Virus record (IMG/VR): IMGVR_UViG_3300034072_001378
Span: 62,001 to 126,000 of that record
DNA: 64,000 nt
Strand: one strand, 5' to 3'
DNA from: a virus
Shown here: positions 1 through 64,000 of the stretch, piece by piece
How the letters are laid out: each line of letters begins with the position of its first letter
How positions within the stretch are numbered: position 1 is the first letter of the stretch
Notes under the pieces: model-generated
What the model was told of the DNA's origin: nothing
Databases searched by the model: none
What the model saw: the letters and a program-made list of their open reading frames with translations, nothing else
Translations under genes and position numbers: made by a program

Positions 1-38
1 CTGGCATTTGTGAAATAAAATAATTTATTGTCTTATTT

Positions 39-200
39 CTAGTTAATGTAAAATTTATTATTTTCATTTTTTCTAATCTTTAATATTTTATATTCATTTG
101 ATTTTAAATGCTTTAGTAAATTAACCGCATTTTGTGTTTTTGTTACAAATATATTAATTTCGTTATCTTTCTGTGTATAAATTGTATGTGTATTTAGCAT
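39..200 (-). CDS. Small hypothetical protein, 53 aa
   Basis: A leftward ORF of 53 codons starts at ATG 200-198, behind an AAGGAAATAAA ribosome site, and stops at 41-39. It is Lys/Asn/Ile-rich with no recognised domain. It follows the 114-aa gene upstream by 9 nt and probably belongs to the same leftward transcript. Its good ribosome site and tight spacing are the only support. Confidence 0.6.
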   Translation of the reverse strand: MLNTHTIYTQKDNEINIFVTKTQNAVNLLKHLKSNEYKILKIRKNENNKFYIN

Positions 201-209
201 TTTATTTCC

Positions 210-554
210 TTAAATTTCTAATTTTTCTTCGATTATAAATTCCCTTGATTCACAGAATTGTGATATAAAATCAAATAAATTAAATTTCGAAAGATTAAAA
301 TATTTAGATTTTATTTCACTATAATTATTTTCTAATTCATTAATTTCTTCTTCTGATCTTCTACATAATTCCCTCGGATAATATTTAGCATCCAATTTAG
401 CATATAGCTTTTTCATATCTAAGAAGAAACTTTCTATCTCTTCTTCTAAAGCAGGTATTAAATTTTCTAATTTTTCTTTATCTTTTGAAACGCAAACTGT
501 AGATGTTGAAGAACCGTCATATCCATTATCTTCTAGTATTGTTAAAATTTTCAT
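210..554 (-). CDS. Hypothetical acidic coiled-coil protein, 114 aa
   Basis: The protein is not recognised. Its centre (about residues 25-85) is rich in Glu, Lys and Leu with heptad-like spacing, which suggests a helical or coiled-coil segment. ATG is preceded by AAAAGGAAAT. A consensus early promoter on the same strand sits just upstream at 581-606, so this is the first gene of a leftward unit that continues into the 53-aa gene. Confidence 0.75.
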   Translation of the reverse strand: MKILTILEDNGYDGSSTSTVCVSKDKEKLENLIPALEEEIESFFLDMKKLYAKLDAKYYPRELCRRSEEEINELENNYSEIKSKYFNLSKFNLFDFISQFCESREFIIEEKLEI

Positions 555-580
555 TTTATTTCCTTTTATTTTAATAAATA

Positions 581-606
581 ATTATATACTAAAGAATATT
601 AAAGTT
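581..606 (-). promoter_or_regulatory. Early/middle-type promoter
   Basis: Read on the minus strand this is AACTTTAATATT followed by CTTTAGTATATAAT, which matches the repeated early promoter consensus of this genome. It lies 30-50 nt before the ATG of the 114-aa gene. Confidence 0.6.
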
Positions 607-853
607 AAATTAAATTACTAAAATAGTTCTTATTTTCATTAAATATTTCTATTATTTGATCTTTTGTTAAAGTATATTCAGTAAATGTATTTATTCTATA
701 ATTTGCAATATGAATTAATGTGTTGGATTTTATTTTAAAATTATTGCACTCTAATATATCTAGAAAAATTAAGCATATTGTTTTCTTCATTATTTCTAAA
801 TTTGAATTAATTAAATTATTTTTATTTTCTTTTAGTATTATATATTTTTGCAT
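605..853 (-). CDS. Hypothetical protein, 82 aa
   Basis: The longest ORF begins at 913, but that would overlap the upstream gene by 59 nt. The ATG at 853-851, 1 nt after the TAA of the 192-aa gene, is the better start and gives 82 aa. No domain is recognised. The protein is hydrophobic in the middle (ICLIFLDIL) but has no clear membrane segment. It is probably translationally coupled to the gene before it. Confidence 0.6.
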   Translation of the reverse strand: MQKYIILKENKNNLINSNLEIMKKTICLIFLDILECNNFKIKSNTLIHIANYRINTFTEYTLTKDQIIEIFNENKNYFSNLI

Positions 854-854
854 A

Positions 855-1433
855 TTAATACCAATGTTTATATTTAAGAACATTATTAATAGTATTTTGA
901 TTATATTCTTCATTTAAAATTGTTTTAATTGCTTTAACTATATTATATTTTGATTTTAAACTTCTAGCTCTTGGTAATTTCATAATCAATTTTTCAAAAT
1001 GATGACTATAAGGCAAATATCTATGAATATTTTTAATACAACTTGGGATAGCTATAATTGAATCAAATTCATATCTTTTTTCATAATCAATATAATTGTA
1101 TTGTCTCGCATGAAGATTTTGAATCTCTTCATTTAAAATTACATCTGATTCATCTTCGAGAATTATGTATTTTGAATCTTTTAAATAATCACCGTTATAA
1201 TCTGCTCGGTAGAAATATTCTTTATAAAGATTATATTTTGTGTATTCTATATTTGAAATATTAAATTCTCTTTTTAAAATTTTTGTTAAAAGATCATTTT
1301 GTTTATCTGATAAAGTTTGTTTTATTTCAAATTGATTTTTTAAAGATTCAAAAATTTTCTTTTCTGATTCATTTAAAGAACTCAATTCACTTAATGCTAT
1401 ATTGTATTTTTCGATTAAATTTGTGTTATTCAT
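855..1433 (-). CDS. Hypothetical protein, 192 aa
   Basis: No family is recognised. The N-terminal 60 residues look helical (Lys/Glu/Leu/Asn-rich). The rest has mixed composition, with several aromatic residues and a basic stretch near residues 150-165. The gene has a ribosome site (AAAAAGGAATTAAG) and its own early promoter at 1458-1483. It is the first gene of a two-gene leftward unit divergent from the late structural operon. Confidence 0.75.
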   Translation of the reverse strand: MNNTNLIEKYNIALSELSSLNESEKKIFESLKNQFEIKQTLSDKQNDLLTKILKREFNISNIEYTKYNLYKEYFYRADYNGDYLKDSKYIILEDESDVILNEEIQNLHARQYNYIDYEKRYEFDSIIAIPSCIKNIHRYLPYSHHFEKLIMKLPRARSLKSKYNIVKAIKTILNEEYNQNTINNVLKYKHWY

Positions 1434-1457
1434 CTTAATTCCTTTTTAAATTAAATA

Positions 1458-1483
1458 ATTATATACTAAAAATATTTAAAGTT
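1458..1483 (-). promoter_or_regulatory. Early/middle-type promoter
   Basis: The minus strand reads AACTTTAAATATT, then TTTAGTATATAAT. It is the same class as the promoter at 581-606, faces left, and is back to back with the late promoter at 1525-1532. Confidence 0.55.
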
Positions 1484-1512
1484 TTATTAAAATTTGAATT
1501 TTAAAGAATTTT

Positions 1513-1532
1513 TTGAACTTAAAATATAAATA
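1513..1532 (+). promoter_or_regulatory. T4-type late promoter
   Basis: TATAAATA occupies 1525-1532, exactly the T4 late consensus, and is preceded by the recurrent TTTTTTGAACTTAA element (TTGAAC at 1513-1518). It lies 30 nt before the first gene of the baseplate operon. Confidence 0.75.
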
Positions 1533-1562
1533 TTATAAAATAATCATAATGAGGTAACAATT

Positions 1563-1868
1563 ATGGGAAAGGATATAAAATTAATGCTAGATGAAAATCA
1601 AGATGGTATAATTTCACAAGATGAACTCACAATAGCAAAAGAGCTTCAAGATTTAAAAGATAAAATGAAAAAAAGTGAAGATCAAAGTAAAATGGCTTGG
1701 ATATCTTTAATAGCAATATTAGTTTTTACTGCATTTTTATTTAGTCCTTATGTTGATGTTACTAGAGTTGATGCAATAAGTGAATTTATTGGTATGTTTT
1801 ATATAACATTGGCTGGAGTTGTTGCGGCATATATGGGAACACAAGCTTGGGCTATGAGAAAATCATAA
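1563..1868 (+). CDS. Small membrane protein with EF-hand-like loop (holin candidate)
   Basis: The 101-aa protein starts with an EF-hand-type calcium loop (D-E-N-Q-D-G-I-I-S-Q-D-E, residues 9-20). A charged helix follows, then two hydrophobic helices (about residues 43-62 and 73-95), ending in a basic tail. A short protein with two membrane spans and a cytosolic charged part fits the holin size class, but no lysis gene adjoins it and it heads a baseplate operon, so a structural or membrane-docking role is equally possible. It is driven by the late promoter at 1525 and spaced 11 nt from the next gene. Confidence 0.75.
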   Translation: MGKDIKLMLDENQDGIISQDELTIAKELQDLKDKMKKSEDQSKMAWISLIAILVFTAFLFSPYVDVTRVDAISEFIGMFYITLAGVVAAYMGTQAWAMRKS

Positions 1869-1879
1869 AGGAAAAATAA

Positions 1880-2392
1880 ATGAAACTAAAAGACGCTATA
1901 ATAAAAGCATATGATACACATTGGAGTATGATAAATACTTTCACAGTTCAATTTGATTTTCCGTTTAGATTTAATAATTTATTAAAAACAAAATTCGATG
2001 ATTCAATAAATTTATGTATAAAATCAATCAATACACCCGATTTTCAAAATAATCCTATTGAATCATTTGTTGGTAATAAATGGAGAATTCAAAATGGAAG
2101 AGATGAGATTTATAAATTCAGTATAACGTTTAGAGATAAAGACCAAATGAGTTTATATAAATCTTTTTACAATATATATAGACAAACAAGAGAGCAATAT
2201 TTTGATAATTGTTCATTTAAGGTTATTATATATAAAGATTCTGATTATTCAAGTGAATATGATAAAAAATTTATGGAATTAAGTGGAACATTAATAGAAA
2301 GTGTTTCAAATTTAGCTTTTTCGAATGAAACGGGAAGTGAAATAGCTGAATTTACAGTAAATTTTAAATGCGTTTCGCCAAATATATTTTAA
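1880..2392 (+). CDS. Tail-tube-like / gp54-like baseplate protein
   Basis: The 170-aa protein resembles the tube-fold proteins of T4-like phages (gp19, and gp54/gp48, which share that fold). It has a beta-rich N-terminus, an NTPDFQNNP segment and a G-N-x-W-R-I motif near residue 66, and ends in a beta-strand-rich stretch. It lies at the start of the baseplate hub operon, before the gp26/gp51-like pair and four genes before gp48. That position suggests a tube-initiator or tube-cap role. The exact T4 counterpart cannot be assigned by eye. Confidence 0.6.
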   Translation: MKLKDAIIKAYDTHWSMINTFTVQFDFPFRFNNLLKTKFDDSINLCIKSINTPDFQNNPIESFVGNKWRIQNGRDEIYKFSITFRDKDQMSLYKSFYNIYRQTREQYFDNCSFKVIIYKDSDYSSEYDKKFMELSGTLIESVSNLAFSNETGSEIAEFTVNFKCVSPNIF

Positions 2393-2401
2393 AGGACGTA
2401 A

Positions 2402-3079
2402 ATGACTAATACACAAACAGAAACAAAATATGAGTACACAATAGAATTGGATAAAAAATACAAAGTTAGAAAATGGAAAGCAAAAGAGAAAAAAGAATTT
2501 TTGAACTTAATTAAAAAAGGTGAATCTTTAGATGCTTTAGCAGATATATTGGTTTATAATTGTATAGATGGTAAAGCAGCTTTTAATTCAGATGAGTTCA
2601 AATATTTTTTCTCAAAAATGAGACAAATAAGTTTAGGTAATGAAATAAATTTAGAATTTTATTGTGATGAATGTAAAAGTAAATTCTTAAAAACAATAGA
2701 ATTAGATAAAATAATAAAACCTTTATTTAGTAATATAAAAGATATAAAAACAAAAAATTATACTATAAAGATTGGTTCGATTAGAAATACAGATTTTTAT
2801 AAGCAAATAATAAGTTCCAATCCTGAAAATTCAAATGAATATGATTTTTATTTAAGAATTAGTTCTATAAATTCTAATGATTCTATGACATTAGAAGAAA
2901 TTGTTAATTTATTTGATAATATGGATATTGATGAATTTGATAGTATTTTTGAGCAATGGGAAAATATGAGATTTAAAATAGATGATACAACTTCAATTGA
3001 GTGTAATAATTGTTCACATACTGTTAGATATAGTTTTGATGAAGTTCCAGGATTCTTTCCTAGTTCTTGGTTTAAATAA
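2402..3079 (+). CDS. T4 gp26-like baseplate hub protein
   Basis: The 225-aa protein fits the T4 baseplate protein family (gp26/gp51). It has a basic N-terminus, a conserved-looking F-x-x-x-M-R-x-I-S-x-G-x-E core near residue 80, and two CxxC knuckles (C-D-E-C near 97-100 and C-N-N-C near 205-208) that could bind zinc. In T4, gp26 and gp51 are needed to assemble the central hub. The next gene is a diverged paralogue with the same layout, which supports the assignment. ATG follows AAAGGACGTAA. Confidence 0.7.
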   Translation: MTNTQTETKYEYTIELDKKYKVRKWKAKEKKEFLNLIKKGESLDALADILVYNCIDGKAAFNSDEFKYFFSKMRQISLGNEINLEFYCDECKSKFLKTIELDKIIKPLFSNIKDIKTKNYTIKIGSIRNTDFYKQIISSNPENSNEYDFYLRISSINSNDSMTLEEIVNLFDNMDIDEFDSIFEQWENMRFKIDDTTSIECNNCSHTVRYSFDEVPGFFPSSWFK

Positions 3080-3088
3080 GGATAAAAT

Positions 3089-3790
3089 ATGTACAAGTAC
3101 CCAGTTCAAATAAATTCAAAAAAATTTTTAATAGAACCATATAACACTGAAAGAGAAAAAGACTTATTAATTATGAGTTCATTTGAAATATATGATATGA
3201 ATGAAGTACTTAGAGTTCTTGGATGCTCACAAGAACTTATAGAATCATTAACAGATAATGAAAAAAAGGTGCTATTGTATAAATTTAGAGAAATATCTGT
3301 TGGTGATGAATTAAATATAAAGTTTAAATGCACCGAATGTAAACATCCAAATGAATCTTCAATTTCTTGTACTGATTTTATAACTGAACCAGAAGAATAT
3401 AATCCGGAAATAAAACAATTAGATATTGAAGTAAACGACGAGAATTTAAAATTTTTTTTAAACTTAAATGAAGAAGAAATTGAGAATTTGGATATAGATG
3501 AATATGAAGAACTATTGGAAAAAGTTCAAAAAAATCAAGTTAAATATAATTTTGTAAAAACTTGTAAATGCTTTAAATGCAAAGCAGAAAATAAATTTCA
3601 CGTTGGTGAACCTAAATATATAATAGAAAGTTTGTCGGAAGATACATTAATGAGTATGTACAGAACATATAACGATATGTGTATGTTTGGTAATTATAAT
3701 AAAAGAGACATAGATTCTTTATACCCGTTTGAAAGGACAATTTTAATAGGTTTAATCAATAAAACTAGAGAGGATATGAAAAAAGGATGA
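3089..3790 (+). CDS. Second gp26/gp51-like baseplate hub protein
   Basis: The 233-aa protein shares its layout with the preceding gene: the K-F-R-E-I-S-x-G-D-E core near residues 70-80, then C-T-E-C and later C-K-C-F-K-C pairs. The two look like tandem paralogues corresponding to T4 gp26 and gp51, though which is which is uncertain. The start lies 9 nt after the previous stop, with ribosome site AAGGATAAAAT. Its stop is 7 nt before the lysozyme-hub gene. Confidence 0.7.
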   Translation: MYKYPVQINSKKFLIEPYNTEREKDLLIMSSFEIYDMNEVLRVLGCSQELIESLTDNEKKVLLYKFREISVGDELNIKFKCTECKHPNESSISCTDFITEPEEYNPEIKQLDIEVNDENLKFFLNLNEEEIENLDIDEYEELLEKVQKNQVKYNFVKTCKCFKCKAENKFHVGEPKYIIESLSEDTLMSMYRTYNDMCMFGNYNKRDIDSLYPFERTILIGLINKTREDMKKG

Positions 3791-3797
3791 TATTAAT

Positions 3798-6149
3798 ATG
3801 AGAACATACAAAGAACAAATAAAAGTTCCAAATTCCGACACCATGACACCCGAAAAAGAAAACAAATTAAAGGGGTCAATTTCTGAGTTTTTAGAAAATT
3901 TAGGTGAAAGTAGTGCAGCTAAATATATACAGGAAGAATTTTCAACTATAAACCCTTATAGTAAACAAATAGAAAAAATAGAAAAAGAAAGAAATGAAGA
4001 ACTTGTAAAAATTTCAATGCTTAATTCAGGTATTTTAGATAAATTAGAAAGTATTGAAAAATCCCTTAAAAAGGGTCAAGATACTTCTGTACAAAGTATT
4101 GTTAAACCAACAGAAAAAACTGCTTTGCAGAAAGTAAAAGAAATACACACAACTAAAGCAGATAATTCATTTGGGTTATTTGATTTATTTTTAAGTGGTA
4201 TTCTTGGTGCTGGTATGTTATCATTCTTAAAAGGGTTTAAAAATATCGGACCTATCGCATTCGCATTAAAACTTGTTCAAATGGGTTGGGAAGGAATAAA
4301 AGATAAAATAAAAGATCTTGTAACATCTGTTGCTAAAAATCTAATGAAACCTATGGAAGATTTAATTCAGTGGATGCTAGAAAAATTAAGTAAAATACCT
4401 GGTTTAGAAGAATTTGGAACAAAAAAGAAAAATACAACTTCAGGAACAGAAAAATCAAAAGAAAAAACATCAACAACTGATAAAAAACCAACAAAAGCTC
4501 CAACCGCTGTTGATTCAGCAAAATTAGAAAAAGAAGTTGGTAAAGAAGTAGCAAAGGTTGGTGGTAAATCATTGGCTAAAAAGATACCATTATTGGGTTT
4601 GGGTGCCGCCGCAGCATTTGCTGTTGATAGAGTACTTGATGGTGATGTTGTTGGAGCAGGTATGGAAGTTGCTTCAGGTATTCTTGGTACTGTTGGACCA
4701 TTAACATTTGGAGCAGGTACTGCAGCAAGTTTTGGTGTTGATGCTGCTATTGCTATAAGAGACATTAAAAGAGCAAAAGAAGAAGTTATAACAAGATTAG
4801 ATGACGCCGGTATAATAGATAAAGGATTCTTTGGGGATACAACAATTGAAGATTGGGAAAGACTACAAAAATTACCAATTGAAGAATTAAGAATGCTTTC
4901 AGAGTTGGGAGATTTAGATGAAAATGATGAAGCTAGATTAAATAATTTAATATTTAAAATGGAACTTGAAAGAGTTAAAGAACCAACAAATCTTGAAGAA
5001 TTTAACGAATCAGGTGTTAAAGTAATTTTTAATGAAAGAGAAATATTAGCAGATGCATTATTAGAATCAGACAATAAATTACAAGATTTTATATTAAAAA
5101 ATCCATTTACTGAAGATAATGTTGAAAAAACTGAAACAGAAATAGACGGTAAGAAAGTTCTAGAAATAAAATACAAAGATGAAAATCTAAATGCGGAATA
5201 TATAAGATTAAAAGAAAAATATGATGAAGATTTCAAGAAGTATAAAGAAACAAGGGAAGCTCAATTAAGAAATGTTGGTGATGCTTATGATATAGACGGA
5301 AATACATTTTCTGAACAAGAGTATAATGCGTATCAAAATTTAAAAAATTCTGGATATATTAATACTTCGGATTTTTACAAATCCGCAGTTACCCAAAACG
5401 CTCAAAAAGATGTTGCGGCGGCATTGAATATGAATTTAAAAAATATTACAATACCAACAGGTTCTTTGGTTGATAGGATAAAGAAAAATGAAGGGTATAG
5501 ATTAACACAATACATAGATTCAGTTGGAAGACCAACAATTGGATATGGGCATTTAATAAAACCAAATGAAAGTTATTTAATGGGTGCTACTATAACACCC
5601 GAACAAGCTGAAGCATTATTTGCTAAAGATTTTGCAGAACATAAAGCAGCTGCGGAAAAAATACCATCATTTAATGAACATTCTAAAGCAGTTCAAGATA
5701 CTCTTATTGATATGACATACAATATGGGTCCTGCTTGGTATAAAAATTGGCCAAATACTATAAAAAGTTTAACAGAAAAAAATTATGAAACAGTTAAAAA
5801 TGATATTTTAAGTTCGCGATACGCTTCTCAAGTTAAAGGTAGAGCATTAGTAAATGCTAAGGTTTTTGAAAAAGAAGCAGAAGTTAAAAGTGCATCAGAA
5901 AATGTTTCAACACCAACAAGTGATGCAGTTGTTAAAACAAATGAAAATATAAATATTTTAAATAAAGAAAATGCTATAGAACAAAAGCAAGAAAAAGCAC
6001 AAACAGCCGAGGAAATAAATAAGAATTTAGTAAAAAATACGTCTAGTACAACAGTTGTTAATAATTATAATACAACATCTAGTTCAAATAATACATCTGC
6101 TGATATTCAAAAAGCACCTTTAAGTGCTTTATTTGGTTCATATTCATAA
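3798..6149 (+). CDS. Large baseplate/tail protein with GH24 lysozyme domain
   Basis: This 783-aa protein has a charged coiled N-terminus (1-100) and two hydrophobic glycine/alanine-rich stretches (about 125-165 and 260-320, possibly membrane-active). A Lys/Thr linker lies near 210-240 and a long acidic helical part at 330-550. A phage-type lysozyme domain spans about 555-700, and an Asn/Ser/Thr-rich tail ends the protein. The lysozyme triad is visible as Glu565, Asp574 and Thr580, with exactly the 9- and 6-residue spacing of T4 lysozyme (E11, D20, T26), followed by G-Y-G-H. It probably cuts peptidoglycan during tail penetration. In T4 this activity sits inside gp5, whereas here the gp5-like spike has none. 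Confidence 0.85.
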   Translation: MRTYKEQIKVPNSDTMTPEKENKLKGSISEFLENLGESSAAKYIQEEFSTINPYSKQIEKIEKERNEELVKISMLNSGILDKLESIEKSLKKGQDTSVQSIVKPTEKTALQKVKEIHTTKADNSFGLFDLFLSGILGAGMLSFLKGFKNIGPIAFALKLVQMGWEGIKDKIKDLVTSVAKNLMKPMEDLIQWMLEKLSKIPGLEEFGTKKKNTTSGTEKSKEKTSTTDKKPTKAPTAVDSAKLEKEVGKEVAKVGGKSLAKKIPLLGLGAAAAFAVDRVLDGDVVGAGMEVASGILGTVGPLTFGAGTAASFGVDAAIAIRDIKRAKEEVITRLDDAGIIDKGFFGDTTIEDWERLQKLPIEELRMLSELGDLDENDEARLNNLIFKMELERVKEPTNLEEFNESGVKVIFNEREILADALLESDNKLQDFILKNPFTEDNVEKTETEIDGKKVLEIKYKDENLNAEYIRLKEKYDEDFKKYKETREAQLRNVGDAYDIDGNTFSEQEYNAYQNLKNSGYINTSDFYKSAVTQNAQKDVAAALNMNLKNITIPTGSLVDRIKKNEGYRLTQYIDSVGRPTIGYGHLIKPNESYLMGATITPEQAEALFAKDFAEHKAAAEKIPSFNEHSKAVQDTLIDMTYNMGPAWYKNWPNTIKSLTEKNYETVKNDILSSRYASQVKGRALVNAKVFEKEAEVKSASENVSTPTSDAVVKTNENINILNKENAIEQKQEKAQTAEEINKNLVKNTSSTTVVNNYNTTSSSNNTSADIQKAPLSALFGSYS

Positions 6150-6160
6150 AAGGAAGATAA

Positions 6161-6994
6161 ATGGCAACAGAACAGAATAATCAAAGTGCAATGGTGTTGC
6201 ACTGGTATCCTGATTATATAGTAAACCCTATACATAAAAATAGATGTGTAAAAATAATCGTTAAAGAATCCCCTATGACAATACAAGGAAACTGGGATAC
6301 TTTGGCAACAGAGGCAGAAAAAAAAGCTAATGAAATACAAAAAGTTATTAAAGAATCAGGAGATTTATGGGCACAAGGTAAAAAGGTTTCTGATATTGAT
6401 ACAACCGGCGCAATAGAGAATACTAAAAAAATAAGAGGTGGAGACCCTATCTACGCTTGTTGTTTACCTTTACCAAACGAATTTTTAGATGCACAAAATC
6501 ATAACTGGCAAGCTGATCAAAGTTTATTATCTGATTTTGCTAATAAAATTCCTGGATATAGCACTGTGAACTCGGTTACGGCAAATGCCGCTCATTACTT
6601 TGGATTTAGAAAACCGATGGTTGATCCTGGATTATTTCAAAATTATACTGGAAGTACCCCAAGAGGATTTTCTATGAATTTTGATTTTATACCAAATAAT
6701 GAACTTGAAGCAAGAAATATTATGAATATTATATTAAATCTAAAGAAATTCTCACTACCTAGAGCTGTAATTGATGGCGTTGCATTATTAGCACCATTTA
6801 CATTTGAAATAGAACTCGGGAATGATTGGTTAAAAAAATTAATTAATATGAATGATGTTGTTATTACTGGAGTTACTACTAATTATGGTGCAGATGGTGG
6901 TATGCAAATGTTTTCTAATGGTGTACCAAAACACATAACATTACAATTAGACTTTGCCGAAAGATCATTAATACCTTCGCAATTCTATGATTAA
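6161..6994 (+). CDS. 48: gp48-like baseplate tail-tube cap protein
   Basis: The 277-aa protein matches the T4 gp48 (tail cap) family in layout. The C-terminal two-thirds hold the tube-like fold, with the segment P-G-L-F-Q-N-Y-T-G-S-T-P-R-G near 165 followed by M-N-F-D-F-I-P-N-N-E-x-E-A. In T4 this protein forms a ring on the hub from which the tail tube grows. The neighbours gp53 and gp27 agree. The gene is 11 nt after the lysozyme-hub gene and starts behind AAAGGAAGATAA. Confidence 0.8.
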   Translation: MATEQNNQSAMVLHWYPDYIVNPIHKNRCVKIIVKESPMTIQGNWDTLATEAEKKANEIQKVIKESGDLWAQGKKVSDIDTTGAIENTKKIRGGDPIYACCLPLPNEFLDAQNHNWQADQSLLSDFANKIPGYSTVNSVTANAAHYFGFRKPMVDPGLFQNYTGSTPRGFSMNFDFIPNNELEARNIMNIILNLKKFSLPRAVIDGVALLAPFTFEIELGNDWLKKLINMNDVVITGVTTNYGADGGMQMFSNGVPKHITLQLDFAERSLIPSQFYD

Positions 6995-7005
6995 AAGGAG
7001 AAAAA

Positions 7006-7488
7006 ATGACAAATTCAGTACTTAATTATGATTATGAAGAATTAGATGAATTTATTGTATCAGATTATACAAGTAAAAAAATTGATCTTTATAATATACT
7101 TCAAGAAATGAAAGATAATAATAGATTAAATGAGTTTTTTGAGGTTTATAGAATAGCAGATGATGATAAATTAGAAAGAATATCTTATGCTGTGTATGGT
7201 ACTACAGATTATTGGGATATATTACTACAATTAAATGATAGAAATCCTTTATTTGAATTACCTTATAATCTTGATACAACCTTTGAAAAAGCAGAAGCAT
7301 TTTGGGATTATTATGCAAACAGTATATATTTTCAAGCACCATTAGACAATAATTTAATACAAGAATTAATAGATGCAGAAATTGAAATAATGAAAGAAAA
7401 AAATGAAATTTATAGATTTATATATATAGTAAAAACATCAAAAATGAATGAATTTCTTAAAATCTTAAGAGAAAGAGATTACATATGA
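7006..7488 (+). CDS. 53: gp53-like baseplate wedge protein
   Basis: The 160-aa protein fits the T4 gp53 wedge family. A short N-terminal segment is followed by a LysM-like part (L-E-R-I-S-Y-A-V-Y-G-T-T-D-Y-W-D-I-L, about residues 62-80) and then helices. In T4, gp53 joins wedges to the hub and triggers star-to-dome closure. Its stop overlaps the start of the gp27-like gene by 4 nt, so the two are probably co-translated. Confidence 0.8.
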   Translation: MTNSVLNYDYEELDEFIVSDYTSKKIDLYNILQEMKDNNRLNEFFEVYRIADDDKLERISYAVYGTTDYWDILLQLNDRNPLFELPYNLDTTFEKAEAFWDYYANSIYFQAPLDNNLIQELIDAEIEIMKEKNEIYRFIYIVKTSKMNEFLKILRERDYI

Positions 7489-8651
7489 TCGTACTAGATA
7501 AATTACCTGAGCAAACAAGTGCATTAAGACACATTGAATATGAGCTTATCGATAATGTTGGTAAAACAATTAAATTACCTAATGAATATGTACCTGCATT
7601 TGAGTGTTTTTTTAAAAGACACACACCAACAGTTATGGGGTCGTTGCTTTATATTGATAGATTAGACCTTTCTAAACAAATAGATTTAAAAACATCTTCT
7701 GTAAAGGTTTATTATGTTGATTTATTTAATAAAATGTTTTTTAGAACATTTAAAATAATAAATATAAATGAAATAAAAAGTGAAAATGGTTTGAAAATGT
7801 TTGATTTTAAGTTAAGAGATTCTGTTTCATATTTTTTAGATAATCTTTATATTTCAAAATCATTTACAGGTAGTAGAGTTTCTGCTTTAACACAAATATT
7901 TTCTGAATATAATTTAAGTTCTAAATTAACTGAAACAAAATTAAAATTTCAAACAGAAGATGATGGTATAAAGGGTAATTTAGTTCTTAATAAGAATTTA
8001 TCTGTTCTAGATTTTTTTGAAAAAGAATTTCATAGAATAGGTTATTCTTTTTATCAAGATAAATCTGGTATGTACATAAAAAATAAAGAAAATTTACTTC
8101 CTGGTAAAATACCTGAAATTACATCACCATTTAGCCAAAGAATAACAAATCAATTTTATAAAAATAAAATTTATGAAATAATAACTGTTCCGACAAGTAA
8201 AGAAGAAATCGATAAGCAACCAAAGCAACAATCTTTTTACTATGATATTGAAAAAAGACAAATGATTAGTATTAATACAAATATTGGTTCTTTACAAAGT
8301 GAAATTACTTTAAATAAAGATAATTCTGATGTTCAAGAGACTGTTGGATTTAAAGCAAAATTTCAAAATAGAAGTGATTCAGCACAGCAAAAAACAGAAA
8401 TTATTGAACAATTTTTAAAATTAAGTACTTCTAAAATTGTTGTTAATGGTTATATAGAGAATGATATAAATAAAGTTATAGATTTAGAAATTTTAGGTGA
8501 AAAAGGTAATACAAAATCACATTTAGCTGGTGATGAGGTTAGTTCAGGTAAATACATTATTCTTTCTGTTACAGATAAAATTATAGCAGATAAAATGCTT
8601 CAGTTAATTGAAGTTGGAAGAAGCGATACTGGAAAGGTTAGTAAAGCCTAA
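7485..8651 (+). CDS. 27: gp27-like baseplate hub protein
   Basis: The 388-aa protein is close in length to T4 gp27 (391 aa). It has the mixed beta-barrel composition of the hub family that forms the trimeric socket for the spike. The assignment rests on length, on placement immediately before the gp5-like spike, and on a recognisable D-x-K-L-R-D-S-V-S-Y-F segment near residue 109. It overlaps the gp53 gene by 4 nt and is followed by the spike gene after 15 nt. Confidence 0.8.
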   Translation: MIVLDKLPEQTSALRHIEYELIDNVGKTIKLPNEYVPAFECFFKRHTPTVMGSLLYIDRLDLSKQIDLKTSSVKVYYVDLFNKMFFRTFKIININEIKSENGLKMFDFKLRDSVSYFLDNLYISKSFTGSRVSALTQIFSEYNLSSKLTETKLKFQTEDDGIKGNLVLNKNLSVLDFFEKEFHRIGYSFYQDKSGMYIKNKENLLPGKIPEITSPFSQRITNQFYKNKIYEIITVPTSKEEIDKQPKQQSFYYDIEKRQMISINTNIGSLQSEITLNKDNSDVQETVGFKAKFQNRSDSAQQKTEIIEQFLKLSTSKIVVNGYIENDINKVIDLEILGEKGNTKSHLAGDEVSSGKYIILSVTDKIIADKMLQLIEVGRSDTGKVSKA

Positions 8652-8666
8652 TGAAAAGGAGAAAAA

Positions 8667-9197
8667 ATGTTCTATAGAGCCATTGTTGAAAATAATGCTG
8701 ATCCAAAACAATTGGGTAGGGTACAAGTAAGGGTATTTGGAATTCACGACTCTGGTTCAGGTGTGAGTACTTCAGATTTACCTTGGGCTGAAGTAGCAGG
8801 AGGCACTGATTTTGCTCTTTATCAGGGAGTTGGTATAACTTCTGTTTTAAGAATAGGTACACTTGTTTGGGTATTTTTTAATAATGATGATTATAATTAT
8901 CCTGTTGTATTTGCAGCAATAAAAGGCGCTGGTGAAATAAATTCTGTGGCAAAAGGGTCGTATGGTAATATTGCTACAATAAAAACATCTAGCGGGCATA
9001 TTATTGAATTGGGTGATTCAGGTGGAGCAGAAAAGATAGAAATAAAACATGCTTCGGGTTCTAAGATAGTTATGCAACCAGATGGTAGTATATTAATTGA
9101 TTCAGTTAATAATGTGATTCACAACGTAGCCAATAATTATGATATAACTGCTGGTGGAAATTTTAAAGTAACAGCAGCAAGAATAGACTTGAATTAA
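8667..9197 (+). CDS. 5: gp5-like central spike (OB-fold plus beta-helix), no lysozyme domain
   Basis: The 176-aa protein starts with the gp5/VgrG-type OB fold (V-x-x-N-x-D-P-x-x-L-G-R-V-Q-V-R-V-F-G, then D-L-P-W-A-E and L-V-W-V-F-F-N-N-D-D). It continues directly into repeated beta-strands (I-E-L-G-D, I-E-I-K-H, I-V-M-Q-P-D-G-S, I-L-I-D) that form the needle. T4 gp5 is 575 aa because a lysozyme domain sits between these parts; here it is absent. The PAAR tip protein is encoded two genes later. Confidence 0.85.
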   Translation: MFYRAIVENNADPKQLGRVQVRVFGIHDSGSGVSTSDLPWAEVAGGTDFALYQGVGITSVLRIGTLVWVFFNNDDYNYPVVFAAIKGAGEINSVAKGSYGNIATIKTSSGHIIELGDSGGAEKIEIKHASGSKIVMQPDGSILIDSVNNVIHNVANNYDITAGGNFKVTAARIDLN

Positions 9198-9206
9198 GGA
9201 TTTAAG

Positions 9207-9755
9207 ATGACATTTAACCCACAAAATATTTTAGGAGAAACAAGAGTAGAAACAAATTATTCTTTTAATTGTACTTTAGAATTAGAGAATATAAGCACTC
9301 CAACAGAAACAATAACAGAAGAAATTGAAAGTATTGAAATAACACCAAATTCGGATTATGTAAATTATATAATAACAAATAATATTATTAATTTTTATGG
9401 TAATATTCCTTTAGATGTTTTTGATTTATACAAGTTTAAATATGTTGATAAAGGGAGTTCAGATAAAATAATGACACCTATTATAACAAATATGTATGGT
9501 GTCCCAGATAGAAAAGATTTATTTGAAGTTACACCTGATACTAGACAATCCGTGCAAGTACCGAATGATTCTTTTATAAATGTTAAAGTTCAAATTAAAA
9601 GAACAATAACAGAAATAAGTACCCCACCAGCAGAACCAACTGATCCAATTATTGAATATATAGATTATGAGCACAATTATAAAATAACAGCAACGCAAGA
9701 TATGGATTTATTAAAAAATTGGATAAAAGATTATTTTGAAAATAGATATAACTAA
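9207..9755 (+). CDS. Hypothetical baseplate-operon protein, 182 aa
   Basis: No family is recognised. The protein is Thr/Ile/Asn-rich and predicted mostly beta, with a Pro/Thr linker near residue 135 (S-T-P-P-A-E-P-T-D-P) and a helical C-terminus. It sits between the spike and PAAR genes with 9-10 nt spacing, so a hub or wedge accessory role is likely from context only. Confidence 0.75.
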   Translation: MTFNPQNILGETRVETNYSFNCTLELENISTPTETITEEIESIEITPNSDYVNYIITNNIINFYGNIPLDVFDLYKFKYVDKGSSDKIMTPIITNMYGVPDRKDLFEVTPDTRQSVQVPNDSFINVKVQIKRTITEISTPPAEPTDPIIEYIDYEHNYKITATQDMDLLKNWIKDYFENRYN

Positions 9756-9765
9756 GGAGTTTTAA

Positions 9766-10050
9766 ATGCCTGCAGCAACAAGAATAAATGATCAATGTTC
9801 CGGACACGGATGTCACCCACCAAGACCAAATATACAAGGGTCCGGTAATGTTTTTATTAATGGTTTAGCGGCTCATAGACAAGGTGATGCTTGGGCAGTA
9901 CATTGTTGTGGGAGTGATTGTCACGATAGTATAACATCTGCTGGGTCAAGTAAGGTTTTTATTAATGGTAAACAATTAGCAAGAATAGGTGACCCTGTAG
10001 CATGTGGAAGTGTTATAGCTCAAGGCTCTGGAAATGTTTTTGCGGGATAA
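9766..10050 (+). CDS. PAAR-domain spike tip protein
   Basis: The 94-aa protein is a complete PAAR domain. It starts with M-P-A-A-T-R-I-N-D, has a G-H-G-C-H-P-P segment, two halves with V-F-I-N-G (at about 29 and 65), and the conserved R-I-G-D-P-V-A-C-G. His/Cys residues are present to hold the metal ion. PAAR proteins cap the membrane-piercing spike of contractile tails. It is the last gene of the first baseplate operon. Confidence 0.92.
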   Translation: MPAATRINDQCSGHGCHPPRPNIQGSGNVFINGLAAHRQGDAWAVHCCGSDCHDSITSAGSSKVFINGKQLARIGDPVACGSVIAQGSGNVFAG

Positions 10051-10118
10051 AATTTAAAAGATTTTTTGAACTTAAAAATTTAAGTTAAATTTTTCTTTTA
10101 AAATTCAATATATAAATA
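10051..10118 (+). promoter_or_regulatory. Late promoter with upstream palindromic element
   Basis: TATAAATA is at 10111-10118. Upstream, from 10051, lies the recurrent AATTTAAAAGATTTTTTGAA element, and AACTTAAA-AA-TTTAAGTT forms a perfect palindrome at about 10069-10087. The palindrome may also end the transcript coming from the PAAR gene. Confidence 0.65.
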
Positions 10119-10135
10119 ATTAAAAAGGGCATATT

Positions 10136-10486
10136 ATGTACAAAGATCTAATTTCAATTGAAAATAACAATACAGATGTTTCAGCAATTAATAATAGTAT
10201 AAAAAATATATTGTTAACAAGAAGAGGTTCCGTTCCTGGTATACCTAGATTTGGGTCAGATTTACACACATTAATTTTTTCACAATTGGATACTTTAACA
10301 GAAACTGTAGCAAAAAGTATGATTATGTCGGCTTTAAATGAGTTTGAAGATAGAATAAATGTAAAATCTATTGAATTAAAACAAGTGCCGGAGTACAATA
10401 GACTGGTTATTGAGATAATTTATGTTTATAGAGATCAATTCAATACTACTGAAACAACAACCGCTTTAATTTCTATTAATCAGTAA
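10136..10486 (+). CDS. 25: gp25-like baseplate wedge protein
   Basis: The 116-aa protein has the gp25/GpW family features: an N-terminal helix, I-L-L-T-R-R-G-S-V-P-G-I-P-R-F-G near residues 30-45 (T4-like L-x-T-x-x-G-x-R/x-x-x-P-x-F-G), then an alternating helix/strand C-terminus. gp25 binds gp6 and touches the sheath, and the gp6-like gene comes next. It has its own late promoter (10111). Confidence 0.9.
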   Translation: MYKDLISIENNNTDVSAINNSIKNILLTRRGSVPGIPRFGSDLHTLIFSQLDTLTETVAKSMIMSALNEFEDRINVKSIELKQVPEYNRLVIEIIYVYRDQFNTTETTTALISINQ

Positions 10487-10653
10487 AATTTAAAATATTT
10501 TTTGAACTTAAATTTTTAAGTTAAATTTTTCTTTTAAATTTCTATAATTCTTTATAATTAAAATCTATTTTGCATTTGAAATTTAAAATTTATTTTGAAC
10601 TTAAAAATCTTTTTTAAATTTCAATAATATAAATAATTAAAAAAGGAAAGTGA
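10487..10653 (+). promoter_or_regulatory. Late promoter region with two upstream repeat elements
   Basis: TATAAATA is at 10628-10635, 19 nt before the gp6-like ATG. Two copies of the TTTAAAAT-T-TTTTGAACTTAA element precede it (about 10488-10510 and 10580-10602). The first carries a perfect AACTTAAA-TT-TTTAAGTT palindrome. No ORF lies in this stretch. Confidence 0.65.
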
Positions 10654-12534
10654 ATGGCAACAATAAAGCAAACAATTCCGTTTAATTATAATGACTTATT
10701 TCAAAAAACACAAGAAAAGTTCATAGAAAAAGGTTATGATATACAACCTGGGAGTAATACTATGCAACTTGTGACTGCTATGTCTTATTTAGTTAGTATG
10801 TTAAACACAAATACAGCAGTAAATATAAATGAAATGCTTTTAACATTAGCGAGAAAAAGAAATAATATTTTACAAGATGCTAGATTATTAGGTTATGAAC
10901 CAGGAAATAAAGTTTCATATAGATATGAATTAGAATTAACTTTACCGGGTGGTGATTTTATTCTTCCCAAATATACTGAATTTACTTCGGGCGATAAAAA
11001 ATATTATTATTTTGGGAATATAATTACCATACCAAATGCTCCTGCTGGATACAAATTAAATATTGAAGTAAAAGAAGGTGAATTATTTAGATCATTCGAT
11101 TCGCCTGAACTTTCTATTACAATTGAAAATTTTATTGAAAATGGTGTTGAAAGACCTCAGTACTATGTGGATTTACCTTACACAAATGTTGAAGATGATG
11201 GAATTGAAGCATTTTTAACTTATTATGATGAAGACGGTATTTTATTTAATAAAGAAGAATGGACAAAAATAGCAACATTTACAGTTGATTCAGATACAAT
11301 TTTAAGTAAACAATTTTATAGATTAAATAATATTGATTATGAAACACCTAGAATATTTTTTAAATTACCTAATACGGGTGCGGATTTAAGATTAGGAACA
11401 AAAATTGAAATGAATGTTTTAAAAAGCTCTGGTTCTACAGGTGAAATGTTAGAATTACCTAGTACAACATTAGATTGTGAAGTGACTAATTACACATTAA
11501 AAATTCAAGGAACAGAAGAAGAAACAAATGAAAGTATAAAACACAATGCTCCATTATTTTGGAATTCTGCAAATAGAGCAGTAACTAAAAATGATTACAG
11601 GAGCATTTGTGAAAGATTAACGTTGATTAATAGATTACAAATTTGGGATGGAAATAAAGAGTATCCTAAAGTTCCTGGAAAAATTTGGTTTAGTTTCTTA
11701 CCTGAAACATTTAAAAGAGTTTTTTTAAGAAATGCATTTAGAACAACATTTGAATTGGATTTATTAACTGATGAGACTAATTGGTTCTTAGAAGATGCAG
11801 AAATAACACAAATTTTTGATTATTTAGATGTTTATAAAATACCAACTTTAGAATTAATACACAGGAATCCAGTATTTTTAGATTTTGAATTTGATATAGA
11901 AATTTTAAAATATGATATTACTTCATCAGAAAGTTCACAAAATGAACTTATTTTTGATGTTATAGATAAATATTTTTATGATATTTCTGGTTCTTCTAAT
12001 TCAATTTCTAAAATGGAAGATTTTGATACAGAATTTTTTAGAAGTAATCTTGTTAAAAAAATAGATACACAAATAACAGATATTACTGGTTTGAATTTAG
12101 TACTAAAAAATAGTATTACTCTTTACAACAGAAATATCATAAATGAAAATTCTGAAAAATTTATTTCTTTTGCGTTGGGATTACCTTATGAAGAATATTT
12201 TGATATAAATGGTAATTTCTTAATTGAAAAAATGCCAGGAATTGATACAGAAAATTTTATAGATAATAAAAATTTAACTGTTGATTGGTCACAAACACAA
12301 GCAGGAGATGCATTTTTGGAATCTGTTATATATGATATTTTGTTGGATACAGATAAAATAGGTGAATACAGAATTTATAAGGATAAGCAAATTATTATAA
12401 ATATTAATATTGATGGTGTATTAGTAACAGAAGAAAATATTGAACAAAAAATTTTAAATGTACAATATCAAAATGGTAATATAGCAATGTCTAAAAATAC
12501 ATTACCAAGGTTAAGAAAGGTTAATTTTATATAA
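10654..12534 (+). CDS. 6: gp6-like baseplate wedge protein
   Basis: The 626-aa protein is close to T4 gp6 (660 aa). It follows gp25 as in T4 and has the helical N-terminus M-L-L-T-L-A-R-K-R-N-N-I (near 62-73) and the N-R-A-V-T-K-N-D-Y motif (about residue 308) typical of gp6/J-like wedge proteins. In the T4 baseplate, gp6 and gp25 form the core of each wedge and the inner ring. The neighbour after 9 nt is an acidic wedge-context protein. Confidence 0.85.
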   Translation: MATIKQTIPFNYNDLFQKTQEKFIEKGYDIQPGSNTMQLVTAMSYLVSMLNTNTAVNINEMLLTLARKRNNILQDARLLGYEPGNKVSYRYELELTLPGGDFILPKYTEFTSGDKKYYYFGNIITIPNAPAGYKLNIEVKEGELFRSFDSPELSITIENFIENGVERPQYYVDLPYTNVEDDGIEAFLTYYDEDGILFNKEEWTKIATFTVDSDTILSKQFYRLNNIDYETPRIFFKLPNTGADLRLGTKIEMNVLKSSGSTGEMLELPSTTLDCEVTNYTLKIQGTEEETNESIKHNAPLFWNSANRAVTKNDYRSICERLTLINRLQIWDGNKEYPKVPGKIWFSFLPETFKRVFLRNAFRTTFELDLLTDETNWFLEDAEITQIFDYLDVYKIPTLELIHRNPVFLDFEFDIEILKYDITSSESSQNELIFDVIDKYFYDISGSSNSISKMEDFDTEFFRSNLVKKIDTQITDITGLNLVLKNSITLYNRNIINENSEKFISFALGLPYEEYFDINGNFLIEKMPGIDTENFIDNKNLTVDWSQTQAGDAFLESVIYDILLDTDKIGEYRIYKDKQIIININIDGVLVTEENIEQKILNVQYQNGNIAMSKNTLPRLRKVNFI

Positions 12535-12543
12535 GGAGTTTAA

Positions 12544-14184
12544 ATGAAAAATGAATTGTTAGCAATTTTTAAAGCAATAACTCCTGATAACATTAAAGAT
12601 TTACCTTTAATTTCAGATAGTATGGAGATTTTTATAGAACTACTATCTGAAAATTCTTATATAAGTTCAGATGTAAAAAGAGCTCTTTCAGAAAGAACAA
12701 CAGATAGTATTTCAGAGGAATTACCAAAAATATATTTATCTGATTATTATAGTATGATAGAAAATTTAAGAACAAATAAAACAGTTGTTAATAAATTTAA
12801 AAAATGGAATGATACATTAAAACCAAATTTATATCCAATTGGTATGCCTGTTATTAGTGATAAGTTATTAATAAACTATTTTATTATAGGCGAAGAGGGT
12901 TCTCCTTTAATTGAAGAAGGTTCTGAAGGCGATACTGAATGGAATATAAGCCCACTTTCAGGTAAGTTGGATGAATTAAGTAAAAATATTTTAAAAAATA
13001 CACCTGAAAATTACTATATTAATAGAAAATTTAAAGAATCAAAGGGATTAAAAAAATCAGTTCAATTTATTTATGATATTATTAATGAATATATGGTAAG
13101 TCCAGATGAAAGAAAACCGTTGGAATTTAATGAAACAGGTAATCCATTTGAGATAGAATTAATCTCTGGATCAATAGATAAAGATCTATATGAAGAATCT
13201 GTTGCATATTTGGCACATCCATTAGGATTTACATATAATTATGTTTATAAATCAGAAATGAATTTTGTTGATGATTTTTCATTAAGAAATTTTTACGATA
13301 TAAAAATGCTAGAAGTTAGATGTTTAAATGGGAATATTGAGACTTATAATAAAGATGTTATTTTTGTGCAAGAAAAAATAAATTATTTAAAAATAATATT
13401 TTATGATGGAACTTATTTACTTCAAGAAAATGATGTTGTGAAGTATTTTAATGCAAATGATACAATTATAAAATTATATCCACCTGAAAATCATTGTAGT
13501 ATATATTTAGATTATGAAATAGTTTATGAAACGCGTGTTACAGATAAATTAGTATTTAAAGAACTTTCAGAACCATTTATTGATAATGTACAAATTTCTG
13601 ATGATGAATGGTTTAAATATATTTTTAAAATAGATCAAAATAATTTTATTATTGGTTTTAGTTATATAGGTTCAGGAGATATTTTATCGGATGATTCAGA
13701 TATATATGAATCAGTTAAAATAAAAGATGAATTTAATTCAGATTTAGAACATTTATTTACTGAATCTTATATGGTGTTGGATGATTTAATTTATAGCACA
13801 AATATAATAAGTACAGATAATGTTGAAATAAATGAAACATTTAAATCAATAGATGAAGATTATGTTCAAGATAATTATACATACAATATATCAGATATTT
13901 TAGATAGTTCATCTTTAAATAATATAACTGATGATTTTAATATAAATGATACTTTAAATTCTAATTATGCATCTAGTTATACAGATATTAATAGTACAAT
14001 TATAGATGATATTTTAAGTGCAGAAATAATTGAAGAAACTTCAGAAGATTTTAATATTACTGCTTTGGATATATTTTTAGAACCTGAAACAAATAATACA
14101 TTTATAGAACCAAATCAAAGTTCACCCGAAGAATCATATAACATACAAAATTCAATAGAAGAATTTAGTATCGAAATTATGTGA
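12544..14184 (+). CDS. Baseplate-wedge-context protein with acidic low-complexity tail
   Basis: The 546-aa protein is not recognised. Its first 150 residues are helical. The middle is beta-rich and resembles baseplate connector proteins only in composition. The last 140 residues or so are a quasi-repetitive Asp/Ser/Asn/Ile/Thr sequence with recurring D-x-I-L-D/S-S-type units. Position after gp6 suggests a gp7-like or gp8-like wedge role, but this is inferred from context. The gene ends the second baseplate operon. Confidence 0.7.
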   Translation: MKNELLAIFKAITPDNIKDLPLISDSMEIFIELLSENSYISSDVKRALSERTTDSISEELPKIYLSDYYSMIENLRTNKTVVNKFKKWNDTLKPNLYPIGMPVISDKLLINYFIIGEEGSPLIEEGSEGDTEWNISPLSGKLDELSKNILKNTPENYYINRKFKESKGLKKSVQFIYDIINEYMVSPDERKPLEFNETGNPFEIELISGSIDKDLYEESVAYLAHPLGFTYNYVYKSEMNFVDDFSLRNFYDIKMLEVRCLNGNIETYNKDVIFVQEKINYLKIIFYDGTYLLQENDVVKYFNANDTIIKLYPPENHCSIYLDYEIVYETRVTDKLVFKELSEPFIDNVQISDDEWFKYIFKIDQNNFIIGFSYIGSGDILSDDSDIYESVKIKDEFNSDLEHLFTESYMVLDDLIYSTNIISTDNVEINETFKSIDEDYVQDNYTYNISDILDSSSLNNITDDFNINDTLNSNYASSYTDINSTIIDDILSAEIIEETSEDFNITALDIFLEPETNNTFIEPNQSSPEESYNIQNSIEEFSIEIM

Positions 14185-14231
14185 AATGCTTGTGCTTCAT
14201 AATTAAAATTTTCTATTGAAAATTAACAAAA

Positions 14232-14278
14232 GGCTAACCGGGCAGTCCATGCCCTTAGCTAGAGCTTAAGCTCTAGCT
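14232..14278. repeat. Overlapping stem-loops, probable right end of an IS605-type remnant or terminator
   Basis: Two alternative structures share the bases TTAGC. One is a nested stem GCTAA(14233-14237)/TTAGC(14255-14259) around GGGCA/TGCCC. The other is a perfect 22-nt palindrome at 14257-14278 (AGCTAGAGC-TTAA-GCTCTAGCT). They lie downstream of the tnpB-like fragment on its strand, where IS605-type elements carry their end hairpin and omega-RNA scaffold. The AGCTAGA half-stem also resembles the terminator stem reused elsewhere in this phage. Confidence 0.45.
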
Positions 14279-14354
14279 ATTATATTAAAACTATTTTTAA
14301 GATGATAAGATAATGTAATATTCCAAGCTTAATTAAAAGAAATGAAATGATTGT

Positions 14355-14417
14355 CTAAAGTTCAATTTGAGTTTTATTTGGGACAAATTTGTACTTAAAA
14401 ACTTTATTTATTTTCAT
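14355..14417 (-). pseudogene. Remnant of IS200/IS605-type tnpB (OrfB), 20 codons
   Basis: A leftward ORF starts at ATG 14417-14415 behind a strong AAAAGGAGATTAAAG site and reads MKINKVFKYKFVPNKTQIEL, then TAG (14357-14355). This is the typical N-terminus of TnpB/OrfB proteins (M-K-x-x-K-x-x-K-x-R/K-x-x-P-N-K-x-Q). The remaining 350 or so codons are missing, so the element is an internally deleted relic. It is flanked by hairpins on both sides (14232-14278 and 14494-14538). Confidence 0.6.
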
Positions 14418-14493
14418 TTCTTTAATCTCCTTTTAAAATATTTTTATATAGATTATAACATATAAATTAATTTCATATAGAAGAAAAAAGAAA

Positions 14494-14538
14494 AAGCTAA
14501 TTCATCTCCTACCTAAAGAAAGGGAGTCTTCTTAGCTT
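14494..14538. repeat. Nested stem-loop, probable left end of the tnpB remnant
   Basis: AAGCTAA (14494-14500) pairs with TTAGCTT (14532-14538), and CTCC (14506-14509) pairs with GGAG (14523-14526) inside it. Directly after it, AGACT/AGTCT (14541-14556) forms another small hairpin. The GCTAA/TTAGC outer pair also occurs in the hairpin on the other side of the tnpB fragment. The rest of 14185-14667 has no gene. Confidence 0.4.
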
Positions 14539-14639
14539 AAAGACTGATAAAAGTCTAAAAGGAAATTCGCACATTTAGTACTAAACACAAACATTTAAAC
14601 AAAAATTATTGCATAAAGAAATTTTTTGTTAGTCTAAAA

Positions 14640-14647
14640 TATAAATA
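14640..14647 (+). promoter_or_regulatory. T4-type late promoter
   Basis: TATAAATA is at 14640-14647, 20 nt before the ATG of the 187-aa gene and just right of the tnpB remnant. Confidence 0.7.
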
Positions 14648-14667
14648 ATAATAAAAAGGAAATTGAA

Positions 14668-15231
14668 ATGAAAGATTTATACACAAATAAAGTAAAAGGT
14701 CATATAGTAATTGAGTGCTTAGATTCAAATAAAAATGTTATTGATAGATTTGAAAATAAGAACTTAATTATGGATAGTGCTAGAATTGCGATGTCTGATA
14801 TTTTATGTGGTTTGGGTACAGCTGAACCAATTGAAAAATTTGTTCTTGGAACAGAAGGTCATGTTACTGGTGATTATTTAACACCTAAAACAGAATTGGA
14901 AGGATTTGTTAGTTCAAGAACACAATTATTTTCAGAAGAATTAAGTTCATATACTTACCCAATTGTATTTACAAATCCTGGTGTTGCTATTGGAGCATGC
15001 ACAATTGTTTCTGAACCAGATAGCGGTACAACTATAAATTTAGATCATACTGGAACTGATGTTCAATATATAATTGAAATACCCGAATTGGCGGCAAATA
15101 ACACAGGTGTTGTTGTTTTTACTGAAGCTGCTTTATATGCTGGAACAAATATATTCAGTATGAAATGCTTCCCAGGTAAAATTAAAGATAATACTGTTTC
15201 TTTAAAAATCACTTGGACTATTAAGTTATAA
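14668..15231 (+). CDS. Probable tail fibre/baseplate-attached structural protein, 187 aa
   Basis: No named family is certain. The protein is beta-rich with Gly, Thr and Val. It has an N-terminal V-K-G-H-I-V-I-E strand, a middle part containing F-V-L-G-T-E-G-H, and a C-terminal A-A-L-Y-A-G-T-N-x-F-S-M-K-C-F-P-G segment followed by W-T-I. This looks like the short structural proteins encoded with tail fibres. It stands alone between a late promoter (14640) and a strong terminator (15252-15280). Confidence 0.7.
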   Translation: MKDLYTNKVKGHIVIECLDSNKNVIDRFENKNLIMDSARIAMSDILCGLGTAEPIEKFVLGTEGHVTGDYLTPKTELEGFVSSRTQLFSEELSSYTYPIVFTNPGVAIGACTIVSEPDSGTTINLDHTGTDVQYIIEIPELAANNTGVVVFTEAALYAGTNIFSMKCFPGKIKDNTVSLKITWTIKL

Positions 15232-15251
15232 TGATTACTCATTAAAAGTTT

Positions 15252-15280
15252 AAAGCTAGATAGAAATATCTAGCTTTTTT
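15252..15280 (+). terminator. Strong intrinsic terminator (AAAGCTAGATA stem, copy 1)
   Basis: AAAGCTAGATA (15252-15262), GAAA loop, TATCTAGCTTT (15267-15277), then a T run. The same stem recurs after nrdB (49681) and uvsW (54182). Confidence 0.88.
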
Positions 15281-15289
15281 AGTTTAGAA

Positions 15290-15405
15290 GAACTTAAACA
15301 AATTTAAGTTCAAAAAATTCTTTAAATTTATATTCTTATAACTAAAACACATTATCTATTTGCTTTTAAGTTTAAAAAATCTTTTAAAATTCTAAAATAT
15401 AAATA
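15290..15405 (+). promoter_or_regulatory. Late promoter region with palindromic element
   Basis: GAACTTAAA (15290-15298) and TTTAAGTTC (15303-15311) form a 9-bp hairpin. TATAAATA is at 15398-15405. Between them lies ATAACTAAAACAC...ATCTATTTGCTTTT (about 15336-15366), which recurs almost unchanged at 49740-49768, where it overlaps the 3' end of the GNAT gene. Confidence 0.6.
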
Positions 15406-15436
15406 TCTATATAAATTATATAAAGGAGAAATAACA

Positions 15437-15604
15437 ATGATAATTGGCGAACATAATCTTATTATTGGTAAAAATTATACTGTTATTTCTGATTTTAGCT
15501 TAACTGCATTTTTTGCTTTTAAAAATACTTTAAATTTTACGATAAAATTATTTAATAATATAATTATTAAAATTATTCCTATATCAAATTCACCACCATT
15601 TTAA
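15437..15604 (+). CDS. Small hydrophobic protein, 55 aa
   Basis: ATG at 15437 follows TAAAGGAGAAATAACA, and the TAA is at 15602-15604. The protein is Ile/Asn/Phe-rich and ends in S-N-S-P-P-F. A hydrophobic stretch (residues 39-49) is too short and polar for a clear membrane span. It lies between two late promoters in the fibre locus. The good ribosome site is the main argument that it is real. Confidence 0.5.
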   Translation: MIIGEHNLIIGKNYTVISDFSLTAFFAFKNTLNFTIKLFNNIIIKIIPISNSPPF

Positions 15605-15607
15605 AAT

Positions 15608-15615
15608 TATAAATA
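15608..15615 (+). promoter_or_regulatory. T4-type late promoter
   Basis: TATAAATA is at 15608-15615, 33 nt before the 128-aa fibre gene. Confidence 0.6.
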
Positions 15616-15648
15616 ATTAAAAATATAAAATAAAAATAGGAGAAAAAT

Positions 15649-16035
15649 ATGGCAATTACGACATATACGGATTTTGTTAATAATTATTTAACAAAAAATG
15701 GGATGATTGGGAATGCTGCTAATATTAATAAAGCACCAGACCAATTAAAATTAGAAATTGATGAAGTTAATTTAAGTATTACTAATGCGAATATTTCTAG
15801 AGCAGATAAGTTTTTGGCTGCTCAAAATATAGCGAATATGATATACAATACTTCAGGAGATTTAATAAAAATAAGATATACAAATAATACAGATGTTAAT
15901 TATGAAGTTCTAGCTTATAATACAAATGGTGATTTAATAACAATTCAGCATTATGTTGAAAGTATTCTAAATGGTACCACAACTTTAAGTTATACTGCTG
16001 GTGAATTAACATCTGTAGTTTATATAGCTGCATAG
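15649..16035 (+). CDS. Probable tail fibre component, 128 aa
   Basis: The protein has a helical N-terminal half and a C-terminal half made of repeated strand-turn units (S-G-D-L-I-K-I-R-Y, N-G-D-L-I-T-I-Q-H, A-G-E-L-T-S-V-V-Y). These look like short YD/RHS-type or fibre repeats. It is the first gene of the operon that runs through the DGR target. Function is inferred from context and composition. Confidence 0.65.
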   Translation: MAITTYTDFVNNYLTKNGMIGNAANINKAPDQLKLEIDEVNLSITNANISRADKFLAAQNIANMIYNTSGDLIKIRYTNNTDVNYEVLAYNTNGDLITIQHYVESILNGTTTLSYTAGELTSVVYIAA

Positions 16036-16043
16036 GAGTTTAA

Positions 16044-16673
16044 ATGGATGCAATAAGTTATTCACATAGTGCCAAACAAGCACGAAGAATTAAAAAATTT
16101 ATAAATAATCCTGATAGTGATTCAGGTGTAGTAACTGTACCAAGTACAATTGCTACTGGTGAGACGATTACAGTACCAGCAGGTAGAACAGCTATTTTAC
16201 CAGATGTAACTGTAGAAGGTGATTTAGTAGTTGAAGGTGGTGTATTTATTCCTACTGGAAGTACATATACACAAGAGACTATTAAGACTGAAGCTATTAG
16301 TAATGTAGCTGGGACTACTGTTGTTGATGTTACTGATATAGCTAAAAGTAGTGTTATTACACCTGCATTAGCTTTAAAAGCAAATACTACGGATTTAAAA
16401 GAAATTGGAGTAGGTCAAACTTGGCAAGATGTTACAACTAGTAGAAGTTTAGGGGTTACATATACAAATACAACTGGTAAACCAATAGAAATAAAAGTAT
16501 CTGTAAATTGTACTGCTGGAACTGGAAATACTCTAAGAATTAATGGAAATCCTATTGACACTATAACAGACCAGTCAGCTGGTCTACATTCGTTTTCTGC
16601 AATTATTCCAAATAATTCAAAATACATGATAGATAATTTTAATACTATATCAAGATGGTCAGAACTAAGATAA
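16044..16673 (+). CDS. Tail fibre protein, 209 aa
   Basis: A short basic N-terminus (S-A-K-Q-A-R-R-I-K-K-F-I) is followed by a solenoid-like stretch rich in Val, Thr and Gly (G-E-T-I-T-V-P-A-G-R-T-A, about residues 38-70) and a beta-sandwich-like C-terminal domain beginning at I-G-V-G-Q-T-W-Q-D-V (about 120). The T-W-x-D-V-T-x-S-R start is common in phage fibre tips. The Tfa-like gene follows after 9 nt. Confidence 0.7.
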   Translation: MDAISYSHSAKQARRIKKFINNPDSDSGVVTVPSTIATGETITVPAGRTAILPDVTVEGDLVVEGGVFIPTGSTYTQETIKTEAISNVAGTTVVDVTDIAKSSVITPALALKANTTDLKEIGVGQTWQDVTTSRSLGVTYTNTTGKPIEIKVSVNCTAGTGNTLRINGNPIDTITDQSAGLHSFSAIIPNNSKYMIDNFNTISRWSELR

Positions 16674-16682
16674 GGACAATAA

Positions 16683-17006
16683 ATGAGAAATTTTTTTAAA
16701 GATGAAAATAATAAGGTTTATGAGTATGATAACGAGCAAGTAAAGCAAGGATATGGAAAGGATTTAATTTCTATAACAGAAGAAGAAATGTTAGCAATAA
16801 CAAATCCGCCTAAAACAGAAGAACAATTACTAGCTGAAAAAAATCAAGAAGCTAACTCATACCTAACTCAAACAGATTGGGTAGAAACTTATAAACTTAG
16901 ACATGATTTAGGATTAGAATTAATTCCAGAAGATAGCTCTAAATGGGAAGTTATAAATAAAAGAGAAGAATATAAAACATTCTTAAAATCAATAGGAGGT
17001 AACTAA
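16683..17006 (+). CDS. Tail fibre assembly (Tfa)-like protein, copy 1
   Basis: The 107-aa protein ends in the region typical of Tfa/gp38-like fibre assembly proteins: Y-L-T-Q-T-D-W (about 61-67), then K-R-E-E-Y-K-T-F-L-K-S-I-G-G-N at the end. Two related genes occur at 19387 and 22978. They are probably chaperones or adaptors for the neighbouring fibres. Its stop overlaps the next start (TAATG). Confidence 0.7.
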   Translation: MRNFFKDENNKVYEYDNEQVKQGYGKDLISITEEEMLAITNPPKTEEQLLAEKNQEANSYLTQTDWVETYKLRHDLGLELIPEDSSKWEVINKREEYKTFLKSIGGN

Positions 17007-19387
17007 TGGGTTTACTTTTACAAGGTGGTAGTGGAAACATTGCCAATATACAATTTGAGGGTGGTGATGGAAACAAATCTATCATCATTCCTAAAGAAGG
17101 TGGCAGATTAGCTATTGGAGCTAATTTATCAGGAGTAGCACCTTATAATTTATTAGCTGGAGATTTAAGTGTAAGTAATGAAGTTATTACTAATGGATTT
17201 AGTACAACGTTATATACTGGTAGTGGCAGTGCTAACACCATTAATACTGGTATAGATATGGACACACAACATGGTAATGATGCTAGTGAGAGATTTGGAG
17301 GGTTAGTATGGTTAAAGAGCAGAAGCTTAGTATCTAATAATGCTTTTTTTGATACAGTTAGAGGTGCTACAAAGTATGTAGTGCCAAATACAACTGATAC
17401 AGAAATAACTCAAGTTGCTTCTGTAACTTCATTTAATAATAATGGATTTAGCTTAGGTACTTCATTTAATACAAATTTAGCTACCTATGTGTCTTGGAAC
17501 TTCCAAACAACACATAGAAGAACTGGTACTACAAATCACGGTAAAACATTTACTGAACATTATAATCCATTTACAGGATTTACAATTATTAAGTACGAAG
17601 GAAGTGGTTTAGCTGGGCACGAGATACCACATGCATTAGGTAGAAAGTTAGGGTTTGTAGCTGTTAAGAATTTAAGTGCTACTGTAAATTGGGTAGTAAC
17701 AAATGAAAGTAATAAATTTATGTATCTAAATTTAACTGACGCAATCACTTCAAGTATTGTTGCTTTTGGCGATGTACTAAATAACGTCGTAACTATTAAT
17801 ACATCTGCGTCTGTAAACACATCAACAAACCAATATATAATGTACGGTTGGGCTAATAGTTACTTTGATGAGTCTAATAAACTAATAGGTAATTATGAAA
17901 TAGGTACTTATCAAGGTACTGGAGCAGCTGGTAATAAAATTACAACTAGAGATAAACCGGCTTGGTTATTAATTAAAAGATTGGACGCAGCTGCAGATTG
18001 GGTAATTATAGATAACCAAAGAACGACAAAATATTTATTAGCTAATAGTTCTCAAGCTGAGATTGATGATGTAAATGATGTACTATTTAGTTCTCTAGAT
18101 TTTACTATCAATAGTACCGGAACGACATGGAATGCTTCAGGCGGACAATACCTATATATGGTAGTATATGACAATGACTCTGGTTCAGGTAAATCAAAAT
18201 ATCCAAGAGCTACTGATACAAGTAACTTACAAATCAATAATGCTTTAATACCTTTTGCTAATGGTATAGATAGTAATGGTACTAAGAATAGTATTATAAG
18301 TAAGAATGAAAGTATTACTGGATTAACTTATACAGCTGGTAAGAACTATGTTTATACTTTAGAAAATGGTACTTATGGAGTTAAACCATTTAGACCTAGA
18401 TACTTAAGAAGTGATTTAGTAGCTGAAAGAGCTGGAGATAACCCTGATTACTTTGATGTATTTAGTAATAAATGGTTTAGTACAATTGCAAGTAGTGAGT
18501 TAGTTACTAATGGTACATTTACTGATGGGACTACAACTGGTTGGATTTCTACATTGGGTACTTCAATATCTAATGTTAGTAGTACATTAAGAATATCTGC
18601 GTTAAGAGCTACAGTAGGAAAGACATATACAAATGTAAGTCTTATACCTGGCAAAAGATATAAATTGAAACTTAATTATTCACAAGTTAATACAAATATG
18701 TTATTTTATTGCTGGTTTGAAAACTCTAGTGATGTAGAACAGCTTAGAGTTTTAACTGGAGCTAGTAGTGGTACAGTAGACTATGAATTTATTGCACAAA
18801 ACGGGTATGATAGATTAGTTACTTATGTTGGTGGAGGTGCTAGTGGTGACGGGTTATATTCCATAGATAATGTAAGTATTTATCCAATTGATTTGGTTTT
18901 AGACACAGAAATACCATCAAGAAACTATATGAATCATATAGTGTATGCAGATGCTAATGGACAATTAACTTATGAAGAAGAATTACCTAAAACTCAATAC
19001 TTTGATAGAATTGAAACATCTGAAAATAGGAAAGTAATTTACTTAGCTGACAGAGGTATTAGCGCTATTCAAGTTAATAAAAGATACGTTTTAGAAAATC
19101 CATTTGGAAATGAGAATTTTATGGATTGTGACACCAAGCTAGAGATTTATGATAGTGGTATAAATGATTGGATTAGCATTGGTGGAATAACTCAATCATC
19201 ATCTTTATATTTTGGCTCAAATGTATACTCTATAAAGGAAGGCATAGAAATTACAACAGCATCAAATAACTTAGCTAGAGCAGATACAGCATATGGTAAT
19301 CAATCAAAACCAGCTTCTGGTAACCTTACTTCTGCGCCAGCTAGAGTAACAATTCAATATAATGGAAAAACAGGGAGAGTAAAATAA
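17006..19387 (+). CDS. Large tail fibre / receptor-binding protein, 793 aa
   Basis: The protein begins with a short attachment-like segment (G-L-L-L-Q-G-G-S-G-N-I-A-N-I-Q-F, 2-17). About residues 60-410 hold tandem domains with the pattern G-L-V-W-L-K-x-R-S, F-D-T-V-R-G and P-x-W-L-L-I-K-R-L, as in a common phage and cyanophage fibre domain. A carbohydrate-binding-like beta-sandwich follows (about 490-620: N-G-T-F-T-D-G-T-T-T-G-W) and a C-terminal tip ends in R-V-T-I-Q-Y-N-G-K-T-G. It is flanked by TAATG overlaps with Tfa-like genes on both sides and probably forms the main long fibre. Confidence 0.8.
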   Translation: MGLLLQGGSGNIANIQFEGGDGNKSIIIPKEGGRLAIGANLSGVAPYNLLAGDLSVSNEVITNGFSTTLYTGSGSANTINTGIDMDTQHGNDASERFGGLVWLKSRSLVSNNAFFDTVRGATKYVVPNTTDTEITQVASVTSFNNNGFSLGTSFNTNLATYVSWNFQTTHRRTGTTNHGKTFTEHYNPFTGFTIIKYEGSGLAGHEIPHALGRKLGFVAVKNLSATVNWVVTNESNKFMYLNLTDAITSSIVAFGDVLNNVVTINTSASVNTSTNQYIMYGWANSYFDESNKLIGNYEIGTYQGTGAAGNKITTRDKPAWLLIKRLDAAADWVIIDNQRTTKYLLANSSQAEIDDVNDVLFSSLDFTINSTGTTWNASGGQYLYMVVYDNDSGSGKSKYPRATDTSNLQINNALIPFANGIDSNGTKNSIISKNESITGLTYTAGKNYVYTLENGTYGVKPFRPRYLRSDLVAERAGDNPDYFDVFSNKWFSTIASSELVTNGTFTDGTTTGWISTLGTSISNVSSTLRISALRATVGKTYTNVSLIPGKRYKLKLNYSQVNTNMLFYCWFENSSDVEQLRVLTGASSGTVDYEFIAQNGYDRLVTYVGGGASGDGLYSIDNVSIYPIDLVLDTEIPSRNYMNHIVYADANGQLTYEEELPKTQYFDRIETSENRKVIYLADRGISAIQVNKRYVLENPFGNENFMDCDTKLEIYDSGINDWISIGGITQSSSLYFGSNVYSIKEGIEITTASNNLARADTAYGNQSKPASGNLTSAPARVTIQYNGKTGRVK

Positions 19388-19716
19388 TGGAAATATCAGT
19401 AATAATAAATGGAGTACCTCAAATGGTAGCAGTTTCTAAGCTAGAAGCTCTACCTGATGGAACATTTGCAGAATATTACAACGAAGATGGTACTATTGAT
19501 ACAGTGACAGAAGATAGAGTGAAAGCTGAAAAAGAAGCTAAAGATAGTATCAACGAAGCTAAGCAATATCTAACAGATACAGATTGGATAGTTGTTAAGC
19601 TACAAGAAGCACAATTACTTGGAACAGATATATCTGAAATGCTTACAAAGTATTCTACAGAACTTACAAAAAGAGAAGAATGCAGAGCTTTAATAAATAA
19701 ATTAGGAGGTAACTAA
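19387..19716 (+). CDS. Tail fibre assembly (Tfa)-like protein, copy 2
   Basis: The 109-aa protein has the same layout as copy 1: Y-L-T-D-T-D-W near residues 61-67 and K-R-E-E-C-R-A-L-I-N-K-L-G-G-N at the end. TAATG overlaps join it to the large fibre before it and the DGR target after it. Confidence 0.7.
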   Translation: MEISVIINGVPQMVAVSKLEALPDGTFAEYYNEDGTIDTVTEDRVKAEKEAKDSINEAKQYLTDTDWIVVKLQEAQLLGTDISEMLTKYSTELTKREECRALINKLGGN

Positions 19717-20888
19717 TGATAAAAATTAGTGGGACAACTGGTATAGATATGGGAGGAAACCCTGTATCTAATGCTACAGACGTTGAAACAAATAGAGGAA
19801 ATTTAACTGAAGTTTTTGACTTTACTTCATTTAGCAAACCAAATGAATATAAAAATAAAGTTATATTTACAAAAACTGATCCAGCTGGATTCTCAATACC
19901 TGCTGGTGTAATTGTTAAAGTAAATAATAATGTTATAAAACTAGAAAATATAATTAATTTAAGTTTAAATACAAATCTAGACATTGGGGCGAAAGTGCCT
20001 GGAACAGATTATTATGTTTATATTTCAGAAGATGGATCTGCTTTTATTAGTGCAAATAAGAATATTACAACATCTAGATTAATAGGTGGATTTCATTATG
20101 GATTAACAGGCGAAACTGAAATAAGACCTTCACCGTCTTTAAAAACTGAATCAGATATGATTATGAATAGAGGTATTAAAGGATATTCATTTTGGGATTT
20201 GGCTTGGTTACCTTCTAATGGAATACCAGAAGGTAAGGTTCTAGTTAATAATATGTTTTGGAGAGATATATACCCAGCTGATTCAGATTACGCAATAAGA
20301 GGTTATAGTTCTTGTTTTGCGATAGGTGGAGGTATTGCAAAACTTGCGGGTGGAGCAGCAACAAACGGGAGATTATTTCCAAAAATACCAATAAGTTATG
20401 GTGGTAATGGTACTATTAATTATGGATCTTTAACATGGTATGAATCTTCTGAAATTGCGGGTTCTGTAGGTGGAAGATTGCCTAATTACGCAGAATTTGC
20501 AAATAGTTCTTATGGTGTTGTTGAACAAAAATCTCTTGGAGAGTTAGGTTACGCAACAGGAACAGGAAATATACAACATTATCCAGAACTTGAAAGTAAA
20601 TGGGGTGTTGAGATGGCGACGGGTGTTCAATATTATTGGGGTTCACAGATTATGAATGGGTATGGGACCACTGATTTTGCTCATAGATTAAATTTAACAG
20701 AAGGCAGGGGGTCTTTATACTCTACATCAAACTCACCTATAGGTATAAGATTAGGTGGTTATGAATTAGGTACGAGTACCGCTGATGTAGCTGGTTCACG
20801 TTACTTGAATTTGTCTGATTATGTGTGGCGCACTGATTGGTATTATGGTTTTTGCGTACTTTGTGACCACATGAACCTTGCGGTGTGA
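19716..20888 (+). CDS. DGR target protein: C-type-lectin-fold tail adhesin with variable repeat
   Basis: The 390-aa protein has an N-terminal fibre-attachment part (1-150) and a C-terminal FGE/C-type-lectin-like domain. The latter begins near G-Y-S-F-W-D-L-A-W-L-P (about 157) and contains F-W-R-D-I-Y-P, G-G-R-L-P-N-Y-A-E-F and S-P-I-G-I-R-L-G-G-Y, ending in C-V-L-C-D-H-M. This is the architecture of DGR-diversified phage receptor binders such as Bordetella Mtd. The last 35 codons contain the VR. Codons 356, 357, 364, 368, 369, 373, 375, 377 and 378 differ from TR, and eight of these are AAY in TR. The protein probably binds a variable host surface receptor. Confidence 0.9.
   Translation: MIKISGTTGIDMGGNPVSNATDVETNRGNLTEVFDFTSFSKPNEYKNKVIFTKTDPAGFSIPAGVIVKVNNNVIKLENIINLSLNTNLDIGAKVPGTDYYVYISEDGSAFISANKNITTSRLIGGFHYGLTGETEIRPSPSLKTESDMIMNRGIKGYSFWDLAWLPSNGIPEGKVLVNNMFWRDIYPADSDYAIRGYSSCFAIGGGIAKLAGGAATNGRLFPKIPISYGGNGTINYGSLTWYESSEIAGSVGGRLPNYAEFANSSYGVVEQKSLGELGYATGTGNIQHYPELESKWGVEMATGVQYYWGSQIMNGYGTTDFAHRLNLTEGRGSLYSTSNSPIGIRLGGYELGTSTADVAGSRYLNLSDYVWRTDWYYGFCVLCDHMNLAV
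20774..20867 (+). repeat. DGR variable repeat (VR)
   Basis: This 94-nt segment aligns without gaps to TR 21396-21489 (offset 622). It differs at 20782, 20784, 20802, 20814, 20815, 20817, 20829, 20830, 20835, 20841 and 20844. All 11 differences are at TR adenines (A to C, G or T). The last 23 nt are identical and would act as the initiation region (IMH). The boundary could reach 20870, since C/A differences continue there before homology ends. Confidence 0.95.
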
Positions 20889-20902
20889 GTGAAAACTCAC
20901 AC
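20883..20902 (+). promoter_or_regulatory. DGR target-site hairpin/cruciform
   Basis: GTGTGAGT (20883-20890), GAAA loop (20891-20894), ACTCACAC (20895-20902) form a perfect 8-bp stem 15 nt downstream of VR, overlapping the stop codon. In Bordetella phage and related DGRs, a hairpin with a GRNA tetraloop just after the IMH is needed for efficient target recognition. The match in size, loop and place is close. The bases after it are not a T run, so it is not a typical terminator. Confidence 0.8.
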
Positions 20903-20929
20903 ATAAATACATTACACTAAAGGATAACA

Positions 20930-21355
20930 TTGCAAATAATAAACGAAACAAATAAAATGATAGAAGATTTTTTAAAGATACAGAATATAAAAAAATTTCT
21001 AGAGGAAGATCTTGGCGAAAATATAATTATAATTAGAAAATATGATGCATTTCTTAGATATGTTTATCCAATTATGCTAAAAATACCAAATGAGCACAAA
21101 TATCTAAAGGATTCTTTAATTTCTAATATTTTTGAGACTATAGATCTGATAAATAAAGCTTTAAAAACTGATCAAATATCTAAATTATATGAAATTGATG
21201 CTAATCTTTCATCAATTAGATATAAAATTAAATTCTTAAGTTCAGAAAAAATAAGATCAGTATCGACCGAACAACTGAAAATTTCTAATATATTACTTTC
21301 TGAAGTTGGTTCTATTCTAAACTCTTGGATTACAAGTAAAAGAAGTAGAAGCTAA
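20930..21355 (+). CDS. avd: DGR accessory variability determinant (Avd)
   Basis: The 141-aa all-helical protein has the Avd four-helix-bundle pattern: Y-D-A-F-L-R-Y-V-Y-P-I (about 38-48), then L-Y-E-I-D-A-N-L-S-S-I-R-Y-K-I and the conserved end I-L-L-S-E-V-G-S-I-L-N-S-W followed by basic K-R-S-R-S. Avd forms a pentamer that binds the DGR reverse transcriptase and template RNA and is required for mutagenic retrohoming. It starts at TTG behind AAAGGATAACA, 41 nt after the target gene and just before TR. Confidence 0.85.
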   Translation: MQIINETNKMIEDFLKIQNIKKFLEEDLGENIIIIRKYDAFLRYVYPIMLKIPNEHKYLKDSLISNIFETIDLINKALKTDQISKLYEIDANLSSIRYKIKFLSSEKIRSVSTEQLKISNILLSEVGSILNSWITSKRSRS

Positions 21356-21655
21356 ATATAAATATAATGTACCTAATGGTACAGGGTTAAAGATAGAGTA
21401 CCGATAATGTAGCTGGTTCACGTAACTTGAATTTGAATAATTATGTGTGGAACACTAATTGGAATAATGGTTTTTGCGTACTTTGTGACAAATTTATTTA
21501 GAAATAGGTCAGTCAGAACTGCTAAGGCACAATGGTGATCTTCAATTTTAAATGGTCAGCTTTAATCCCGTGTAAACAAATTATATGGGTCTGGATAACT
21601 ACGAGTACGACAATATGTTTGGAAAGTAGAAGCCAGCATTTAACAAAGGAATTTA
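21356..21655 (+). ncRNA. DGR template-RNA region (TR plus flanking spacer)
   Basis: This 300-nt stretch between avd and the reverse transcriptase has no ORF and is less AT-rich than its surroundings. It starts with a small hairpin (TGTACC-TAAT-GGTACA, 21369-21384) before TR. After TR comes about 165 nt of spacer, including ACGAGTACGACAATATG (21600-21616), which echoes the TR start GAGTACCGATAATG. In characterised DGRs the RNA extends from upstream of TR into such a spacer and primes cDNA synthesis. The boundaries here are inferred. Confidence 0.7.
21396..21489 (+). repeat. DGR template repeat (TR)
   Basis: TR is the master copy for VR 20774-20867. Read in the VR frame, it has AAT/AAC codons at eight of the nine variable positions. 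It therefore encodes Asn wherever diversity is created, which is the codon bias typical of DGR templates (AAY can become 15 amino acids without making stops). Confidence 0.95.
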
Positions 21656-23002
21656 TTGAAGAAAATAACAAGAACACAAAAAGTAAAAAATTTTTTAAGA
21701 AAATCGCCTAACTATATGCTAATTAGTTCTAAAAGAAAAGAATTAGACAACTACACATTATCTGAATTGGGATTTCTTTTAAAAGATTATGAAATAATTC
21801 AAGAAATAAAAAGAAGAAAACAGTATTATATAAATGCAGAAATAAAACAAAAATATTTGACTTCTATAAAAATACCTGAAATTCCAAAAAAGAAAAGCAA
21901 TAAATATAAAAATTTGATGAAATATATCACACAAGATTCAAATTTATTAAATGCATTTTATAAAGCGGCAAAGGGTAATAAAAACAGTAAATCATATTTT
22001 AAATTTAATAAAAATAGAGATATAAATTTAACAATACTAAAGAATGAATTATTAGAAAAAACATATAAAAGAGGAGATTATTATACATTTATTGTTTTAG
22101 ATCCAAAAGTAAGAGTTATTAATTCTTTGTCATTTAGGGATAGAGTGGTTCAACATGCTATAAACAATATTATAGAACCAATATTTGAAAGAACATTTTA
22201 TATACATTCTTATGCATGCAGAAAGAATAAAGGTACTCATAAATGCGCAAAAGAAACACAAGCTGCAATTAGAAGAATAAATAAAAGGTATGGAACTTGT
22301 AAAGTTCTAAAAATGGATTTTTCCAAATATTTTTCATCTATAAATTCTGATATTCTTATAAATGAGATAAGAAAAAGAATAAAGGATGAAGAACTTATGA
22401 ATATTCTTTTGCAATATATAAATAATATTGGAATAAATATTGGTAACTTATTATCACAGTTATTCGCTAATATTTATGGAAATATTTTTGATTTATATAT
22501 AAAACACGAATTAAAAATAAAATATTATTTTAGATATATGGATGATACCGTTATTCTTTCAAATGATGTGAATATTCTCTATAATATAAAAGAAAAATTA
22601 GATAAATTTATAAAAACCAAAATGAATCTTAAATTTAGTCATTGGTACATACATGATGTTGAGGAAAAATCAGTGAATTTTGTTGGATATAGAATAAGAA
22701 ATAAATATAAACTAATAAGAAAACAAACTTCATTAAGGTTTAAAAGAAAATTAATTAAATTTAATCATATTTTAAAAGAAAATTTAAACGAATTAAAGGA
22801 TCTTTTATTTGATTATAGGGAAATATATAATATACCATATCATTTTAAGTATAAAATATTTAAAATACTTCAAGAAAATTTTAATTCATTTGAGATGATA
22901 TTGGGTGCATATAAGGGTATATCATTGTTAGCAGATAATCAAAAAGTAAAAATTAACTTAAAAGGAGAATATACAAAATGGAAGAAAATGCAATTAACAT
23001 AA
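21656..23002 (+). CDS. DGR reverse transcriptase
   Basis: The 448-aa protein has group-II-intron-like RT motifs in order: F-R-D-R-V-V-Q-H-A (160-168), K-M-D-F-S-K-Y-F-S-S-I with catalytic Asp221, I-G-N-L-L-S-Q (262-268) and the active site F-R-Y-M-D-D (292-297). The I-G-x-x-x-S-Q form of motif 4, in place of Q-G-x-x-x-S-P, is a hallmark of DGR reverse transcriptases. There is no maturase or endonuclease domain. The start is TTG behind AAAGGAATTTA. It overlaps the following Tfa-like gene by 25 nt. It makes error-prone (adenine-specific) cDNA of TR that replaces VR. Confidence 0.93.
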   Translation: MKKITRTQKVKNFLRKSPNYMLISSKRKELDNYTLSELGFLLKDYEIIQEIKRRKQYYINAEIKQKYLTSIKIPEIPKKKSNKYKNLMKYITQDSNLLNAFYKAAKGNKNSKSYFKFNKNRDINLTILKNELLEKTYKRGDYYTFIVLDPKVRVINSLSFRDRVVQHAINNIIEPIFERTFYIHSYACRKNKGTHKCAKETQAAIRRINKRYGTCKVLKMDFSKYFSSINSDILINEIRKRIKDEELMNILLQYINNIGINIGNLLSQLFANIYGNIFDLYIKHELKIKYYFRYMDDTVILSNDVNILYNIKEKLDKFIKTKMNLKFSHWYIHDVEEKSVNFVGYRIRNKYKLIRKQTSLRFKRKLIKFNHILKENLNELKDLLFDYREIYNIPYHFKYKIFKILQENFNSFEMILGAYKGISLLADNQKVKINLKGEYTKWKKMQLT

Positions 23003-23313
23003 AGAATGCTATATATAAATTAACAAATAGACCAATAGCGATGAATGAGGGTAAATATATTTATTTTGACACATTAAGTATTGGTATTGAGGAAGTAACA
23101 TCTGAAATCTTAAAAGAAGCTGAAGTATTAGCAAAAGCAGAGTTAGATAAAAAAATATTGAATGATAAAATAACTGAATATCAGGCTTATTTAAACAAAA
23201 CAGATCATAAGTTCTTTAATGGATATAAACCTAAAGATGGTGAAGATTTGTTCGCAATTGAAGCTAAGAGAGATGAATACAGAGAATTTATTAGATCAAA
23301 TGGGATTATATAA
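22978..23313 (+). CDS. Tail fibre assembly (Tfa)-like protein, copy 3
   Basis: The 111-aa protein keeps the pattern of the other two copies (Y-L-N-K-T-D-H near 66-72, K-R-D-E-Y-R-E-F-I-R at the end) with Trp replaced by His. Its ATG lies inside the end of the RT gene behind AAAGGAGAATATACAA. By analogy with the other copies it should serve the adhesin at 19716, so the avd-TR-RT cassette sits between a fibre gene and its partner. TAATG couples it to the next gene. Confidence 0.65.
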   Translation: MEENAINIKNAIYKLTNRPIAMNEGKYIYFDTLSIGIEEVTSEILKEAEVLAKAELDKKILNDKITEYQAYLNKTDHKFFNGYKPKDGEDLFAIEAKRDEYREFIRSNGII

Positions 23314-24056
23314 TGACAGAAATACTAATAGTCCTAGGAATTATACTAGGCTTAGTACTTACTGGAGTCTTGAATAGACTTAGAGGCACTGGATTAATTA
23401 AACACTTTGGAACATTAAGAATACAAGAACATGAGTTTAAAATATATAAGTACAAACTAAAAGTACCAGAGATGAGTATAGAAATTAAGCTAGTATGGAA
23501 TCATATATATGGATTGTACTTTGCGTTAATATTTGGATACTTAACTGGTTCAATTGGAATTGGAGTAGCTGCATTAGTTGCTTATCTAGTTGGAGAATCT
23601 AAAGGTTGGGGAGAATGGGTTGGAGCTTTAACTAGATGGGAACCTAAAAATGAGGCTTGGCTTATTAGGCAATATGAAGATGATGAAGGTAAAAAGTTTC
23701 CATTTATACATCAGATAGCTAACTATTTCATTAAAGAAAAAGGTTTTGGTTCTTTGGACGATAGATTAAAACAGTATACTAAATATGCTACTTTAGCATT
23801 AACTCTTAGAGGAATATATTGGTTCTTACCGATGACATTAATTGCTATATTTACAGGATTAATTAGTTGGTACTTTGGATTGTTATCATTGGTATTAATT
23901 GGAGTATCATTTCCATTGGCTTGTTACTTGGGAAAATTGATTAAGTTCAAAAAATCTTTTAAATTTCTGCATTTTAGCAGAGGCTGGGAAAATCAAGAAT
24001 TTGTTTATGGTATTTTCCATTTCATATTCTTTATATTACCATTAATACTTCTTTAG
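23313..24056 (+). CDS. Multi-pass membrane protein, 247 aa
   Basis: At least five hydrophobic segments are visible (about 4-20, 68-92, 166-185, 187-212 and 229-247). Between the second and third is a soluble loop with W-V-G-A-L-T-R-W-E-P-K-N-E-A-W-L. It is the last gene of the fibre operon, coupled to Tfa copy 3. Possible roles are envelope modification or superinfection exclusion, but nothing in the sequence decides this. Confidence 0.7.
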   Translation: MTEILIVLGIILGLVLTGVLNRLRGTGLIKHFGTLRIQEHEFKIYKYKLKVPEMSIEIKLVWNHIYGLYFALIFGYLTGSIGIGVAALVAYLVGESKGWGEWVGALTRWEPKNEAWLIRQYEDDEGKKFPFIHQIANYFIKEKGFGSLDDRLKQYTKYATLALTLRGIYWFLPMTLIAIFTGLISWYFGLLSLVLIGVSFPLACYLGKLIKFKKSFKFLHFSRGWENQEFVYGIFHFIFFILPLILL

Positions 24057-24093
24057 AATTAATACTACTTTAAATAATCATAGTATATAATTC
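24055..24093 (+). promoter_or_regulatory. Early/middle-type promoter
   Basis: AATTAATACTACTTTAA is followed by CATAGTATATAAT, a match to the early promoter class with a longer internal spacing. Its transcript would begin just before the long hairpin at 24096-24136. Confidence 0.5.
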
Positions 24094-24095
24094 AC

Positions 24096-24136
24096 TTACA
24101 TAAAATCATAAAGTAAAATTTTATGATTTTATGTAA
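24096..24136 (+). promoter_or_regulatory. Long perfect hairpin in the 5' leader
   Basis: A 17-bp perfect stem (24096-24112 with 24120-24136) has a 7-nt loop. A Tn-rich tract follows only if read leftward, so on the minus strand it could be a terminator. Read rightward it would form the 5' end of the mRNA for the 182-aa gene. The remaining 200 nt to the gene hold no ORF, only AT-rich DNA with a small TGTACTAAAAGTACA hairpin near 24275. Confidence 0.5.
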
Positions 24137-24342
24137 AAAATAAACTTATCTATTTACATTTTTTTAAAAAATATTATATAATATTATACTTAAAAATCTA
24201 CAAATTTGATAAAATCAAAAAATCTTAATATTGTTAATCACAAAATAAAATATAATGCTATACTAACTAGCACTTGTACTAAAAGTACACTCAAATTAAA
24301 ACTATTCAAAAACTTACATCACATAAATTTCAAAGGAGCTTA

Positions 24343-24891
24343 ATGCAATTAACAAAAATTCCGGACTTTAATAGACTCGAGAAATCAAAGAAAGATAAAT
24401 ACAAAACAAAAGAAGAACTTCCAGTACATATGCTTTATTTAACTGAAGACCACGTGCTTGGTGCAGAATTATGTGAATTAATGCAGATTCATATGGCTAA
24501 TATTAGTAATCTTAAACTACCTAGTATTTTAAAATTTGGAAATTGTCCTATTCTTTGTAAATCAGATTCTAATTTACCCCCAAAAATAAAAAGTAATCTT
24601 TTTAGATCAGATTTAACATCTTTAAAAGATAAAATTCCATTATCATATTTTAAATCAGAATATAATTTAACAAATGAAGAAATATTGAAGCACGTTGCTG
24701 ATAAAATTGAGATTATTGCAGGTAGGAAAATTCTTTGTTATAAACCTGAATTCTTACAAAAAATAAAAAGATACAAGATTGATAATATGATTTATATTGC
24801 AGATAGAAAGGAATTAAATGAATTTCTTTATGAATATGAAGATATAGATTATATAGCAGTTTCAAAAAATAAATATATTGTTATATATTAA
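24343..24891 (+). CDS. Hypothetical protein, 182 aa, possible HTH near N-terminus
   Basis: No family is recognised. Residues 36-56 (V-L-G-A-E-L-C-E-L-M-Q-I-H-M-A-N-I-S-N-L-K) resemble a helix-turn-helix, which would make this a regulator. The C-terminal half is Ile/Lys/Tyr-rich alpha/beta. The gene has an unusually long leader (about 250 nt) with a strong hairpin. ATG follows CAAAGGAGCTTA. Confidence 0.6.
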   Translation: MQLTKIPDFNRLEKSKKDKYKTKEELPVHMLYLTEDHVLGAELCELMQIHMANISNLKLPSILKFGNCPILCKSDSNLPPKIKSNLFRSDLTSLKDKIPLSYFKSEYNLTNEEILKHVADKIEIIAGRKILCYKPEFLQKIKRYKIDNMIYIADRKELNEFLYEYEDIDYIAVSKNKYIVIY

Positions 24892-24917
24892 ATTAAACTA
24901 AATTAAAGGAGAATAAA

Positions 24918-25106
24918 ATGGCATTTTATGAATATAAGTGCACGAATGAGAAGTGCAAAAATTATGGAGAACTAAAAACAGTATCAATTCCAATGAGTGA
25001 ATACTCGGAAGAAAAACTACCAATTTGTGAAGAATGCAAGCAAAAAACAGTAAGAAATTATACTGCTAATGCGCATTCTACGTTCTCTGATGGCTACAAA
25101 GGGTAA
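24918..25106 (+). CDS. FmdB-like zinc-ribbon protein, 62 aa
   Basis: The protein starts M-A-F-Y-E-Y-K-C-T-N-E-K-C, has a second C-E-E-C knuckle (about residues 38-41) and then a short basic stretch. This is the layout of FmdB/Zn-ribbon regulators common in phages. It probably binds one zinc ion, and its role is unknown. It ends tail to tail with the leftward tube gene, with no spacing. Confidence 0.7.
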   Translation: MAFYEYKCTNEKCKNYGELKTVSIPMSEYSEEKLPICEECKQKTVRNYTANAHSTFSDGYKG

Positions 25107-25565
25107 CTAAACAATTTTGAAATAATCAAATTTTAAACTTAAATCCATCGTTGATTCTGTTTCTGGGTTTGTTGTATCTAATTCAATGTCGCCAATACTT
25201 TCGATTCTGCAATTATAAAATTCAAACTTTAAAATTTTATTTGATTTTGAATTATTTAATTCTATCCAAAAAGAAAATGGAGTATTTGAAAATGTCCCAT
25301 CAGGTGTATCAACTGCTAAATTTAAGTACTCATAAAATTTTCTGTAAATTTCAAATTCTTCATCAATTAAAAATGTGAAGTTCAAAGTGTTATAAGAAAC
25401 AGTGTCTGATGCTAGATTTAATTTTGAACCAAATCTAGCCCCTGTTTCAGGTAAATTAAATGTCATACCGGGAATATTAACGGTTGTTAGATAAAATGGT
25501 ATTAGTTCAAATCTATCAGAACCACCGGTCCAGTTGGTTTTTTGTGCAAAATTATGAATATTCAT
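25107..25565 (-). CDS. Tail tube (gp19)-like protein
   Basis: The 152-aa protein resembles T4-like tube proteins in length (gp19 is 163 aa) and pattern: F-x-L-I-P-F-Y-L-T-T-V-N-I-P-G near residues 20-34, F-N-L-P-E-T-G-A-R-F-G (36-46), a central T-F-L-I-D-E-E-F-E-I-Y-R-K-F-Y segment and a beta C-terminus (M-D-L-S-L-K-F-D-Y-F). It is the only late structural gene here on the minus strand and has its own late promoter (25584-25591). It could be the main tube protein or a tube-like baseplate protein. Confidence 0.7.
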   Translation of the reverse strand: MNIHNFAQKTNWTGGSDRFELIPFYLTTVNIPGMTFNLPETGARFGSKLNLASDTVSYNTLNFTFLIDEEFEIYRKFYEYLNLAVDTPDGTFSNTPFSFWIELNNSKSNKILKFEFYNCRIESIGDIELDTTNPETESTMDLSLKFDYFKIV

Positions 25566-25583
25566 TTAGATTCCTTTTTAAAT

Positions 25584-25591
25584 TATTTATA
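25584..25591 (-). promoter_or_regulatory. T4-type late promoter (leftward)
   Basis: TATTTATA on the plus strand is TATAAATA on the minus strand, 19 nt before the ATG of the tube-like gene. Confidence 0.7.
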
Positions 25592-25607
25592 TTCTATATA
25601 AAAGAAA

Positions 25608-25635
25608 TTAATATTTTGTTATATATAATTATATA
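25608..25635 (+). promoter_or_regulatory. Early/middle-type promoter
   Basis: TTAATATTTTGTTATATATAAT, 20 nt before the sigma-factor gene, divergent from the late promoter at 25584. Confidence 0.5.
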
Positions 25636-25654
25636 TACAAAATAAAGGAGCTAT

Positions 25655-26746
25655 ATGACAGAAATATATGAAATACCTAAAAATAAATCAAAAAAAGAAA
25701 AATCTCAAAATCAATACATTAATGAAACAGAATTAAAGTCATTAATTATAAGAATAAACAATAAAACTTTTAAAGATTATCTGAGTCTTTATTTTTCAGA
25801 ATTAAATAATTTACTTAAAGACTCAAAAAATAATAAAGAACAAATAGTTCAAATTCTTAAAAATATTATAAAGGATAAAAAATATCAATTACTTTTACTA
25901 TCTGATGAAGATCTAAAGGAATTAAAGGATTTAGTTCTAAATTTTACAGAAGAAAAAGATGATAAAAATTTTAAAAGTATTCTTAAAATTGTAGAACCTT
26001 TAAATAAAGAAATTTTTGAAAAGACAAAATATTTGAATTTAGAGTATAAAAATGATCTAAAAAGATTAAGTAAATACATAAAAAAACACCATAAAAGTAA
26101 ATCACAAAAATACAAAAGAATTTTAAGAGATAGTATAATAAAAATATCAGAAAGAAATATTATAGATTCTGAATCATATGAAAGATTTGGAGAATTGGTT
26201 CTTCTAATTATAAAAAATATACTAAAGAAACCTAAATTCAGCGGTTATACTTATAGAGATGAATTTTATTCGGATAGTACAGATAAAATTTTTAGATATA
26301 TGAAGAACTTTAATCATAAACTTATATCTAAAATAACAAATCAACCAGTAAATGCATTTAGTTATATAAGCCAATATGTGCACAATAGTATTTTACATAT
26401 TATTAATACAAAGAACACAGAAACAGAAGAAACACAAAATTTTATTAATTCTTATAATTCTGCACTAAATGATGAAACAAATAACAGTTCATTAGATTTC
26501 TTTGATTTAAGAGTAAAAGAATTTAATTGCAGCATTAAAAAAATAAATGATTCATTGTTACTAGAAATACAAAAGGAATTGGATAATATTGATTCAGATA
26601 AATTTTTGAAATACACTGATTTTGTATTTTTTTATCCAGAAGATTATAAAATATCTTTAGATGAATATAAAGATATTCTAAAACTAAAAGAAAATTTAAC
26701 AGGAACTTTAACAATAACTAAACAAAAAGCAAAGGAGCAAATTTGA
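25655..26746 (+). CDS. 55: gp55-like late sigma factor with extensions
   Basis: The 363-aa protein aligns with T4 gp55 (185 aa) in its centre. K-F-S-G-Y-T-Y-R-D-E-F (194-204) matches N-F-S-G-Y-T-Q-S-W-K-Q-E, and M-K-N-F-N through A-F-S-Y-I-S-Q-Y-V-H-N-S-I matches the T4 L-H-N-F-D through A-Y-I-T-Q-A segment. This is the sigma domain-2 region that reads TATAAATA. A helical extension of about 175 residues precedes it. S-L-D-F-F (279-283) resembles the clamp-binding end of T4 gp55 (S-L-D-F-L) but here lies 80 residues before the C-terminus. The next gene is a probable gp33. Confidence 0.8.
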   Translation: MTEIYEIPKNKSKKEKSQNQYINETELKSLIIRINNKTFKDYLSLYFSELNNLLKDSKNNKEQIVQILKNIIKDKKYQLLLLSDEDLKELKDLVLNFTEEKDDKNFKSILKIVEPLNKEIFEKTKYLNLEYKNDLKRLSKYIKKHHKSKSQKYKRILRDSIIKISERNIIDSESYERFGELVLLIIKNILKKPKFSGYTYRDEFYSDSTDKIFRYMKNFNHKLISKITNQPVNAFSYISQYVHNSILHIINTKNTETEETQNFINSYNSALNDETNNSSLDFFDLRVKEFNCSIKKINDSLLLEIQKELDNIDSDKFLKYTDFVFFYPEDYKISLDEYKDILKLKENLTGTLTITKQKAKEQI

Positions 26747-27012
26747 ATTTAATACAAGAAAATGAATTAACAGAACAGGAACTTTATCCTGTTTTATTAA
26801 ATAAAATACTAAAATATATTATAAAAGTAAAAGAATCAGATAAAGAAACATCTATGCTAGATTTAATTTTAGAATATTCTATGAGAAATTCATTAGATAT
26901 AGAATTAATTGGTGATGCGATAAGCACAGATGATTACTTCAAGAATATTTTACAAAAAGATTTAGAAATAAACAATTACGGTTCTGAAAAAAAGGTTAAT
27001 TATGATTGGTAA
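26743..27012 (+). CDS. Probable gp33-like late transcription co-activator
   Basis: The 89-aa acidic helical protein starts at TTG inside the stop of the sigma gene (ATTTGA, ribosome site AAAGGAG), so translation is coupled. The core M-L-D-L-I-L-E-Y-S-M-R-N-S-L-D-I-E-L-I followed by L-x-K-D-L-E resembles the short helical gp33 family of T4-like phages. A C-terminal L-D-F-L-type clamp-binding motif is not present (it ends K-K-V-N-Y-D-W). The assignment rests mainly on context. Confidence 0.5.
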   Translation: MNLIQENELTEQELYPVLLNKILKYIIKVKESDKETSMLDLILEYSMRNSLDIELIGDAISTDDYFKNILQKDLEINNYGSEKKVNYDW

Positions 27013-27259
27013 AGTTCAAAGATTAAAAGACATTCAACATAGACTGAAAAGTATGACAGATTCAGAGAAAATAAATTATCTAAGATTTGACTTGCCTGAA
27101 GATATAGACTACATTATTAATATTGATAATGATTCAGTTTATATACATTTGGGTTATAATAAACATGAAGAAAGTATTGGTGTTGAATTTGATGAGTTTG
27201 GATATTCACTATTGAGAACATTATTTGAGTGCTTAGCATTAAAATCAGATTTTGTTTAG
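27002..27259 (+). CDS. Hypothetical protein, 85 aa
   Basis: Not recognised. It has a short basic N-terminal helix, then an acidic alpha/beta part (F-D-L-P-E-D-I-D-Y-I-I-N-I-D). The ATG lies 11 nt inside the preceding gene, behind AAAAAAGGTTAATT, so it is probably co-translated with the gp55/gp33 pair. Confidence 0.7.
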   Translation: MIGKVQRLKDIQHRLKSMTDSEKINYLRFDLPEDIDYIINIDNDSVYIHLGYNKHEESIGVEFDEFGYSLLRTLFECLALKSDFV

Positions 27260-27270
27260 AATTTAATTTA

Positions 27271-27295
27271 GCTTTAATATTCTTTTGTATATAAT
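27271..27295 (+). promoter_or_regulatory. Early/middle-type promoter
   Basis: GCTTTAATATT, CTTTT, GTATATAAT: a full match to the repeated consensus, 28 nt before the next ATG. Confidence 0.7.
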
Positions 27296-27322
27296 TATAT
27301 TATATAAATTAAAGGATATTAA

Positions 27323-27871
27323 ATGCAATATTTAGATAATATAATTTTAGAATTAACAAAAGATATTCAAGAAAAAACAGTTGAATGGATATTCCAAGCA
27401 ATTGAGAAAACAAGAGAATTGGATATTACATTATATCAAAAAGCAAATGATTTAGCATTAGAAAAAATCCCTAATGACAGAAGAGAAAGAGTTTATGCAG
27501 TTCCTTCTATTATAAAAGAAATTATTGAAGAAACTATTGGAACAAATACATATAATGTTGGTAAATACTACATTCAAAGAGGAGTTAATAGAAATTTAAG
27601 AGCAGAAAAAGTTTTAGAAGATGTTCAAAAAGATTTTAACGGAAAAAGAATAGCTTTAAAAAATAAAATTTTAAAATCTTGTGAAAAATGCAATTCAGAA
27701 ATAAATGAAATTTCAAAAATATATCCTTTAGATAATAATACTCTTGGAGCAGAAATTTTGCTAGAAAATAATGATAAAATAATTATTTCTATTATTTGTG
27801 CTGGTGGATATAACATTCAATGCTTTCATTATAGAAGCAATATTAAAATTATTAAACACAAAGGAAAATAA
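27323..27871 (+). CDS. Hypothetical protein, 182 aa
   Basis: Not recognised. The first 120 residues are helical and charged. C-x-x-C (S-C-E-K-C-N, about 113-118) and a beta-rich end with C-A-G-G-Y-N-I-Q-C-F-H may bind metal. It is the first gene behind the early promoter at 27271. Confidence 0.7.
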   Translation: MQYLDNIILELTKDIQEKTVEWIFQAIEKTRELDITLYQKANDLALEKIPNDRRERVYAVPSIIKEIIEETIGTNTYNVGKYYIQRGVNRNLRAEKVLEDVQKDFNGKRIALKNKILKSCEKCNSEINEISKIYPLDNNTLGAEILLENNDKIIISIICAGGYNIQCFHYRSNIKIIKHKGK

Positions 27872-28084
27872 ATGGGATTTACGGGATTATATAAAGAATA
27901 CTATTACTATTCTTGGTTTATTTTTGTTCTTAGATTTAGAAGTGGATCATATGACTATAGAAGAAATGGAGAAGAAAGATGCGGATGGGCAGAAAAATCT
28001 GATTTAATTGATGTAAGATTAACACCCTCTAAAGCAAAGCAAGTAGCGGAAGAATTAAATATGATTAGAAAAACAATTCTATAA
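27872..28084 (+). CDS. Hypothetical protein, 70 aa
   Basis: Not recognised. It has an aromatic N-terminus (Y-K-E-Y-Y-Y-Y-S-W-F) and a helical C-terminus. ATG abuts the previous TAA behind AAAGGAAAATAA. A longer reading in another frame (27798-28007) is judged a shadow because it overlaps the preceding gene. Confidence 0.65.
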   Translation: MGFTGLYKEYYYYSWFIFVLRFRSGSYDYRRNGEERCGWAEKSDLIDVRLTPSKAKQVAEELNMIRKTIL

Positions 28085-28096
28085 AAATAATGATTA

Positions 28097-28423
28097 ATGA
28101 TTTACTCAAAAGAAATTAAAAAAGATCCGAAAGGATTTGTTATAAAATCAACAAACCAAAGAATATTACTATATGGTAAATTAGTAAAAATAATTAAATA
28201 CAAAGAATATTTTGGTAAAGTTTTAGTTTTTTATAAACAAAAAGGAAAAATTTATCAAAAATATTTTGTAAAAGATTATTTCAAAGAAAGAGTTGGAAGT
28301 AACGTTGAAATGACAAGATTTATATTACAATACAAAAATATATTATTGCTTAGAAAAGTAAAAGAATTAGCAAGAAGATATCTAATAAGATATAAGTACT
28401 ATGAGTATTTAATTAAACTTTAA
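28097..28423 (+). CDS. Hypothetical strongly basic protein, 108 aa
   Basis: Not recognised. Very rich in Lys, Arg, Tyr and Ile with an estimated high pI. A beta-rich first half (I-L-L-Y-G-K-L-V-K-I-I-K-Y) is followed by a basic helix. Nucleic-acid binding is possible from charge alone. No good ribosome site is seen, but it is tightly spaced after the preceding gene. Confidence 0.6.
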   Translation: MIYSKEIKKDPKGFVIKSTNQRILLYGKLVKIIKYKEYFGKVLVFYKQKGKIYQKYFVKDYFKERVGSNVEMTRFILQYKNILLLRKVKELARRYLIRYKYYEYLIKL

Positions 28424-28443
28424 TATTCTTTTGTATATAATAA
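28415..28443 (+). promoter_or_regulatory. Early/middle-type promoter
   Basis: AAACTTTAATATT, CTTTT, GTATATAATAAAA: near-perfect consensus, overlapping the end of the preceding gene and 20 nt before the next ATG. Confidence 0.7.
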
Positions 28444-28462
28444 AATAAAAAGGAAAAATATT

Positions 28463-28684
28463 ATGAATAGAATTAATAAATTTATTAAATTTTTAGATAT
28501 AGTTGATGAAAAAATTGGAATTGGATTAGGTATTGATTATGAATATATTACTGAAGAGAATATAGATTCTTTAAAGAAAGAATTTATAGAAAAATTTACA
28601 GTACGCCATAATTATAATAATATTTTAAATAGATTAAATGAAAATTTTAATAAAAGTTATATGGAAATTTTAAATGAAATATAA
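28463..28684 (+). CDS. Hypothetical protein, 73 aa
   Basis: Not recognised. Small, helical, Asn/Ile/Lys-rich. Its last 11 nt overlap the next gene, which carries the F-R-E-W-L N-terminal motif. Confidence 0.65.
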   Translation: MNRINKFIKFLDIVDEKIGIGLGIDYEYITEENIDSLKKEFIEKFTVRHNYNNILNRLNENFNKSYMEILNEI

Positions 28685-29060
28685 TTTCCGAGAATGGTTA
28701 TTAGAAAAAGAATTAAATGAAGCATTAAAGGATAAACAATTTAAAATTATTATAAATGATATAGAATATACAGTTATTAGAGATAATCATTTAACACAAA
28801 AAAGAAAAGGTGACCCAAAGCCTAAAGATTTTAAAATGACTAAAAATAAGTACCAAGAAGTATTGCAAAATTTAGACAAAATAAACATTGAAGAACCATT
28901 TAGCTTTACTTGGACTATTAACAATAAATCAAATATAATTTCAGCAAGTATAAAGGATAAAACAATAACAATATTTGGTGCTATTATGAATTCTGATAAA
29001 CCAGAAGAAAAACTTTATTCTGATGTTACCAATAGAGCATCTATACAAGCACCAAAATAA
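28674..29060 (+). CDS. Putative packaged protein with CTS-like N-terminus, 128 aa
   Basis: The N-terminus M-K-Y-N-F-R-E-W-L-L-E-K-E-L-N-E-A carries the motif shared by at least eight proteins in this window. It has L-N-E-A at 14-17, a fit to the (I/L)-x-E cleavage rule of the T4 prohead protease gp21. The body (about 20-100) is alpha/beta without a known family. By analogy with T4 internal proteins it may be packaged into the head and ejected with the DNA. It ends tail to tail with the endonuclease VII-like gene. Confidence 0.6.
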   Translation: MKYNFREWLLEKELNEALKDKQFKIIINDIEYTVIRDNHLTQKRKGDPKPKDFKMTKNKYQEVLQNLDKINIEEPFSFTWTINNKSNIISASIKDKTITIFGAIMNSDKPEEKLYSDVTNRASIQAPK

Positions 29061-29597
29061 TTAATTAAAAGGGCTTATCCCAAATTCAGTAAATAGTTTT
29101 TCAAGAGGTTTAGTTAATTTTCCTGAATTTGGGTATTCTGGGAATTTGGCTTTTCTTTTTTCTTGTGTATATAATTTTTTAAGTTTATTATAATTACTTT
29201 TAGAAATTTTAGGGTCTTTTTTTACTTCATTTGGGTGGATATAATAAAATCCATTTTCATCGATATAAGCACCTTTTTCAAAATATTCAGCGGCATTTCT
29301 TAGAAAATCAGAAATATTAAAATCAGGGTCTTTATCTAAACCTGTCCTCTTTAAAGAATTTTCTAGTTTACCTAGTACCGCATTTACTCTGAAATCTAAA
29401 GAAGTTCTTATTACTCCCTTTATTTCAGAGTATTCTTCTGATTTTGTTTTATGTGCATGATCCAAAGCCATTTTTTCTAATGGTATTTCTTTATTAAGAA
29501 CAGGGCATTTTTTATTATTATCTAACCAAATTTTTTCTTTAAGAATTTTTATATCTGATGCTTTCATTTCTATGTATTTAAACTCTTTAACTTGCAT
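29061..29597 (-). CDS. Endonuclease VII-like (gp49) nuclease
   Basis: The 178-aa protein carries a recognisable endonuclease VII/HNH core: C-P-V-L-N-K (31-36), then A-L-D-H-A-H-K-T (44-51), matching T4 gp49 N-H-L-D-H-D-H, and later G-V-I-R-T-S-L-D-F-R-V-N-A-V-L-G-K-L-E, which matches the T4 segment G-L-L-C-N-L-C-N-A in place. Three of the four zinc cysteines of T4 gp49 are missing. gp49 resolves branched DNA before packaging. It is last in a leftward late operon from 30062. Confidence 0.75.
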   Translation of the reverse strand: MQVKEFKYIEMKASDIKILKEKIWLDNNKKCPVLNKEIPLEKMALDHAHKTKSEEYSEIKGVIRTSLDFRVNAVLGKLENSLKRTGLDKDPDFNISDFLRNAAEYFEKGAYIDENGFYYIHPNEVKKDPKISKSNYNKLKKLYTQEKRKAKFPEYPNSGKLTKPLEKLFTEFGISPFN

Positions 29598-29793
29598 TAT
29601 TTTCCTTTGTTTCTAAAATATAATCTGAATTTATATAATTTTTTAGTACCAATTTTATATATTCATCTCTGTTTTCTTCTGAAATTTTATTTTTTATTGT
29701 TTCATTATAAAATACAAAATAACAATCATTTAAATGTTTCAAAGATTGTTTTAAACCTTTTTCTTTGCTTCGTGCACTGATAAATCTAGCCAT
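29587..29793 (-). CDS. Hypothetical protein, 68 aa
   Basis: Not recognised. The ORF is open from 29820, but the ATG at 29793 (M-A-R-F-I-S-A-R) has a better upstream purine run (AAAGGGTGG). It overlaps the gene before it and the nuclease after it by a few nt each. Charged and helical. Confidence 0.55.
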   Translation of the reverse strand: MARFISARSKEKGLKQSLKHLNDCYFVFYNETIKNKISEENRDEYIKLVLKNYINSDYILETKENNAS

Positions 29794-30062
29794 TTTGGTT
29801 TCCACCCTTTCTCTTTCCAAAATTTACAATAATGATAAAATCTTATATTATAGAATTTTCTTATTTTATAATGTGATTCATATTCAATACCTGTATTTTC
29901 ACATATTAAGTTACCGTAGTAAATTTTGTTTGAATCTATGGCAAATCTAATACCATAATAAGTTCTTTCTTTATCTAAAATTAAATACCAATAATTTGAA
30001 TAATTTGCATTTATTTCGTAATCAGAAGTACAAAAACAAATTTTTAATTTTTTAAATTTCAT
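29751..30062 (-). CDS. Hypothetical protein, 103 aa
   Basis: Not recognised. Beta-rich and unusually rich in Tyr, Cys and Trp (W-Y-L-I-L-D-K-E-R-T-Y-Y-G-I-R-F). It is the first gene behind the leftward late promoter at 30080-30087, with an AAAAAGGATTTAA ribosome site. Confidence 0.65.
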   Translation of the reverse strand: MKFKKLKICFCTSDYEINANYSNYWYLILDKERTYYGIRFAIDSNKIYYGNLICENTGIEYESHYKIRKFYNIRFYHYCKFWKEKGWKPKWLDLSVHEAKKKV

Positions 30063-30079
30063 TTAAATCCTTTTTTAAA

Positions 30080-30087
30080 TATTTATA
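30080..30087 (-). promoter_or_regulatory. T4-type late promoter (leftward)
   Basis: TATTTATA on plus reads TATAAATA on minus, 18 nt before the 103-aa gene. It would drive the endonuclease VII-like operon. Confidence 0.65.
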
Positions 30088-30102
30088 TCTCAAGGAGTCC
30101 CT

Positions 30103-31284
30103 TTGCAAAAATCAATTTATGATGAAACAATACAAAATATGTTCAGTAATAAAGACTACACGGATGATTATATTTTTTACGCATGTCTTTTAAGTAAATG
30201 TAATGTTTATTTCTCAGATACATTAGAATCACCAGCAGGTGTTTCTTTTACAGATAATTATAATCTATATATAAATTTAAAACTATTTTCTGAGTATTCT
30301 TTAGAAAATAGGATGGCAATTTTAAAACATGAAATGCTACACATTTTAAATGGGCATTTATTATATAGAAATGAAAATAAACATCACAAAAATTGGAATC
30401 TCGCGACAGATTGTGCAATTAATCAGTTAATAGATAAAAATCATTTACCTAGTAATTGTATAACACCTGAATATATAGAAGAATTAACAAAAGATAAGGT
30501 TAAAAAATTAGAACCATCTGAATATTATTATAATCTTTTAGAAAAATCAAATATAGATACTTCAGAATTAGATAAAAATATAGACGAACACGCGACATGG
30601 GAATTAAATGATTCAGAAATTTCTGAAGATGCACAAAAACAAATAACAACCGAAATGATAGAAGAAACAATGCAGGAATCAATGAATATGATAGGTAATT
30701 ATCCAAATAAATGTAGTACTTGGTTAGAAATAAATAAAAGAAAAACAAAAATAAATTGGAAAGCATTACTAAAAAACTATTTGAAAAGTTCAAATTATAA
30801 AAGAACAATATTTAAAAGAAATAGAAGAAATCCAGATAGAAAAGATTTAAAAGGTAAAATTAATTTAAAAGAAACATCAATTTTATACATTATAGATGCT
30901 TCAGGTTCTGTTCAAAATTCTGCATTTAAAAAATTGAATTCAGAAATACTTTCATTGTGTTCAGAATTAAATATAGAAATTACCGCAATTCAAGTAGATA
31001 CGGAAGCATCAGAACCAGAGAAATTAACTAAAACTATCAAAATGCTCCAAAGAAAAAGAAATGCAGGTACATTTTTAAGTTCTGGATTAGTTAAAGCAAA
31101 AGAGCATAAATTAAAATTTGATAGCATTATAATAAGTACAGACGGATATTTAGCACCATCCGATATTGATGAATTTGTTAAAACAAAAAAGAAACTCATA
31201 TTTTTAATTTCTAGTAATGGTTCGGATGAAGTATTCAAAAAATATAAAAATAAATTAAAATATATAAAATTACCAAAAGATTAA
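30103..31284 (+). CDS. VWA-type putative metallopeptidase (DUF2201-like)
   Basis: The 393-aa protein combines a zinc-peptidase motif H-E-M-L-H (76-80) with a downstream N-W-N-L-A-T-D (about 95-101) and, near residues 264-272, a VWA-like I-I-D-A-S-G-S-V metal-ion site, followed by I-I-I-S-T-D-G. This is the layout of the phage and bacterial metallopeptidase-VWA family, whose role in phages is not settled. The start is TTG behind AAGGAGTCCC. No AAA+ MoxR partner, often found with the bacterial forms, is next to it. Confidence 0.75.
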   Translation: MQKSIYDETIQNMFSNKDYTDDYIFYACLLSKCNVYFSDTLESPAGVSFTDNYNLYINLKLFSEYSLENRMAILKHEMLHILNGHLLYRNENKHHKNWNLATDCAINQLIDKNHLPSNCITPEYIEELTKDKVKKLEPSEYYYNLLEKSNIDTSELDKNIDEHATWELNDSEISEDAQKQITTEMIEETMQESMNMIGNYPNKCSTWLEINKRKTKINWKALLKNYLKSSNYKRTIFKRNRRNPDRKDLKGKINLKETSILYIIDASGSVQNSAFKKLNSEILSLCSELNIEITAIQVDTEASEPEKLTKTIKMLQRKRNAGTFLSSGLVKAKEHKLKFDSIIISTDGYLAPSDIDEFVKTKKKLIFLISSNGSDEVFKKYKNKLKYIKLPKD

Positions 31285-31285
31285 G

Positions 31286-31313
31286 AAAATTAATGTTTTT
31301 AGATATATAATTA
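31286..31313 (+). promoter_or_regulatory. Early/middle-type promoter
   Basis: AAATTAATGTTTTTAGATATATAAT; a diverged match, 26 nt before the 84-aa gene. Confidence 0.5.
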
Positions 31314-31339
31314 TCTTATATCTAAAGAAAGGATAAAAC

Positions 31340-31594
31340 ATGACAATAAAAATTGAAAATATTCCAGATGGTCAAAAAATAAAAAGTATTAATTTTAATA
31401 TTGATTTTGAATCAGGAGATTCTGAAACATTTGTTAAAATGCCTGTTGTTGAAAGACCATCAACTCCTTATGAACAAATAATAGTTCCGATGAATACAAC
31501 GGGTGTAAATGAAACTACACCAATCACAGCAGTAGATATTGAGCAAAGAGCACCTAAAGAGGTTCCAAACGAAATGCTAGATATGGAATTCTAA
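31340..31594 (+). CDS. Small acidic protein with M-L-D-M-E-F C-terminus, 84 aa
   Basis: Not recognised. It shares with the next gene a beta-type N-terminus (K-S-I-N-F-N-I-D-F-E-S-G-D), a low-complexity middle and an acidic-hydrophobic end. It ends P-N-E-M-L-D-M-E-F, resembling the short C-terminal peptides by which T4 proteins bind the gp45 clamp. The clamp gene lies 2 kb downstream. The next gene starts within its stop codon (TAATG). Confidence 0.6.
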   Translation: MTIKIENIPDGQKIKSINFNIDFESGDSETFVKMPVVERPSTPYEQIIVPMNTTGVNETTPITAVDIEQRAPKEVPNEMLDMEF

Positions 31595-31902
31595 TGGCTT
31601 TTAAATTATTAATAGAATGTTCAAAGGATATTGATACACTTCATATAAATTTTTCTGATGGGACTTCTGTTGTTACTTCAAACGAAGATAAACCTGAAAA
31701 GGTTAAAGACAAAAATAAAGAGGAAAAATCAACTCAAGGTGAATCAAAAGAGCAAAAAGAACCAAAAAGAAAAAAATTAGAACAATATTTAGATACTGAT
31801 GAAGATTTTACAGTTAATTCAGAAATTATTGAAAAACCAAAAATTGAAGATTTGGTTAGACCACCTAAGGTTACAGATGAACTTCAAAATTTAGATTTTT
31901 AA
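31594..31902 (+). CDS. Small acidic protein with L-Q-N-L-D-F C-terminus, 102 aa
   Basis: Not recognised. The N-terminus (I-D-T-L-H-I-N-F-S-D-G-T-S) matches the preceding protein, so the two look like diverged tandem paralogues. A Lys/Glu-rich disordered stretch (30-65) leads to the end T-D-E-L-Q-N-L-D-F, close to the T4 gp33/gp55 clamp-binding ends (L-D-F-L). Possible clamp interactor, by motif only. Confidence 0.6.
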   Translation: MAFKLLIECSKDIDTLHINFSDGTSVVTSNEDKPEKVKDKNKEEKSTQGESKEQKEPKRKKLEQYLDTDEDFTVNSEIIEKPKIEDLVRPPKVTDELQNLDF

Positions 31903-31919
31903 GAAAACAAAGGAGATAA

Positions 31920-32300
31920 ATGAAAGCGATTAAAAAACAAATTAAAAGAAAATTTAGAATACCATTAGAAGATGTTTTAATTAAAACATCTAAGGATAGT
32001 ACTCAAAGATTAGCAAAAGCATATGAAGATGTTATTATTACCGAAGATGATGGAAGTGAATATAGTATGTCAAAGGAAACATTTCACAAAAAATATGATG
32101 TTATTAATAGTGAAGAAGCAATTTCAAAACCAAATAAAATAGATTTTGTTTTAAATACAACAAATTTACCAATAGTTTTTACTGCTTCATGGGGTGAAGA
32201 AATTACTGCTTATCCAAATGCTGCAATTGTTATTGAGAATAGTAAATTTGGTTACGCAATACAAGAAAAAGAATTTGCAGAAACATATAATATTGTTTAA
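31920..32300 (+). CDS. Hypothetical protein, 126 aa
   Basis: Not recognised. It has a basic N-terminus (K-K-Q-I-K-R-K-F-R) and then alpha/beta, with two short domains of similar style (Y-E-D-V-I-I-T-E-D-D-G and I-V-F-T-A-S-W-G-E-E-I-T-A-Y). ATG follows CAAAGGAGATAA. It may belong to the group of small late or head-associated proteins. Confidence 0.65.
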   Translation: MKAIKKQIKRKFRIPLEDVLIKTSKDSTQRLAKAYEDVIITEDDGSEYSMSKETFHKKYDVINSEEAISKPNKIDFVLNTTNLPIVFTASWGEEITAYPNAAIVIENSKFGYAIQEKEFAETYNIV

Positions 32301-32310
32301 AATACAAAAG

Positions 32311-32337
32311 AAATTAATACTTTGTGTATTAAAATAC
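32311..32337 (+). promoter_or_regulatory. Possible early/middle promoter
   Basis: AAATTAATACTTTGTGTATTAAAAT; a weak match (TATTAAAAT in place of TATATAAT), before the actin-like gene. Confidence 0.35.
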
Positions 32338-32362
32338 ATTAAATTCAAAAACAAGGAGAATT

Positions 32363-33319
32363 ATGAAATATATATTAGCACAAGACGTTGGTTATGGTGA
32401 CAATAAGTGCTGCTTAATGTCTGAAACAGGAGAGATTTTAAAAATCTTCAAATTCCCATCTTTAGTGGGAATAACTAAAAAGAATGAATTTATTAATGAT
32501 AATAGAATTTATGAATTTAAGGGGCATGCATATTATGTTGGTGAAAACGCTTCAACATTACCATCAGAAAATTTAATCGATATTACAGAATATAAAAATT
32601 TAGAGTTTTTTGCACCATTGTTTTTATATCATACTTTAAAATTAATTGATGTTATTCCAGATGTTATTATTACTGGGTTATCAAAAGCACAAATTCAAAA
32701 TTCAGGATATTTTAAAGAAGCTCTTCAAGAGTTTACTGTTAATACAGAAACATTTAAATTCAACGATATTTATGTACTTCCACAAGGTGCTGGTTCTAAA
32801 TTAACAATCGATAAATACGGAACAAACTTTCCACAAATTCAAACAGAATTTTTAGGAAATAGTACGTACGTTGGGGTAGACGTTGGCATGAATACGCTGG
32901 ACGTCTTTATGGTAACAGATGGAAAAACGTCCCCAACACTTTTCGAAGGAATTGAAAAAGAAGGTGTTATGAAAATCGCAACTGAAGTAGCTAAAAAAGT
33001 TAAAGAGCTACACGGTAGACAAATTACATTACAAGAAGCAAAAGAAGTACTAAACACAGGTATTTACAAATTAAGAAATGTTGAACACGATATGAAAGAT
33101 TATGTTTCAGAAATTAAGAAACAATATTTAAAAGATTTATTGTCTTTAATTGAATCAAAATATGGTAAAGTACTAGATAAATGTAACTATATTTTCTTAA
33201 GCGGTGGTGGAAGTACATTCTTTAAAACAACAGAAGATGGATTTATTAGGGTACCAAAAACAAAACACGAATTTTACAATTCTATAGGGTTTGGATTGTT
33301 CGGGGTAACAAAAATATGA
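32363..33319 (+). CDS. ParM/StbA-like actin homologue
   Basis: The 318-aa protein has the actin-fold ATPase motifs of plasmid ParM/Alp7A-type proteins: phosphate-1 loop D-V-G-Y-G-D-N-K (8-15), phosphate-2 Y-V-G-V-D-V-G-M-N-T-L-D (about 168-179) and the adenosine motif F-L-S-G-G-G-S-T-F-F near the C-terminus. It is shorter than cellular actins and matches ParM length (about 320). It probably polymerises with ATP, for positioning of phage DNA or replication foci, but that is inferred. The next gene starts in the stop codon (ATGA). Confidence 0.85.
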   Translation: MKYILAQDVGYGDNKCCLMSETGEILKIFKFPSLVGITKKNEFINDNRIYEFKGHAYYVGENASTLPSENLIDITEYKNLEFFAPLFLYHTLKLIDVIPDVIITGLSKAQIQNSGYFKEALQEFTVNTETFKFNDIYVLPQGAGSKLTIDKYGTNFPQIQTEFLGNSTYVGVDVGMNTLDVFMVTDGKTSPTLFEGIEKEGVMKIATEVAKKVKELHGRQITLQEAKEVLNTGIYKLRNVEHDMKDYVSEIKKQYLKDLLSLIESKYGKVLDKCNYIFLSGGGSTFFKTTEDGFIRVPKTKHEFYNSIGFGLFGVTKI

Positions 33320-33606
33320 CAATTTATACAGATGTTGAAATATCGCAAGAAGTTGAAGTTAATTTAGATATTGATGAAATTTATAAAAGTTTATCAAAAT
33401 TTGAAAAAGAAGAACTTTTTGAACTTCTTTTGTCTGAAAAATATAGATACAATAAAGATTATTATTTAGAAACTTTATTCTCAGGTAAAACAGATGCACA
33501 AATTCTTTCGAATAAGAAGACGATTGATAATTTAATTAGAATAATTAAATACAATCACGTTGACCAATCTTTGGTTCAATATATAATTGAAGAACTTTCT
33601 TATTAG
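33316..33606 (+). CDS. Hypothetical protein coupled to the ParM-like gene, 96 aa
   Basis: Not recognised. Small, acidic and helical, with a 4-nt overlap with the actin-like gene. In ParMRC plasmids the downstream partner is the DNA-binding adaptor ParR. The place fits, but no ribbon-helix-helix or basic DNA-binding region is visible, so an adaptor role is only a possibility. Confidence 0.65.
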   Translation: MTIYTDVEISQEVEVNLDIDEIYKSLSKFEKEELFELLLSEKYRYNKDYYLETLFSGKTDAQILSNKKTIDNLIRIIKYNHVDQSLVQYIIEELSY

Positions 33607-33616
33607 TTCTTCAATT
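33585..33616 (+). terminator. Hairpin across the stop codon, probable terminator
   Basis: AATTGAAGAACT (33585-33596) pairs perfectly with AGTTCTTCAATT (33605-33616), 12 bp with an 8-nt loop, spanning the TAG of the 96-aa gene. Only a weak T content follows. Confidence 0.6.
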
Positions 33617-33623
33617 CTCAAAG

Positions 33624-33651
33624 AAAATTAATACTTTTGGTATTATAATTA
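33624..33651 (+). promoter_or_regulatory. Early/middle-type promoter
   Basis: AAAATTAATACTTTTGGTATTATAAT; extended -10, 28 nt before the clamp gene. Confidence 0.55.
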
Positions 33652-33679
33652 CATATAAATTAAAACAAAAAGGAATAAA

Positions 33680-34381
33680 ATGAATAAACAATTAGTTGAT
33701 ACTTTATCACAATTAAATACAATTACAAACACATTAATCTTAAAACACCCAATTACAGTTGCTGCGTCAGAAGCAAAGGATATTTATGTTCACTTAGATG
33801 TTTCAGAAATTGATCAAAATTCGTTCCCAGATATTGGATTAAATGGGAATTTAGGAAATTACTTAAATCTTTTTAAATTATTTGATGAAAATAGAATAGT
33901 AAATTATAATGGTGATACTATTGAAATTTCTTCTGATAAAATCACAAGTTCTTATATTTCAGATAATATCGCACTAATGGAATCATATAATATTAGTCCT
34001 GATCAATTTGATAAAACAGAACAAGTGCCAACAGTGTGTACAATTGATTTAACAGTTGATGATATTAAAAAATTAAAATCAGCAACAGGTGTTTTCAAAG
34101 ATTTATCTGAAATTATTTTTAAATGCAAGGATTCAGAAGTTTCATTATCATTAGGCGCAACAAGTAAATTTAATGCTAGAGATAACTCTTATAAAATTAC
34201 TAAAGACTCAACGTCATCAAAAGATTTTGAAATTAAAATTCCTGTTGAGAATTTCAAAAAAATTCCTGAATCAGATTATACTTTAGAAATTAAATATAAT
34301 GAATCAAGAGATGCATACAGATTATTATTAAAAAATAAAGCATTAACTGGATTAAAATTAATTCTTTCTGTTATAAAATAA
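33680..34381 (+). CDS. 45: Sliding clamp (gp45-like)
   Basis: The 233-aa protein matches T4 gp45 (228 aa) in length and pattern: an N-terminal helix, L-N-G-N-L-G-N-Y-L-N-L (about 53-63, T4 D-L-N-G-F-L-G-I-L-S), and F-E-I-K-I-P-V-E-N-F-K-K-I-P-E-S-D-Y-T-L (about 193-212, T4 I-I-N-M-A-N-M-K-M-Q-P-G-N-Y-K-L). It would form the trimeric clamp that tethers the polymerase and, in T4, activates gp55-dependent late transcription. It has its own promoter and stands next to the SSB gene. Confidence 0.85.
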   Translation: MNKQLVDTLSQLNTITNTLILKHPITVAASEAKDIYVHLDVSEIDQNSFPDIGLNGNLGNYLNLFKLFDENRIVNYNGDTIEISSDKITSSYISDNIALMESYNISPDQFDKTEQVPTVCTIDLTVDDIKKLKSATGVFKDLSEIIFKCKDSEVSLSLGATSKFNARDNSYKITKDSTSSKDFEIKIPVENFKKIPESDYTLEIKYNESRDAYRLLLKNKALTGLKLILSVIK

Positions 34382-34385
34382 GAAA

Positions 34386-34393
34386 TATAAATA
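34386..34393 (+). promoter_or_regulatory. Possible late promoter before the SSB leader
   Basis: TATAAATA is at 34386-34393. Since a hairpin starts at 34398, a transcript from here would begin inside that stem, so the match may be fortuitous. Confidence 0.4.
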
Positions 34394-34397
34394 ATAT

Positions 34398-34429
34398 AAA
34401 TTCAAGGTTCTTAAATATACCTTGAATTT
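34398..34429 (+). terminator. Hairpin after the clamp gene
   Basis: AAATTCAAGGT (34398-34408) pairs with ACCTTGAATTT (34419-34429), 11 bp, followed by a moderately T-rich stretch. Probable terminator or RNA-end protector of the clamp mRNA. Confidence 0.6.
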
Positions 34430-34583
34430 GATTATTCATTTTAGATAATTTTTTAAGTTATTTTTAATGAGTAATCAGGCTCAATATGTATTTTCGATAG
34501 ATGTTTATAAATTATAAACAAACACTTCGATTTAACTTCGATAAAGTCCAACGAGACTCAAAAATAGAAAGGAAAAATAAACA
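34430..34583 (+). promoter_or_regulatory. Long leader of the gp32-like gene
   Basis: This 154-nt ORF-free leader is less AT-rich than other spacers. It contains three TTCGAT copies (near 34494, 34529 and 34539) and a GTTTATAA-A-TTATAAAC palindrome. T4 gene 32 mRNA carries a leader pseudoknot for autoregulation by gp32. The leader here could play the same role, but no pseudoknot was established. Confidence 0.35.
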
Positions 34584-35522
34584 ATGGAAAATTTAACAGT
34601 AAGCGCATTCGATTTCGATAATATGGTACAAGAAGTAGGAGCAGACCCTTTTGCAGCTCAATCAAATAAATATGCAGAAGATGATAGATTCTATAAATTG
34701 AAAAAAGATAAAGATGGAAATGGTGGAGCAGTAATCAGATTTTTACCTGATAAACACAAAAATATGATTATGCAAGTAAATAAAATTAATACAACAATTG
34801 AGAAAAATGGTAAAAAAAGATTTGTAAATGAATTATCACCAATTACAATCGGTGCAGCATGTCCTTTCCAAGAAGAATGGGCAAGACTATGGAATGCAGG
34901 TGATAAAGAGGGCGCTAAAAAATTCAGTAGAGCAATTAGATATTATGCTAATATTAAAGTTATTAAAGATCCAGCAGCACCTGAAAATGAAGGTAAAATC
35001 TTCTTATTAGATATGTCTGGAACGTTAAAAGATAAAATTCAAAAAATTGTAAGTCCATCTCAAGCAGATAAAGACTTGGGTGCAGTTGCAAAACAATTAT
35101 TTAATCCAATGAAAGGTAATTCATTTAGATTAGTTGCAAGAAAAGGTACAAATGGTATCACAAATTATGATAGTTCAGATGCAATTGCAGAAGAAACAGC
35201 AATTTATGACTCAATTGAAGCAGCTTTTGCAGATATTAGAGATAATGCTCATGATTTAAGTGATTTCAAAAAACCTGAAACATATTTATCATATGAAAAA
35301 TTACAAGAAAAATTAAGATGGGTTACATTCTCAGATGCATCTCAAACTCCAGCAGTTCAAACTGTTGCTGCTGTTTCAGCACAAACAGAAATTAATGCTG
35401 CTACTTCTACAACAGCAACTGTTTCTACACCAGTTGAACAAATTTCAGTACCTGTTCAAACTGAATCTGCTCAGGAACAAAAATCACAATCATTAGACGA
35501 CATGTTACAAGGCTTAATTTAA
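34584..35522 (+). CDS. 32: Single-stranded DNA-binding protein (gp32-like), zinc site lost
   Basis: The 312-aa protein matches T4 gp32 (301 aa). G-N-G-G-A-V-I-R-F-L-P (45-55) and Y-A-N-I-K-V-I-K-D-P-A-A-P-E-N-E-G-K (121-138) are nearly identical to T4. The C-terminus is a Thr/Ala/Gln-rich linker ending S-L-D-D-M-L-Q-G-L-I, the expected partner-binding tail. Of the T4 zinc ligands (His and three Cys) only Cys93 is present in this region, so the zinc subdomain appears to be lost. It coats ssDNA in replication and recombination. Confidence 0.9.
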   Translation: MENLTVSAFDFDNMVQEVGADPFAAQSNKYAEDDRFYKLKKDKDGNGGAVIRFLPDKHKNMIMQVNKINTTIEKNGKKRFVNELSPITIGAACPFQEEWARLWNAGDKEGAKKFSRAIRYYANIKVIKDPAAPENEGKIFLLDMSGTLKDKIQKIVSPSQADKDLGAVAKQLFNPMKGNSFRLVARKGTNGITNYDSSDAIAEETAIYDSIEAAFADIRDNAHDLSDFKKPETYLSYEKLQEKLRWVTFSDASQTPAVQTVAAVSAQTEINAATSTTATVSTPVEQISVPVQTESAQEQKSQSLDDMLQGLI

Positions 35523-35523
35523 T

Positions 35524-35547
35524 GAAAATCCCAAATCCGGGATTTTC
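35524..35547 (+). terminator. Hairpin directly after the SSB gene
   Basis: GAAAATCCC, AAATCC loop, GGGATTTTC: a perfect 9-bp stem starting 2 nt after the stop codon. There is no T run behind it, so it may attenuate transcription into rnh or stabilise the abundant SSB mRNA. Confidence 0.6.
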
Positions 35548-35570
35548 AAAACTAACACAAAGGATTAATA

Positions 35571-36659
35571 TTGATTTTAATCGATTTTAGCAGTACAATG
35601 CATAGGATGATATATTCTGCATCCAAAGATTGTGAACCTCAAGAAGATGGTAAAATTAGAACAGAAGATTTTATATTTCTTACAAAATATTTAATTATAC
35701 AAGAGATGCACAACATATATTCTGAACATAAAAATAAATTTGGTGATTTGGTTCTTTGTTTAGATAATTCACAAGGTGGATATTGGAGAAAAGATGTTTA
35801 TGAAGGTTATAAAGCAAAAAGAAAATCAACAAAAGATGCATCACCATATAATTGGGATGAAATATTTAATTACATTAACGAAATGCTAGATGTTTTTAGA
35901 GATCACTTACCTTGGAAAGTTGTTTCAGTTCCTAGAGCAGAAGCAGATGATATAATGCTGGTTCTAGCTAGACACTATAATCAATTTGAAAATATATTAA
36001 TTCATTCACCTGATAAAGATATGATTCAAGCGCAAAAAGATTCGAGCGGGAAGGTTCAACAATATAGCGCTTTAACAAAAAAATGGATTGTTCCAGAAAA
36101 TAAACATGATGATATGGATGATTGGTTACTTGAACATGTTTGTCTTGGAGATGCTTGTGACGAGGTACCAAGAATTGTTGATGAAACAGTGTTTAGCGAA
36201 AACTTTTTAAAGTACTTAAAGGAAAATAATATTAGTGCAGAAACACCTATGGATTTTGAAAAATTAGATAATACATTAAAAAATGAACTACTGTCTAATT
36301 ATAATGTTTATAAAACAAATAAAAAAGGTGAAGAAACCGAATTAGATATTTATTTTAAGGAAAGACTTGGATTAAGCACATTAAAGAAAAAGATTCAAAA
36401 AATAGGTTCTTTAGATGCATTTTTAGATTCACACCCCTTATATAGAAAACATTACAACAGAAATTATACTTTGGTTATGGAAGAAGGAATCCCATCAGAT
36501 GTTTGGAATAATATTCTTTTAGCATATAAAGAATCAAAATCAGAATTAAATTTAGTTCAATTTGAAAATTATTTAGATAAACACAATTTAGGTTCTTTAA
36601 AATTAACAATAGCATTTGAAAATACTAAAGAATTATCAGCGGAAGACTTTGGATGGTGA
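35571..36659 (+). CDS. rnh: RNase H / 5'-3' flap exonuclease (T4 Rnh-like)
   Basis: The 362-aa protein has the FEN-family acidic residues in place: Asp5 (I-L-I-D-F-S), Asp65 (C-L-D-N), Glu124/Asp126/Asp127 (R-A-E-A-D-D) and Asp148/Asp150 (S-P-D-K-D). It also has the arch-type helix Y-E-G-Y-K-A-K-R-K. T4 RNase H (305 aa) removes RNA primers with the help of gp32 and gp45, both encoded just upstream. The start is TTG behind CAAAGGATTAATA. Confidence 0.88.
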   Translation: MILIDFSSTMHRMIYSASKDCEPQEDGKIRTEDFIFLTKYLIIQEMHNIYSEHKNKFGDLVLCLDNSQGGYWRKDVYEGYKAKRKSTKDASPYNWDEIFNYINEMLDVFRDHLPWKVVSVPRAEADDIMLVLARHYNQFENILIHSPDKDMIQAQKDSSGKVQQYSALTKKWIVPENKHDDMDDWLLEHVCLGDACDEVPRIVDETVFSENFLKYLKENNISAETPMDFEKLDNTLKNELLSNYNVYKTNKKGEETELDIYFKERLGLSTLKKKIQKIGSLDAFLDSHPLYRKHYNRNYTLVMEEGIPSDVWNNILLAYKESKSELNLVQFENYLDKHNLGSLKLTIAFENTKELSAEDFGW

Positions 36660-36683
36660 AAATAATAAGAAAGGAGAAATAAA

Positions 36684-37208
36684 ATGATAACATTTAGAGA
36701 ATGGTTAAACAAAGACATAGTAGAATCAGGAAATTCAGCAAGTAAAGTTACTTGGAGAAAAGACGGAAATGCTAAAATTGGAGAATTTCAAGTAACATCA
36801 CCAAAAACAAAAGAAATAAGTAATTTTACAATAGTAATAAATAAAAAAGAAAAATATAAAGGTTATTTACTTAAAGATATTGAAATATTTGAATTTAAGT
36901 TCTATGACTCTGACGGAAATATAGAACTTGTAAATAATATGGAATTTGTTCTTGGTGTTGGGCCAACAATTAAAAAGGAGTTCAGCAATTTACTAGATTC
37001 AAGACCAGAAGCAGTAATTTTTAGTGCAGATAAATACGAAAAATCAAGAGTAAAACACTATGATAAGTTCGCAAAAAAGATAGCAGATGAATATAATTAT
37101 GAAATATTCTTTAAAACCGCAATAACATCTGGAGATGATGAATATTGTTTAGTGAGAAAAGATAAAATTCAAGATTTTAAAAATAACTTTATAACAACAA
37201 AAATTTAA
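36684..37208 (+). CDS. Putative packaged protein with CTS-like N-terminus, 174 aa
   Basis: M-I-T-F-R-E-W-L-N-K-D-I-V-E-S-G carries the shared N-terminal motif, with I-V-E before S-G as a possible prohead-protease site. The body is alpha/beta. The segment near 95-150 (P-T-I-K-K-E-F-S-N-L and R-P-E-A-V-I-F-S-A-D-K, then R-x-x-x-Y-D-K-F-A-K-K) resembles GNAT-like phage proteins in style but lacks a clear acetyl-CoA loop. Ribosome site AAAGGAG. Confidence 0.6.
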   Translation: MITFREWLNKDIVESGNSASKVTWRKDGNAKIGEFQVTSPKTKEISNFTIVINKKEKYKGYLLKDIEIFEFKFYDSDGNIELVNNMEFVLGVGPTIKKEFSNLLDSRPEAVIFSADKYEKSRVKHYDKFAKKIADEYNYEIFFKTAITSGDDEYCLVRKDKIQDFKNNFITTKI

Positions 37209-37227
37209 GCTCAAAAGAGCTTAAATT
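37202..37227 (+). terminator. Hairpin across the stop codon, probable terminator
   Basis: AATTTAAGCTC (37202-37212), AAAA loop, GAGCTTAAATT (37217-37227): 11-bp perfect stem overlapping the stop of the 174-aa gene. Confidence 0.65.
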
Positions 37228-37250
37228 AATATCTATTAATATATAATATC
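37222..37250 (+). promoter_or_regulatory. Early/middle-type promoter
   Basis: AAATTAATATCTATTAATATATAAT; partly overlaps the hairpin, 26 nt before the primase ATG. Confidence 0.5.
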
Positions 37251-37275
37251 TTAAATAAACTCTCAAAGGAACTAA

Positions 37276-38280
37276 ATGATCAGTTCAATAAATAAAAAAT
37301 ACTTTTTAACTGCTGTTTCAGGAACAAGAATAGGAAAACAAACTGATGTTGATATAGCAGTAAGATGCCCAATTTGCGGTGATTCATCAAAAAACCAAAG
37401 ATCTACAAGACTGCACTTATTTCATAAAAATGGTAAAGATTCAATTAAATGCTTTAACGGAGATTGTGCTCTGTCTGATGGAACTCAAAGCACACAGTCA
37501 TTTTTATATAATTTCTTCCCAAAATTATATGAAAATTATAAAAGAGAAACATTTCTAAATAGAATAGATAATTTTAAAGATAATACGGATGTTTTTTCAA
37601 ATATTAAAGAAGAAATTATCCAAATTAAAGAAGAATCACAAAAACCTTTAACACATAATTTATTTAATTATTTTGATGATATTATAGAACACGATGAAGC
37701 TCTAGAATATTTAGCAAAAAGGGGATTTAATTATTTTAATTTACCATATAATTGGTATTTTGGAATTCAAGATTTAAGAATTGGGGAAACATTATACAAA
37801 ATAACAAATTCAATTATTATTCCACTTTATTATAAAGAAGAAATGTATGGTTTTTATAGTAGAAATATTTTTGATAAAACATTTTATACCTATAATCCAG
37901 AAGCAAATATGGGATTGAAGGTATGGAATTGGTTTAATATAGATAAAGATAAAGAATGTTATATATTTGAGGGAATATTTGATTCACTAGCAAGTTCTTA
38001 TGAAAATATTATTGCTTTAATGGGTGCTAAAATACCACCCGAAAGATTAAAAGAATTAAAAAAACCTGTATTTGTTCTCGATAACGATAGAACTGGAATA
38101 TTAAACTCATTAGAATATGCTAAAAAAGGTTATAATGTTTATATACAACCAAACGAATATAAAGAAAAAGATATGAATGAGTTAATGCTCAATCACCCAA
38201 ATTTAGATATTAAAAAATTAATTTCTGATAATCTATATACTGGAATATCAGCGGAAGTAAGATTAAAAGCAAAACTATAA
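37276..38280 (+). CDS. 61: DNA primase (gp61-like)
   Basis: The 334-aa protein (T4 gp61: 342) starts with a zinc-binding domain, C-P-I-C (31-34) and C-F-N-G-D-C (59-64). A TOPRIM fold follows, with C-Y-I-F-E-G-I-F-D-S-L (about 228-238) and F-V-L-D-N-D-R-T-G (about 264-272). It makes RNA primers for the lagging strand with the replicative helicase, which is not in this window. Confidence 0.88.
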   Translation: MISSINKKYFLTAVSGTRIGKQTDVDIAVRCPICGDSSKNQRSTRLHLFHKNGKDSIKCFNGDCALSDGTQSTQSFLYNFFPKLYENYKRETFLNRIDNFKDNTDVFSNIKEEIIQIKEESQKPLTHNLFNYFDDIIEHDEALEYLAKRGFNYFNLPYNWYFGIQDLRIGETLYKITNSIIIPLYYKEEMYGFYSRNIFDKTFYTYNPEANMGLKVWNWFNIDKDKECYIFEGIFDSLASSYENIIALMGAKIPPERLKELKKPVFVLDNDRTGILNSLEYAKKGYNVYIQPNEYKEKDMNELMLNHPNLDIKKLISDNLYTGISAEVRLKAKL

Positions 38281-38295
38281 ATGAAAGGATTTAAT

Positions 38296-38395
38296 ATGAA
38301 AAATATAATTGAAACTAAATTATTAAAAGTACAAATATATATGAACCTGCGATTAAAGTTGGTTTAGAAAATAATGATTGGATAAAAGTAAATTA
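38296..38395 (+). pseudogene. Small ORF with apparent frameshift, about 33 codons
   Basis: ATG at 38296 follows AAAGGATTTAAT and reads 23 codons (M-K-N-I-I-E-T-K-L-L-K-V-Q-I-Y-M-N) to a TAG. If one base is added in the AAAA run near 38329, reading continues through Y-E-P-A-I-K-V-G-L-E-N-N-D-W-I-K-V-N to TAA at 38393-38395, which looks more protein-like. It may be a decayed gene or a homopolymer sequencing error. Confidence 0.35.
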
Positions 38396-38416
38396 ACACA
38401 TTTTAGTATATAATAA
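38389..38416 (+). promoter_or_regulatory. Early/middle-type promoter
   Basis: AAATTAACACATTTTAGTATATAATAAA, 25 nt before the GapR-like gene. Confidence 0.65.
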
Positions 38417-38440
38417 ATAAATTAAAAATAAAGGATAAAA

Positions 38441-38728
38441 ATGGAAATTAGATCAACAGAAGAAGCAAAACAAAATACAGAAAATTTTACTAAAGAAATG
38501 CTTAAATTAATGCTTCAGAAAAAATCAATTGATGAAGAAATTAAAGATGTAAAAAGCGCTTATAAAGAAGATGGTGTTCCTGTGAACACTGTATGTAAAG
38601 CGATTAGTAAAATTAAAACAAATAAAAAGAAATCACAATCAGCACAATATGAAGAAGAAATTATTTCTGAATGGTTAGAAAATAATAAAGATATTGATGA
38701 TATGATTACAACATTAATAGCAAAATGA
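38441..38728 (+). CDS. GapR-like (DUF2312-type) DNA-binding protein, 95 aa
   Basis: The region L-M-L-Q-K-K-S-I-D-E-E-I-K-D-V (about 27-41), then A-Y-K-E-D-G-V-P-V-N-T-V and a basic K-I-K-T-N-K-K-K, follows the GapR/DUF2312 pattern (E-x-I-x-x-x-I-K-D-V-Y-x-E-A-K-x-x-G-x-D). Proteins of this family bind overtwisted AT-rich DNA. The assignment is by motif only. A Cas4-like nuclease follows. Confidence 0.6.
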   Translation: MEIRSTEEAKQNTENFTKEMLKLMLQKKSIDEEIKDVKSAYKEDGVPVNTVCKAISKIKTNKKKSQSAQYEEEIISEWLENNKDIDDMITTLIAK

Positions 38729-38734
38729 TTTTAA

Positions 38735-39442
38735 ATGCTAAAATATGCCCCTTATTCATTTAGTAAAATAAGTTCATTTATATCTTGCCCTAGAAAATTC
38801 AAGTTTCAATACATAGATAAAATTGGGACTTTTCTTGATACACCCGCTTTAATTAAAGGTAGAGCAGTTCATTACTGTATTGAAAATTCACACTTAGATA
38901 TTACTGAATATACGGATGGGATAAAAAGAAATATAAAAGAATACCCAGAAATTTTAGATGTAGTAAATAATTTTAAAAATTCGGAATTGGGACAAAAGTA
39001 TCTATTTAATATAAAAAAGAAACCAATTAATGAATATAAGTTAGGTTTAACTAAAGAATTGCAGGCAAGCGAATATTCAAAACATTCATTATTTAATGGT
39101 ATTGTAGATTATATATGTACTATTGAAGAAAATACAGAAGAAATATTGTGTTTAATAGACTTTAAAACAGGAAAATTCAAGGAGCCTAAATTTCAAGATT
39201 ATAACCAATTACTTTATTATGCTATTCATTTCTTTGAAAAATACAAAATTCAAAAAATAAAAATATCATTTGTTTATGTTGAACATAATTTAGAAAATGA
39301 TTTATTGTTAGAATATAAGTACTTGAATACTTATAAAAATGAATTAATTCAAAATATTTCAAAAATTGAAAATTGTTCAGATTTTACAAAAAATATCTCA
39401 AAATTATGTGATTATTGTGTGTTCCAAGAAGTATGTAATTAA
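38735..39442 (+). CDS. Cas4/AddB-like PD-(D/E)XK nuclease with Fe-S cysteines
   Basis: The 235-aa protein has the RecB/Cas4 nuclease layout: C-P-R-K-F-K-F-Q-Y (18-26), G-R-A-V-H (about 42-46), G-I-V-D-Y-I, then L-I-D-F-K-T-G-K (about 140-147, the D-x-K active site), a Q-L-L-Y-Y helix and a C-terminal C-D-Y-C-x-F-x-x-x-C. With the first Cys these could hold a 4Fe-4S cluster. It probably processes DNA ends in recombination-dependent replication. It is not near any CRISPR array. Confidence 0.8.
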   Translation: MLKYAPYSFSKISSFISCPRKFKFQYIDKIGTFLDTPALIKGRAVHYCIENSHLDITEYTDGIKRNIKEYPEILDVVNNFKNSELGQKYLFNIKKKPINEYKLGLTKELQASEYSKHSLFNGIVDYICTIEENTEEILCLIDFKTGKFKEPKFQDYNQLLYYAIHFFEKYKIQKIKISFVYVEHNLENDLLLEYKYLNTYKNELIQNISKIENCSDFTKNISKLCDYCVFQEVCN

Positions 39443-39452
39443 ATTTCCAAAA

Positions 39453-39460
39453 TATAAATA
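39453..39460 (+). promoter_or_regulatory. T4-type late promoter
   Basis: TATAAATA is at 39453-39460, 19 nt before the capsid-fold gene. Confidence 0.75.
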
Positions 39461-39479
39461 ATATAAAAAGGATTTATAA

Positions 39480-40349
39480 ATGGAAATAGAAAAACAATTA
39501 TTGGAAGATATTACTTCTCCTTTAGGTGGGGACCCAAATGTTGCTCAAGTTGAACAGAATCTTTCAGTTGATAATATTTTTCAACAAACAAATATTCAAA
39601 GTTTAGCTAGACAAGTTTGTGCTACAGTTCAATTAATGGGACCATCAGGTGCTCTTTATAATATTATTAAGAAAGTAGATGGATTTAAACTTATTAGAAA
39701 AGATTTAATTGAACGTCCTTCAACTATTTTAAAAACAGGAATTACTAGAGAAGCAATTCAAGATTTGAAATCTCAATTCGGAAAAGATGCTGATAATGTT
39801 ATTGGAGCACTATTTAGAGGTATTTCAAATGAGATTGAGAATACTGCTTTATTGGATGTTCTTGGAACACAAGGGAAAGATTATGGTGATTTACAATTAA
39901 GTGATTCTTTAAATGCTGAAATGAATTTATTTGAAGTTACTCAAAAAGTTCATGAAATTATTTTAAAAATGAATCAAAAATATCAAAGAACTTTTGATGC
40001 TTTTGCAATATTACCATTTAAACCACTAGGTGGTATTATGGGATTAAGTCAATATGCAGGAGCTTTAAAGAAAGATGAAAGAGGTTTGTTTATTACTCAA
40101 ATTGGAAGTACTAAATTCTATTTAAACCCAGATGTTGCAGATGAATATGCTTATGTTGGTTTAAAAGATTCTGATAATTTAAGTAAAAGTTCTTTAGTAT
40201 TTGCACCTTATCAAAACAACATTATTGAAGCAGTTGACCCGGATTCAGGAGAAGTTATATATTTCTTAGTAAACAGATTTGCTTTAGATAGTTCACCATT
40301 ACACGAATTAGATAATGAAATGATTTACAAATTTAAAGTTCTGGTGTAA
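39480..40349 (+). CDS. Small T4-type capsid-fold protein (gp23/gp24-like)
   Basis: The 289-aa protein resembles the C-terminal part of T4 gp23/gp24 capsid proteins: Y-A-Y-V-G-L-K-D-S (about 220-228), L-V-F-A-P-Y-Q-N-N-I (about 239-248; T4 F-Y-A-P-Y-V-P-L) and an E-V-I-Y-F-L-V-N-R-F-A-L-D end. An N-terminal Q-L-M-G-P-S-G-A-L-Y motif (about 55-64; T4-style M-T-G-P-x-G-L-I-Y) also fits. It is much shorter than gp23 (521 aa) or gp24 (427 aa). It could be the vertex protein, or a compact major capsid protein if no larger one exists outside this window. Confidence 0.65.
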   Translation: MEIEKQLLEDITSPLGGDPNVAQVEQNLSVDNIFQQTNIQSLARQVCATVQLMGPSGALYNIIKKVDGFKLIRKDLIERPSTILKTGITREAIQDLKSQFGKDADNVIGALFRGISNEIENTALLDVLGTQGKDYGDLQLSDSLNAEMNLFEVTQKVHEIILKMNQKYQRTFDAFAILPFKPLGGIMGLSQYAGALKKDERGLFITQIGSTKFYLNPDVADEYAYVGLKDSDNLSKSSLVFAPYQNNIIEAVDPDSGEVIYFLVNRFALDSSPLHELDNEMIYKFKVLV

Positions 40350-40359
40350 GGAGTTTTAA

Positions 40360-40626
40360 ATGGCAGATTTCGGTGGATATGTAGTTCTTGATAAGAATAA
40401 AATAGAGAATGATAAGTTATATATTTATGGTGAAGGAAGTTTAATTGCTTTAATTTTAACATTAGTTGATAAAGATTTAGTTATAGAACCTAAAATAACT
40501 GGAAAGTCGTCTTATTTAAAAATATTAAGAAACCCACCTAAAAATATGACATTAAAATTAGGTAATGAAAAGATAAGTAAAGAAGTACTTATTTCTGCAT
40601 TACAATTTGCGGGGATTATAAGATGA
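40360..40626 (+). CDS. Hypothetical protein in the capsid operon, 88 aa
   Basis: Not recognised. Beta-rich N-terminal half (V-V-L-D-K-N-K-I, L-Y-I-Y-G-E-G-S) and a short helical end. It lies 10 nt after the capsid-fold gene under the same late promoter, so a head or neck role is likely by context. ATGA overlap with the next gene. Confidence 0.7.
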   Translation: MADFGGYVVLDKNKIENDKLYIYGEGSLIALILTLVDKDLVIEPKITGKSSYLKILRNPPKNMTLKLGNEKISKEVLISALQFAGIIR

Positions 40627-40850
40627 AAGTAAAGATAGATTCAAAAAATAGAAAAATAATTTTAACGGCTAGCGGAAAGGAAAGAAAGGTTATTAATTTA
40701 ATTGTTGCTTTTGCTGGTGGTTCTGTTAAAAATGTTAGTAAATCTTTAATAGATAGAATAGCAAATTCATTTATTAATACAATCGTTATTGATATGGATC
40801 AAGAAAATATAACTAAAGAGTTTATTCAATTATTATTAAGAATTAAATAG
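40623..40850 (+). CDS. Hypothetical protein in the capsid operon, 75 aa
   Basis: Not recognised. Strongly basic N-terminus (K-V-K-I-D-S-K-N-R-K-I-I-L), then hydrophobic alpha/beta. Last gene before a strong terminator. Confidence 0.65.
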   Translation: MKVKIDSKNRKIILTASGKERKVINLIVAFAGGSVKNVSKSLIDRIANSFINTIVIDMDQENITKEFIQLLLRIK

Positions 40851-40881
40851 CCAAATAGAAATTTCTATTTGGCTTTTTTAG
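40851..40881 (+). terminator. Strong intrinsic terminator
   Basis: CCAAATAGA-AATT-TCTATTTGG (40851-40872) is followed by CTTTTTTTA. It ends the capsid-fold operon. Confidence 0.9.
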
Positions 40882-40901
40882 ATTAAAAGAAAGGAGAAAT
40901 A

Positions 40902-41171
40902 ATGTCAAACACATTTAAAAACTACTTCGTGAATGAAGCAGAAACCCCTGTTCAAAATAAAACTGAACAAAAGAAAATTAAAAAAATAACAAAAGTAACT
41001 GATATTGAAGATGAATTAAGAAAATACTTTAAAATAAAGGAAATAATCTATAGTTCATTTGGTATTCAGATCGATTTTTATAAAAAAATTTCACCCGATG
41101 AAATAAATGCTATTTTAGACCCAAAGATAAATGTTAAGTTCAAAGATAAAAGTATTTTTATAGAGTTTTAA
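40902..41171 (+). CDS. Putative packaged protein with CTS-like N-terminus, 89 aa
   Basis: M-S-N-T-F-K-N-Y-F-V-N-E-A matches the shared motif, with V-N-E-A as possible cleavage site. A Lys-rich linker follows, then a small beta-rich body. First of four or five adjacent genes with this motif. Confidence 0.6.
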   Translation: MSNTFKNYFVNEAETPVQNKTEQKKIKKITKVTDIEDELRKYFKIKEIIYSSFGIQIDFYKKISPDEINAILDPKINVKFKDKSIFIEF

Positions 41172-41175
41172 TTTA

Positions 41176-41203
41176 TTTTTAATTTAACTTAGTATATAAT
41201 AAA
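41176..41203 (+). promoter_or_regulatory. Early/middle-type promoter
   Basis: TTTTTAATTTAACTTAGTATATAAT, 20 nt before the GNAT-like gene. Confidence 0.6.
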
Positions 41204-41222
41204 ACAAAAATAGGAAAATAAT

Positions 41223-41882
41223 ATGCAAAAATTTAGAAAATATTTAAATGAATTATCACTTAGTTCAACAAATGATGCGTTATTTCAAATTAATGAAGCA
41301 CCGGTCGCGGTAATAGATGATTGGACAGGTTTTGAAACAAAAGATTTAAGAATTGGTAAAAAAGGTATTCAATTGGATTGGAATTTGGAAAACACATTAA
41401 AAGATAGATATGGGCACACCGTACAAATATATTCTTGTGATAATAAATATATTTTAGGTGCATGGGGGCATGAAGAAACCGAGAGAAAAAAAGAAGTATT
41501 TATCGTTATTGTGCAATTAAAGATTACCAAAAGAACCGACTTAAAGCAAATGGGTTATAATAATCCTATCCAAATGAGTAAAGTAGAAACATCCAAAGGG
41601 TTTAAAGATAAAGGTTATGGAAAATTATTATATTCTTGGTTTATTCACAATCATTACACATTAATTAGTGATATGATACAATTTAATGGTGCCAGAAAAC
41701 TTTATGATTCTCTTTCGAGAGAAAAATTAATAATAGCTGATATTATAGATGATCAGGAAAGAAAAATTTTAAAGCATAATACTAGCGTTGATTCAGGTTT
41801 AGAAGATTGGGACTTTGATACAGAATTATGGTCTTATGATTTTGATAAATCTCATATAAGAATAGCACTATACTTAAAATAA
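41223..41882 (+). CDS. Putative packaged GNAT-like acetyltransferase
   Basis: The 219-aa protein starts M-Q-K-F-R-K-Y-L-N-E-L, with the shared motif and an L-N-E site, and has a second Q-I-N-E-A near residue 22. The body contains V-E-T-S-K-G-F-K-D-K-G-Y-G-K-L-L-Y (about 121-137). The K-G-x-G-x-x-L part resembles the acetyl-CoA loop (Q/R-x-x-G-x-G/A) of GNAT enzymes, and N-G-A-R-K-L-Y-D-S-L later fits the usual Y-x-x-x-G region. The substrate is unknown. Confidence 0.6.
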   Translation: MQKFRKYLNELSLSSTNDALFQINEAPVAVIDDWTGFETKDLRIGKKGIQLDWNLENTLKDRYGHTVQIYSCDNKYILGAWGHEETERKKEVFIVIVQLKITKRTDLKQMGYNNPIQMSKVETSKGFKDKGYGKLLYSWFIHNHYTLISDMIQFNGARKLYDSLSREKLIIADIIDDQERKILKHNTSVDSGLEDWDFDTELWSYDFDKSHIRIALYLK

Positions 41883-41883
41883 T

Positions 41884-41891
41884 TATAAATA
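41884..41891 (+). promoter_or_regulatory. T4-type late promoter
   Basis: TATAAATA is at 41884-41891, 21 nt before the next gene. Late expression would fit a protein packaged into the head. Confidence 0.65.
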
Positions 41892-41912
41892 ATATAAAAA
41901 TAGGAGATTATA

Positions 41913-42377
41913 ATGAATTCATTCATAAAATACATAAATGAAGCAAAAATTACAGAGAGAAATGATAATATCAAAAACTGGAAAGATATTGTTAATAAAT
42001 TTGATATTATTGAAGATGCTATTTTACAACCTAATGGGAAATCTATTAGAGTTAGAGGTAAAAAAGATGGGAAATTCGCTGATGTTTACACGGATTATAA
42101 AAATTCTGAAGTAGCTAAAGAAGTTCTTAAAAAAGTTCAAGCATTTATTGGAATTAAAGAAGCAGCAGTGGGTCAAAAAGGAAGAACTTCATACAAAGAA
42201 GCAATGGATTATTGTGAAGAAAATGAAGAGCTTGTTGATGAATTTAGAAAAATTGTTAAGAAACTTGGTGGAAAAACAGTAGCTAAAGCACTAGTTGATA
42301 AATTATCACAAAAACCAGAAATTAAAGATGAAATGGATCATATTTCGAATATGGTTGTAGATAATACAAATTATTAA
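41913..42377 (+). CDS. Putative packaged protein with CTS-like N-terminus, 154 aa
   Basis: M-N-S-F-I-K-Y-I-N-E-A-K is the closest match here to the T4 internal-protein start (M-K-T-Y-Q-E-F-I-A-E-A). I-N-E-A fits the gp21 rule exactly. The body has a small beta domain (30-75) and a helical C-terminal half. No known enzyme motif is visible. It has its own late promoter. Confidence 0.65.
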   Translation: MNSFIKYINEAKITERNDNIKNWKDIVNKFDIIEDAILQPNGKSIRVRGKKDGKFADVYTDYKNSEVAKEVLKKVQAFIGIKEAAVGQKGRTSYKEAMDYCEENEELVDEFRKIVKKLGGKTVAKALVDKLSQKPEIKDEMDHISNMVVDNTNY

Positions 42378-42382
42378 AAGAT

Positions 42383-42411
42383 TAAAATAGAGAAATACAC
42401 TCTCTATTTTA
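42383..42411 (+). terminator. Intercistronic hairpin
   Basis: TAAAATAGAGA (42383-42393) pairs with TCTCTATTTTA (42401-42411), 11 bp with a 7-nt loop and U-rich 3' arm. Probable terminator or mRNA processing element. Confidence 0.6.
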
Positions 42412-42423
42412 AGAAAGGATAAA

Positions 42424-42972
42424 ATGATAAAATTTAGAGAATGGTTAAAATTAAAAGAAATCAAAAAAATTAATTTAGGTGATGCTCTTGAAGCAGCATA
42501 TTTCTTTGAATCTTTTAATACACATTACGATATAGCAGAAATTAAAAAAGTAGATGTTTTTACTTTTTACGGTTTTTCTGTTAATAATAATCCTTATAGA
42601 ATTTTTATCGAGGATATGCCTAAATATGATATGATACATATTGGATTTGAGAAATATGATTTCAACGAGAGAAGATGGAGAATTGAGGGTATAGACAATG
42701 AGTTAAAAAATGGTGAAGTTCAGAAAATATTTGGGACTATTATATATGTTGTTAAAGATTTATATAAAGGTGTATCATATAATAACATACTGTTTGGTTC
42801 AGATGAAACTAAAAAATTTAGGGTTTATCTCAGATTAGTTTCGCAAATTTCAAAAAAACTTATACCGGATAGTGTTGTATCTCACACCGAAAGGTCGATA
42901 ACTATAACAAAGGAAATAAAACCGGGTTTGAATTTATCGGAAATTAAAACAAAATATAAACCAAAGAAATAG
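42424..42972 (+). CDS. CTS-motif protein, tandem paralogue A, 182 aa
   Basis: It starts M-I-K-F-R-E-W-L-K-L-K-E and is a clear paralogue of the next gene: both contain F-F/C-F-F-E-S-F-x-T-H-Y-D-I, I-H-I-G-F-E-K, G-I-D-N-x-L-x-N-G-E-x-Q-K-x-F-G-T-I-I-Y-V-V and end Y-K-P-K-K. Function unknown. A-L-E-A near residue 23 is a possible cleavage site. Confidence 0.7.
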   Translation: MIKFREWLKLKEIKKINLGDALEAAYFFESFNTHYDIAEIKKVDVFTFYGFSVNNNPYRIFIEDMPKYDMIHIGFEKYDFNERRWRIEGIDNELKNGEVQKIFGTIIYVVKDLYKGVSYNNILFGSDETKKFRVYLRLVSQISKKLIPDSVVSHTERSITITKEIKPGLNLSEIKTKYKPKK

Positions 42973-42988
42973 AAAGGATTGTTTTTAA

Positions 42989-43537
42989 ATGATAAAATTT
43001 AGAGAATGGTTATTAGAAAAGCAAATAAAGAAAGATATTGAAAAATCAAATGAATTATTTTGTTTCTTTGAATCTTTTGACACCCATTATGATATAACAA
43101 AAACTTACGAAAATAAATCAGTTAATATAAATTTTTATGAATTTAGAATAAATAAAAACGCATATAGAATCTTTATAGAAAATATTGATAAATTTATTCA
43201 CATTGGGTTTGAAAAACAAAACCCCGTTATAGAAATGGAATGGTATATTGATGGTATTGATAATGATTTGCAAAATGGAGAAATACAAAAATTATTCGGA
43301 ACAATAATATATGTTGTTAGAGATTTATATAAAGGCGATTTTAATGCAATAAAAGTTAAAACAAATGAAGATAAAAAATTTAGAGTTTATTTAAGACTTA
43401 TGCAACAAATATCTAATAGGTTGTTACCCGAGTCAACAGTATCGCATAATGATAAAGAAATACATATTTACAAACTTCCGAGAGAAAATGTTACAAAATT
43501 AAAAGAAATTAATTTCAAATACAAACCAAAGAAATAG
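42989..43537 (+). CDS. CTS-motif protein, tandem paralogue B, 182 aa
   Basis: It starts M-I-K-F-R-E-W-L-L-E-K-Q. Same length and layout as paralogue A, with roughly half the residues conserved by eye, so an old tandem duplication. The conserved G-T-I-I-Y-V-V-x-D-L-Y-K-G block is probably the structural core. Stop codon lies in the stem of the following terminator. Confidence 0.7.
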   Translation: MIKFREWLLEKQIKKDIEKSNELFCFFESFDTHYDITKTYENKSVNINFYEFRINKNAYRIFIENIDKFIHIGFEKQNPVIEMEWYIDGIDNDLQNGEIQKLFGTIIYVVRDLYKGDFNAIKVKTNEDKKFRVYLRLMQQISNRLLPESTVSHNDKEIHIYKLPRENVTKLKEINFKYKPKK

Positions 43538-43555
43538 ACATTTAAAGTCTATTTC
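43531..43555 (+). terminator. Hairpin across the stop codon, probable terminator
   Basis: GAAATAGAC (43531-43539), 7-nt loop, GTCTATTTC (43547-43555): perfect 9-bp stem. Confidence 0.65.
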
Positions 43556-43595
43556 AAAATACTACAAAAATACTTACAAACTTATTGAAATTAAT

Positions 43596-43603
43596 TATAA
43601 ATA
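43596..43603 (+). promoter_or_regulatory. T4-type late promoter match
   Basis: TATAAATA is at 43596-43603 before the primase-helicase gene. An adjacent TATTATAAT could act as an early -10, which would suit a replication gene better. Confidence 0.45.
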
Positions 43604-43639
43604 TATTATAATTAATCAAATCAAAAATAAAGGATTCAT

Positions 43640-46303
43640 TTGAAAGAACTTATTACTATTTTTGATTCCAAAAGCAAAACTTATAAAACACCATTATCAC
43701 CAACAGATGACAAAACATTTACATTCCAAACATTGATATGTTCTTCAAACCTTGAAATGTATTCGTTAATGAGCACACATTTTATTCTTAATATACCAAT
43801 ATTAATATCTAAACCTACAAAAATGCTCAGACAAAAATCTGTTCTAGAAGAATTTTACCAAAAAACGGTAACCTATGTAGTACTTGATATAGATGAAGTT
43901 AAATCAGAATTTAATAAACAATTAGTAATTGATTACTTCAAAAACTATAAAGTGATTCTTGGTGAATCAAGAAGTTATGACGGATATTCAAATTTTAATT
44001 TAAAAGGAATACTTTTTACAGAAGAAATACCGGTTGATGAAGTAAAAAATGTTCTAGCTGAATTAACAATTGAATTATCAGCTTATTGTAAAATAGATGA
44101 AAGTGCAGCCAGACGACCTAGTCTAAATGCACCAATGCTAAAAAATAAAGTTTTTATAAACAACGAAGATGGAATCAGATATAAATACATAAAAAAAGAT
44201 AACATTGAAAAAATCAACGAAATAAAAAAGGAATATTTAACCAAAATATCTACATCATTTGATATACCGGTTGAAGATTTACAAAATATTGAAGCTGATA
44301 GTATTGAAAATCTTTGTTTAAAGGTATTTCAAAGTATGGGATTTCAAGCAATGAAGAATAATGGTAATGGTTCAATAACATTTAAACATCCTTCAGAAAC
44401 TAAATCTCCTGGTGGATATTTTTGGTTTCAGCAAAGTCCGTACACAATGCACCATTTTAATACTTCTAAAAATATCAATATTTTTGATACTGTTAGAAAA
44501 TTAGATGTTACAAAAAATTTATTAAGAAAAGATTTAAACTATAATACAGAATTTTTAAATTTCAACATTAATACAAAAATCTTAAAAATAGATATGAAAT
44601 TCATTGAAAAAACCCCTGAAATTGAAGAAAAAATACATAAATTTTTACATGCCAAAAATGGTTTATTAGGTATCCGCAGTCCAATGGGCACAGGAAAGTC
44701 TAAAATTATTAGTCACGTAATTGAAGAATGTCACGAGCAAGATATGAAAGTTCTTATTATAACAAATAGAATATCTGTTGCGCAAGATTTTGCTAAAAAA
44801 TATAATATGAAACTTTATAATTCAGATAAGTATGAAGTTGGTGATTCGTTGGTTGTGCAATTTGATAGTTTATGGAGATACAATATAAAATTCTTTGATA
44901 TAGTTATTATGGATGAATTTATTTCACTTATGTTACATAGTCGAAATAATCTAAATAATAATAGTATTAATATTGCTAAATTTTTTGGGTGTTTTCAGAA
45001 AAAATTAGTTATTGCAGATGCATTTTTAACTGGTTATGAAAATTTTCTTTTAAATAAAGAACACAATGTGCATTTAATTGATAATATATACAGGGATGGG
45101 ACAGAATTATATAATTACAGTGATTTAAACGCATTTTCACAACAATTAGTATATACTGCTTCAAAACAAAAAATCACAATTAGTAGCACAAGTATTTCTT
45201 TTATAAATTCAATGGCTTTATTATTAAAAAATAAAGGATTAAAAGTAATAACATTAACCGCGGATACTATGGATAGTACTAAAAAATTAATTTACGATTT
45301 ATTTGAGAAAGATGAACACGATAAATGGGACGTTTTAATTTATTCACCAACTTTAACTGTTGGTGTTAGTAATATGAATAATGTTTATTCCCATTTTCAT
45401 TATGATAGTTCTATAAGTACAGATGTTATTAGTTCTTTACAAATGATAAAAAGAACTAGAAAAGCAAAAGAAATACATTTATTTATAAAAGATAAAATAA
45501 ATTATCTAAAAACAAATTATAATGATATTAGAGATGAATATATGCAAAATATAGGTTCTAATATTGATAATAACTATTTATTTGAATTGGACAATTACGG
45601 TGAACCTAGATTATCAGATATTGGTAAAAAAGCAATAAAAATAGATGCTTTTAAAAATATTTTGGAATTTAATCACAAAGAAGCATTCTTTTGGTTGTGT
45701 AAATATCATTTTAATTCTCCAGCTAAAACAATTGAAACAAAATTTGAAGGCAATATTTTAGGTAAATATCAAAAAATTGTAAAAGACGAAAGAGAAGAAA
45801 ATATAAAAAGAAATATAGAAGACTATTTGAACTTAAATAATATGGAAAAATCAGATATTATAATGGGAATAAATAATGATAAAGTACTAAAAATTTTAGT
45901 CGATATTGAAGAAAACATTTCAGAGTGTTCAAAAGAAATAAAAAGTAAAATATTAGAACTATCTTTTTTGGATAGTTCTTTTATACAGAAATGTAAATAT
46001 TTTAAAACTGTTTATCTATTTTCTAAAGGGATATTAACAACAACTGATATAAAATACAAAATATCTGAAGCCGTTATGAGAAATAAAGATGATTTATATT
46101 TTTATAATACAGTTTTAGATAACGTTAAATCTGAAATTTTATTTTCATATCGTGCAAAAGATGTTAATCAAAATAAAAAACTAAAATACATATTAGAAAA
46201 ATGCGGATATAAACCCGAAACAGGGGATAATTGGATGACTCCAGGCGATAGAAATTATATTTTAGATGAAAATGTAAGACAATACAATGGATACATTGTA
46301 TAA
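43640..46303 (+). CDS. Primase-helicase / herpes-type origin-binding-like SF2 protein
   Basis: The 887-aa protein has an N-terminal part resembling archaeo-eukaryotic primases: Y-V-V-L-D-I-D-E (79-86, D-x-D), S-R-S-Y-D-G-Y-S-N-F (110-119) and K-I-D-E-S-A-A-R-R-P (151-160), with the usual His of motif II not evident. A linker and an SF2 helicase follow, with G-I-R-S-P-M-G-T-G-K-S (344-354, Walker A) and I-V-I-M-D-E-F (421-427). The R-S-P-M-G-T-G-K signature is that of the herpesvirus origin-binding protein family. It probably unwinds or primes at origins. It is separate from the gp61-like primase. The start is TTG behind AAAGGATTCA. Confidence 0.75.
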   Translation: MKELITIFDSKSKTYKTPLSPTDDKTFTFQTLICSSNLEMYSLMSTHFILNIPILISKPTKMLRQKSVLEEFYQKTVTYVVLDIDEVKSEFNKQLVIDYFKNYKVILGESRSYDGYSNFNLKGILFTEEIPVDEVKNVLAELTIELSAYCKIDESAARRPSLNAPMLKNKVFINNEDGIRYKYIKKDNIEKINEIKKEYLTKISTSFDIPVEDLQNIEADSIENLCLKVFQSMGFQAMKNNGNGSITFKHPSETKSPGGYFWFQQSPYTMHHFNTSKNINIFDTVRKLDVTKNLLRKDLNYNTEFLNFNINTKILKIDMKFIEKTPEIEEKIHKFLHAKNGLLGIRSPMGTGKSKIISHVIEECHEQDMKVLIITNRISVAQDFAKKYNMKLYNSDKYEVGDSLVVQFDSLWRYNIKFFDIVIMDEFISLMLHSRNNLNNNSINIAKFFGCFQKKLVIADAFLTGYENFLLNKEHNVHLIDNIYRDGTELYNYSDLNAFSQQLVYTASKQKITISSTSISFINSMALLLKNKGLKVITLTADTMDSTKKLIYDLFEKDEHDKWDVLIYSPTLTVGVSNMNNVYSHFHYDSSISTDVISSLQMIKRTRKAKEIHLFIKDKINYLKTNYNDIRDEYMQNIGSNIDNNYLFELDNYGEPRLSDIGKKAIKIDAFKNILEFNHKEAFFWLCKYHFNSPAKTIETKFEGNILGKYQKIVKDEREENIKRNIEDYLNLNNMEKSDIIMGINNDKVLKILVDIEENISECSKEIKSKILELSFLDSSFIQKCKYFKTVYLFSKGILTTTDIKYKISEAVMRNKDDLYFYNTVLDNVKSEILFSYRAKDVNQNKKLKYILEKCGYKPETGDNWMTPGDRNYILDENVRQYNGYIV

Positions 46304-46327
46304 ATATTTTAAAAATAAAGGAAATAA

Positions 46328-48595
46328 ATGAAAAAAATTGTCATAAAAAGGGATGGTACAAAGGAAGGATGGGATATTGAAAAAATTCGAAGACAAATTA
46401 TACCTGCTTGCGCTGGAACATCTATAAACCCACTCGAATTTGAGTCTTTATTGGCTTTGGATATATCACATAATATAAAATCTGAAGATATTCAAGAAAA
46501 ATTGAAGCTCATTGCTAAAAATAGAGTTTCGGATGATGAACCCGATTGGGATATTGTTGCTGGTAGATTAAGTGCCCACCAAGTTCAAAGAAAAATTTGG
46601 AAACAAACAAAAATTGAGATTTTTGAGTTCAAAAAACACATAAAATATCTATTAAAAAATGGATATTATAGAAAGGATATTTTAGATAATTATAGTGATG
46701 ATATGTTGGATGAATTGGATAAAGTTGTTGCAGCAAATGCCCCTAGAACAGATTATAATTTAAGATTATCTCAAATTGAATTATTGGCATCTAAATATTT
46801 AATTAAAAATAAAAAGGGATTAATTGAATACCCAAGTACAGCCGATATGAGTAATTCAATGATTTTAGCTTCGATTGAAGAAGAATCAAAAAGAGTTCCA
46901 ATTTCAAAAGAATATTATGAAATGCTATCTGAATATTATATTTCATTAGCAACACCATTTAAAGCAAATTTAAGGTTACCAAATGGTAACACTGGGAGTT
47001 GTTTTATTGGGTTAATGCCTGATAATACACCGGGAATATTCAAAAGTTATTCAGATATGGCCTTTATTTCACAAGAAGGTGGCGGAATTGGTTGGTATGT
47101 TGGTAAAGTTAGACCAGGTGATGCATATTCACCAAGAGTACCAAAAGCAAATGTTGTAACAAAATGGATTAAAATAATTAATGATATTGCTGTTGCAGTA
47201 AATCAAAGAGGTATTAGAAAAGGAGCAATAACACCTGCATTAGATTGGTGGCATTTAGATTGTGAGACATTTACAGAGATTAAGTCAGAGCTAAATGGTG
47301 ATTTAAGAGATAAGTGCTTTGATATTTTCCCTCAAGTTGTTGTTGATAATTATTTTGTTAAAAAGGCTATTGCAAAAGAATATGTTTATCAATATGATCA
47401 ATATGAATTTAAAAATTTAACCGGTATTGATATAACAGAATTAATTGGCGATAAATTGGAAGAAGCACATTTACTTGCTGAAAAATTAATTGAAGAAGGC
47501 ACATTAAAACACTTTAATAAAATACAAGCAAATAAATTATGGTCGAAAATGCTTAAGGCTTGGATTGAGTATGGCGACTTCTACATTTCTCATAAAGATA
47601 ATATTAATATGAGTAATTATATGTCTGATTTTGGTATAGCACATTGTGTAAATTTATGTGTTGAAAGTTTTTCATTAACTAAAGAAATGACTAAATCAAT
47701 TGTTGAAATTATTGATGGTAAATCTTATACTAGGGAAACAGATGCTTTATACCATAGTTGCTCTTTAGTATCTATAAATGTAGCAAATATTTTAAATGAT
47801 GATAAGTTACTTCAAAGAGTTTGTAAAAATGCTGTTAGAATGTTGGATGCATCAATAGATTTAGGTACAATGCCTGTTCTTGAAGCAAAAAATTCAGCTG
47901 ATTTATTAAGAAATATTGGTATCGGTGTTGTTGGTATGGCAGATTATATGGCTTGGAATAAAGTTCATTATGATACAGAATCAGGAAGAGAATTAGGTGA
48001 AAAATTAATTGAAAAAATTGCTTATTATTGTTATAATGCTAGTATTGATTTAGCAGCGGAAAAAGGTTCATATCCTGGTATAATCCACGCTAACTATGAT
48101 AAATTATTTGGATATGATCCAAAATATTTAACTGAAACATCATTAAATGGGTTTGATTGGGTTGAAGTTCAAAGAAAAATTAAAACAATTGGAGTTCGAA
48201 ATTTTTTAATGCTAGCATTGGCGCCAAACACAAGTTCAGGGTTGGTACAAGGTGTTACAGCTAGTTATTTACCAACACACAGTAAAAATAATACACAAAA
48301 ACTAAATGGATTAATTGTTCCAGTTTTACCGAAATTTATTAAAGAAAGAAGATGGTTCTATAAAACAAAATTCCAATATAGAACAGAAGATATTATTTTA
48401 TTTACTAGTAGAATTCAAAAATGGGTTGATACTGGAATTAGTATGGAATTAACAATTAATCCAGATATGTCTCCAAGTATTAAATCTATTTCAGATACAA
48501 TATTAAAAGCATTTTTAGAGAAATTATTAAAAGCAGTTTATTATTCACTAACTGTTGATGGTTCGGCTCATATTTGCACAGACTGTGCAAATTAA
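46328..48595 (+). CDS. nrdA: Ribonucleotide reductase class Ia, large subunit NrdA
   Basis: The 755-aa protein (E. coli NrdA 761) has an N-terminal ATP-cone (1-95, K-R-D-G-T-K-E-G-W). The catalytic residues are in place: Cys225 (G-S-C), N442-L-C444-V-E446 (thiyl radical Cys and Glu) and Cys478. The loop L-A-P-N-T-S-S-G and the radical-transfer Tyr pair Y-Y-S-L-T near the end are also present, and the C-terminal redox pair C-T-D-C closes the protein. It makes dNDPs for phage DNA synthesis with NrdB, encoded 28 nt downstream. Confidence 0.96.
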   Translation: MKKIVIKRDGTKEGWDIEKIRRQIIPACAGTSINPLEFESLLALDISHNIKSEDIQEKLKLIAKNRVSDDEPDWDIVAGRLSAHQVQRKIWKQTKIEIFEFKKHIKYLLKNGYYRKDILDNYSDDMLDELDKVVAANAPRTDYNLRLSQIELLASKYLIKNKKGLIEYPSTADMSNSMILASIEEESKRVPISKEYYEMLSEYYISLATPFKANLRLPNGNTGSCFIGLMPDNTPGIFKSYSDMAFISQEGGGIGWYVGKVRPGDAYSPRVPKANVVTKWIKIINDIAVAVNQRGIRKGAITPALDWWHLDCETFTEIKSELNGDLRDKCFDIFPQVVVDNYFVKKAIAKEYVYQYDQYEFKNLTGIDITELIGDKLEEAHLLAEKLIEEGTLKHFNKIQANKLWSKMLKAWIEYGDFYISHKDNINMSNYMSDFGIAHCVNLCVESFSLTKEMTKSIVEIIDGKSYTRETDALYHSCSLVSINVANILNDDKLLQRVCKNAVRMLDASIDLGTMPVLEAKNSADLLRNIGIGVVGMADYMAWNKVHYDTESGRELGEKLIEKIAYYCYNASIDLAAEKGSYPGIIHANYDKLFGYDPKYLTETSLNGFDWVEVQRKIKTIGVRNFLMLALAPNTSSGLVQGVTASYLPTHSKNNTQKLNGLIVPVLPKFIKERRWFYKTKFQYRTEDIILFTSRIQKWVDTGISMELTINPDMSPSIKSISDTILKAFLEKLLKAVYYSLTVDGSAHICTDCAN

Positions 48596-48623
48596 AAGTA
48601 AAATATAAATTTAAAGGAAATTA

Positions 48624-49682
48624 ATGTCAAATTACAATAAAAAATTAGAGAAAAAACTATTATTTAATCCAAATGCTATTGAGGATTTAAAAATATTTGG
48701 TGGTGAAACATCAAATATTTTAGATCTTTCAAATATACCGAAAGATTGTGAAATATTTCACAAATGTGTTGATACATTATATAATAACAATTGGTTACCT
48801 CATAAGGTTAGTATGGACTCGGATAAGTATGATTATAAAAACAGAATGACTCCCGATGAAATTGAAGCATATGATAATATTTTATCTTTTTTAGCTTTTC
48901 TAGATAGTATACAAACAAACAATTTACCAAATATTGCTGGTTATGTCACAAACCCACACGTTGTTTATGCATTATCAAGACAAACTTGGGATGAAGCACT
49001 ACATAGTAAATCTTATGGTTGGATATTTAGTTCTTTAATGTCTAAAGAAAAATCAAGAGAATTATATTTTAAATGGAAGGAACACCCATTGATGCTAGAA
49101 AGAAATAAGTTCATTGCCAAAATATATCAAGATTTTGTCGATAATCCTTCAGAATTAAATTTTATAAAATCAGTAATCGCAAATTATATGCTTGAAGGTC
49201 TTTATTTCTATAATGGGTTTCAATTTTTTCACAATTTAGCAAATAGAGGGTTAATCACCGGAACAGATACTCAAATTTCATATATTCAAAGAGATGAAAT
49301 TGTGCATTGTACAATATTTGAAAATATAATTAAAATTGCAAAAAAAGAAAATCCTGAATTATTTTTAGAACACAAAGAAACATTTAGAGAAATGTTCAAA
49401 GTGGCAACACAATGGGAAATTGATTTTAGTTGTGATGTTATTGGTGATAAAATTTTAGGTATGAGTAAAAATAGCATTAGTGATTATGCTAAATATTTAT
49501 GTGATTATAGATTGGAAAATATTGATGAAGAACCAATGTTTGGAATTAAAGAAAATCCATATAAACATTTAGAAAAACAAGCAGGTGTTTCAGATGAGAC
49601 ATCAAATAGAAGTAATAATTTTGAAGTAACAAGTATTACATATAAATCACCAGAAATTTTAAATGAATGGGATGAAATTTAA
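48624..49682 (+). CDS. nrdB: Ribonucleotide reductase class Ia, small subunit NrdB
   Basis: The 352-aa protein has the di-iron ligands Asp94, Glu124, His127, Glu191, Glu225 and His228, and the radical Tyr131 (S-K-S-Y-G-W), in the spacing of E. coli NrdB. It forms the tyrosyl radical used by NrdA. The pair ends at a strong terminator. No nrdH/grxA-like thioredoxin gene is next to it. Confidence 0.96.
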   Translation: MSNYNKKLEKKLLFNPNAIEDLKIFGGETSNILDLSNIPKDCEIFHKCVDTLYNNNWLPHKVSMDSDKYDYKNRMTPDEIEAYDNILSFLAFLDSIQTNNLPNIAGYVTNPHVVYALSRQTWDEALHSKSYGWIFSSLMSKEKSRELYFKWKEHPLMLERNKFIAKIYQDFVDNPSELNFIKSVIANYMLEGLYFYNGFQFFHNLANRGLITGTDTQISYIQRDEIVHCTIFENIIKIAKKENPELFLEHKETFREMFKVATQWEIDFSCDVIGDKILGMSKNSISDYAKYLCDYRLENIDEEPMFGIKENPYKHLEKQAGVSDETSNRSNNFEVTSITYKSPEILNEWDEI

Positions 49683-49706
49683 AGCTAGATATTTTATCTA
49701 GCTTTT
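49681..49706. terminator. Strong bidirectional terminator (AAAGCTAGATA stem, copy 2)
   Basis: AAAGCTAGATA (49681-49691), TTT loop, TATCTAGCTTT (49695-49705), then T. Same stem as at 15252 and 54182. It lies between convergent nrdB and GNAT genes. Confidence 0.85.
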
Positions 49707-49758
49707 AAGTTTAAAACTTATTTTAAATTTTATTTAGTTCTATAACTAAAACATATAT

Positions 49759-50259
49759 CTATTTGCTTTTTGGTAATCTATACATGCTTTCAAATATCTC
49801 AAATTCTTTATTCTTCCCTTTATTTTCAACAAAACCAAATCTTTTGTAAAATTCAATTAATCTCTTTTTATTTCCGCCAAATTCATCAGATGGTGAAAGT
49901 ATTATAATTTTATTATTCTTATCTGCATATTCACATATATCTGTCATTAACTTCGTGCCTGCTCCAGTATTTTTCTCTTTAGTTATAATTAAATCAATAC
50001 TTATTTTATTGTCAAATTCATAAATATTAATTGTGCTAAAATATTCTTTGTACTTATCTTTTAACGATTTTATAAAATTAGTATTTTCTTGAAGCCAATT
50101 TCTAAAATTTTCATTTATCTTTAATATTTTCTTTAAAGTTCCAACTATTCTTGCATAATCTTCACCATATTCACTTTTTAAATTTCCCCATAACTTCTCT
50201 ACTTCATTTTCTGTTTTACCCGATTTTTTAGCAAAACTCTTAATAACTGCATTAGGCAT
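49759..50259 (-). CDS. GNAT acetyltransferase with N-terminal helical domain
   Basis: The 166-aa protein starts with a 45-residue helical domain (A-V-I-K-S-F-A-K-K-S-G-K, then V-E-K-L-W) that precedes many unrelated phage proteins. It continues with I-N-E-N-F-R-N-W-L-Q-E-N (about 47-58), which looks like the CTS-like motif at an internal place, and ends with a GNAT core: I-T-K-E-K-N-T-G-A-G-T-K-L-M (about 109-122) and F-Y-K-R-F-G-F-V. It has its own leftward late promoter. Target unknown. Confidence 0.7.
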   Translation of the reverse strand: MPNAVIKSFAKKSGKTENEVEKLWGNLKSEYGEDYARIVGTLKKILKINENFRNWLQENTNFIKSLKDKYKEYFSTINIYEFDNKISIDLIITKEKNTGAGTKLMTDICEYADKNNKIIILSPSDEFGGNKKRLIEFYKRFGFVENKGKNKEFEIFESMYRLPKSK

Positions 50260-50275
50260 ATTATTCTCCTTTTAA

Positions 50276-50283
50276 AATTATTT
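50276..50283 (-). promoter_or_regulatory. T4-type late promoter (leftward)
   Basis: TATTTATA on plus is TATAAATA on minus, 17 nt before the GNAT gene, back to back with the late promoter at 50324. Confidence 0.7.
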
Positions 50284-50294
50284 ATATAACATAT

Positions 50295-50342
50295 TTGAAA
50301 TTTAAAAGATTTTTTGAACTTAATATAAATAATTTTAAAAGG
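50295..50342 (+). repeat. 48-nt exact repeat containing a late promoter, copy 1
   Basis: This block (TTGAAATTTAAAAGATTTTT through TTTTAAAAGG) is identical to 51071-51118. It contains TATAAATA at 50324-50331 and the ribosome-site start of the next gene. Confidence 0.9.
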
Positions 50343-50349
50343 GATTAAA

Positions 50350-51081
50350 ATGAGATTTAAAGATTGGGTGTTAGAAAAAGAATTAAATGAATTTTGGAAA
50401 GAAGTGAATGAATTTACAAGGAAATCAGCTATTTTAAATAATCATATTCCTTGTGGTACATCATTAGAATGGGTTAAAGAAACACTCGCATTTATAAATG
50501 AAGGAATTATAAAACCTGAATTAATTTCTATAAATACATATAATGAAAATAAATTAAACAATGAATTTAAGAAATACAATATAAATTTTATAAAAGATAA
50601 TCAAAATCTAAATGCATATTATGATAAAAAAACAGATACTATAACAATTATATATTCAGAAAAAGACACATTTAATGAAATTGAAGCATTAATTGGGCAT
50701 GAAATGGTTCATAAAGAACAACATAAAAAATCAAATGAATATTTTAAACAATCGGAAAGAACTATAGAAAAAATAAATGAGCTTATTCAAAAGAAAACAA
50801 AACTTCTAAAAGAACCAGGAGGTGTTTTAAAATATTCAAAAGAATTAAATAAATTAAATTCAGAAATAAATAAAATTTATAATTATTTTTTATATTTAAC
50901 TCCTTATGAAAAAATGGCTTATGCACATCAATTTGTATATATGAATAAAAATCTTAATCCAAATGACATAATAAAAAAATTAAAAAGTTCAGTAGAAACA
51001 AAAGATTTTCCCATAACTTCGGACTTTAAAAAATATGTTGCTATGTATTGGTTATTAAGAAACAAGAAAATTGAAATTTAA
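50350..51081 (+). CDS. Putative packaged zinc metallopeptidase (HExxH) with CTS-like N-terminus
   Basis: The 243-aa protein starts M-R-F-K-D-W-V-L-E-K-E-L-N-E-F, with the shared motif and L-N-E at 12-14. It has I-G-H-E-M-V-H (115-121: His117, Glu118, His121), and Glu187 in P-Y-E-K-M-A-Y-A fits the third zinc ligand of gluzincin-like peptidases. The rest is helical. The late promoter and the putative head-targeting sequence suggest a protease made late, packaged and ejected into the host. Substrate unknown. Confidence 0.65.
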   Translation: MRFKDWVLEKELNEFWKEVNEFTRKSAILNNHIPCGTSLEWVKETLAFINEGIIKPELISINTYNENKLNNEFKKYNINFIKDNQNLNAYYDKKTDTITIIYSEKDTFNEIEALIGHEMVHKEQHKKSNEYFKQSERTIEKINELIQKKTKLLKEPGGVLKYSKELNKLNSEINKIYNYFLYLTPYEKMAYAHQFVYMNKNLNPNDIIKKLKSSVETKDFPITSDFKKYVAMYWLLRNKKIEI

Positions 51082-51118
51082 AAGATTTTTTGAACTTAAT
51101 ATAAATAATTTTAAAAGG
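51071..51118 (+). repeat. 48-nt exact repeat containing a late promoter, copy 2
   Basis: Identical to 50295-50342. TATAAATA is at 51100-51107, 19 nt before the 441-aa gene. The two copies bracket the metallopeptidase gene. Confidence 0.9.
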
Positions 51119-51125
51119 AATCAAA

Positions 51126-52451
51126 ATGCCGCAATACAATATAAGAACAAATCAGTACACCGAAAGAAATAATGATCTATTTGATGTAGTACTACAAGCA
51201 AATGAAAATGGGATTATAAGAGATCCTAGATATAATGAGATATCAGATTTCTCAAATAGAACAGCATTTACATCTGTATTTGGCGAATTGGTGACAGGTG
51301 TTAGACAAAATAATATAAATGTACCTTTTATAAGAAGCACAGGTTTAGATGGGAATATTGATTATCTAAAAAATGTTAGATCAATACAATCAGGTACAAC
51401 TTCTGCTGTATTTGAAAATGAAACAGCTTATATTCAAACAGGTTTAGGTTTAGGATCATTTGAATTTATATCTGTTGCGACAAATAGATATATAACTGGG
51501 CACAGTAATGAAGTATTTCACACTATGGTGTTTTCTGAACCCGAAAGTAATGTGCAATCAGGTATAGGTTATGGTAGAAAGGATTCAGATTTTATTGGAT
51601 TTGGATATAATGGCACTGTATTTGGAATATGGCTTATTTTAAGAGGTGTAAAAACACATATACCCCAAGAAAATTGGAATGAAAACACATTATTGGAAGG
51701 AGATTTTATTTTAAATCCTCAAAAAGAAAATATTTCAGGTACTTCTTTTGGGTGGCTTGGAGTTGCTGATATATTATTTTATATAAATACTTCAGAGAAG
51801 GGTTGGATACTTGTGCATAGACACAAAACAGCTAATATCGATAGTAAACCGCATTTAACTGATCCTAATCAACCAATTAGTTCGTTCATTGAACGAACAA
51901 CAGGAAATGGAAATAATATTAGAATAGGAACATCTAGTTGGGCAGCTGGAACAATAGGTGAAAGGGCAAAAGGGACAGGTTCAGATAAAACACCATTTAT
52001 AGAAATTTCGGGTAAATCAATACCTGCAAACACTGAAACCATATTATTAAGTATAAAAAATAATCCAACATTTAAAGGTAAACCAAACACAGTTAGAGTT
52101 AGATATGGTACTTTAACATTAACAACAGATGGCACAAAATCGGTTTCATTTAGAGTATATGTAAATGGTGTTTCTGGTGGTGTTTTTACTGATTATGATA
52201 CAGATTTATCTGTATCATCTATAAGTACAGATACTACTTTATCTTATACAACTACAACCATTGCAGGAATTCCGAGGAGAAATGAGCAAGTTGGTGGTAC
52301 ATATTTGGGTAAAACAGATAGAGAAAGATTGAATTTATTTGAATCGGATATTATTATCGCGGCATATCCTGGAGATATAATAACAATAACAGCATTTAGT
52401 ACTGGAGCAACAGTAGTTGATATGGAACTTAGATGGATAGAAGAATTTTAA
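51126..52451 (+). CDS. Structural protein, probably head decoration or fibre, 441 aa
   Basis: The N-terminus is a helical/extended segment. The middle resembles a beta-sandwich domain common in phage structural proteins (G-I-G-Y-G-R-K-D-S-D-F-I-G-F-G-Y-N-G, about 146-163, then G-I-W-L-I-L-R-G). The C-terminal third is a Thr/Ser/Val-rich Ig-like beta domain. Length, composition and late promoter support a virion protein. The exact role is open. Confidence 0.65.
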   Translation: MPQYNIRTNQYTERNNDLFDVVLQANENGIIRDPRYNEISDFSNRTAFTSVFGELVTGVRQNNINVPFIRSTGLDGNIDYLKNVRSIQSGTTSAVFENETAYIQTGLGLGSFEFISVATNRYITGHSNEVFHTMVFSEPESNVQSGIGYGRKDSDFIGFGYNGTVFGIWLILRGVKTHIPQENWNENTLLEGDFILNPQKENISGTSFGWLGVADILFYINTSEKGWILVHRHKTANIDSKPHLTDPNQPISSFIERTTGNGNNIRIGTSSWAAGTIGERAKGTGSDKTPFIEISGKSIPANTETILLSIKNNPTFKGKPNTVRVRYGTLTLTTDGTKSVSFRVYVNGVSGGVFTDYDTDLSVSSISTDTTLSYTTTTIAGIPRRNEQVGGTYLGKTDRERLNLFESDIIIAAYPGDIITITAFSTGATVVDMELRWIEEF

Positions 52452-52457
52452 AATTTG

Positions 52458-52487
52458 AAATTAATATTCTTTAGTATATAATAAAAG
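52458..52487 (+). promoter_or_regulatory. Early/middle-type promoter
   Basis: AAATTAATATT, CTTTA, GTATATAATAAAA: strong match, 20 nt before uvsW. Confidence 0.7.
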
Positions 52488-52502
52488 AAAAAAGGATATT
52501 AT

Positions 52503-54188
52503 TTGATTATACAAAAACAAGACGAATCTTATACTTTACTTATTTCTGAAAATGAATCAGATAAATTAACTCTTCAAGGAATTCATGATTTTCTTAAAGC
52601 AGAAAAACCTGACGCAAGATATAATTTTAAAATACAAAGGGGCTGGGAAAGTCCCTTTCATTATTTTTCAGAAGTTAAAAAACATGGTAACCAATCTATT
52701 CTAAGATTACTATCAGGTCATTTAGACTTAATAAAAAACTTTAATATACCAAATTTACCGAAAACACAATCAGAATTTACAGAAGAGGAAATAGATAAAG
52801 GTTTAAAACAAATTATTTCAATGATGCCTTTTGAGCCTTATGATTATCAATTAAAAATTGTAAAAGATTCATTACTAAATCCTAAACAAATGTCTTTAGC
52901 TTGTACATCAGCAGGTAAGTCTTGTGCTATATTTATGATAATGTATTTTTTATATACAAAAAACAAAATTGGATTGGTTTGTGTTCCAAATATATCATTA
53001 ACAACACAAATATATGGTGATTTTAAAGATTATTTTCATAAAGATTATGCTAAAGAAAGAGATGAATTTTTATCTAATATTCAATTGCAGGGTGGTGGTA
53101 AAGAAAGTACATTTGACACATTTTTAACAATAACAACCTGGCAATCTTTACTAAATAGAAAAGAACATCTTTCTAAATTTGAATTTATTTTATGTGATGA
53201 AGTCCAAAGATATGCCAGTGATGAAGTATCTCAAATAATCAAATTAACAAATAACGCAAAATATAAATGGGGCGTTACAGGAACGTTACCAGAAGATCCC
53301 TTAGCAACAATGAATTTAATTGGTATGTTTGGATTTCCAAAAAGGTATATTAGAGCATGTGAATTAATTGAAAGAGGTTTAGGAACACCTGTTGAAATAA
53401 TTTCTTTCATTATTAAATACAATGACGAAGAAAAAAGATTATTTAATTCATTACCAAAAGGGCAGTACGCTAAACAGTTGGCATTCATAAAAGAACATCA
53501 AAAAAGAAATGAATTTGTGTCTGATTTAATAATAAAGGTTAAAAATACAGGGAATACAATTGTTTTAGGAAGTCACACACAACACATTAAAGATACATTT
53601 ATTGATGTTATGAAAAAATTATATCCAGATGTTGAAGTTCAAAATAAAGATATAACCGGTAAAAAATCATTTGAATTTCAAAAACAATATGGTGTATATT
53701 TTATAAATGGCGAAGATAATGCAGAAACAAGGGAATTAACAAGAAAAATTCTTGAAGAAAAACATTATATTATTCAATTTGAAGATTTGAACAAAATAAC
53801 TTTAAGTGAAAATGAATTTTATAAAGATACATTAGTTAAAGATTTAATAGATAATCATTCTATATATAAAGAAATAAAGAGCATAAATTTAAGAAATGAA
53901 ATTTTAATTTCAAATTATCAAATTTTATCAGCAGGAGTAAATATCCGTAGACTTTTTAATTTAATTTTTATATCACCTTTGAAAGCTTATACTACAATTA
54001 CTCAAAGTATTGGTAGAGGTTTGAGATTACACCCAGATAAAAAAATATTTAGAGTCTTCGATTTAACCGATGATTTTGGGATTAGAAAACCAAGCGGAAT
54101 TTTTTATAAGCAATATGAGGAAAGAAAAAGACATTCATATAATTCAGAAGGTTACCCAATTACTGAAAAAGAATATAATTTAAGCTAG
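52503..54188 (+). CDS. uvsW: UvsW-type recombination helicase
   Basis: The 561-aa protein (T4 UvsW 587) has the UvsW N-terminal domain (1-100), then SF2 motifs: A-C-T-S-A-G-K-S (133-140, Walker A in the T-S-A-G-K form of UvsW), C-D-E-V-Q (231-235), G-V-T-G-T-L-P-E (257-264) and Q-S-I-G-R-G-L-R-L-H near the end. UvsW unwinds R-loops and branched DNA, which shifts T4 from origin- to recombination-dependent replication. The start is TTG behind AAAAGGATATT. Confidence 0.88.
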   Translation: MIIQKQDESYTLLISENESDKLTLQGIHDFLKAEKPDARYNFKIQRGWESPFHYFSEVKKHGNQSILRLLSGHLDLIKNFNIPNLPKTQSEFTEEEIDKGLKQIISMMPFEPYDYQLKIVKDSLLNPKQMSLACTSAGKSCAIFMIMYFLYTKNKIGLVCVPNISLTTQIYGDFKDYFHKDYAKERDEFLSNIQLQGGGKESTFDTFLTITTWQSLLNRKEHLSKFEFILCDEVQRYASDEVSQIIKLTNNAKYKWGVTGTLPEDPLATMNLIGMFGFPKRYIRACELIERGLGTPVEIISFIIKYNDEEKRLFNSLPKGQYAKQLAFIKEHQKRNEFVSDLIIKVKNTGNTIVLGSHTQHIKDTFIDVMKKLYPDVEVQNKDITGKKSFEFQKQYGVYFINGEDNAETRELTRKILEEKHYIIQFEDLNKITLSENEFYKDTLVKDLIDNHSIYKEIKSINLRNEILISNYQILSAGVNIRRLFNLIFISPLKAYTTITQSIGRGLRLHPDKKIFRVFDLTDDFGIRKPSGIFYKQYEERKRHSYNSEGYPITEKEYNLS

Positions 54189-54210
54189 ATAGAAATATCT
54201 AGCTTTTTTA
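54182..54210 (+). terminator. Strong intrinsic terminator (AAAGCTAGATA-type stem, copy 3)
   Basis: AAGCTAGATA (54182-54191), GAAA, TATCTAGCTT (54196-54205), then T run, overlapping the uvsW stop codon. Loop and flank (TTTTTTAGTTTAG) equal copy 1 at 15252. Confidence 0.9.
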
Positions 54211-54230
54211 GTTTAGTTTAGTTTTAAAAT

Positions 54231-54275
54231 TTAATATTAGTTTAATTAATGTTATATTATAATATATAAAATTTA
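54231..54275 (+). promoter_or_regulatory. Possible early/middle promoter
   Basis: TTTAATATTAGTTT (54230 on) and TTATATTATAATATATAA (54252-54269) give two overlapping -10-like boxes before the accessory gene train. Confidence 0.4.
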
Positions 54276-54294
54276 TCATATAGGAGAATATAGA

Positions 54295-54690
54295 ATGATA
54301 AAAGATTTATATATTGAAGATATACCCAATAAGAATGAATTGAGAAAAGTTCTTAAAATTCTTGGAGATAACAGTTGGACAACAGTAAACATTAATGAAT
54401 GGGAAATTGATGAAGCACACAATATATATTATTCAGTTGCTAATAATGAGTATAAATATTCATCAAATTTCAATAATAAAAAATTGGAATTATTAACCAA
54501 TATAAAATATGAAGATTTTTTAGAACTTTATATTAAACCAATTGAAAATTTAAAAATAAATGAAACTTCATTTATTTTTGATTCATTAAATGAAGTATAT
54601 AAAGTTCTAAGAGTACAAGATGGATATATTTATACAAACGAATCTAACTGTATGTGTTATGTTCCAAACAAATCTTTAATCCAAATTTAA
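54295..54690 (+). CDS. Hypothetical protein, 131 aa
   Basis: Not recognised. Mixed alpha/beta with a W-T-T-V-N-I-N-E-W-E segment near 28-37. Ribosome site TAGGAGAATATAG. First of about 20 small accessory genes that run to the end of the window. Confidence 0.7.
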   Translation: MIKDLYIEDIPNKNELRKVLKILGDNSWTTVNINEWEIDEAHNIYYSVANNEYKYSSNFNNKKLELLTNIKYEDFLELYIKPIENLKINETSFIFDSLNEVYKVLRVQDGYIYTNESNCMCYVPNKSLIQI

Positions 54691-54712
54691 TATTTGTTTG
54701 TATATAATAAAA
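54683..54712 (+). promoter_or_regulatory. Early/middle-type promoter
   Basis: AAATTTAATATTTGTTTGTATATAATAAAA, 20 nt before the next gene. Confidence 0.7.
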
Positions 54713-54732
54713 TAAAAATTTAAGGAATTAGA

Positions 54733-55104
54733 ATGGCTACAAGAAGTACAATTTGGTATAAAGATGAAGAAAATAATTGCTATAAAGGTATTTATTGCCA
54801 CTGGGATGGGTATTTGAGTTATAATGGTAAAATTCTTTTTGAGAATTATTATGCATTAGATAAAGTTAAAGAATTGGTTTCATATGGTTCTGCCTCATCT
54901 ATTGCGGAAACATTAGATAAATGTGAATTTTATAAAGACTTAAATAGAGAAGATATAACAATTTATGAAATTCAAAACTTAAAAGAAATAGATGAGTACT
55001 TAGAAGAATATACATATATTTTTGAAAATGAAAAATGGTTCATCTTAACAGGAAAAAATAAAATGAAAAGATTATCACCAAGATTAATTGAAATGGACAT
55101 ATAA
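54733..55104 (+). CDS. Conserved small phage protein (M-A-T-R-S-x-I type), 123 aa
   Basis: It starts M-A-T-R-S-T-I-W-Y, followed by G-I-Y-C-H-W-D-G-Y-L-S-Y-N-G-K-I-L and Y-x-x-x-x-K-V-K-E-L-V-S-Y-G. This is a phage family widely seen in unrelated genomes whose function is not established. TAATG overlap with the next gene. Confidence 0.75.
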   Translation: MATRSTIWYKDEENNCYKGIYCHWDGYLSYNGKILFENYYALDKVKELVSYGSASSIAETLDKCEFYKDLNREDITIYEIQNLKEIDEYLEEYTYIFENEKWFILTGKNKMKRLSPRLIEMDI

Positions 55105-55334
55105 TGAACAAAAATATTATGAAAGAAATTGAATCTGCTTTAAAATTACATATTAACTACACTGGATATTCTTCAGGTGGTGAATATTTAAGAAGAATGA
55201 ATAGATTGGCTTGGAATTATTCGGGTGCTCCAGCACAAAAAATATCTTCGTTACTAGATGATTATTTTGAAGCGGTTGGTGTTAAAAATTTAGCCGAATC
55301 AATTAAAAGATTAAAGGATTTAGAGAATGCTTAA
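55104..55334 (+). CDS. Hypothetical protein, 76 aa
   Basis: Not recognised. Small helical protein with Y-S-S-G-G-E-Y-L-R-R-M (about 22-32). Overlaps both neighbours by a few nt, so co-translated. Confidence 0.65.
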   Translation: MNKNIMKEIESALKLHINYTGYSSGGEYLRRMNRLAWNYSGAPAQKISSLLDDYFEAVGVKNLAESIKRLKDLENA

Positions 55335-55500
55335 TCTTATAAAAGAACACAACAATAAGCAAAAATTAAATTTTTGCTTTAAAGAAAAAATAGATTTAAA
55401 ACAATCTAAATTAGATTTTGAAAAATTATCAGATGAAGAAAAAATTTTTGCTTTAAAAATGCTAAAAGTACAAATGATTTTAAATGGGAAGGAAAAATAA
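55327..55500 (+). CDS. Small charged protein, 57 aa
   Basis: ATG at 55327 lies 8 nt inside the preceding gene; TAA at 55498-55500 touches the next ATG. The product is Lys/Glu-rich and helical (K-L-S-D-E-E-K-I-F-A-L-K-M-L). It fills an otherwise empty 165-nt gap in a tightly packed gene train, which supports it. Confidence 0.6.
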   Translation: MLNLIKEHNNKQKLNFCFKEKIDLKQSKLDFEKLSDEEKIFALKMLKVQMILNGKEK

Positions 55501-55893
55501 ATGAATTTTGAAAAAGCCGAGATTCAAATAATAAAAGCAAATGTATTAATAGAAGTAAAAAAATTAATAAAAGAAATTGAATTAGAATATAATTCTTTAG
55601 ATAAAATTGCACAAAATATTTTAAATTTTAATTATATGGGAAGAGAAATACTTGAATATACCGATGGAAATAAAAATGGCAATTTTTGGTATAATGATGC
55701 TATGATTTTTAAAAGAAAATATTTTTTATTTGGTGCTTATATTACAACATTTAAATGGGCTTGTTCTTTTTATTGCGATATATATAATAGAAAAACAGAT
55801 ATTGAAAAATTAAACTTAAAATCAATTTATAATCTTAAAAGATATTTAATTGATTATAAAAGAGATTTACAAAAATTAAAGGATAATAAATGA
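55501..55893 (+). CDS. Hypothetical protein, 130 aa
   Basis: Not recognised. Helical N- and C-termini enclose an aromatic middle (N-F-W-Y-N-D, then F-K-W-A-C-S-F-Y-C-D). ATGA overlap with the next gene. Confidence 0.65.
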   Translation: MNFEKAEIQIIKANVLIEVKKLIKEIELEYNSLDKIAQNILNFNYMGREILEYTDGNKNGNFWYNDAMIFKRKYFLFGAYITTFKWACSFYCDIYNRKTDIEKLNLKSIYNLKRYLIDYKRDLQKLKDNK

Positions 55894-56168
55894 CAACTAC
55901 AGATTTTATAACAATTTATGCACTAACTTGCTTTTTAAATTTATTTTTAATTATAGTACTCAATAGATACATATACAATAATTCAAACACTAAATTAGAA
56001 ATTGGAATGAGCTTATTTACCGTATTAACATCTCTACCAGGAACAATAACAATTATATTCATAATTTGTGAAGCTTTAATGAGAAAAATATCTAAAAATA
56101 TTAATTTTAATAACTTTAAAAATTATTTTGTTAAAAAATGGAATAAAATAAATAGGATTGAAGAATGA
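55890..56168 (+). CDS. Small membrane protein, 92 aa
   Basis: Two hydrophobic helices (about 7-27 and 38-62) and a basic C-terminal tail (about 65-88). Topology and size fit an inner-membrane accessory protein. No function is visible. ATGA overlaps on both sides. Confidence 0.65.
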   Translation: MTTTDFITIYALTCFLNLFLIIVLNRYIYNNSNTKLEIGMSLFTVLTSLPGTITIIFIICEALMRKISKNINFNNFKNYFVKKWNKINRIEE

Positions 56169-56755
56169 ATTTGTTACAATTACACAATTTAATTAAAAAG
56201 CACGGGTTTATTGCTGGAGGGGCTTGTAGAAGTACAATTCAGAATGAAGAAATTAAAGATTTTGATATATTTTGTTTTTCTAAAGAAGACTATGAACCTT
56301 TAAAGCAAATTATTTCAAATATGTACGGAATAAAAAGAGAAAATGAACTTGTTTATCAATGTAATAATATTCAATTAATAAAACCACGAGAAAATAAGTA
56401 CTTAAAGACTTATGGTTCGCCATTTGAAGTTGTGAGTAGATTTGATTTTTCTGTATGTAGAGTATATACACTAGACGGAATTAATTTTATTGAAATAGAT
56501 GAACAATTTAAAGAAGATTGCGAAAAGAAAATTTTAAGAATCGAAAATATTGTATGTCCAATTAGCACATTAAAAAGAAGTATTAAGTACAGTAAAAAAG
56601 GGTATTTCTTACCTCTTAGAGAAATTCTTAAATTATTTAATGAATATGCAGAAAGGGTTCGAAGCGGTGATATAGACATTGATTCATTTGGAAATTTAGA
56701 TGAAATTCAGAATGAAGAACTATATGAATTAATGCTAAAATATAATATAGATTAA
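56165..56755 (+). CDS. Nucleotidyltransferase-fold protein
   Basis: The 196-aa protein shows the pol-beta-type NTase signature: F-I-A-G-G-A-C-R (15-22), then I-K-D-F-D-I-F-C (about 30-37, D-x-D), and a later acidic F-D-F-S-V-C-R-V-Y-T. Phages often carry such CCA-adding-like NTases of unknown substrate. A toxin-like or tRNA-modifying role is possible but unsupported. ATGA overlap with the membrane protein. Confidence 0.7.
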   Translation: MNLLQLHNLIKKHGFIAGGACRSTIQNEEIKDFDIFCFSKEDYEPLKQIISNMYGIKRENELVYQCNNIQLIKPRENKYLKTYGSPFEVVSRFDFSVCRVYTLDGINFIEIDEQFKEDCEKKILRIENIVCPISTLKRSIKYSKKGYFLPLREILKLFNEYAERVRSGDIDIDSFGNLDEIQNEELYELMLKYNID

Positions 56756-56757
56756 TT

Positions 56758-56787
56758 AAACTTTAATATTAGTTTGTATATAATAAA
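56758..56787 (+). promoter_or_regulatory. Early/middle-type promoter
   Basis: AAACTTTAATATT, AGTTT, GTATATAATAAA: full consensus. Confidence 0.72.
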
Positions 56788-56810
56788 TTATATAAATTAA
56801 AAGGTACTAT

Positions 56811-57047
56811 ATGAAAGATATAACATTAAATAACATATCAATTGAAAATTTTATTGAGTTGTGTACTTTTTTAAACTGCAAAACATTATTAGATGATATT
56901 GAGATGTATTATAATAAATATTTATTGTGTGATTCTTCTAAATATTATTTAGGATTTTATTTACCAACTAAAGAATATTTATTAAAAGATATAGGAACTA
57001 TCAATATGTGTAATTCACTGAATTACAAGAATATAATAAAGGAATAA
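56811..57047 (+). CDS. Hypothetical protein, 78 aa
   Basis: Not recognised. Asn/Ile/Leu/Tyr-rich alpha/beta with three Cys. 24 nt after the promoter; the next gene follows after 1 nt. Confidence 0.6.
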   Translation: MKDITLNNISIENFIELCTFLNCKTLLDDIEMYYNKYLLCDSSKYYLGFYLPTKEYLLKDIGTINMCNSLNYKNIIKE

Positions 57048-57048
57048 A

Positions 57049-57306
57049 ATGAACATACAAGATGAAATTAACAACTTAAAAGAAAATATAAATGAAATAG
57101 AAAAACAAAAAGCAAAATTAGATTTTTATAATTCATTAATCCAAGCAGTTAAATGTGCTGGAGGAACTGGAGAAAATATCACTGAAGATATGACGGTGAA
57201 GGAATTAGCTGATATTTTTGCAATCAATAAAGTTAGATTTACTTATATTGGTGAATTAAAAAGAACTGTAAATGATCAATTTGCATTTAAAAAATCTATA
57301 TTTTAG
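57049..57306 (+). CDS. Hypothetical protein, 85 aa
   Basis: Not recognised as an enzyme. N-terminal coiled coil (residues 3-30: I-N-N-L-K-E-N-I-N-E-I-E-K-Q-K), then a small domain with C-A-G-G-T-G-E-N-I and M-T-V-K-E-L-A-D-I-F. Ribosome site AAAGGAATAAA. Confidence 0.65.
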   Translation: MNIQDEINNLKENINEIEKQKAKLDFYNSLIQAVKCAGGTGENITEDMTVKELADIFAINKVRFTYIGELKRTVNDQFAFKKSIF

Positions 57307-57323
57307 TAAAATAAAGGATAAAA

Positions 57324-58265
57324 ATGAAAAGTACAGAATTAATAGAAATTGAAGCATTTGAACAAGATACTGGGTTATATTATGTTGAATTACCAAATGG
57401 AATTTATGAAGTAAATAGTGAGAGAATTGAAATTTCATATTCAAATAATAAAGTTATTGTTGAATTAGGAAAAGACTTAAATATTTTTAAGATTAACAAA
57501 TACACAATTGTTAATAATTATATTTATGAAAATGAATCTATCACAAAAAAAGCGTATGATGCAAAAGTAACAGATTTAAGAATTAAAGGTTATGATGATG
57601 ATTTAGAATCTTGGTATGATATTGATTCAGAATATGAGTACAAAAAATTTACACAAAAATGGAGACCCGAATATATTTCAACTGAAGTAAAACAACCAGT
57701 TAATTTTAATATTAAACATAGTATTGCAAGTCTTCCAAAATATATTGAACCAATGAGAAAATTAAATGGTGATTTAAAAAGCACAATTTATGTATATAAT
57801 CAAAATAATCACATAGCAGATATTGTTAGGGAATTTCTTTTGAGTATTGGTTATAAAGAAGCAAAAAGTGAATATACATCAGAAAATGAATTTTATATTG
57901 GCCCAAACGGAATTAGATTTGCAAAATTTGGAAAAAGCAGAGATTTTATAACAATTAGAATGGGTCTTCAAAAATATGAAGACAAGGGTATTTATAAAGA
58001 TACTTATGAAAAAGTTTTTGAATTGTATAATAAAAATATTAAAGAAATTATGGAAATTTTAACTGTTTGGCATTTAAAAGATAAAAAAATTGAAGTTTCT
58101 ACATATTTGGAATTAATCACTAAATTAGAACATTTTAAAAATGAAGTGAATTCATTAGGTGTTTTATCAAGATTTAGTTCAAATAAACATCAATTATATA
58201 ATAATATTGATAAATATATTAAAAAATTAAAATCTGAATTACTACAAAATGAAAAATATATCTAA
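57324..58265 (+). CDS. Hypothetical protein, 313 aa
   Basis: Not recognised, and the longest protein of the accessory train. Beta-rich first 90 residues, an acidic loop (Y-D-D-D-L-E-S-W-Y-D-I-D), a middle alpha/beta domain (about 145-235) and helical C-terminus. Overlaps the HAD gene by 17 nt. Confidence 0.7.
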   Translation: MKSTELIEIEAFEQDTGLYYVELPNGIYEVNSERIEISYSNNKVIVELGKDLNIFKINKYTIVNNYIYENESITKKAYDAKVTDLRIKGYDDDLESWYDIDSEYEYKKFTQKWRPEYISTEVKQPVNFNIKHSIASLPKYIEPMRKLNGDLKSTIYVYNQNNHIADIVREFLLSIGYKEAKSEYTSENEFYIGPNGIRFAKFGKSRDFITIRMGLQKYEDKGIYKDTYEKVFELYNKNIKEIMEILTVWHLKDKKIEVSTYLELITKLEHFKNEVNSLGVLSRFSSNKHQLYNNIDKYIKKLKSELLQNEKYI

Positions 58266-58701
58266 AATAGCATTATTTCTAGATATTGATGGTGTTCTAA
58301 ATCAATATAATATAGATTCAAGAAAGTACAGATATAAAAAGAGTTATAATCACACGTTTGAGCCTTTCAAAAAGAAAATTTTAAAATTAGCAAAATTGGT
58401 TAAAAAATATAATATTCATGTTTATATATTTTCTGCTTGGACCCAAAAAGAACTAGAAGAATATTTGCCTTTTAAAATTTACGGCGACACTAGAAAATGG
58501 GCAGAAAATGTTATTGAAATCTCAAAAGAATATAAACACAATTTAATTATTGATGATGAAATTCAATATCAAAAAAGAATTTTTGGGCATGAAAGAATTT
58601 CTTTACCTGAAAATATTATTCTTCACAAACCATACTATGACCTTGGGCTAATAAATAAAGATTTTAGAAAATTAGAACATATTCTAGAGAATTTTATTTA
58701 G
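58249..58701 (+). CDS. HAD-superfamily phosphatase-like protein
   Basis: The 150-aa protein has the HAD motif I F-L-D-I-D-G-V-L (9-16), a motif II-like I-F-S-A-W-T near residues 59-64 and a motif IV-like L-I-I-D-D-E (about 104-109). It resembles the HAD domain type found in RNA-repair and polynucleotide-kinase-related phage proteins. No kinase P-loop is present, so if it acts on nucleic acid ends it would be a phosphatase only. Confidence 0.72.
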   Translation: MKNISKIALFLDIDGVLNQYNIDSRKYRYKKSYNHTFEPFKKKILKLAKLVKKYNIHVYIFSAWTQKELEEYLPFKIYGDTRKWAENVIEISKEYKHNLIIDDEIQYQKRIFGHERISLPENIILHKPYYDLGLINKDFRKLEHILENFI

Positions 58702-58728
58702 CTTTTATATTCATTTGTATATAATAAA
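58701..58728 (+). promoter_or_regulatory. Early/middle-type promoter
   Basis: GCTTTTATATT, CATTT, GTATATAATAAA, 20 nt before the next gene. Confidence 0.68.
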
Positions 58729-58747
58729 TTAAAATTAAAGGGTATAA

Positions 58748-58948
58748 ATGCTATTACATAAAAATGATTTTAAAGAACTTACTGGCTATTCTTATGAGGA
58801 ATTAGGTATTAAATTTCAAAAACTTTATAGTAAAAAAGAGTTTTTTATAGTACTAGATGAGGATTTAAAAAATTTATTCTCAAGGGTTAGTGAACTGTCT
58901 TTTGAAGAAGGTCAAAATAATTTATTAGATTGTGGGTATAGTTTATGA
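58748..58948 (+). CDS. Hypothetical protein, 66 aa
   Basis: Not recognised. Small acidic alpha/beta protein with ribosome site AAAGGGTATAA. ATGA overlap with the next gene. Confidence 0.62.
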   Translation: MLLHKNDFKELTGYSYEELGIKFQKLYSKKEFFIVLDEDLKNLFSRVSELSFEEGQNNLLDCGYSL

Positions 58949-59235
58949 AAAAGAAAACTTTATTAAGAATAATATCGGATATGTCGGACTTTCTTGAAAA
59001 AGATGGTAATATTACTGTTGAATTTTCAATTCACAAAGATAAATTAGATGAATATTTTCAAGTACTAAATAAATTGTATTCGCCTATTGGTAATTGGTTT
59101 GCTTGTACTTGCGAAGCTTGTGAGGAACATCACGGTGAAGGATATGTTCACATAGAGTTAAAAACTGATAAATGGAGTGAACATATTTCAAAAGCTTCAA
59201 ACTTATTAGCTAGAACAAATTATAAAAGGAGGTGA
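58945..59235 (+). CDS. Hypothetical protein with Cys/His cluster, 96 aa
   Basis: Not recognised. A C-T-C-E-A-C-E-E-H-H-G-E-G segment (about 53-65) could bind a metal ion. The rest is helix, strand and a basic end (N-Y-K-R-R). TGA is followed after 1 nt by the next ATG, behind AAAAGGAGGTGAA. Confidence 0.65.
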   Translation: MKKKTLLRIISDMSDFLEKDGNITVEFSIHKDKLDEYFQVLNKLYSPIGNWFACTCEACEEHHGEGYVHIELKTDKWSEHISKASNLLARTNYKRR

Positions 59236-59236
59236 A

Positions 59237-59674
59237 ATGCTAGAATTACAATATAATAATTTTTTAGGTTCAAATTGGATAAATTGGGAAGAATATAAAT
59301 CACAATATGCTAAAAGATGGATTAGTTCAGAATTTATTAAAAATTACCCCACTGAAAGAAGTCACATGTTTCGATATATTGATAAGAAAACGAATAAAAT
59401 TTATACAAACATAAATGACATTGCAGTCATAAACGGTAAAATTGTTGAAAAATCTAAATATAATTTGGAAATAAAATTATTAAATAATTTAATTATAGAA
59501 AAGAGAATGATAACCGTTGATAAAGATTTAAATGATGTCTATGACCAAGAAACCAATTTAAAATTATTATTAAATGCTAAAGATATTTTAAAAATTAAAC
59601 AATTTGAAACAAAGTATGACACAAATACAAAAATTTATACATATCAAATAAAATACACAAAGGAAATGAAGTGA
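59237..59674 (+). CDS. Hypothetical protein, 145 aa
   Basis: Not recognised. Aromatic N-terminus with N-W-I-N-W-E-E-Y, then a beta-rich Lys/Asn-rich body. Strong ribosome site (AGGAGGTG). ATGAAGTGA overlap with the next gene. Confidence 0.65.
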   Translation: MLELQYNNFLGSNWINWEEYKSQYAKRWISSEFIKNYPTERSHMFRYIDKKTNKIYTNINDIAVINGKIVEKSKYNLEIKLLNNLIIEKRMITVDKDLNDVYDQETNLKLLLNAKDILKIKQFETKYDTNTKIYTYQIKYTKEMK

Positions 59675-60039
59675 AAATAATTATTTCTATTATTACAATA
59701 ATTTATTTGTATTTAACAAAATCATTTGTGCATTTAGATCTAAATTACTTAAACCCGGCGTTATGGGATACTGCTGAGAGAATTATATTTATAGTTACGT
59801 CAATATTTTTTATAATACTCATTGCAACAAATAAATTAAATAAATATTCATATTTAGACATTTTGTCCTTTATAATGATAATAATAATCGGTTATTTTTT
59901 AGTGGTGTTTATTTATTCATTTGTATTATGGGATATTAGTATGATGAATTTTTTTAATTGGTCTGTAATAATTAGATTAATTACATATATATGTTTTTTC
60001 GTATTTATTATTGCTTCAATTATAGATATTAATGATTAA
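59671..60039 (+). CDS. Small four-helix membrane protein, 122 aa
   Basis: The start at 59671 is GTG (preceded by GGAAATGAA). Four hydrophobic spans are visible (about 2-18, 35-52, 62-85 and 95-118). No family recognised. A possible membrane-exclusion or envelope protein, by topology only. Confidence 0.65.
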   Translation: MKIIISIITIIYLYLTKSFVHLDLNYLNPALWDTAERIIFIVTSIFFIILIATNKLNKYSYLDILSFIMIIIIGYFLVVFIYSFVLWDISMMNFFNWSVIIRLITYICFFVFIIASIIDIND

Positions 60040-60041
60040 TT

Positions 60042-60070
60042 AAACTTTAAACAAAAATTGTATATAATTA
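60042..60070 (+). promoter_or_regulatory. Early/middle-type promoter
   Basis: AAACTTTAAACAAAAATTGTATATAATTA, 30 nt before the next gene. Confidence 0.6.
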
Positions 60071-60099
60071 TTTAATTTAAAAATACAAAAGGATTAAAA

Positions 60100-60555
60100 A
60101 TGAAATTAGCTTGTCAAATAAATTCGTATAAAGGTGATGGCTCAAAATTAGAAACAGAATATAAATTTTGTTACTTAGAATTAAATTTTACTGATAAAAC
60201 TAGAAATTCTATCACTTTTATTAATTATGACGGAAGTTACCAACCATCAATTAATTTTACTTTAAATGAATTCACTATCCAAGACGTTTGTATGACATTA
60301 AAAGGAACTAATAATGAAGGTTATGGTAGATTGGATTTATGTTTAGGTGATTATGCTTCGGCAATTTATGATTTAGCTTGTATTGAACAAGAAAATAAAA
60401 GATTAAATAAAATTTTTACTGAAACTAGAGGTTATTTTATGAAAGAATATGCACCAGATTTGCAACCAGAAGATATTACCAAAACATTAATTAAAAATCT
60501 TGCAAGGGATAGATTTGATACTGATAGAGATACGTATAGAAAGGATAATAAATGA
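60100..60555 (+). CDS. Hypothetical protein, 151 aa
   Basis: Not recognised. Beta-rich N-terminal half (L-E-L-N-F-T-D-K, I-T-F-I-N-Y-D-G-S-Y) and helical, charged C-terminal half. ATGA overlap with the next gene. Confidence 0.68.
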   Translation: MKLACQINSYKGDGSKLETEYKFCYLELNFTDKTRNSITFINYDGSYQPSINFTLNEFTIQDVCMTLKGTNNEGYGRLDLCLGDYASAIYDLACIEQENKRLNKIFTETRGYFMKEYAPDLQPEDITKTLIKNLARDRFDTDRDTYRKDNK

Positions 60556-60944
60556 ACGAGATAGATTTTTTAAACAAATTAAATTCTGATTATATTGAGA
60601 GAAGAATACAAGAAGAAACAGTAAAATATAATGAATTAATAGATTATATTAAAAGCAGACACAATTACTACAAATCTATTGAAGAATATTTTTCATTGAA
60701 TTTAGGCGAATTAAATAATTTTAAAAATTATTCTTATCGTGTTATTTTATATTTAATTGATAAAAACTATGATGATGTAAGATTTTTTGACAATATAAAA
60801 AATAAATCTATACCGAAAGAAGACTTTTTAAATATGGTAAAAGATAAAGATTTCACATTAGAATTGATAGAAGATTCATCTCATTATTATGAATTGTTTA
60901 TTCCTGAATATAATTTAACAGTTTTATGGCTTTGCGATGATTAA
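60552..60944 (+). CDS. Hypothetical protein, 130 aa
   Basis: Not recognised. Helical, charged, with several Tyr. Possible coiled segment in the first 45 residues. Confidence 0.65.
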   Translation: MNEIDFLNKLNSDYIERRIQEETVKYNELIDYIKSRHNYYKSIEEYFSLNLGELNNFKNYSYRVILYLIDKNYDDVRFFDNIKNKSIPKEDFLNMVKDKDFTLELIEDSSHYYELFIPEYNLTVLWLCDD

Positions 60945-60972
60945 AATAAATATAAGTTATTAGGAGTTAATT

Positions 60973-61446
60973 TTGAACAGATGTAATTGTAGATTTCAAA
61001 TAGGTGATATGGGATATTATGAATGTGATTTAGAAGTAGGGCACATTGGCAATCATTCATACACACATAATGGTGATAGTTGGCCAAGAAGAAAATATAT
61101 CCTAACTTGGGAAAGAAATGAAGAAAAAGATTATATTTTCAAAGAATGTGATTTAGTGCAAACAAATCTAAAAGAATTAATTGAATATATTAAGAAAAAT
61201 TTTAATATTATTGATGTACAGTATAATTTTACTGATGACTCTATACACGGTTCAACACCAATTTTATGGATTTCGTTTATCTCAGATATAAAATTTGAAG
61301 ACACAAATGAATTTTATGAAGAACTTGATGTGCAAGAAACTAAAATTAAAAAATATTTTTATGATAATTTTAAATTTAATAATAAGATTCTATATGATTC
61401 TGATATATTAGATTTTCACATTTCTCTATATATAAATGAAATTTAA
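60973..61446 (+). CDS. Hypothetical Cys/His-motif protein, 157 aa
   Basis: The N-terminus has C-N-C (4-6) and Y-E-C-D-L-E-V-G-H-I-G-N-H (about 16-28), a C-x(5)-H-x-G-x-H metal-site pattern seen at the start of small phage proteins. The remainder is alpha/beta without a known fold. The start is TTG behind TAGGAGTTAAT. Confidence 0.65.
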   Translation: MNRCNCRFQIGDMGYYECDLEVGHIGNHSYTHNGDSWPRRKYILTWERNEEKDYIFKECDLVQTNLKELIEYIKKNFNIIDVQYNFTDDSIHGSTPILWISFISDIKFEDTNEFYEELDVQETKIKKYFYDNFKFNNKILYDSDILDFHISLYINEI

Positions 61447-61459
61447 AGGAGAAACATTT

Positions 61460-61699
61460 ATGAATCACTTTCATATAAAAAACATTATTTTGCATATAAA
61501 TAAAGATGATCTTATTGAACTTAACAAAATTGAAGATAGTTTAGCATTAGTTAGATTAAATTTTAATGATTTGAAATTAGTACTATCTAAAATATTTCCA
61601 AATGATTGTATTAAAATTATTGATTATTTTTATTATGGTGTTAATAATAATGAAATTGTTTACGAGGTTAAGTTTTATCTGGAGTATAATAATGATTAA
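61460..61699 (+). CDS. Hypothetical protein, 79 aa
   Basis: The frame is open from 61436, but the ATG at 61460 (M-N-H-F-H-I-K-N) has an AAAGGAGAAAC site and avoids overlap, so it is preferred. Not recognised; Ile/Leu/Asn-rich alpha/beta. Confidence 0.6.
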   Translation: MNHFHIKNIILHINKDDLIELNKIEDSLALVRLNFNDLKLVLSKIFPNDCIKIIDYFYYGVNNNEIVYEVKFYLEYNND

Positions 61700-61805
61700 A
61701 AAATTAAAAAGAAATACAATTAAAATTGAAAATTATTGGATAACAAAAGGAAGTTATTATAAATGGCTTAAAAATAATAGTATATTGGAAGTGAATTTTG
61801 TATAA
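61692..61805 (+). CDS. Small basic protein, 37 aa
   Basis: ATG at 61692 lies 8 nt inside the preceding gene behind TCTGGAGTATAAT. Reads M-I-K-K-L-K-R-N-T-I-K-I-E-N-Y-W and stops at 61803-61805. A longer reading of this frame (from 61602) overlaps the preceding gene and is not favoured. Confidence 0.5.
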   Translation: MIKKLKRNTIKIENYWITKGSYYKWLKNNSILEVNFV

Positions 61806-62028
61806 CTTAAGTAAATTTAAAAAAATCCAAGAATTGCATAAAATCATTCTTTTCTATAATAAAGAAAGAAAGAAAAATAAACTATTTTATGTTATAGGTG
61901 AAGATAGAAAAATACACAAAGCAGATTTATGTTCGCATTTAGCATTATGTGGGACAAAAATAATTAAAAATTTTGTTTCTGAAAAAGATTATAAAATTTA
62001 TTTCTCTTGTTATGAATGTACATTTTAA
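61798..62028 (+). CDS. Hypothetical protein, 76 aa
   Basis: Start TTG at 61798 behind GGAAGTG, overlapping the previous stop. Basic helical N-terminus, then D-L-C-S-H-L-A-L-C-G (about 45-54) and a final C-Y-E-C that may bind zinc. Not recognised. Confidence 0.55.
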   Translation: MYNLSKFKKIQELHKIILFYNKERKKNKLFYVIGEDRKIHKADLCSHLALCGTKIIKNFVSEKDYKIYFSCYECTF

Positions 62029-62030
62029 CT

Positions 62031-62070
62031 AAACTTTAATAATACCTTTATATACTTTAGTATATAATTA
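62031..62070 (+). promoter_or_regulatory. Early/middle-type promoter, possibly double
   Basis: AAACTTTAATAATACC is followed by TTTATATACTTTAGTATATAATTA. Two possible -10 boxes, 26 nt before the next gene. Confidence 0.6.
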
Positions 62071-62095
62071 TAATATAAAAATAAAAGGATATAAA

Positions 62096-62608
62096 ATGAA
62101 TAAATCATTAAAAACAGTAAAGGTACAAATTCCTTCTTATGAAGATTCATATAAATCAGATTATCTTGATTTTGGTACTATTTTTAGTACAAATAATATA
62201 ATAAAAAATTATTTTTTAGATTTAAACTCAAAAAAACAAGAGTTATTTAATGATTATAAAGAATATAAAGAATTTTTGAATGCAAATAAACTAAAATTAA
62301 CAGTAAATGAAATTTCAGTTGAAAATTATGTTGAAGAAGAATTTAAAATTGTTAAAAAAATAAAAGATAAATATAAATTAGATATCGAAAAATTAATAAA
62401 AATTTATTTTAATGAACCTTTAAAAAATTCATATGAGTACAATTTATCAAGAGGTATTGAGCAAAACTTTGTTAAATTATCAACACTATTACATTCTTCA
62501 AATGGTGAATCAAGAATTGAAACTAATTATTTGGTATATGAAGAAAATAAATTTGAATTAACTATTGGTGATATTTATATAAATGAAATATCTTATGTAG
62601 AATTATAA
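62096..62608 (+). CDS. Hypothetical protein, 170 aa
   Basis: Not recognised. Helical, Lys/Glu-rich in the middle (E-F-K-I-V-K-K-I-K-D-K-Y) with a beta-rich end. Ribosome site AAAAGGATATAAA. Confidence 0.65.
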   Translation: MNKSLKTVKVQIPSYEDSYKSDYLDFGTIFSTNNIIKNYFLDLNSKKQELFNDYKEYKEFLNANKLKLTVNEISVENYVEEEFKIVKKIKDKYKLDIEKLIKIYFNEPLKNSYEYNLSRGIEQNFVKLSTLLHSSNGESRIETNYLVYEENKFELTIGDIYINEISYVEL

Positions 62609-62617
62609 AGAGGTAAA

Positions 62618-63037
62618 ATGAAAAATAAAACTACGCTAATATTTAAAACGAAAGAGGGATTTAAAGCTAATGTGAAGTTATTATATACTGATTATAAATC
62701 GGAAATTATGTTTGATAACTGGACATGTGGGTATATTTATATACCTATTAGCAAATATAGATATATTAATTCTGACAGATTAAGTGTCCACGGAGGAATA
62801 ACATTTGAAAGTTATTCTAAATGCAAAAAGTACATTATATTTGGGTTTGATTGTGCACACTACAGTGATTCACCAAGATATATCCCTAGACCAAGAAGTA
62901 CAGGGTATTGTAAAAATGAATTAATTCAATTATCAAAGCAAATTAATAAAATGATTTTATCTGGAAGAAAAAGAATGATTAAAAATAAGATTAAAGAAAT
63001 TAAAAAATTTAGAGAACATAAAAATGAAATATATTAA
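62618..63037 (+). CDS. Conserved phage protein (V-H-G-G-x-T-F and F-G-F-D-C-A-H type), 139 aa
   Basis: The body contains G-Y-I-Y-I-P, L-S-V-H-G-G-I-T-F (about 55-63) and I-F-G-F-D-C-A-H-Y-S-D (about 74-84), the signature of a small protein family common in phages, of unknown function. The conserved His/Asp/Cys suggest a catalytic or metal site. C-terminus is a basic helix. Confidence 0.72.
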   Translation: MKNKTTLIFKTKEGFKANVKLLYTDYKSEIMFDNWTCGYIYIPISKYRYINSDRLSVHGGITFESYSKCKKYIIFGFDCAHYSDSPRYIPRPRSTGYCKNELIQLSKQINKMILSGRKRMIKNKIKEIKKFREHKNEIY

Positions 63038-63218
63038 TACACACATAAGAATAGATAATATAGCTACAAAATATTTGTTCAGAGGAAAATTTAAAAAATT
63101 TTTTAAACTTAAAATGTATCTATTTTTCTATCCAATGAAATTTAAAGCATTTTGGATTTTTATTTTAATAGGTGCATCAATTTTAACATATCTTGATGTA
63201 AATGGTGTATTAAAATGA
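63024..63218 (+). CDS. Small single-span membrane protein, 64 aa
   Basis: Basic N-terminal half (F-R-G-K-F-K-K-F-F-K-L-K), then one hydrophobic span (about 43-58). Overlaps the preceding gene by 14 nt and the next by 4 nt. Confidence 0.6.
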   Translation: MKYINTHIRIDNIATKYLFRGKFKKFFKLKMYLFFYPMKFKAFWIFILIGASILTYLDVNGVLK

Positions 63219-63823
63219 ATTATAAAATATGTTTAAGACATTCTGGGGTGAATGATAATTGCTTTTTATTTTGGGGTCCAAATAATTCAGGATATACAAG
63301 AAGCATAGAAGATGCCGGTTTATATGAAGATTCAGATGTTATTTATGAAACTCAAATTAAAAGAGGTGATTTTTTAGTTTCTGAAGAATTTGTAAAAGAA
63401 CATATGAAAGAAGTTAGATTACCTAAGTACGGTGATGCCGAAGAAACATATTCAGGTAGAAATGTATTTAATGTTCTTCCAAATACAGGCGATATTAGAA
63501 AATTACTCAATATAACAACAATGGATTTTAAATTAGATGGTAATAGAAATAGCTTTAATGCGTATTTTAAAAGTACAATTAAAGAAGTACTTAAAACAAA
63601 ATTCAGTAAAAATACATATCATATTCAAGGTAAAGAAAAATATTTCAATGAATGGTACTATGTTGAATGTACAATAGAAGCAGAAAATAGAAATAAAGCA
63701 ATTGAAAAAGCAAGACATGAACTATATTTAGATGAATATTCATATATTGAATTTAAGAAAATGGTTTCTTGTAAAAAACTAAAAGAAACATATTTTCATA
63801 AATGGGAAAAAATTAAAGATTAA
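63215..63823 (+). CDS. Hypothetical conserved-type phage protein, 202 aa
   Basis: The N-terminal part (F-W-G-P-N-N-S-G-Y-T-R-S-I-E-D-A-G-L-Y, about 20-38) resembles a short module found in many small phage proteins. The C-terminal part is helical and basic. Function unknown. Confidence 0.68.
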   Translation: MNYKICLRHSGVNDNCFLFWGPNNSGYTRSIEDAGLYEDSDVIYETQIKRGDFLVSEEFVKEHMKEVRLPKYGDAEETYSGRNVFNVLPNTGDIRKLLNITTMDFKLDGNRNSFNAYFKSTIKEVLKTKFSKNTYHIQGKEKYFNEWYYVECTIEAENRNKAIEKARHELYLDEYSYIEFKKMVSCKKLKETYFHKWEKIKD

Positions 63824-63843
63824 TACTCTTTAGTATATAATAA
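63815..63843 (+). promoter_or_regulatory. Early/middle-type promoter
   Basis: AAGATTAATACTCTTTAGTATATAATAA at the end of the 202-aa gene. Confidence 0.65.
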
Positions 63844-63908
63844 TTTTCTATTTCACCAATTGAATATAATCATATATAAAAATGAATAAATAAATATAAA
63901 GGTGCAAT

Positions 63909-63993
63909 ATGTTTATAAGTGCAAAAGAAGTTAAAAATAACAAATCAAACACTATACAATTGAAGGACATCAAATAAGATTAAATATAAAATG
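63909..63993 (+). pseudogene. Small ORF with apparent frameshift
   Basis: ATG at 63909 behind AAAGGTGCAAT reads 22 codons (M-F-I-S-A-K-E-V-K-N-N-K) to TAA at 63975-63977. A shift by one base near 63940 gives H-Y-T-I-E-G-H-Q-I-R-L-N-I-K to TGA at 63991-63993, which looks more like a real protein end. As at 38296, this may be a decayed gene or a base-call error in an A-rich run. Confidence 0.35.
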
Positions 63994-64000
63994 ATTAGCT

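Follow-up and report, generated by a model that had tools for sequence, protein, structure and literature searches.

The window, a 64,000-nucleotide stretch of a 127-kb viral record (IMG/VR IMGVR_UViG_3300034072_001378, positions 62,001 to 126,000), very probably carries a complete diversity-generating retroelement (DGR) of the type by which the Bordetella phage BPP-1 keeps altering its host-attachment protein. The element and its Mtd-family target would have entered, as one module, the tail-fibre exchange site of a T4-type phage that is known from metagenomic DNA only. A complete DGR had been claimed by the initial annotation, with target, Avd, template repeat and reverse transcriptase (RT) arranged as in the Bordetella phage; the order is correct, and the repeat pair, Avd, RT and Mtd target are all present. 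The cassette holds two further parts that were absent from that annotation, a putative spacer RNA and a hairpin behind the variable repeat. The cassette parts described below are all located on the plus strand.

The variable repeat (VR, 20774..20867, codons 354-384 of mtd) and the template repeat (TR, 21396..21489, with nine AAY codons) were aligned without gaps over 94 nt, with 83 identical positions and 11 mismatches. All 11 mismatches fall on TR adenines, of which there are 27 in the 94 nt (hypergeometric p = 1.9e-7), and all the changes hit first or second codon positions, while the three adenines at third positions are unaltered. Nine codons are altered from TR to VR: eight are AAY in TR, with Asn replaced by Asp (three), Tyr (three), Arg (one) or Ser (one), and the ninth is GAT changed to GCT, which replaces Asp by Ala. 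The repeat coordinates, the 11 adenine-only differences and the list of nine codons given by the initial annotation were all reproduced exactly on re-alignment. An unsupervised scan for A-biased repeats in the 10 kb around the cassette returned this TR/VR pair alone, and no second VR copy was found in the whole 127-kb record. As in BPP-1, TR diverges from VR at the CDH codon, here past 21489, with a putative IMH* in the 3' extension of TR to about 21502; by comparison with BPP-1, the IMH lies at the end of VR and onward to about 20880. A 44-nt match at C1:14541 also turned up in the repeat search.

The target gene mtd (19716..20888) encodes a 390-aa Mtd-family tail adhesin with VR at its C-terminus. 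Its product was matched to Pfam PF21916, the second domain of Mtd (E 1e-14), to the tail protein PHROG 11262 (6.8e-57) and, over residues 41-387, to the solved Mtd structure PDB 1yu0 (E 9.2e-30); the N-terminal 37 residues or so are unique to this phage. A structure prediction, as proposed with the initial annotation, was obtained with AlphaFold2 (pLDDT 84, with lower certainty for the first 34 residues and for part of 311-360). Foldseek placed the five Mtd variants 1yu0-1yu4 on top for this model (E 2.8e-26, TM 0.75), followed by formylglycine-generating enzymes. To compare the variable positions, the TR codons were mapped onto BPP-1 by anchoring at the common C-D-H. The nine TR AAN codons correspond to BPP-1 positions 349, 355, 357, 359, 360, 364, 366, 368 and 369; seven of them (357, 359, 360, 364, 366, 368 and 369) coincide, without gaps, with sites where BPP-1 VR differs from its own TR. 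Sequence and predicted fold both make the target a homologue of Mtd, the major tropism determinant of BPP-1, and its variable domain at the C-terminus is of the lectin type; this agrees with the lectin-fold tail adhesin of the initial annotation. Mtd probably serves as receptor binder in this phage.

Behind mtd, the accessory variability determinant avd (20930..21355, 141 aa) begins with a TTG start preceded by AAAGGA, and its product was matched to PF22296 (5e-22), to the Avd family PHROG 3206 (2.5e-12) and to BPP-1 Avd, PDB 4dwl (1.5e-17). The spacer RNA (21509..21637) is a full-length match to Rfam RF03022, Phage_DGR, in which the UGGUCAGC core is conserved; its score of 43 bits (E 3.4e-5) is below the curated Rfam cut-off of 50, the relatives scoring 60-84 bits and BPP-1 104.7 bits. 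Spacer A21558 aligns with A56, the cDNA-priming adenine of BPP-1. The RT gene (21656..23002, 448 aa, TTG start) codes for a protein matching RVT_1 (7e-15) and PHROG 1423 (1.2e-92), and its best solved relative is the BPP-1 bRT, PDB 8ub7 (E 1.4e-60). Both motifs noticed from the letters, the DGR-type I-G-x-x-x-S-Q (here IGNLLSQ) and YMDD, are intact and no catalytic motif has been lost. Nine of the 76 otherwise invariant RT positions are altered, mostly conservatively. Two additions distinguish the protein: residues 1-80 form an N-terminal extension, new to this analysis and absent from the relatives in the alignment, and an insert of about 26 aa is found towards the C-terminus. The end of the RT gene is overlapped by a 111-aa gene (22978..23313), a member of a small family found behind RT in the related cassettes, whose product is a candidate for a fifth cassette component or a fibre chaperone.

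The hairpin behind VR, GTGTGAGT-GAAA-ACTCACAC (20883..20902), has an 8-bp stem with every pair Watson-Crick and a GRNA loop, and overlaps the mtd stop codon; its counterpart in BPP-1, GCGGGGCC-GAAA-GGCCCCGC, is likewise fully Watson-Crick. According to PMC3240598, an 8-10-bp stem with a GRNA loop is necessary for efficient homing in BPP-1, and by the criteria set out there both the IMH at the VR end and the hairpin behind it are present here. In BPP-1, as described in PMC3240598 and PMC12875486, the spacer RNA is bound by the RT-Avd complex, and cDNA synthesis is primed by an adenine within the spacer and proceeds into TR. Copying errors arise at the adenines, and the resulting cDNA takes the place of VR with the aid of the IMH and the hairpin. 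Each sequence feature of this mechanism has a recognisable and unbroken counterpart in our cassette. By analogy, RT and Avd would be bound by the TR-spacer RNA, the spacer adenine would prime cDNA synthesis with miscopying of the template adenines, and the cDNA would substitute VR at the end of mtd, with guidance from the IMH and, directly behind it, the GAAA hairpin. The new Mtd variants may then alter the receptor bound by the virion.

From its sequence the element is probably active at present. If so, such phages could track receptor changes without awaiting ordinary mutation. It is unlikely that the element was formerly active and is now decaying in this lineage, with VR as an allele that past homing left behind and that is now fixed, even if the long RT branch (0.85), the spacer RNA score of 43 bits against 60-84 in the relatives, the alteration of five of the 16 otherwise invariant Avd positions and the unusual RT N-terminal extension are compatible with decay. 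Against it, the three reading frames are intact, with zero stops or frameshifts, YMDD, IGNLLSQ and the RNA core are kept, and the hairpin is completely paired. Furthermore, VR and TR are otherwise identical (83/94 positions) and their near-identity thus points to recent homing; the backbone itself is AT-rich and divergent, so that fast change is general in this phage. Other members of the population were searched for variants of the repeat: a degenerate-pattern scan of IMG/VR found no same-population contig with this VR or TR, and a single-sequence Mtd scan found no same-population Mtd. Two contigs (L069 and L114) have an MCP 100% identical to that of this phage over the matched stretch, and neither gave an Mtd match. 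Contigs with an identical capsid gene occur in the samples 3300035670 and 3300024239.

The T4-like nature of the carrier, assumed from the start, is borne out by the proteins encoded in the record: a T4-type Gp23 (PF07068, 1.6e-104), scaffold (T4_CASP), prohead protease (Peptidase_S77), baseplate wedge, tube cap and tail sheath. For capsid, baseplate and UvsW, the nearest cultured relatives are phages of the Vibrio Va1 group (44-69%), then Campylobacter phages (31-50%); the MCP is 68% identical to that of Vibrio phage Va1, which has a T4-type backbone and a collinear baseplate region, and 40-50% identical to those of the Campylobacter T4-type phages of the CP220 and NCTC12673 groups. The gene order of Va1 is kept at 6161-15231 and at 25107-31284, and between these two blocks lies the tail-fibre exchange interval that holds the DGR (15649..24891). 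At the same site Va1 has one ordinary annotated gene (Va1_288), whereas in this phage fibre genes, the DGR among them, fill about 9 kb. Since the Va1-collinear flanks enclose a single gene in Va1, the cassette entered the tail-fibre site by insertion or by exchange, and on this gene-order evidence it appears to have been gained as one module that included the Mtd-family target.

The nearest cassette relative belongs to a P2-like contig (L004), so that the possibility of an assembly chimera between a T4-type and a P2-like phage was considered; it is very improbable, as the cassette is only 56-66% identical to L004 in protein, synteny with Va1 holds on both flanks, and the G+C content of RT and avd (21-23%) agrees with that of this phage (25%) rather than with the relatives, whose loci are mostly at 28-44%. 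The same G+C agreement makes a recent arrival of the cassette unlikely. As RVT_1 by itself cannot separate DGRs from other RTs, one could also imagine an ordinary repeat or gene duplication beside an unrelated retron or group II intron RT, a reading left with practically no weight by the A-only mismatches, Avd, the spacer RNA, the hairpin, the IGxxxSQ motif and the bRT best match.

About 17 related cassettes were found with the same order and spacing, and in most of them an A-specific VR/TR pair is detectable. The closest ones are Campylobacterota-associated phage DGRs (L004, L230, L149 Sulfurimonas, L151 Sulfuricurvum, L152 Arcobacteraceae and others), with the same gene order, up to 69% identity in Mtd and 46-56% in RT. 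Among the relatives in which structural genes were identified, the nearest is L004, a P2-like phage by its neighbouring genes, whose Mtd shares 66% identity. No Gp23 was seen in the 20 Mtd-cassette contigs tested, most of which are fragments. In the RT tree, our sequence falls in a Campylobacterota-containing clade (support 96/97) with BPP-1 as sister (100/99); L230 and L004 are its nearest rows, and all four named bacterial contigs of the clade are Campylobacterota. A retron or group II intron RT was ruled out by the bRT best match and this placement. Towards BPP-1, a 42-kb Rauchvirus, the resemblance extends to the order mtd-avd-TR-spacer RNA-RT, the Mtd target, the seven common variable codon positions, the GAAA-loop hairpin behind VR, the IMH/IMH*-like divergence and the small gene overlapping the RT end. 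In contrast with BPP-1, the carrier here is a T4-type phage, protein identity is only 30% (Mtd) to 40% (RT), TR is shorter on its 5' side, the sequence is AT-rich, and RT has the extension of about 80 aa.

The probable Campylobacterota host of the initial annotation is plausible but unproven: the RT clade and the second-nearest backbones, those of Campylobacter phages, are in favor of it, whereas the nearest cultured backbones are those of Vibrio phages. A comparison with GTDB genomes places each of the four best RT relatives on a Campylobacterota contig (Sulfurimonas, Helicobacteraceae, Sulfuricurvum and Arcobacteraceae); no MCP was found in these four genomes. When a 20-kb query was searched for spacer matches in 397 Campylobacterota genomes, most of the genomes gave only AT-rich hits, usually short and partial, which carry no information on the host. 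A Gp47-like protein considered as host marker was likewise uninformative, its nearest matches being in cyanophages (30%).

It is conceivable, at somewhat less than an even chance, that a T4-type and presumably strictly lytic lineage took the whole Mtd-DGR module at the tail-fibre site from P2-like, presumably temperate Campylobacterota phages, and uses it for programmed receptor-binder variation. In that history the hairpin would have lost a tandem A.G/G.A mismatch invariant in the donor clade and RT would have gained its N-terminal domain, possibly as adaptations to T4-type replication. More generally, the T4-type case and the DGR-free site in Va1 suggest that the whole cassette of target and mutator travels from one phage type to another as a single tail-fibre module.

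DGRs were once reported from temperate phages only (PMC6199706); they have since been found in lytic slurry metagenomic phages (PMC7981956) and crAss-like phages (PMC7290462), and the DGRs described from metagenomes exceed 30,000 (PMC8144416). IMG/VR contains one more Gp23 phage whose DGR has a complete A-specific VR/TR pair (3300010283_000005, L029); unlike ours, its target is PHROG 5302 and not Mtd, and its RT belongs to another DGR clade. The new setting put forward initially is weakened by this phage and by the published lytic and crAss-like DGRs. The literature search found no T4-type phage described with a DGR of the Mtd type, but the published metagenomic sets may include this contig or close relatives. 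The novelty is an unusual and informative setting, not a new mechanism.

The hairpins of the related cassettes differ from those of this phage and BPP-1 by a tandem A.G/G.A mismatch. Their loops are GAAA or GGAA. Pairs 3 and 4 from the loop are A.G and G.A in 19 of 19 cassettes, and pairs 1, 2, 5 and 6 covary, being Watson-Crick in 45 of the 48 instances given by 12 distinct sequences, both counts being somewhat favoured by the choice of hairpins with a score rewarding Watson-Crick and G.A pairs. In the shuffle control, whose statistic ignores the relatedness of the cassettes, the mean was 22.8 and none of 10,000 shuffles reached 45. The structure is considered real because it has a fixed place right after the stop codon and occurs with swapped arms (GTGAGT/ACGAAC versus CGAAC/GTGAG). 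In its available portion, the 2011 account of phage DGR hairpins describes 7-10-bp GC-rich stems, with no mention of the tandem mismatch. An invariant tandem A.G/G.A core within a covarying stem offers a testable lead on the feature behind VR that is recognised by the homing machinery or by a host nuclease. By eye, the same pattern is seen in the L247 hairpin, GTGAGC-GAAA-GCGAGC.

Stem-loops located behind the VR of the target gene were compared between the window (20883-20902) and related DGR cassettes of other contigs (L004, from a P2-like phage, L005, L149-L152, L229, L230, L232-L237, L239-L241, L243 and L246). In the Campylobacterota-type DGR clade, a tandem A.G/G.A mismatch is invariant at pairs 3-4, counted from the loop, and the pairs flanking this mismatch covary, whereas the hairpin of the window phage is Watson-Crick paired at the same positions and devoid of the tandem mismatch. 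On the L240 contig (1356-1469 and 5988-6108), two Mtd-type target genes appear to be served by a single TR.

The RT residues 1-80 (window 21656-21895) constitute an N-terminal extension that is absent from the nearest relatives. No match to this segment was detected in Pfam or PHROG and no homologue was found among the fetched loci. At the other extremity, the end of the RT gene is overlapped by a small gene (22978-23313) whose homologues sit behind the RT in related cassettes. In this family, the N-terminal part is conserved and the C-terminal part is variable; the product is a candidate for either a chaperone of the fibre or a fifth component of the DGR.

A second phage carrying both Gp23, the T4-type major capsid protein, and a complete DGR was found (L029, IMG/VR 3300010283_000005, 142 kb). 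Its DGR is unrelated to that of the window and targets a PHROG 5302 tail protein. In the window, two paralogous genes of ∼108 codons (16683-17006 and 19387-19716) each adjoin a fibre gene, and the product of the latter resembles tail-fibre assembly proteins (PHROG 4912, 1.4e-5).
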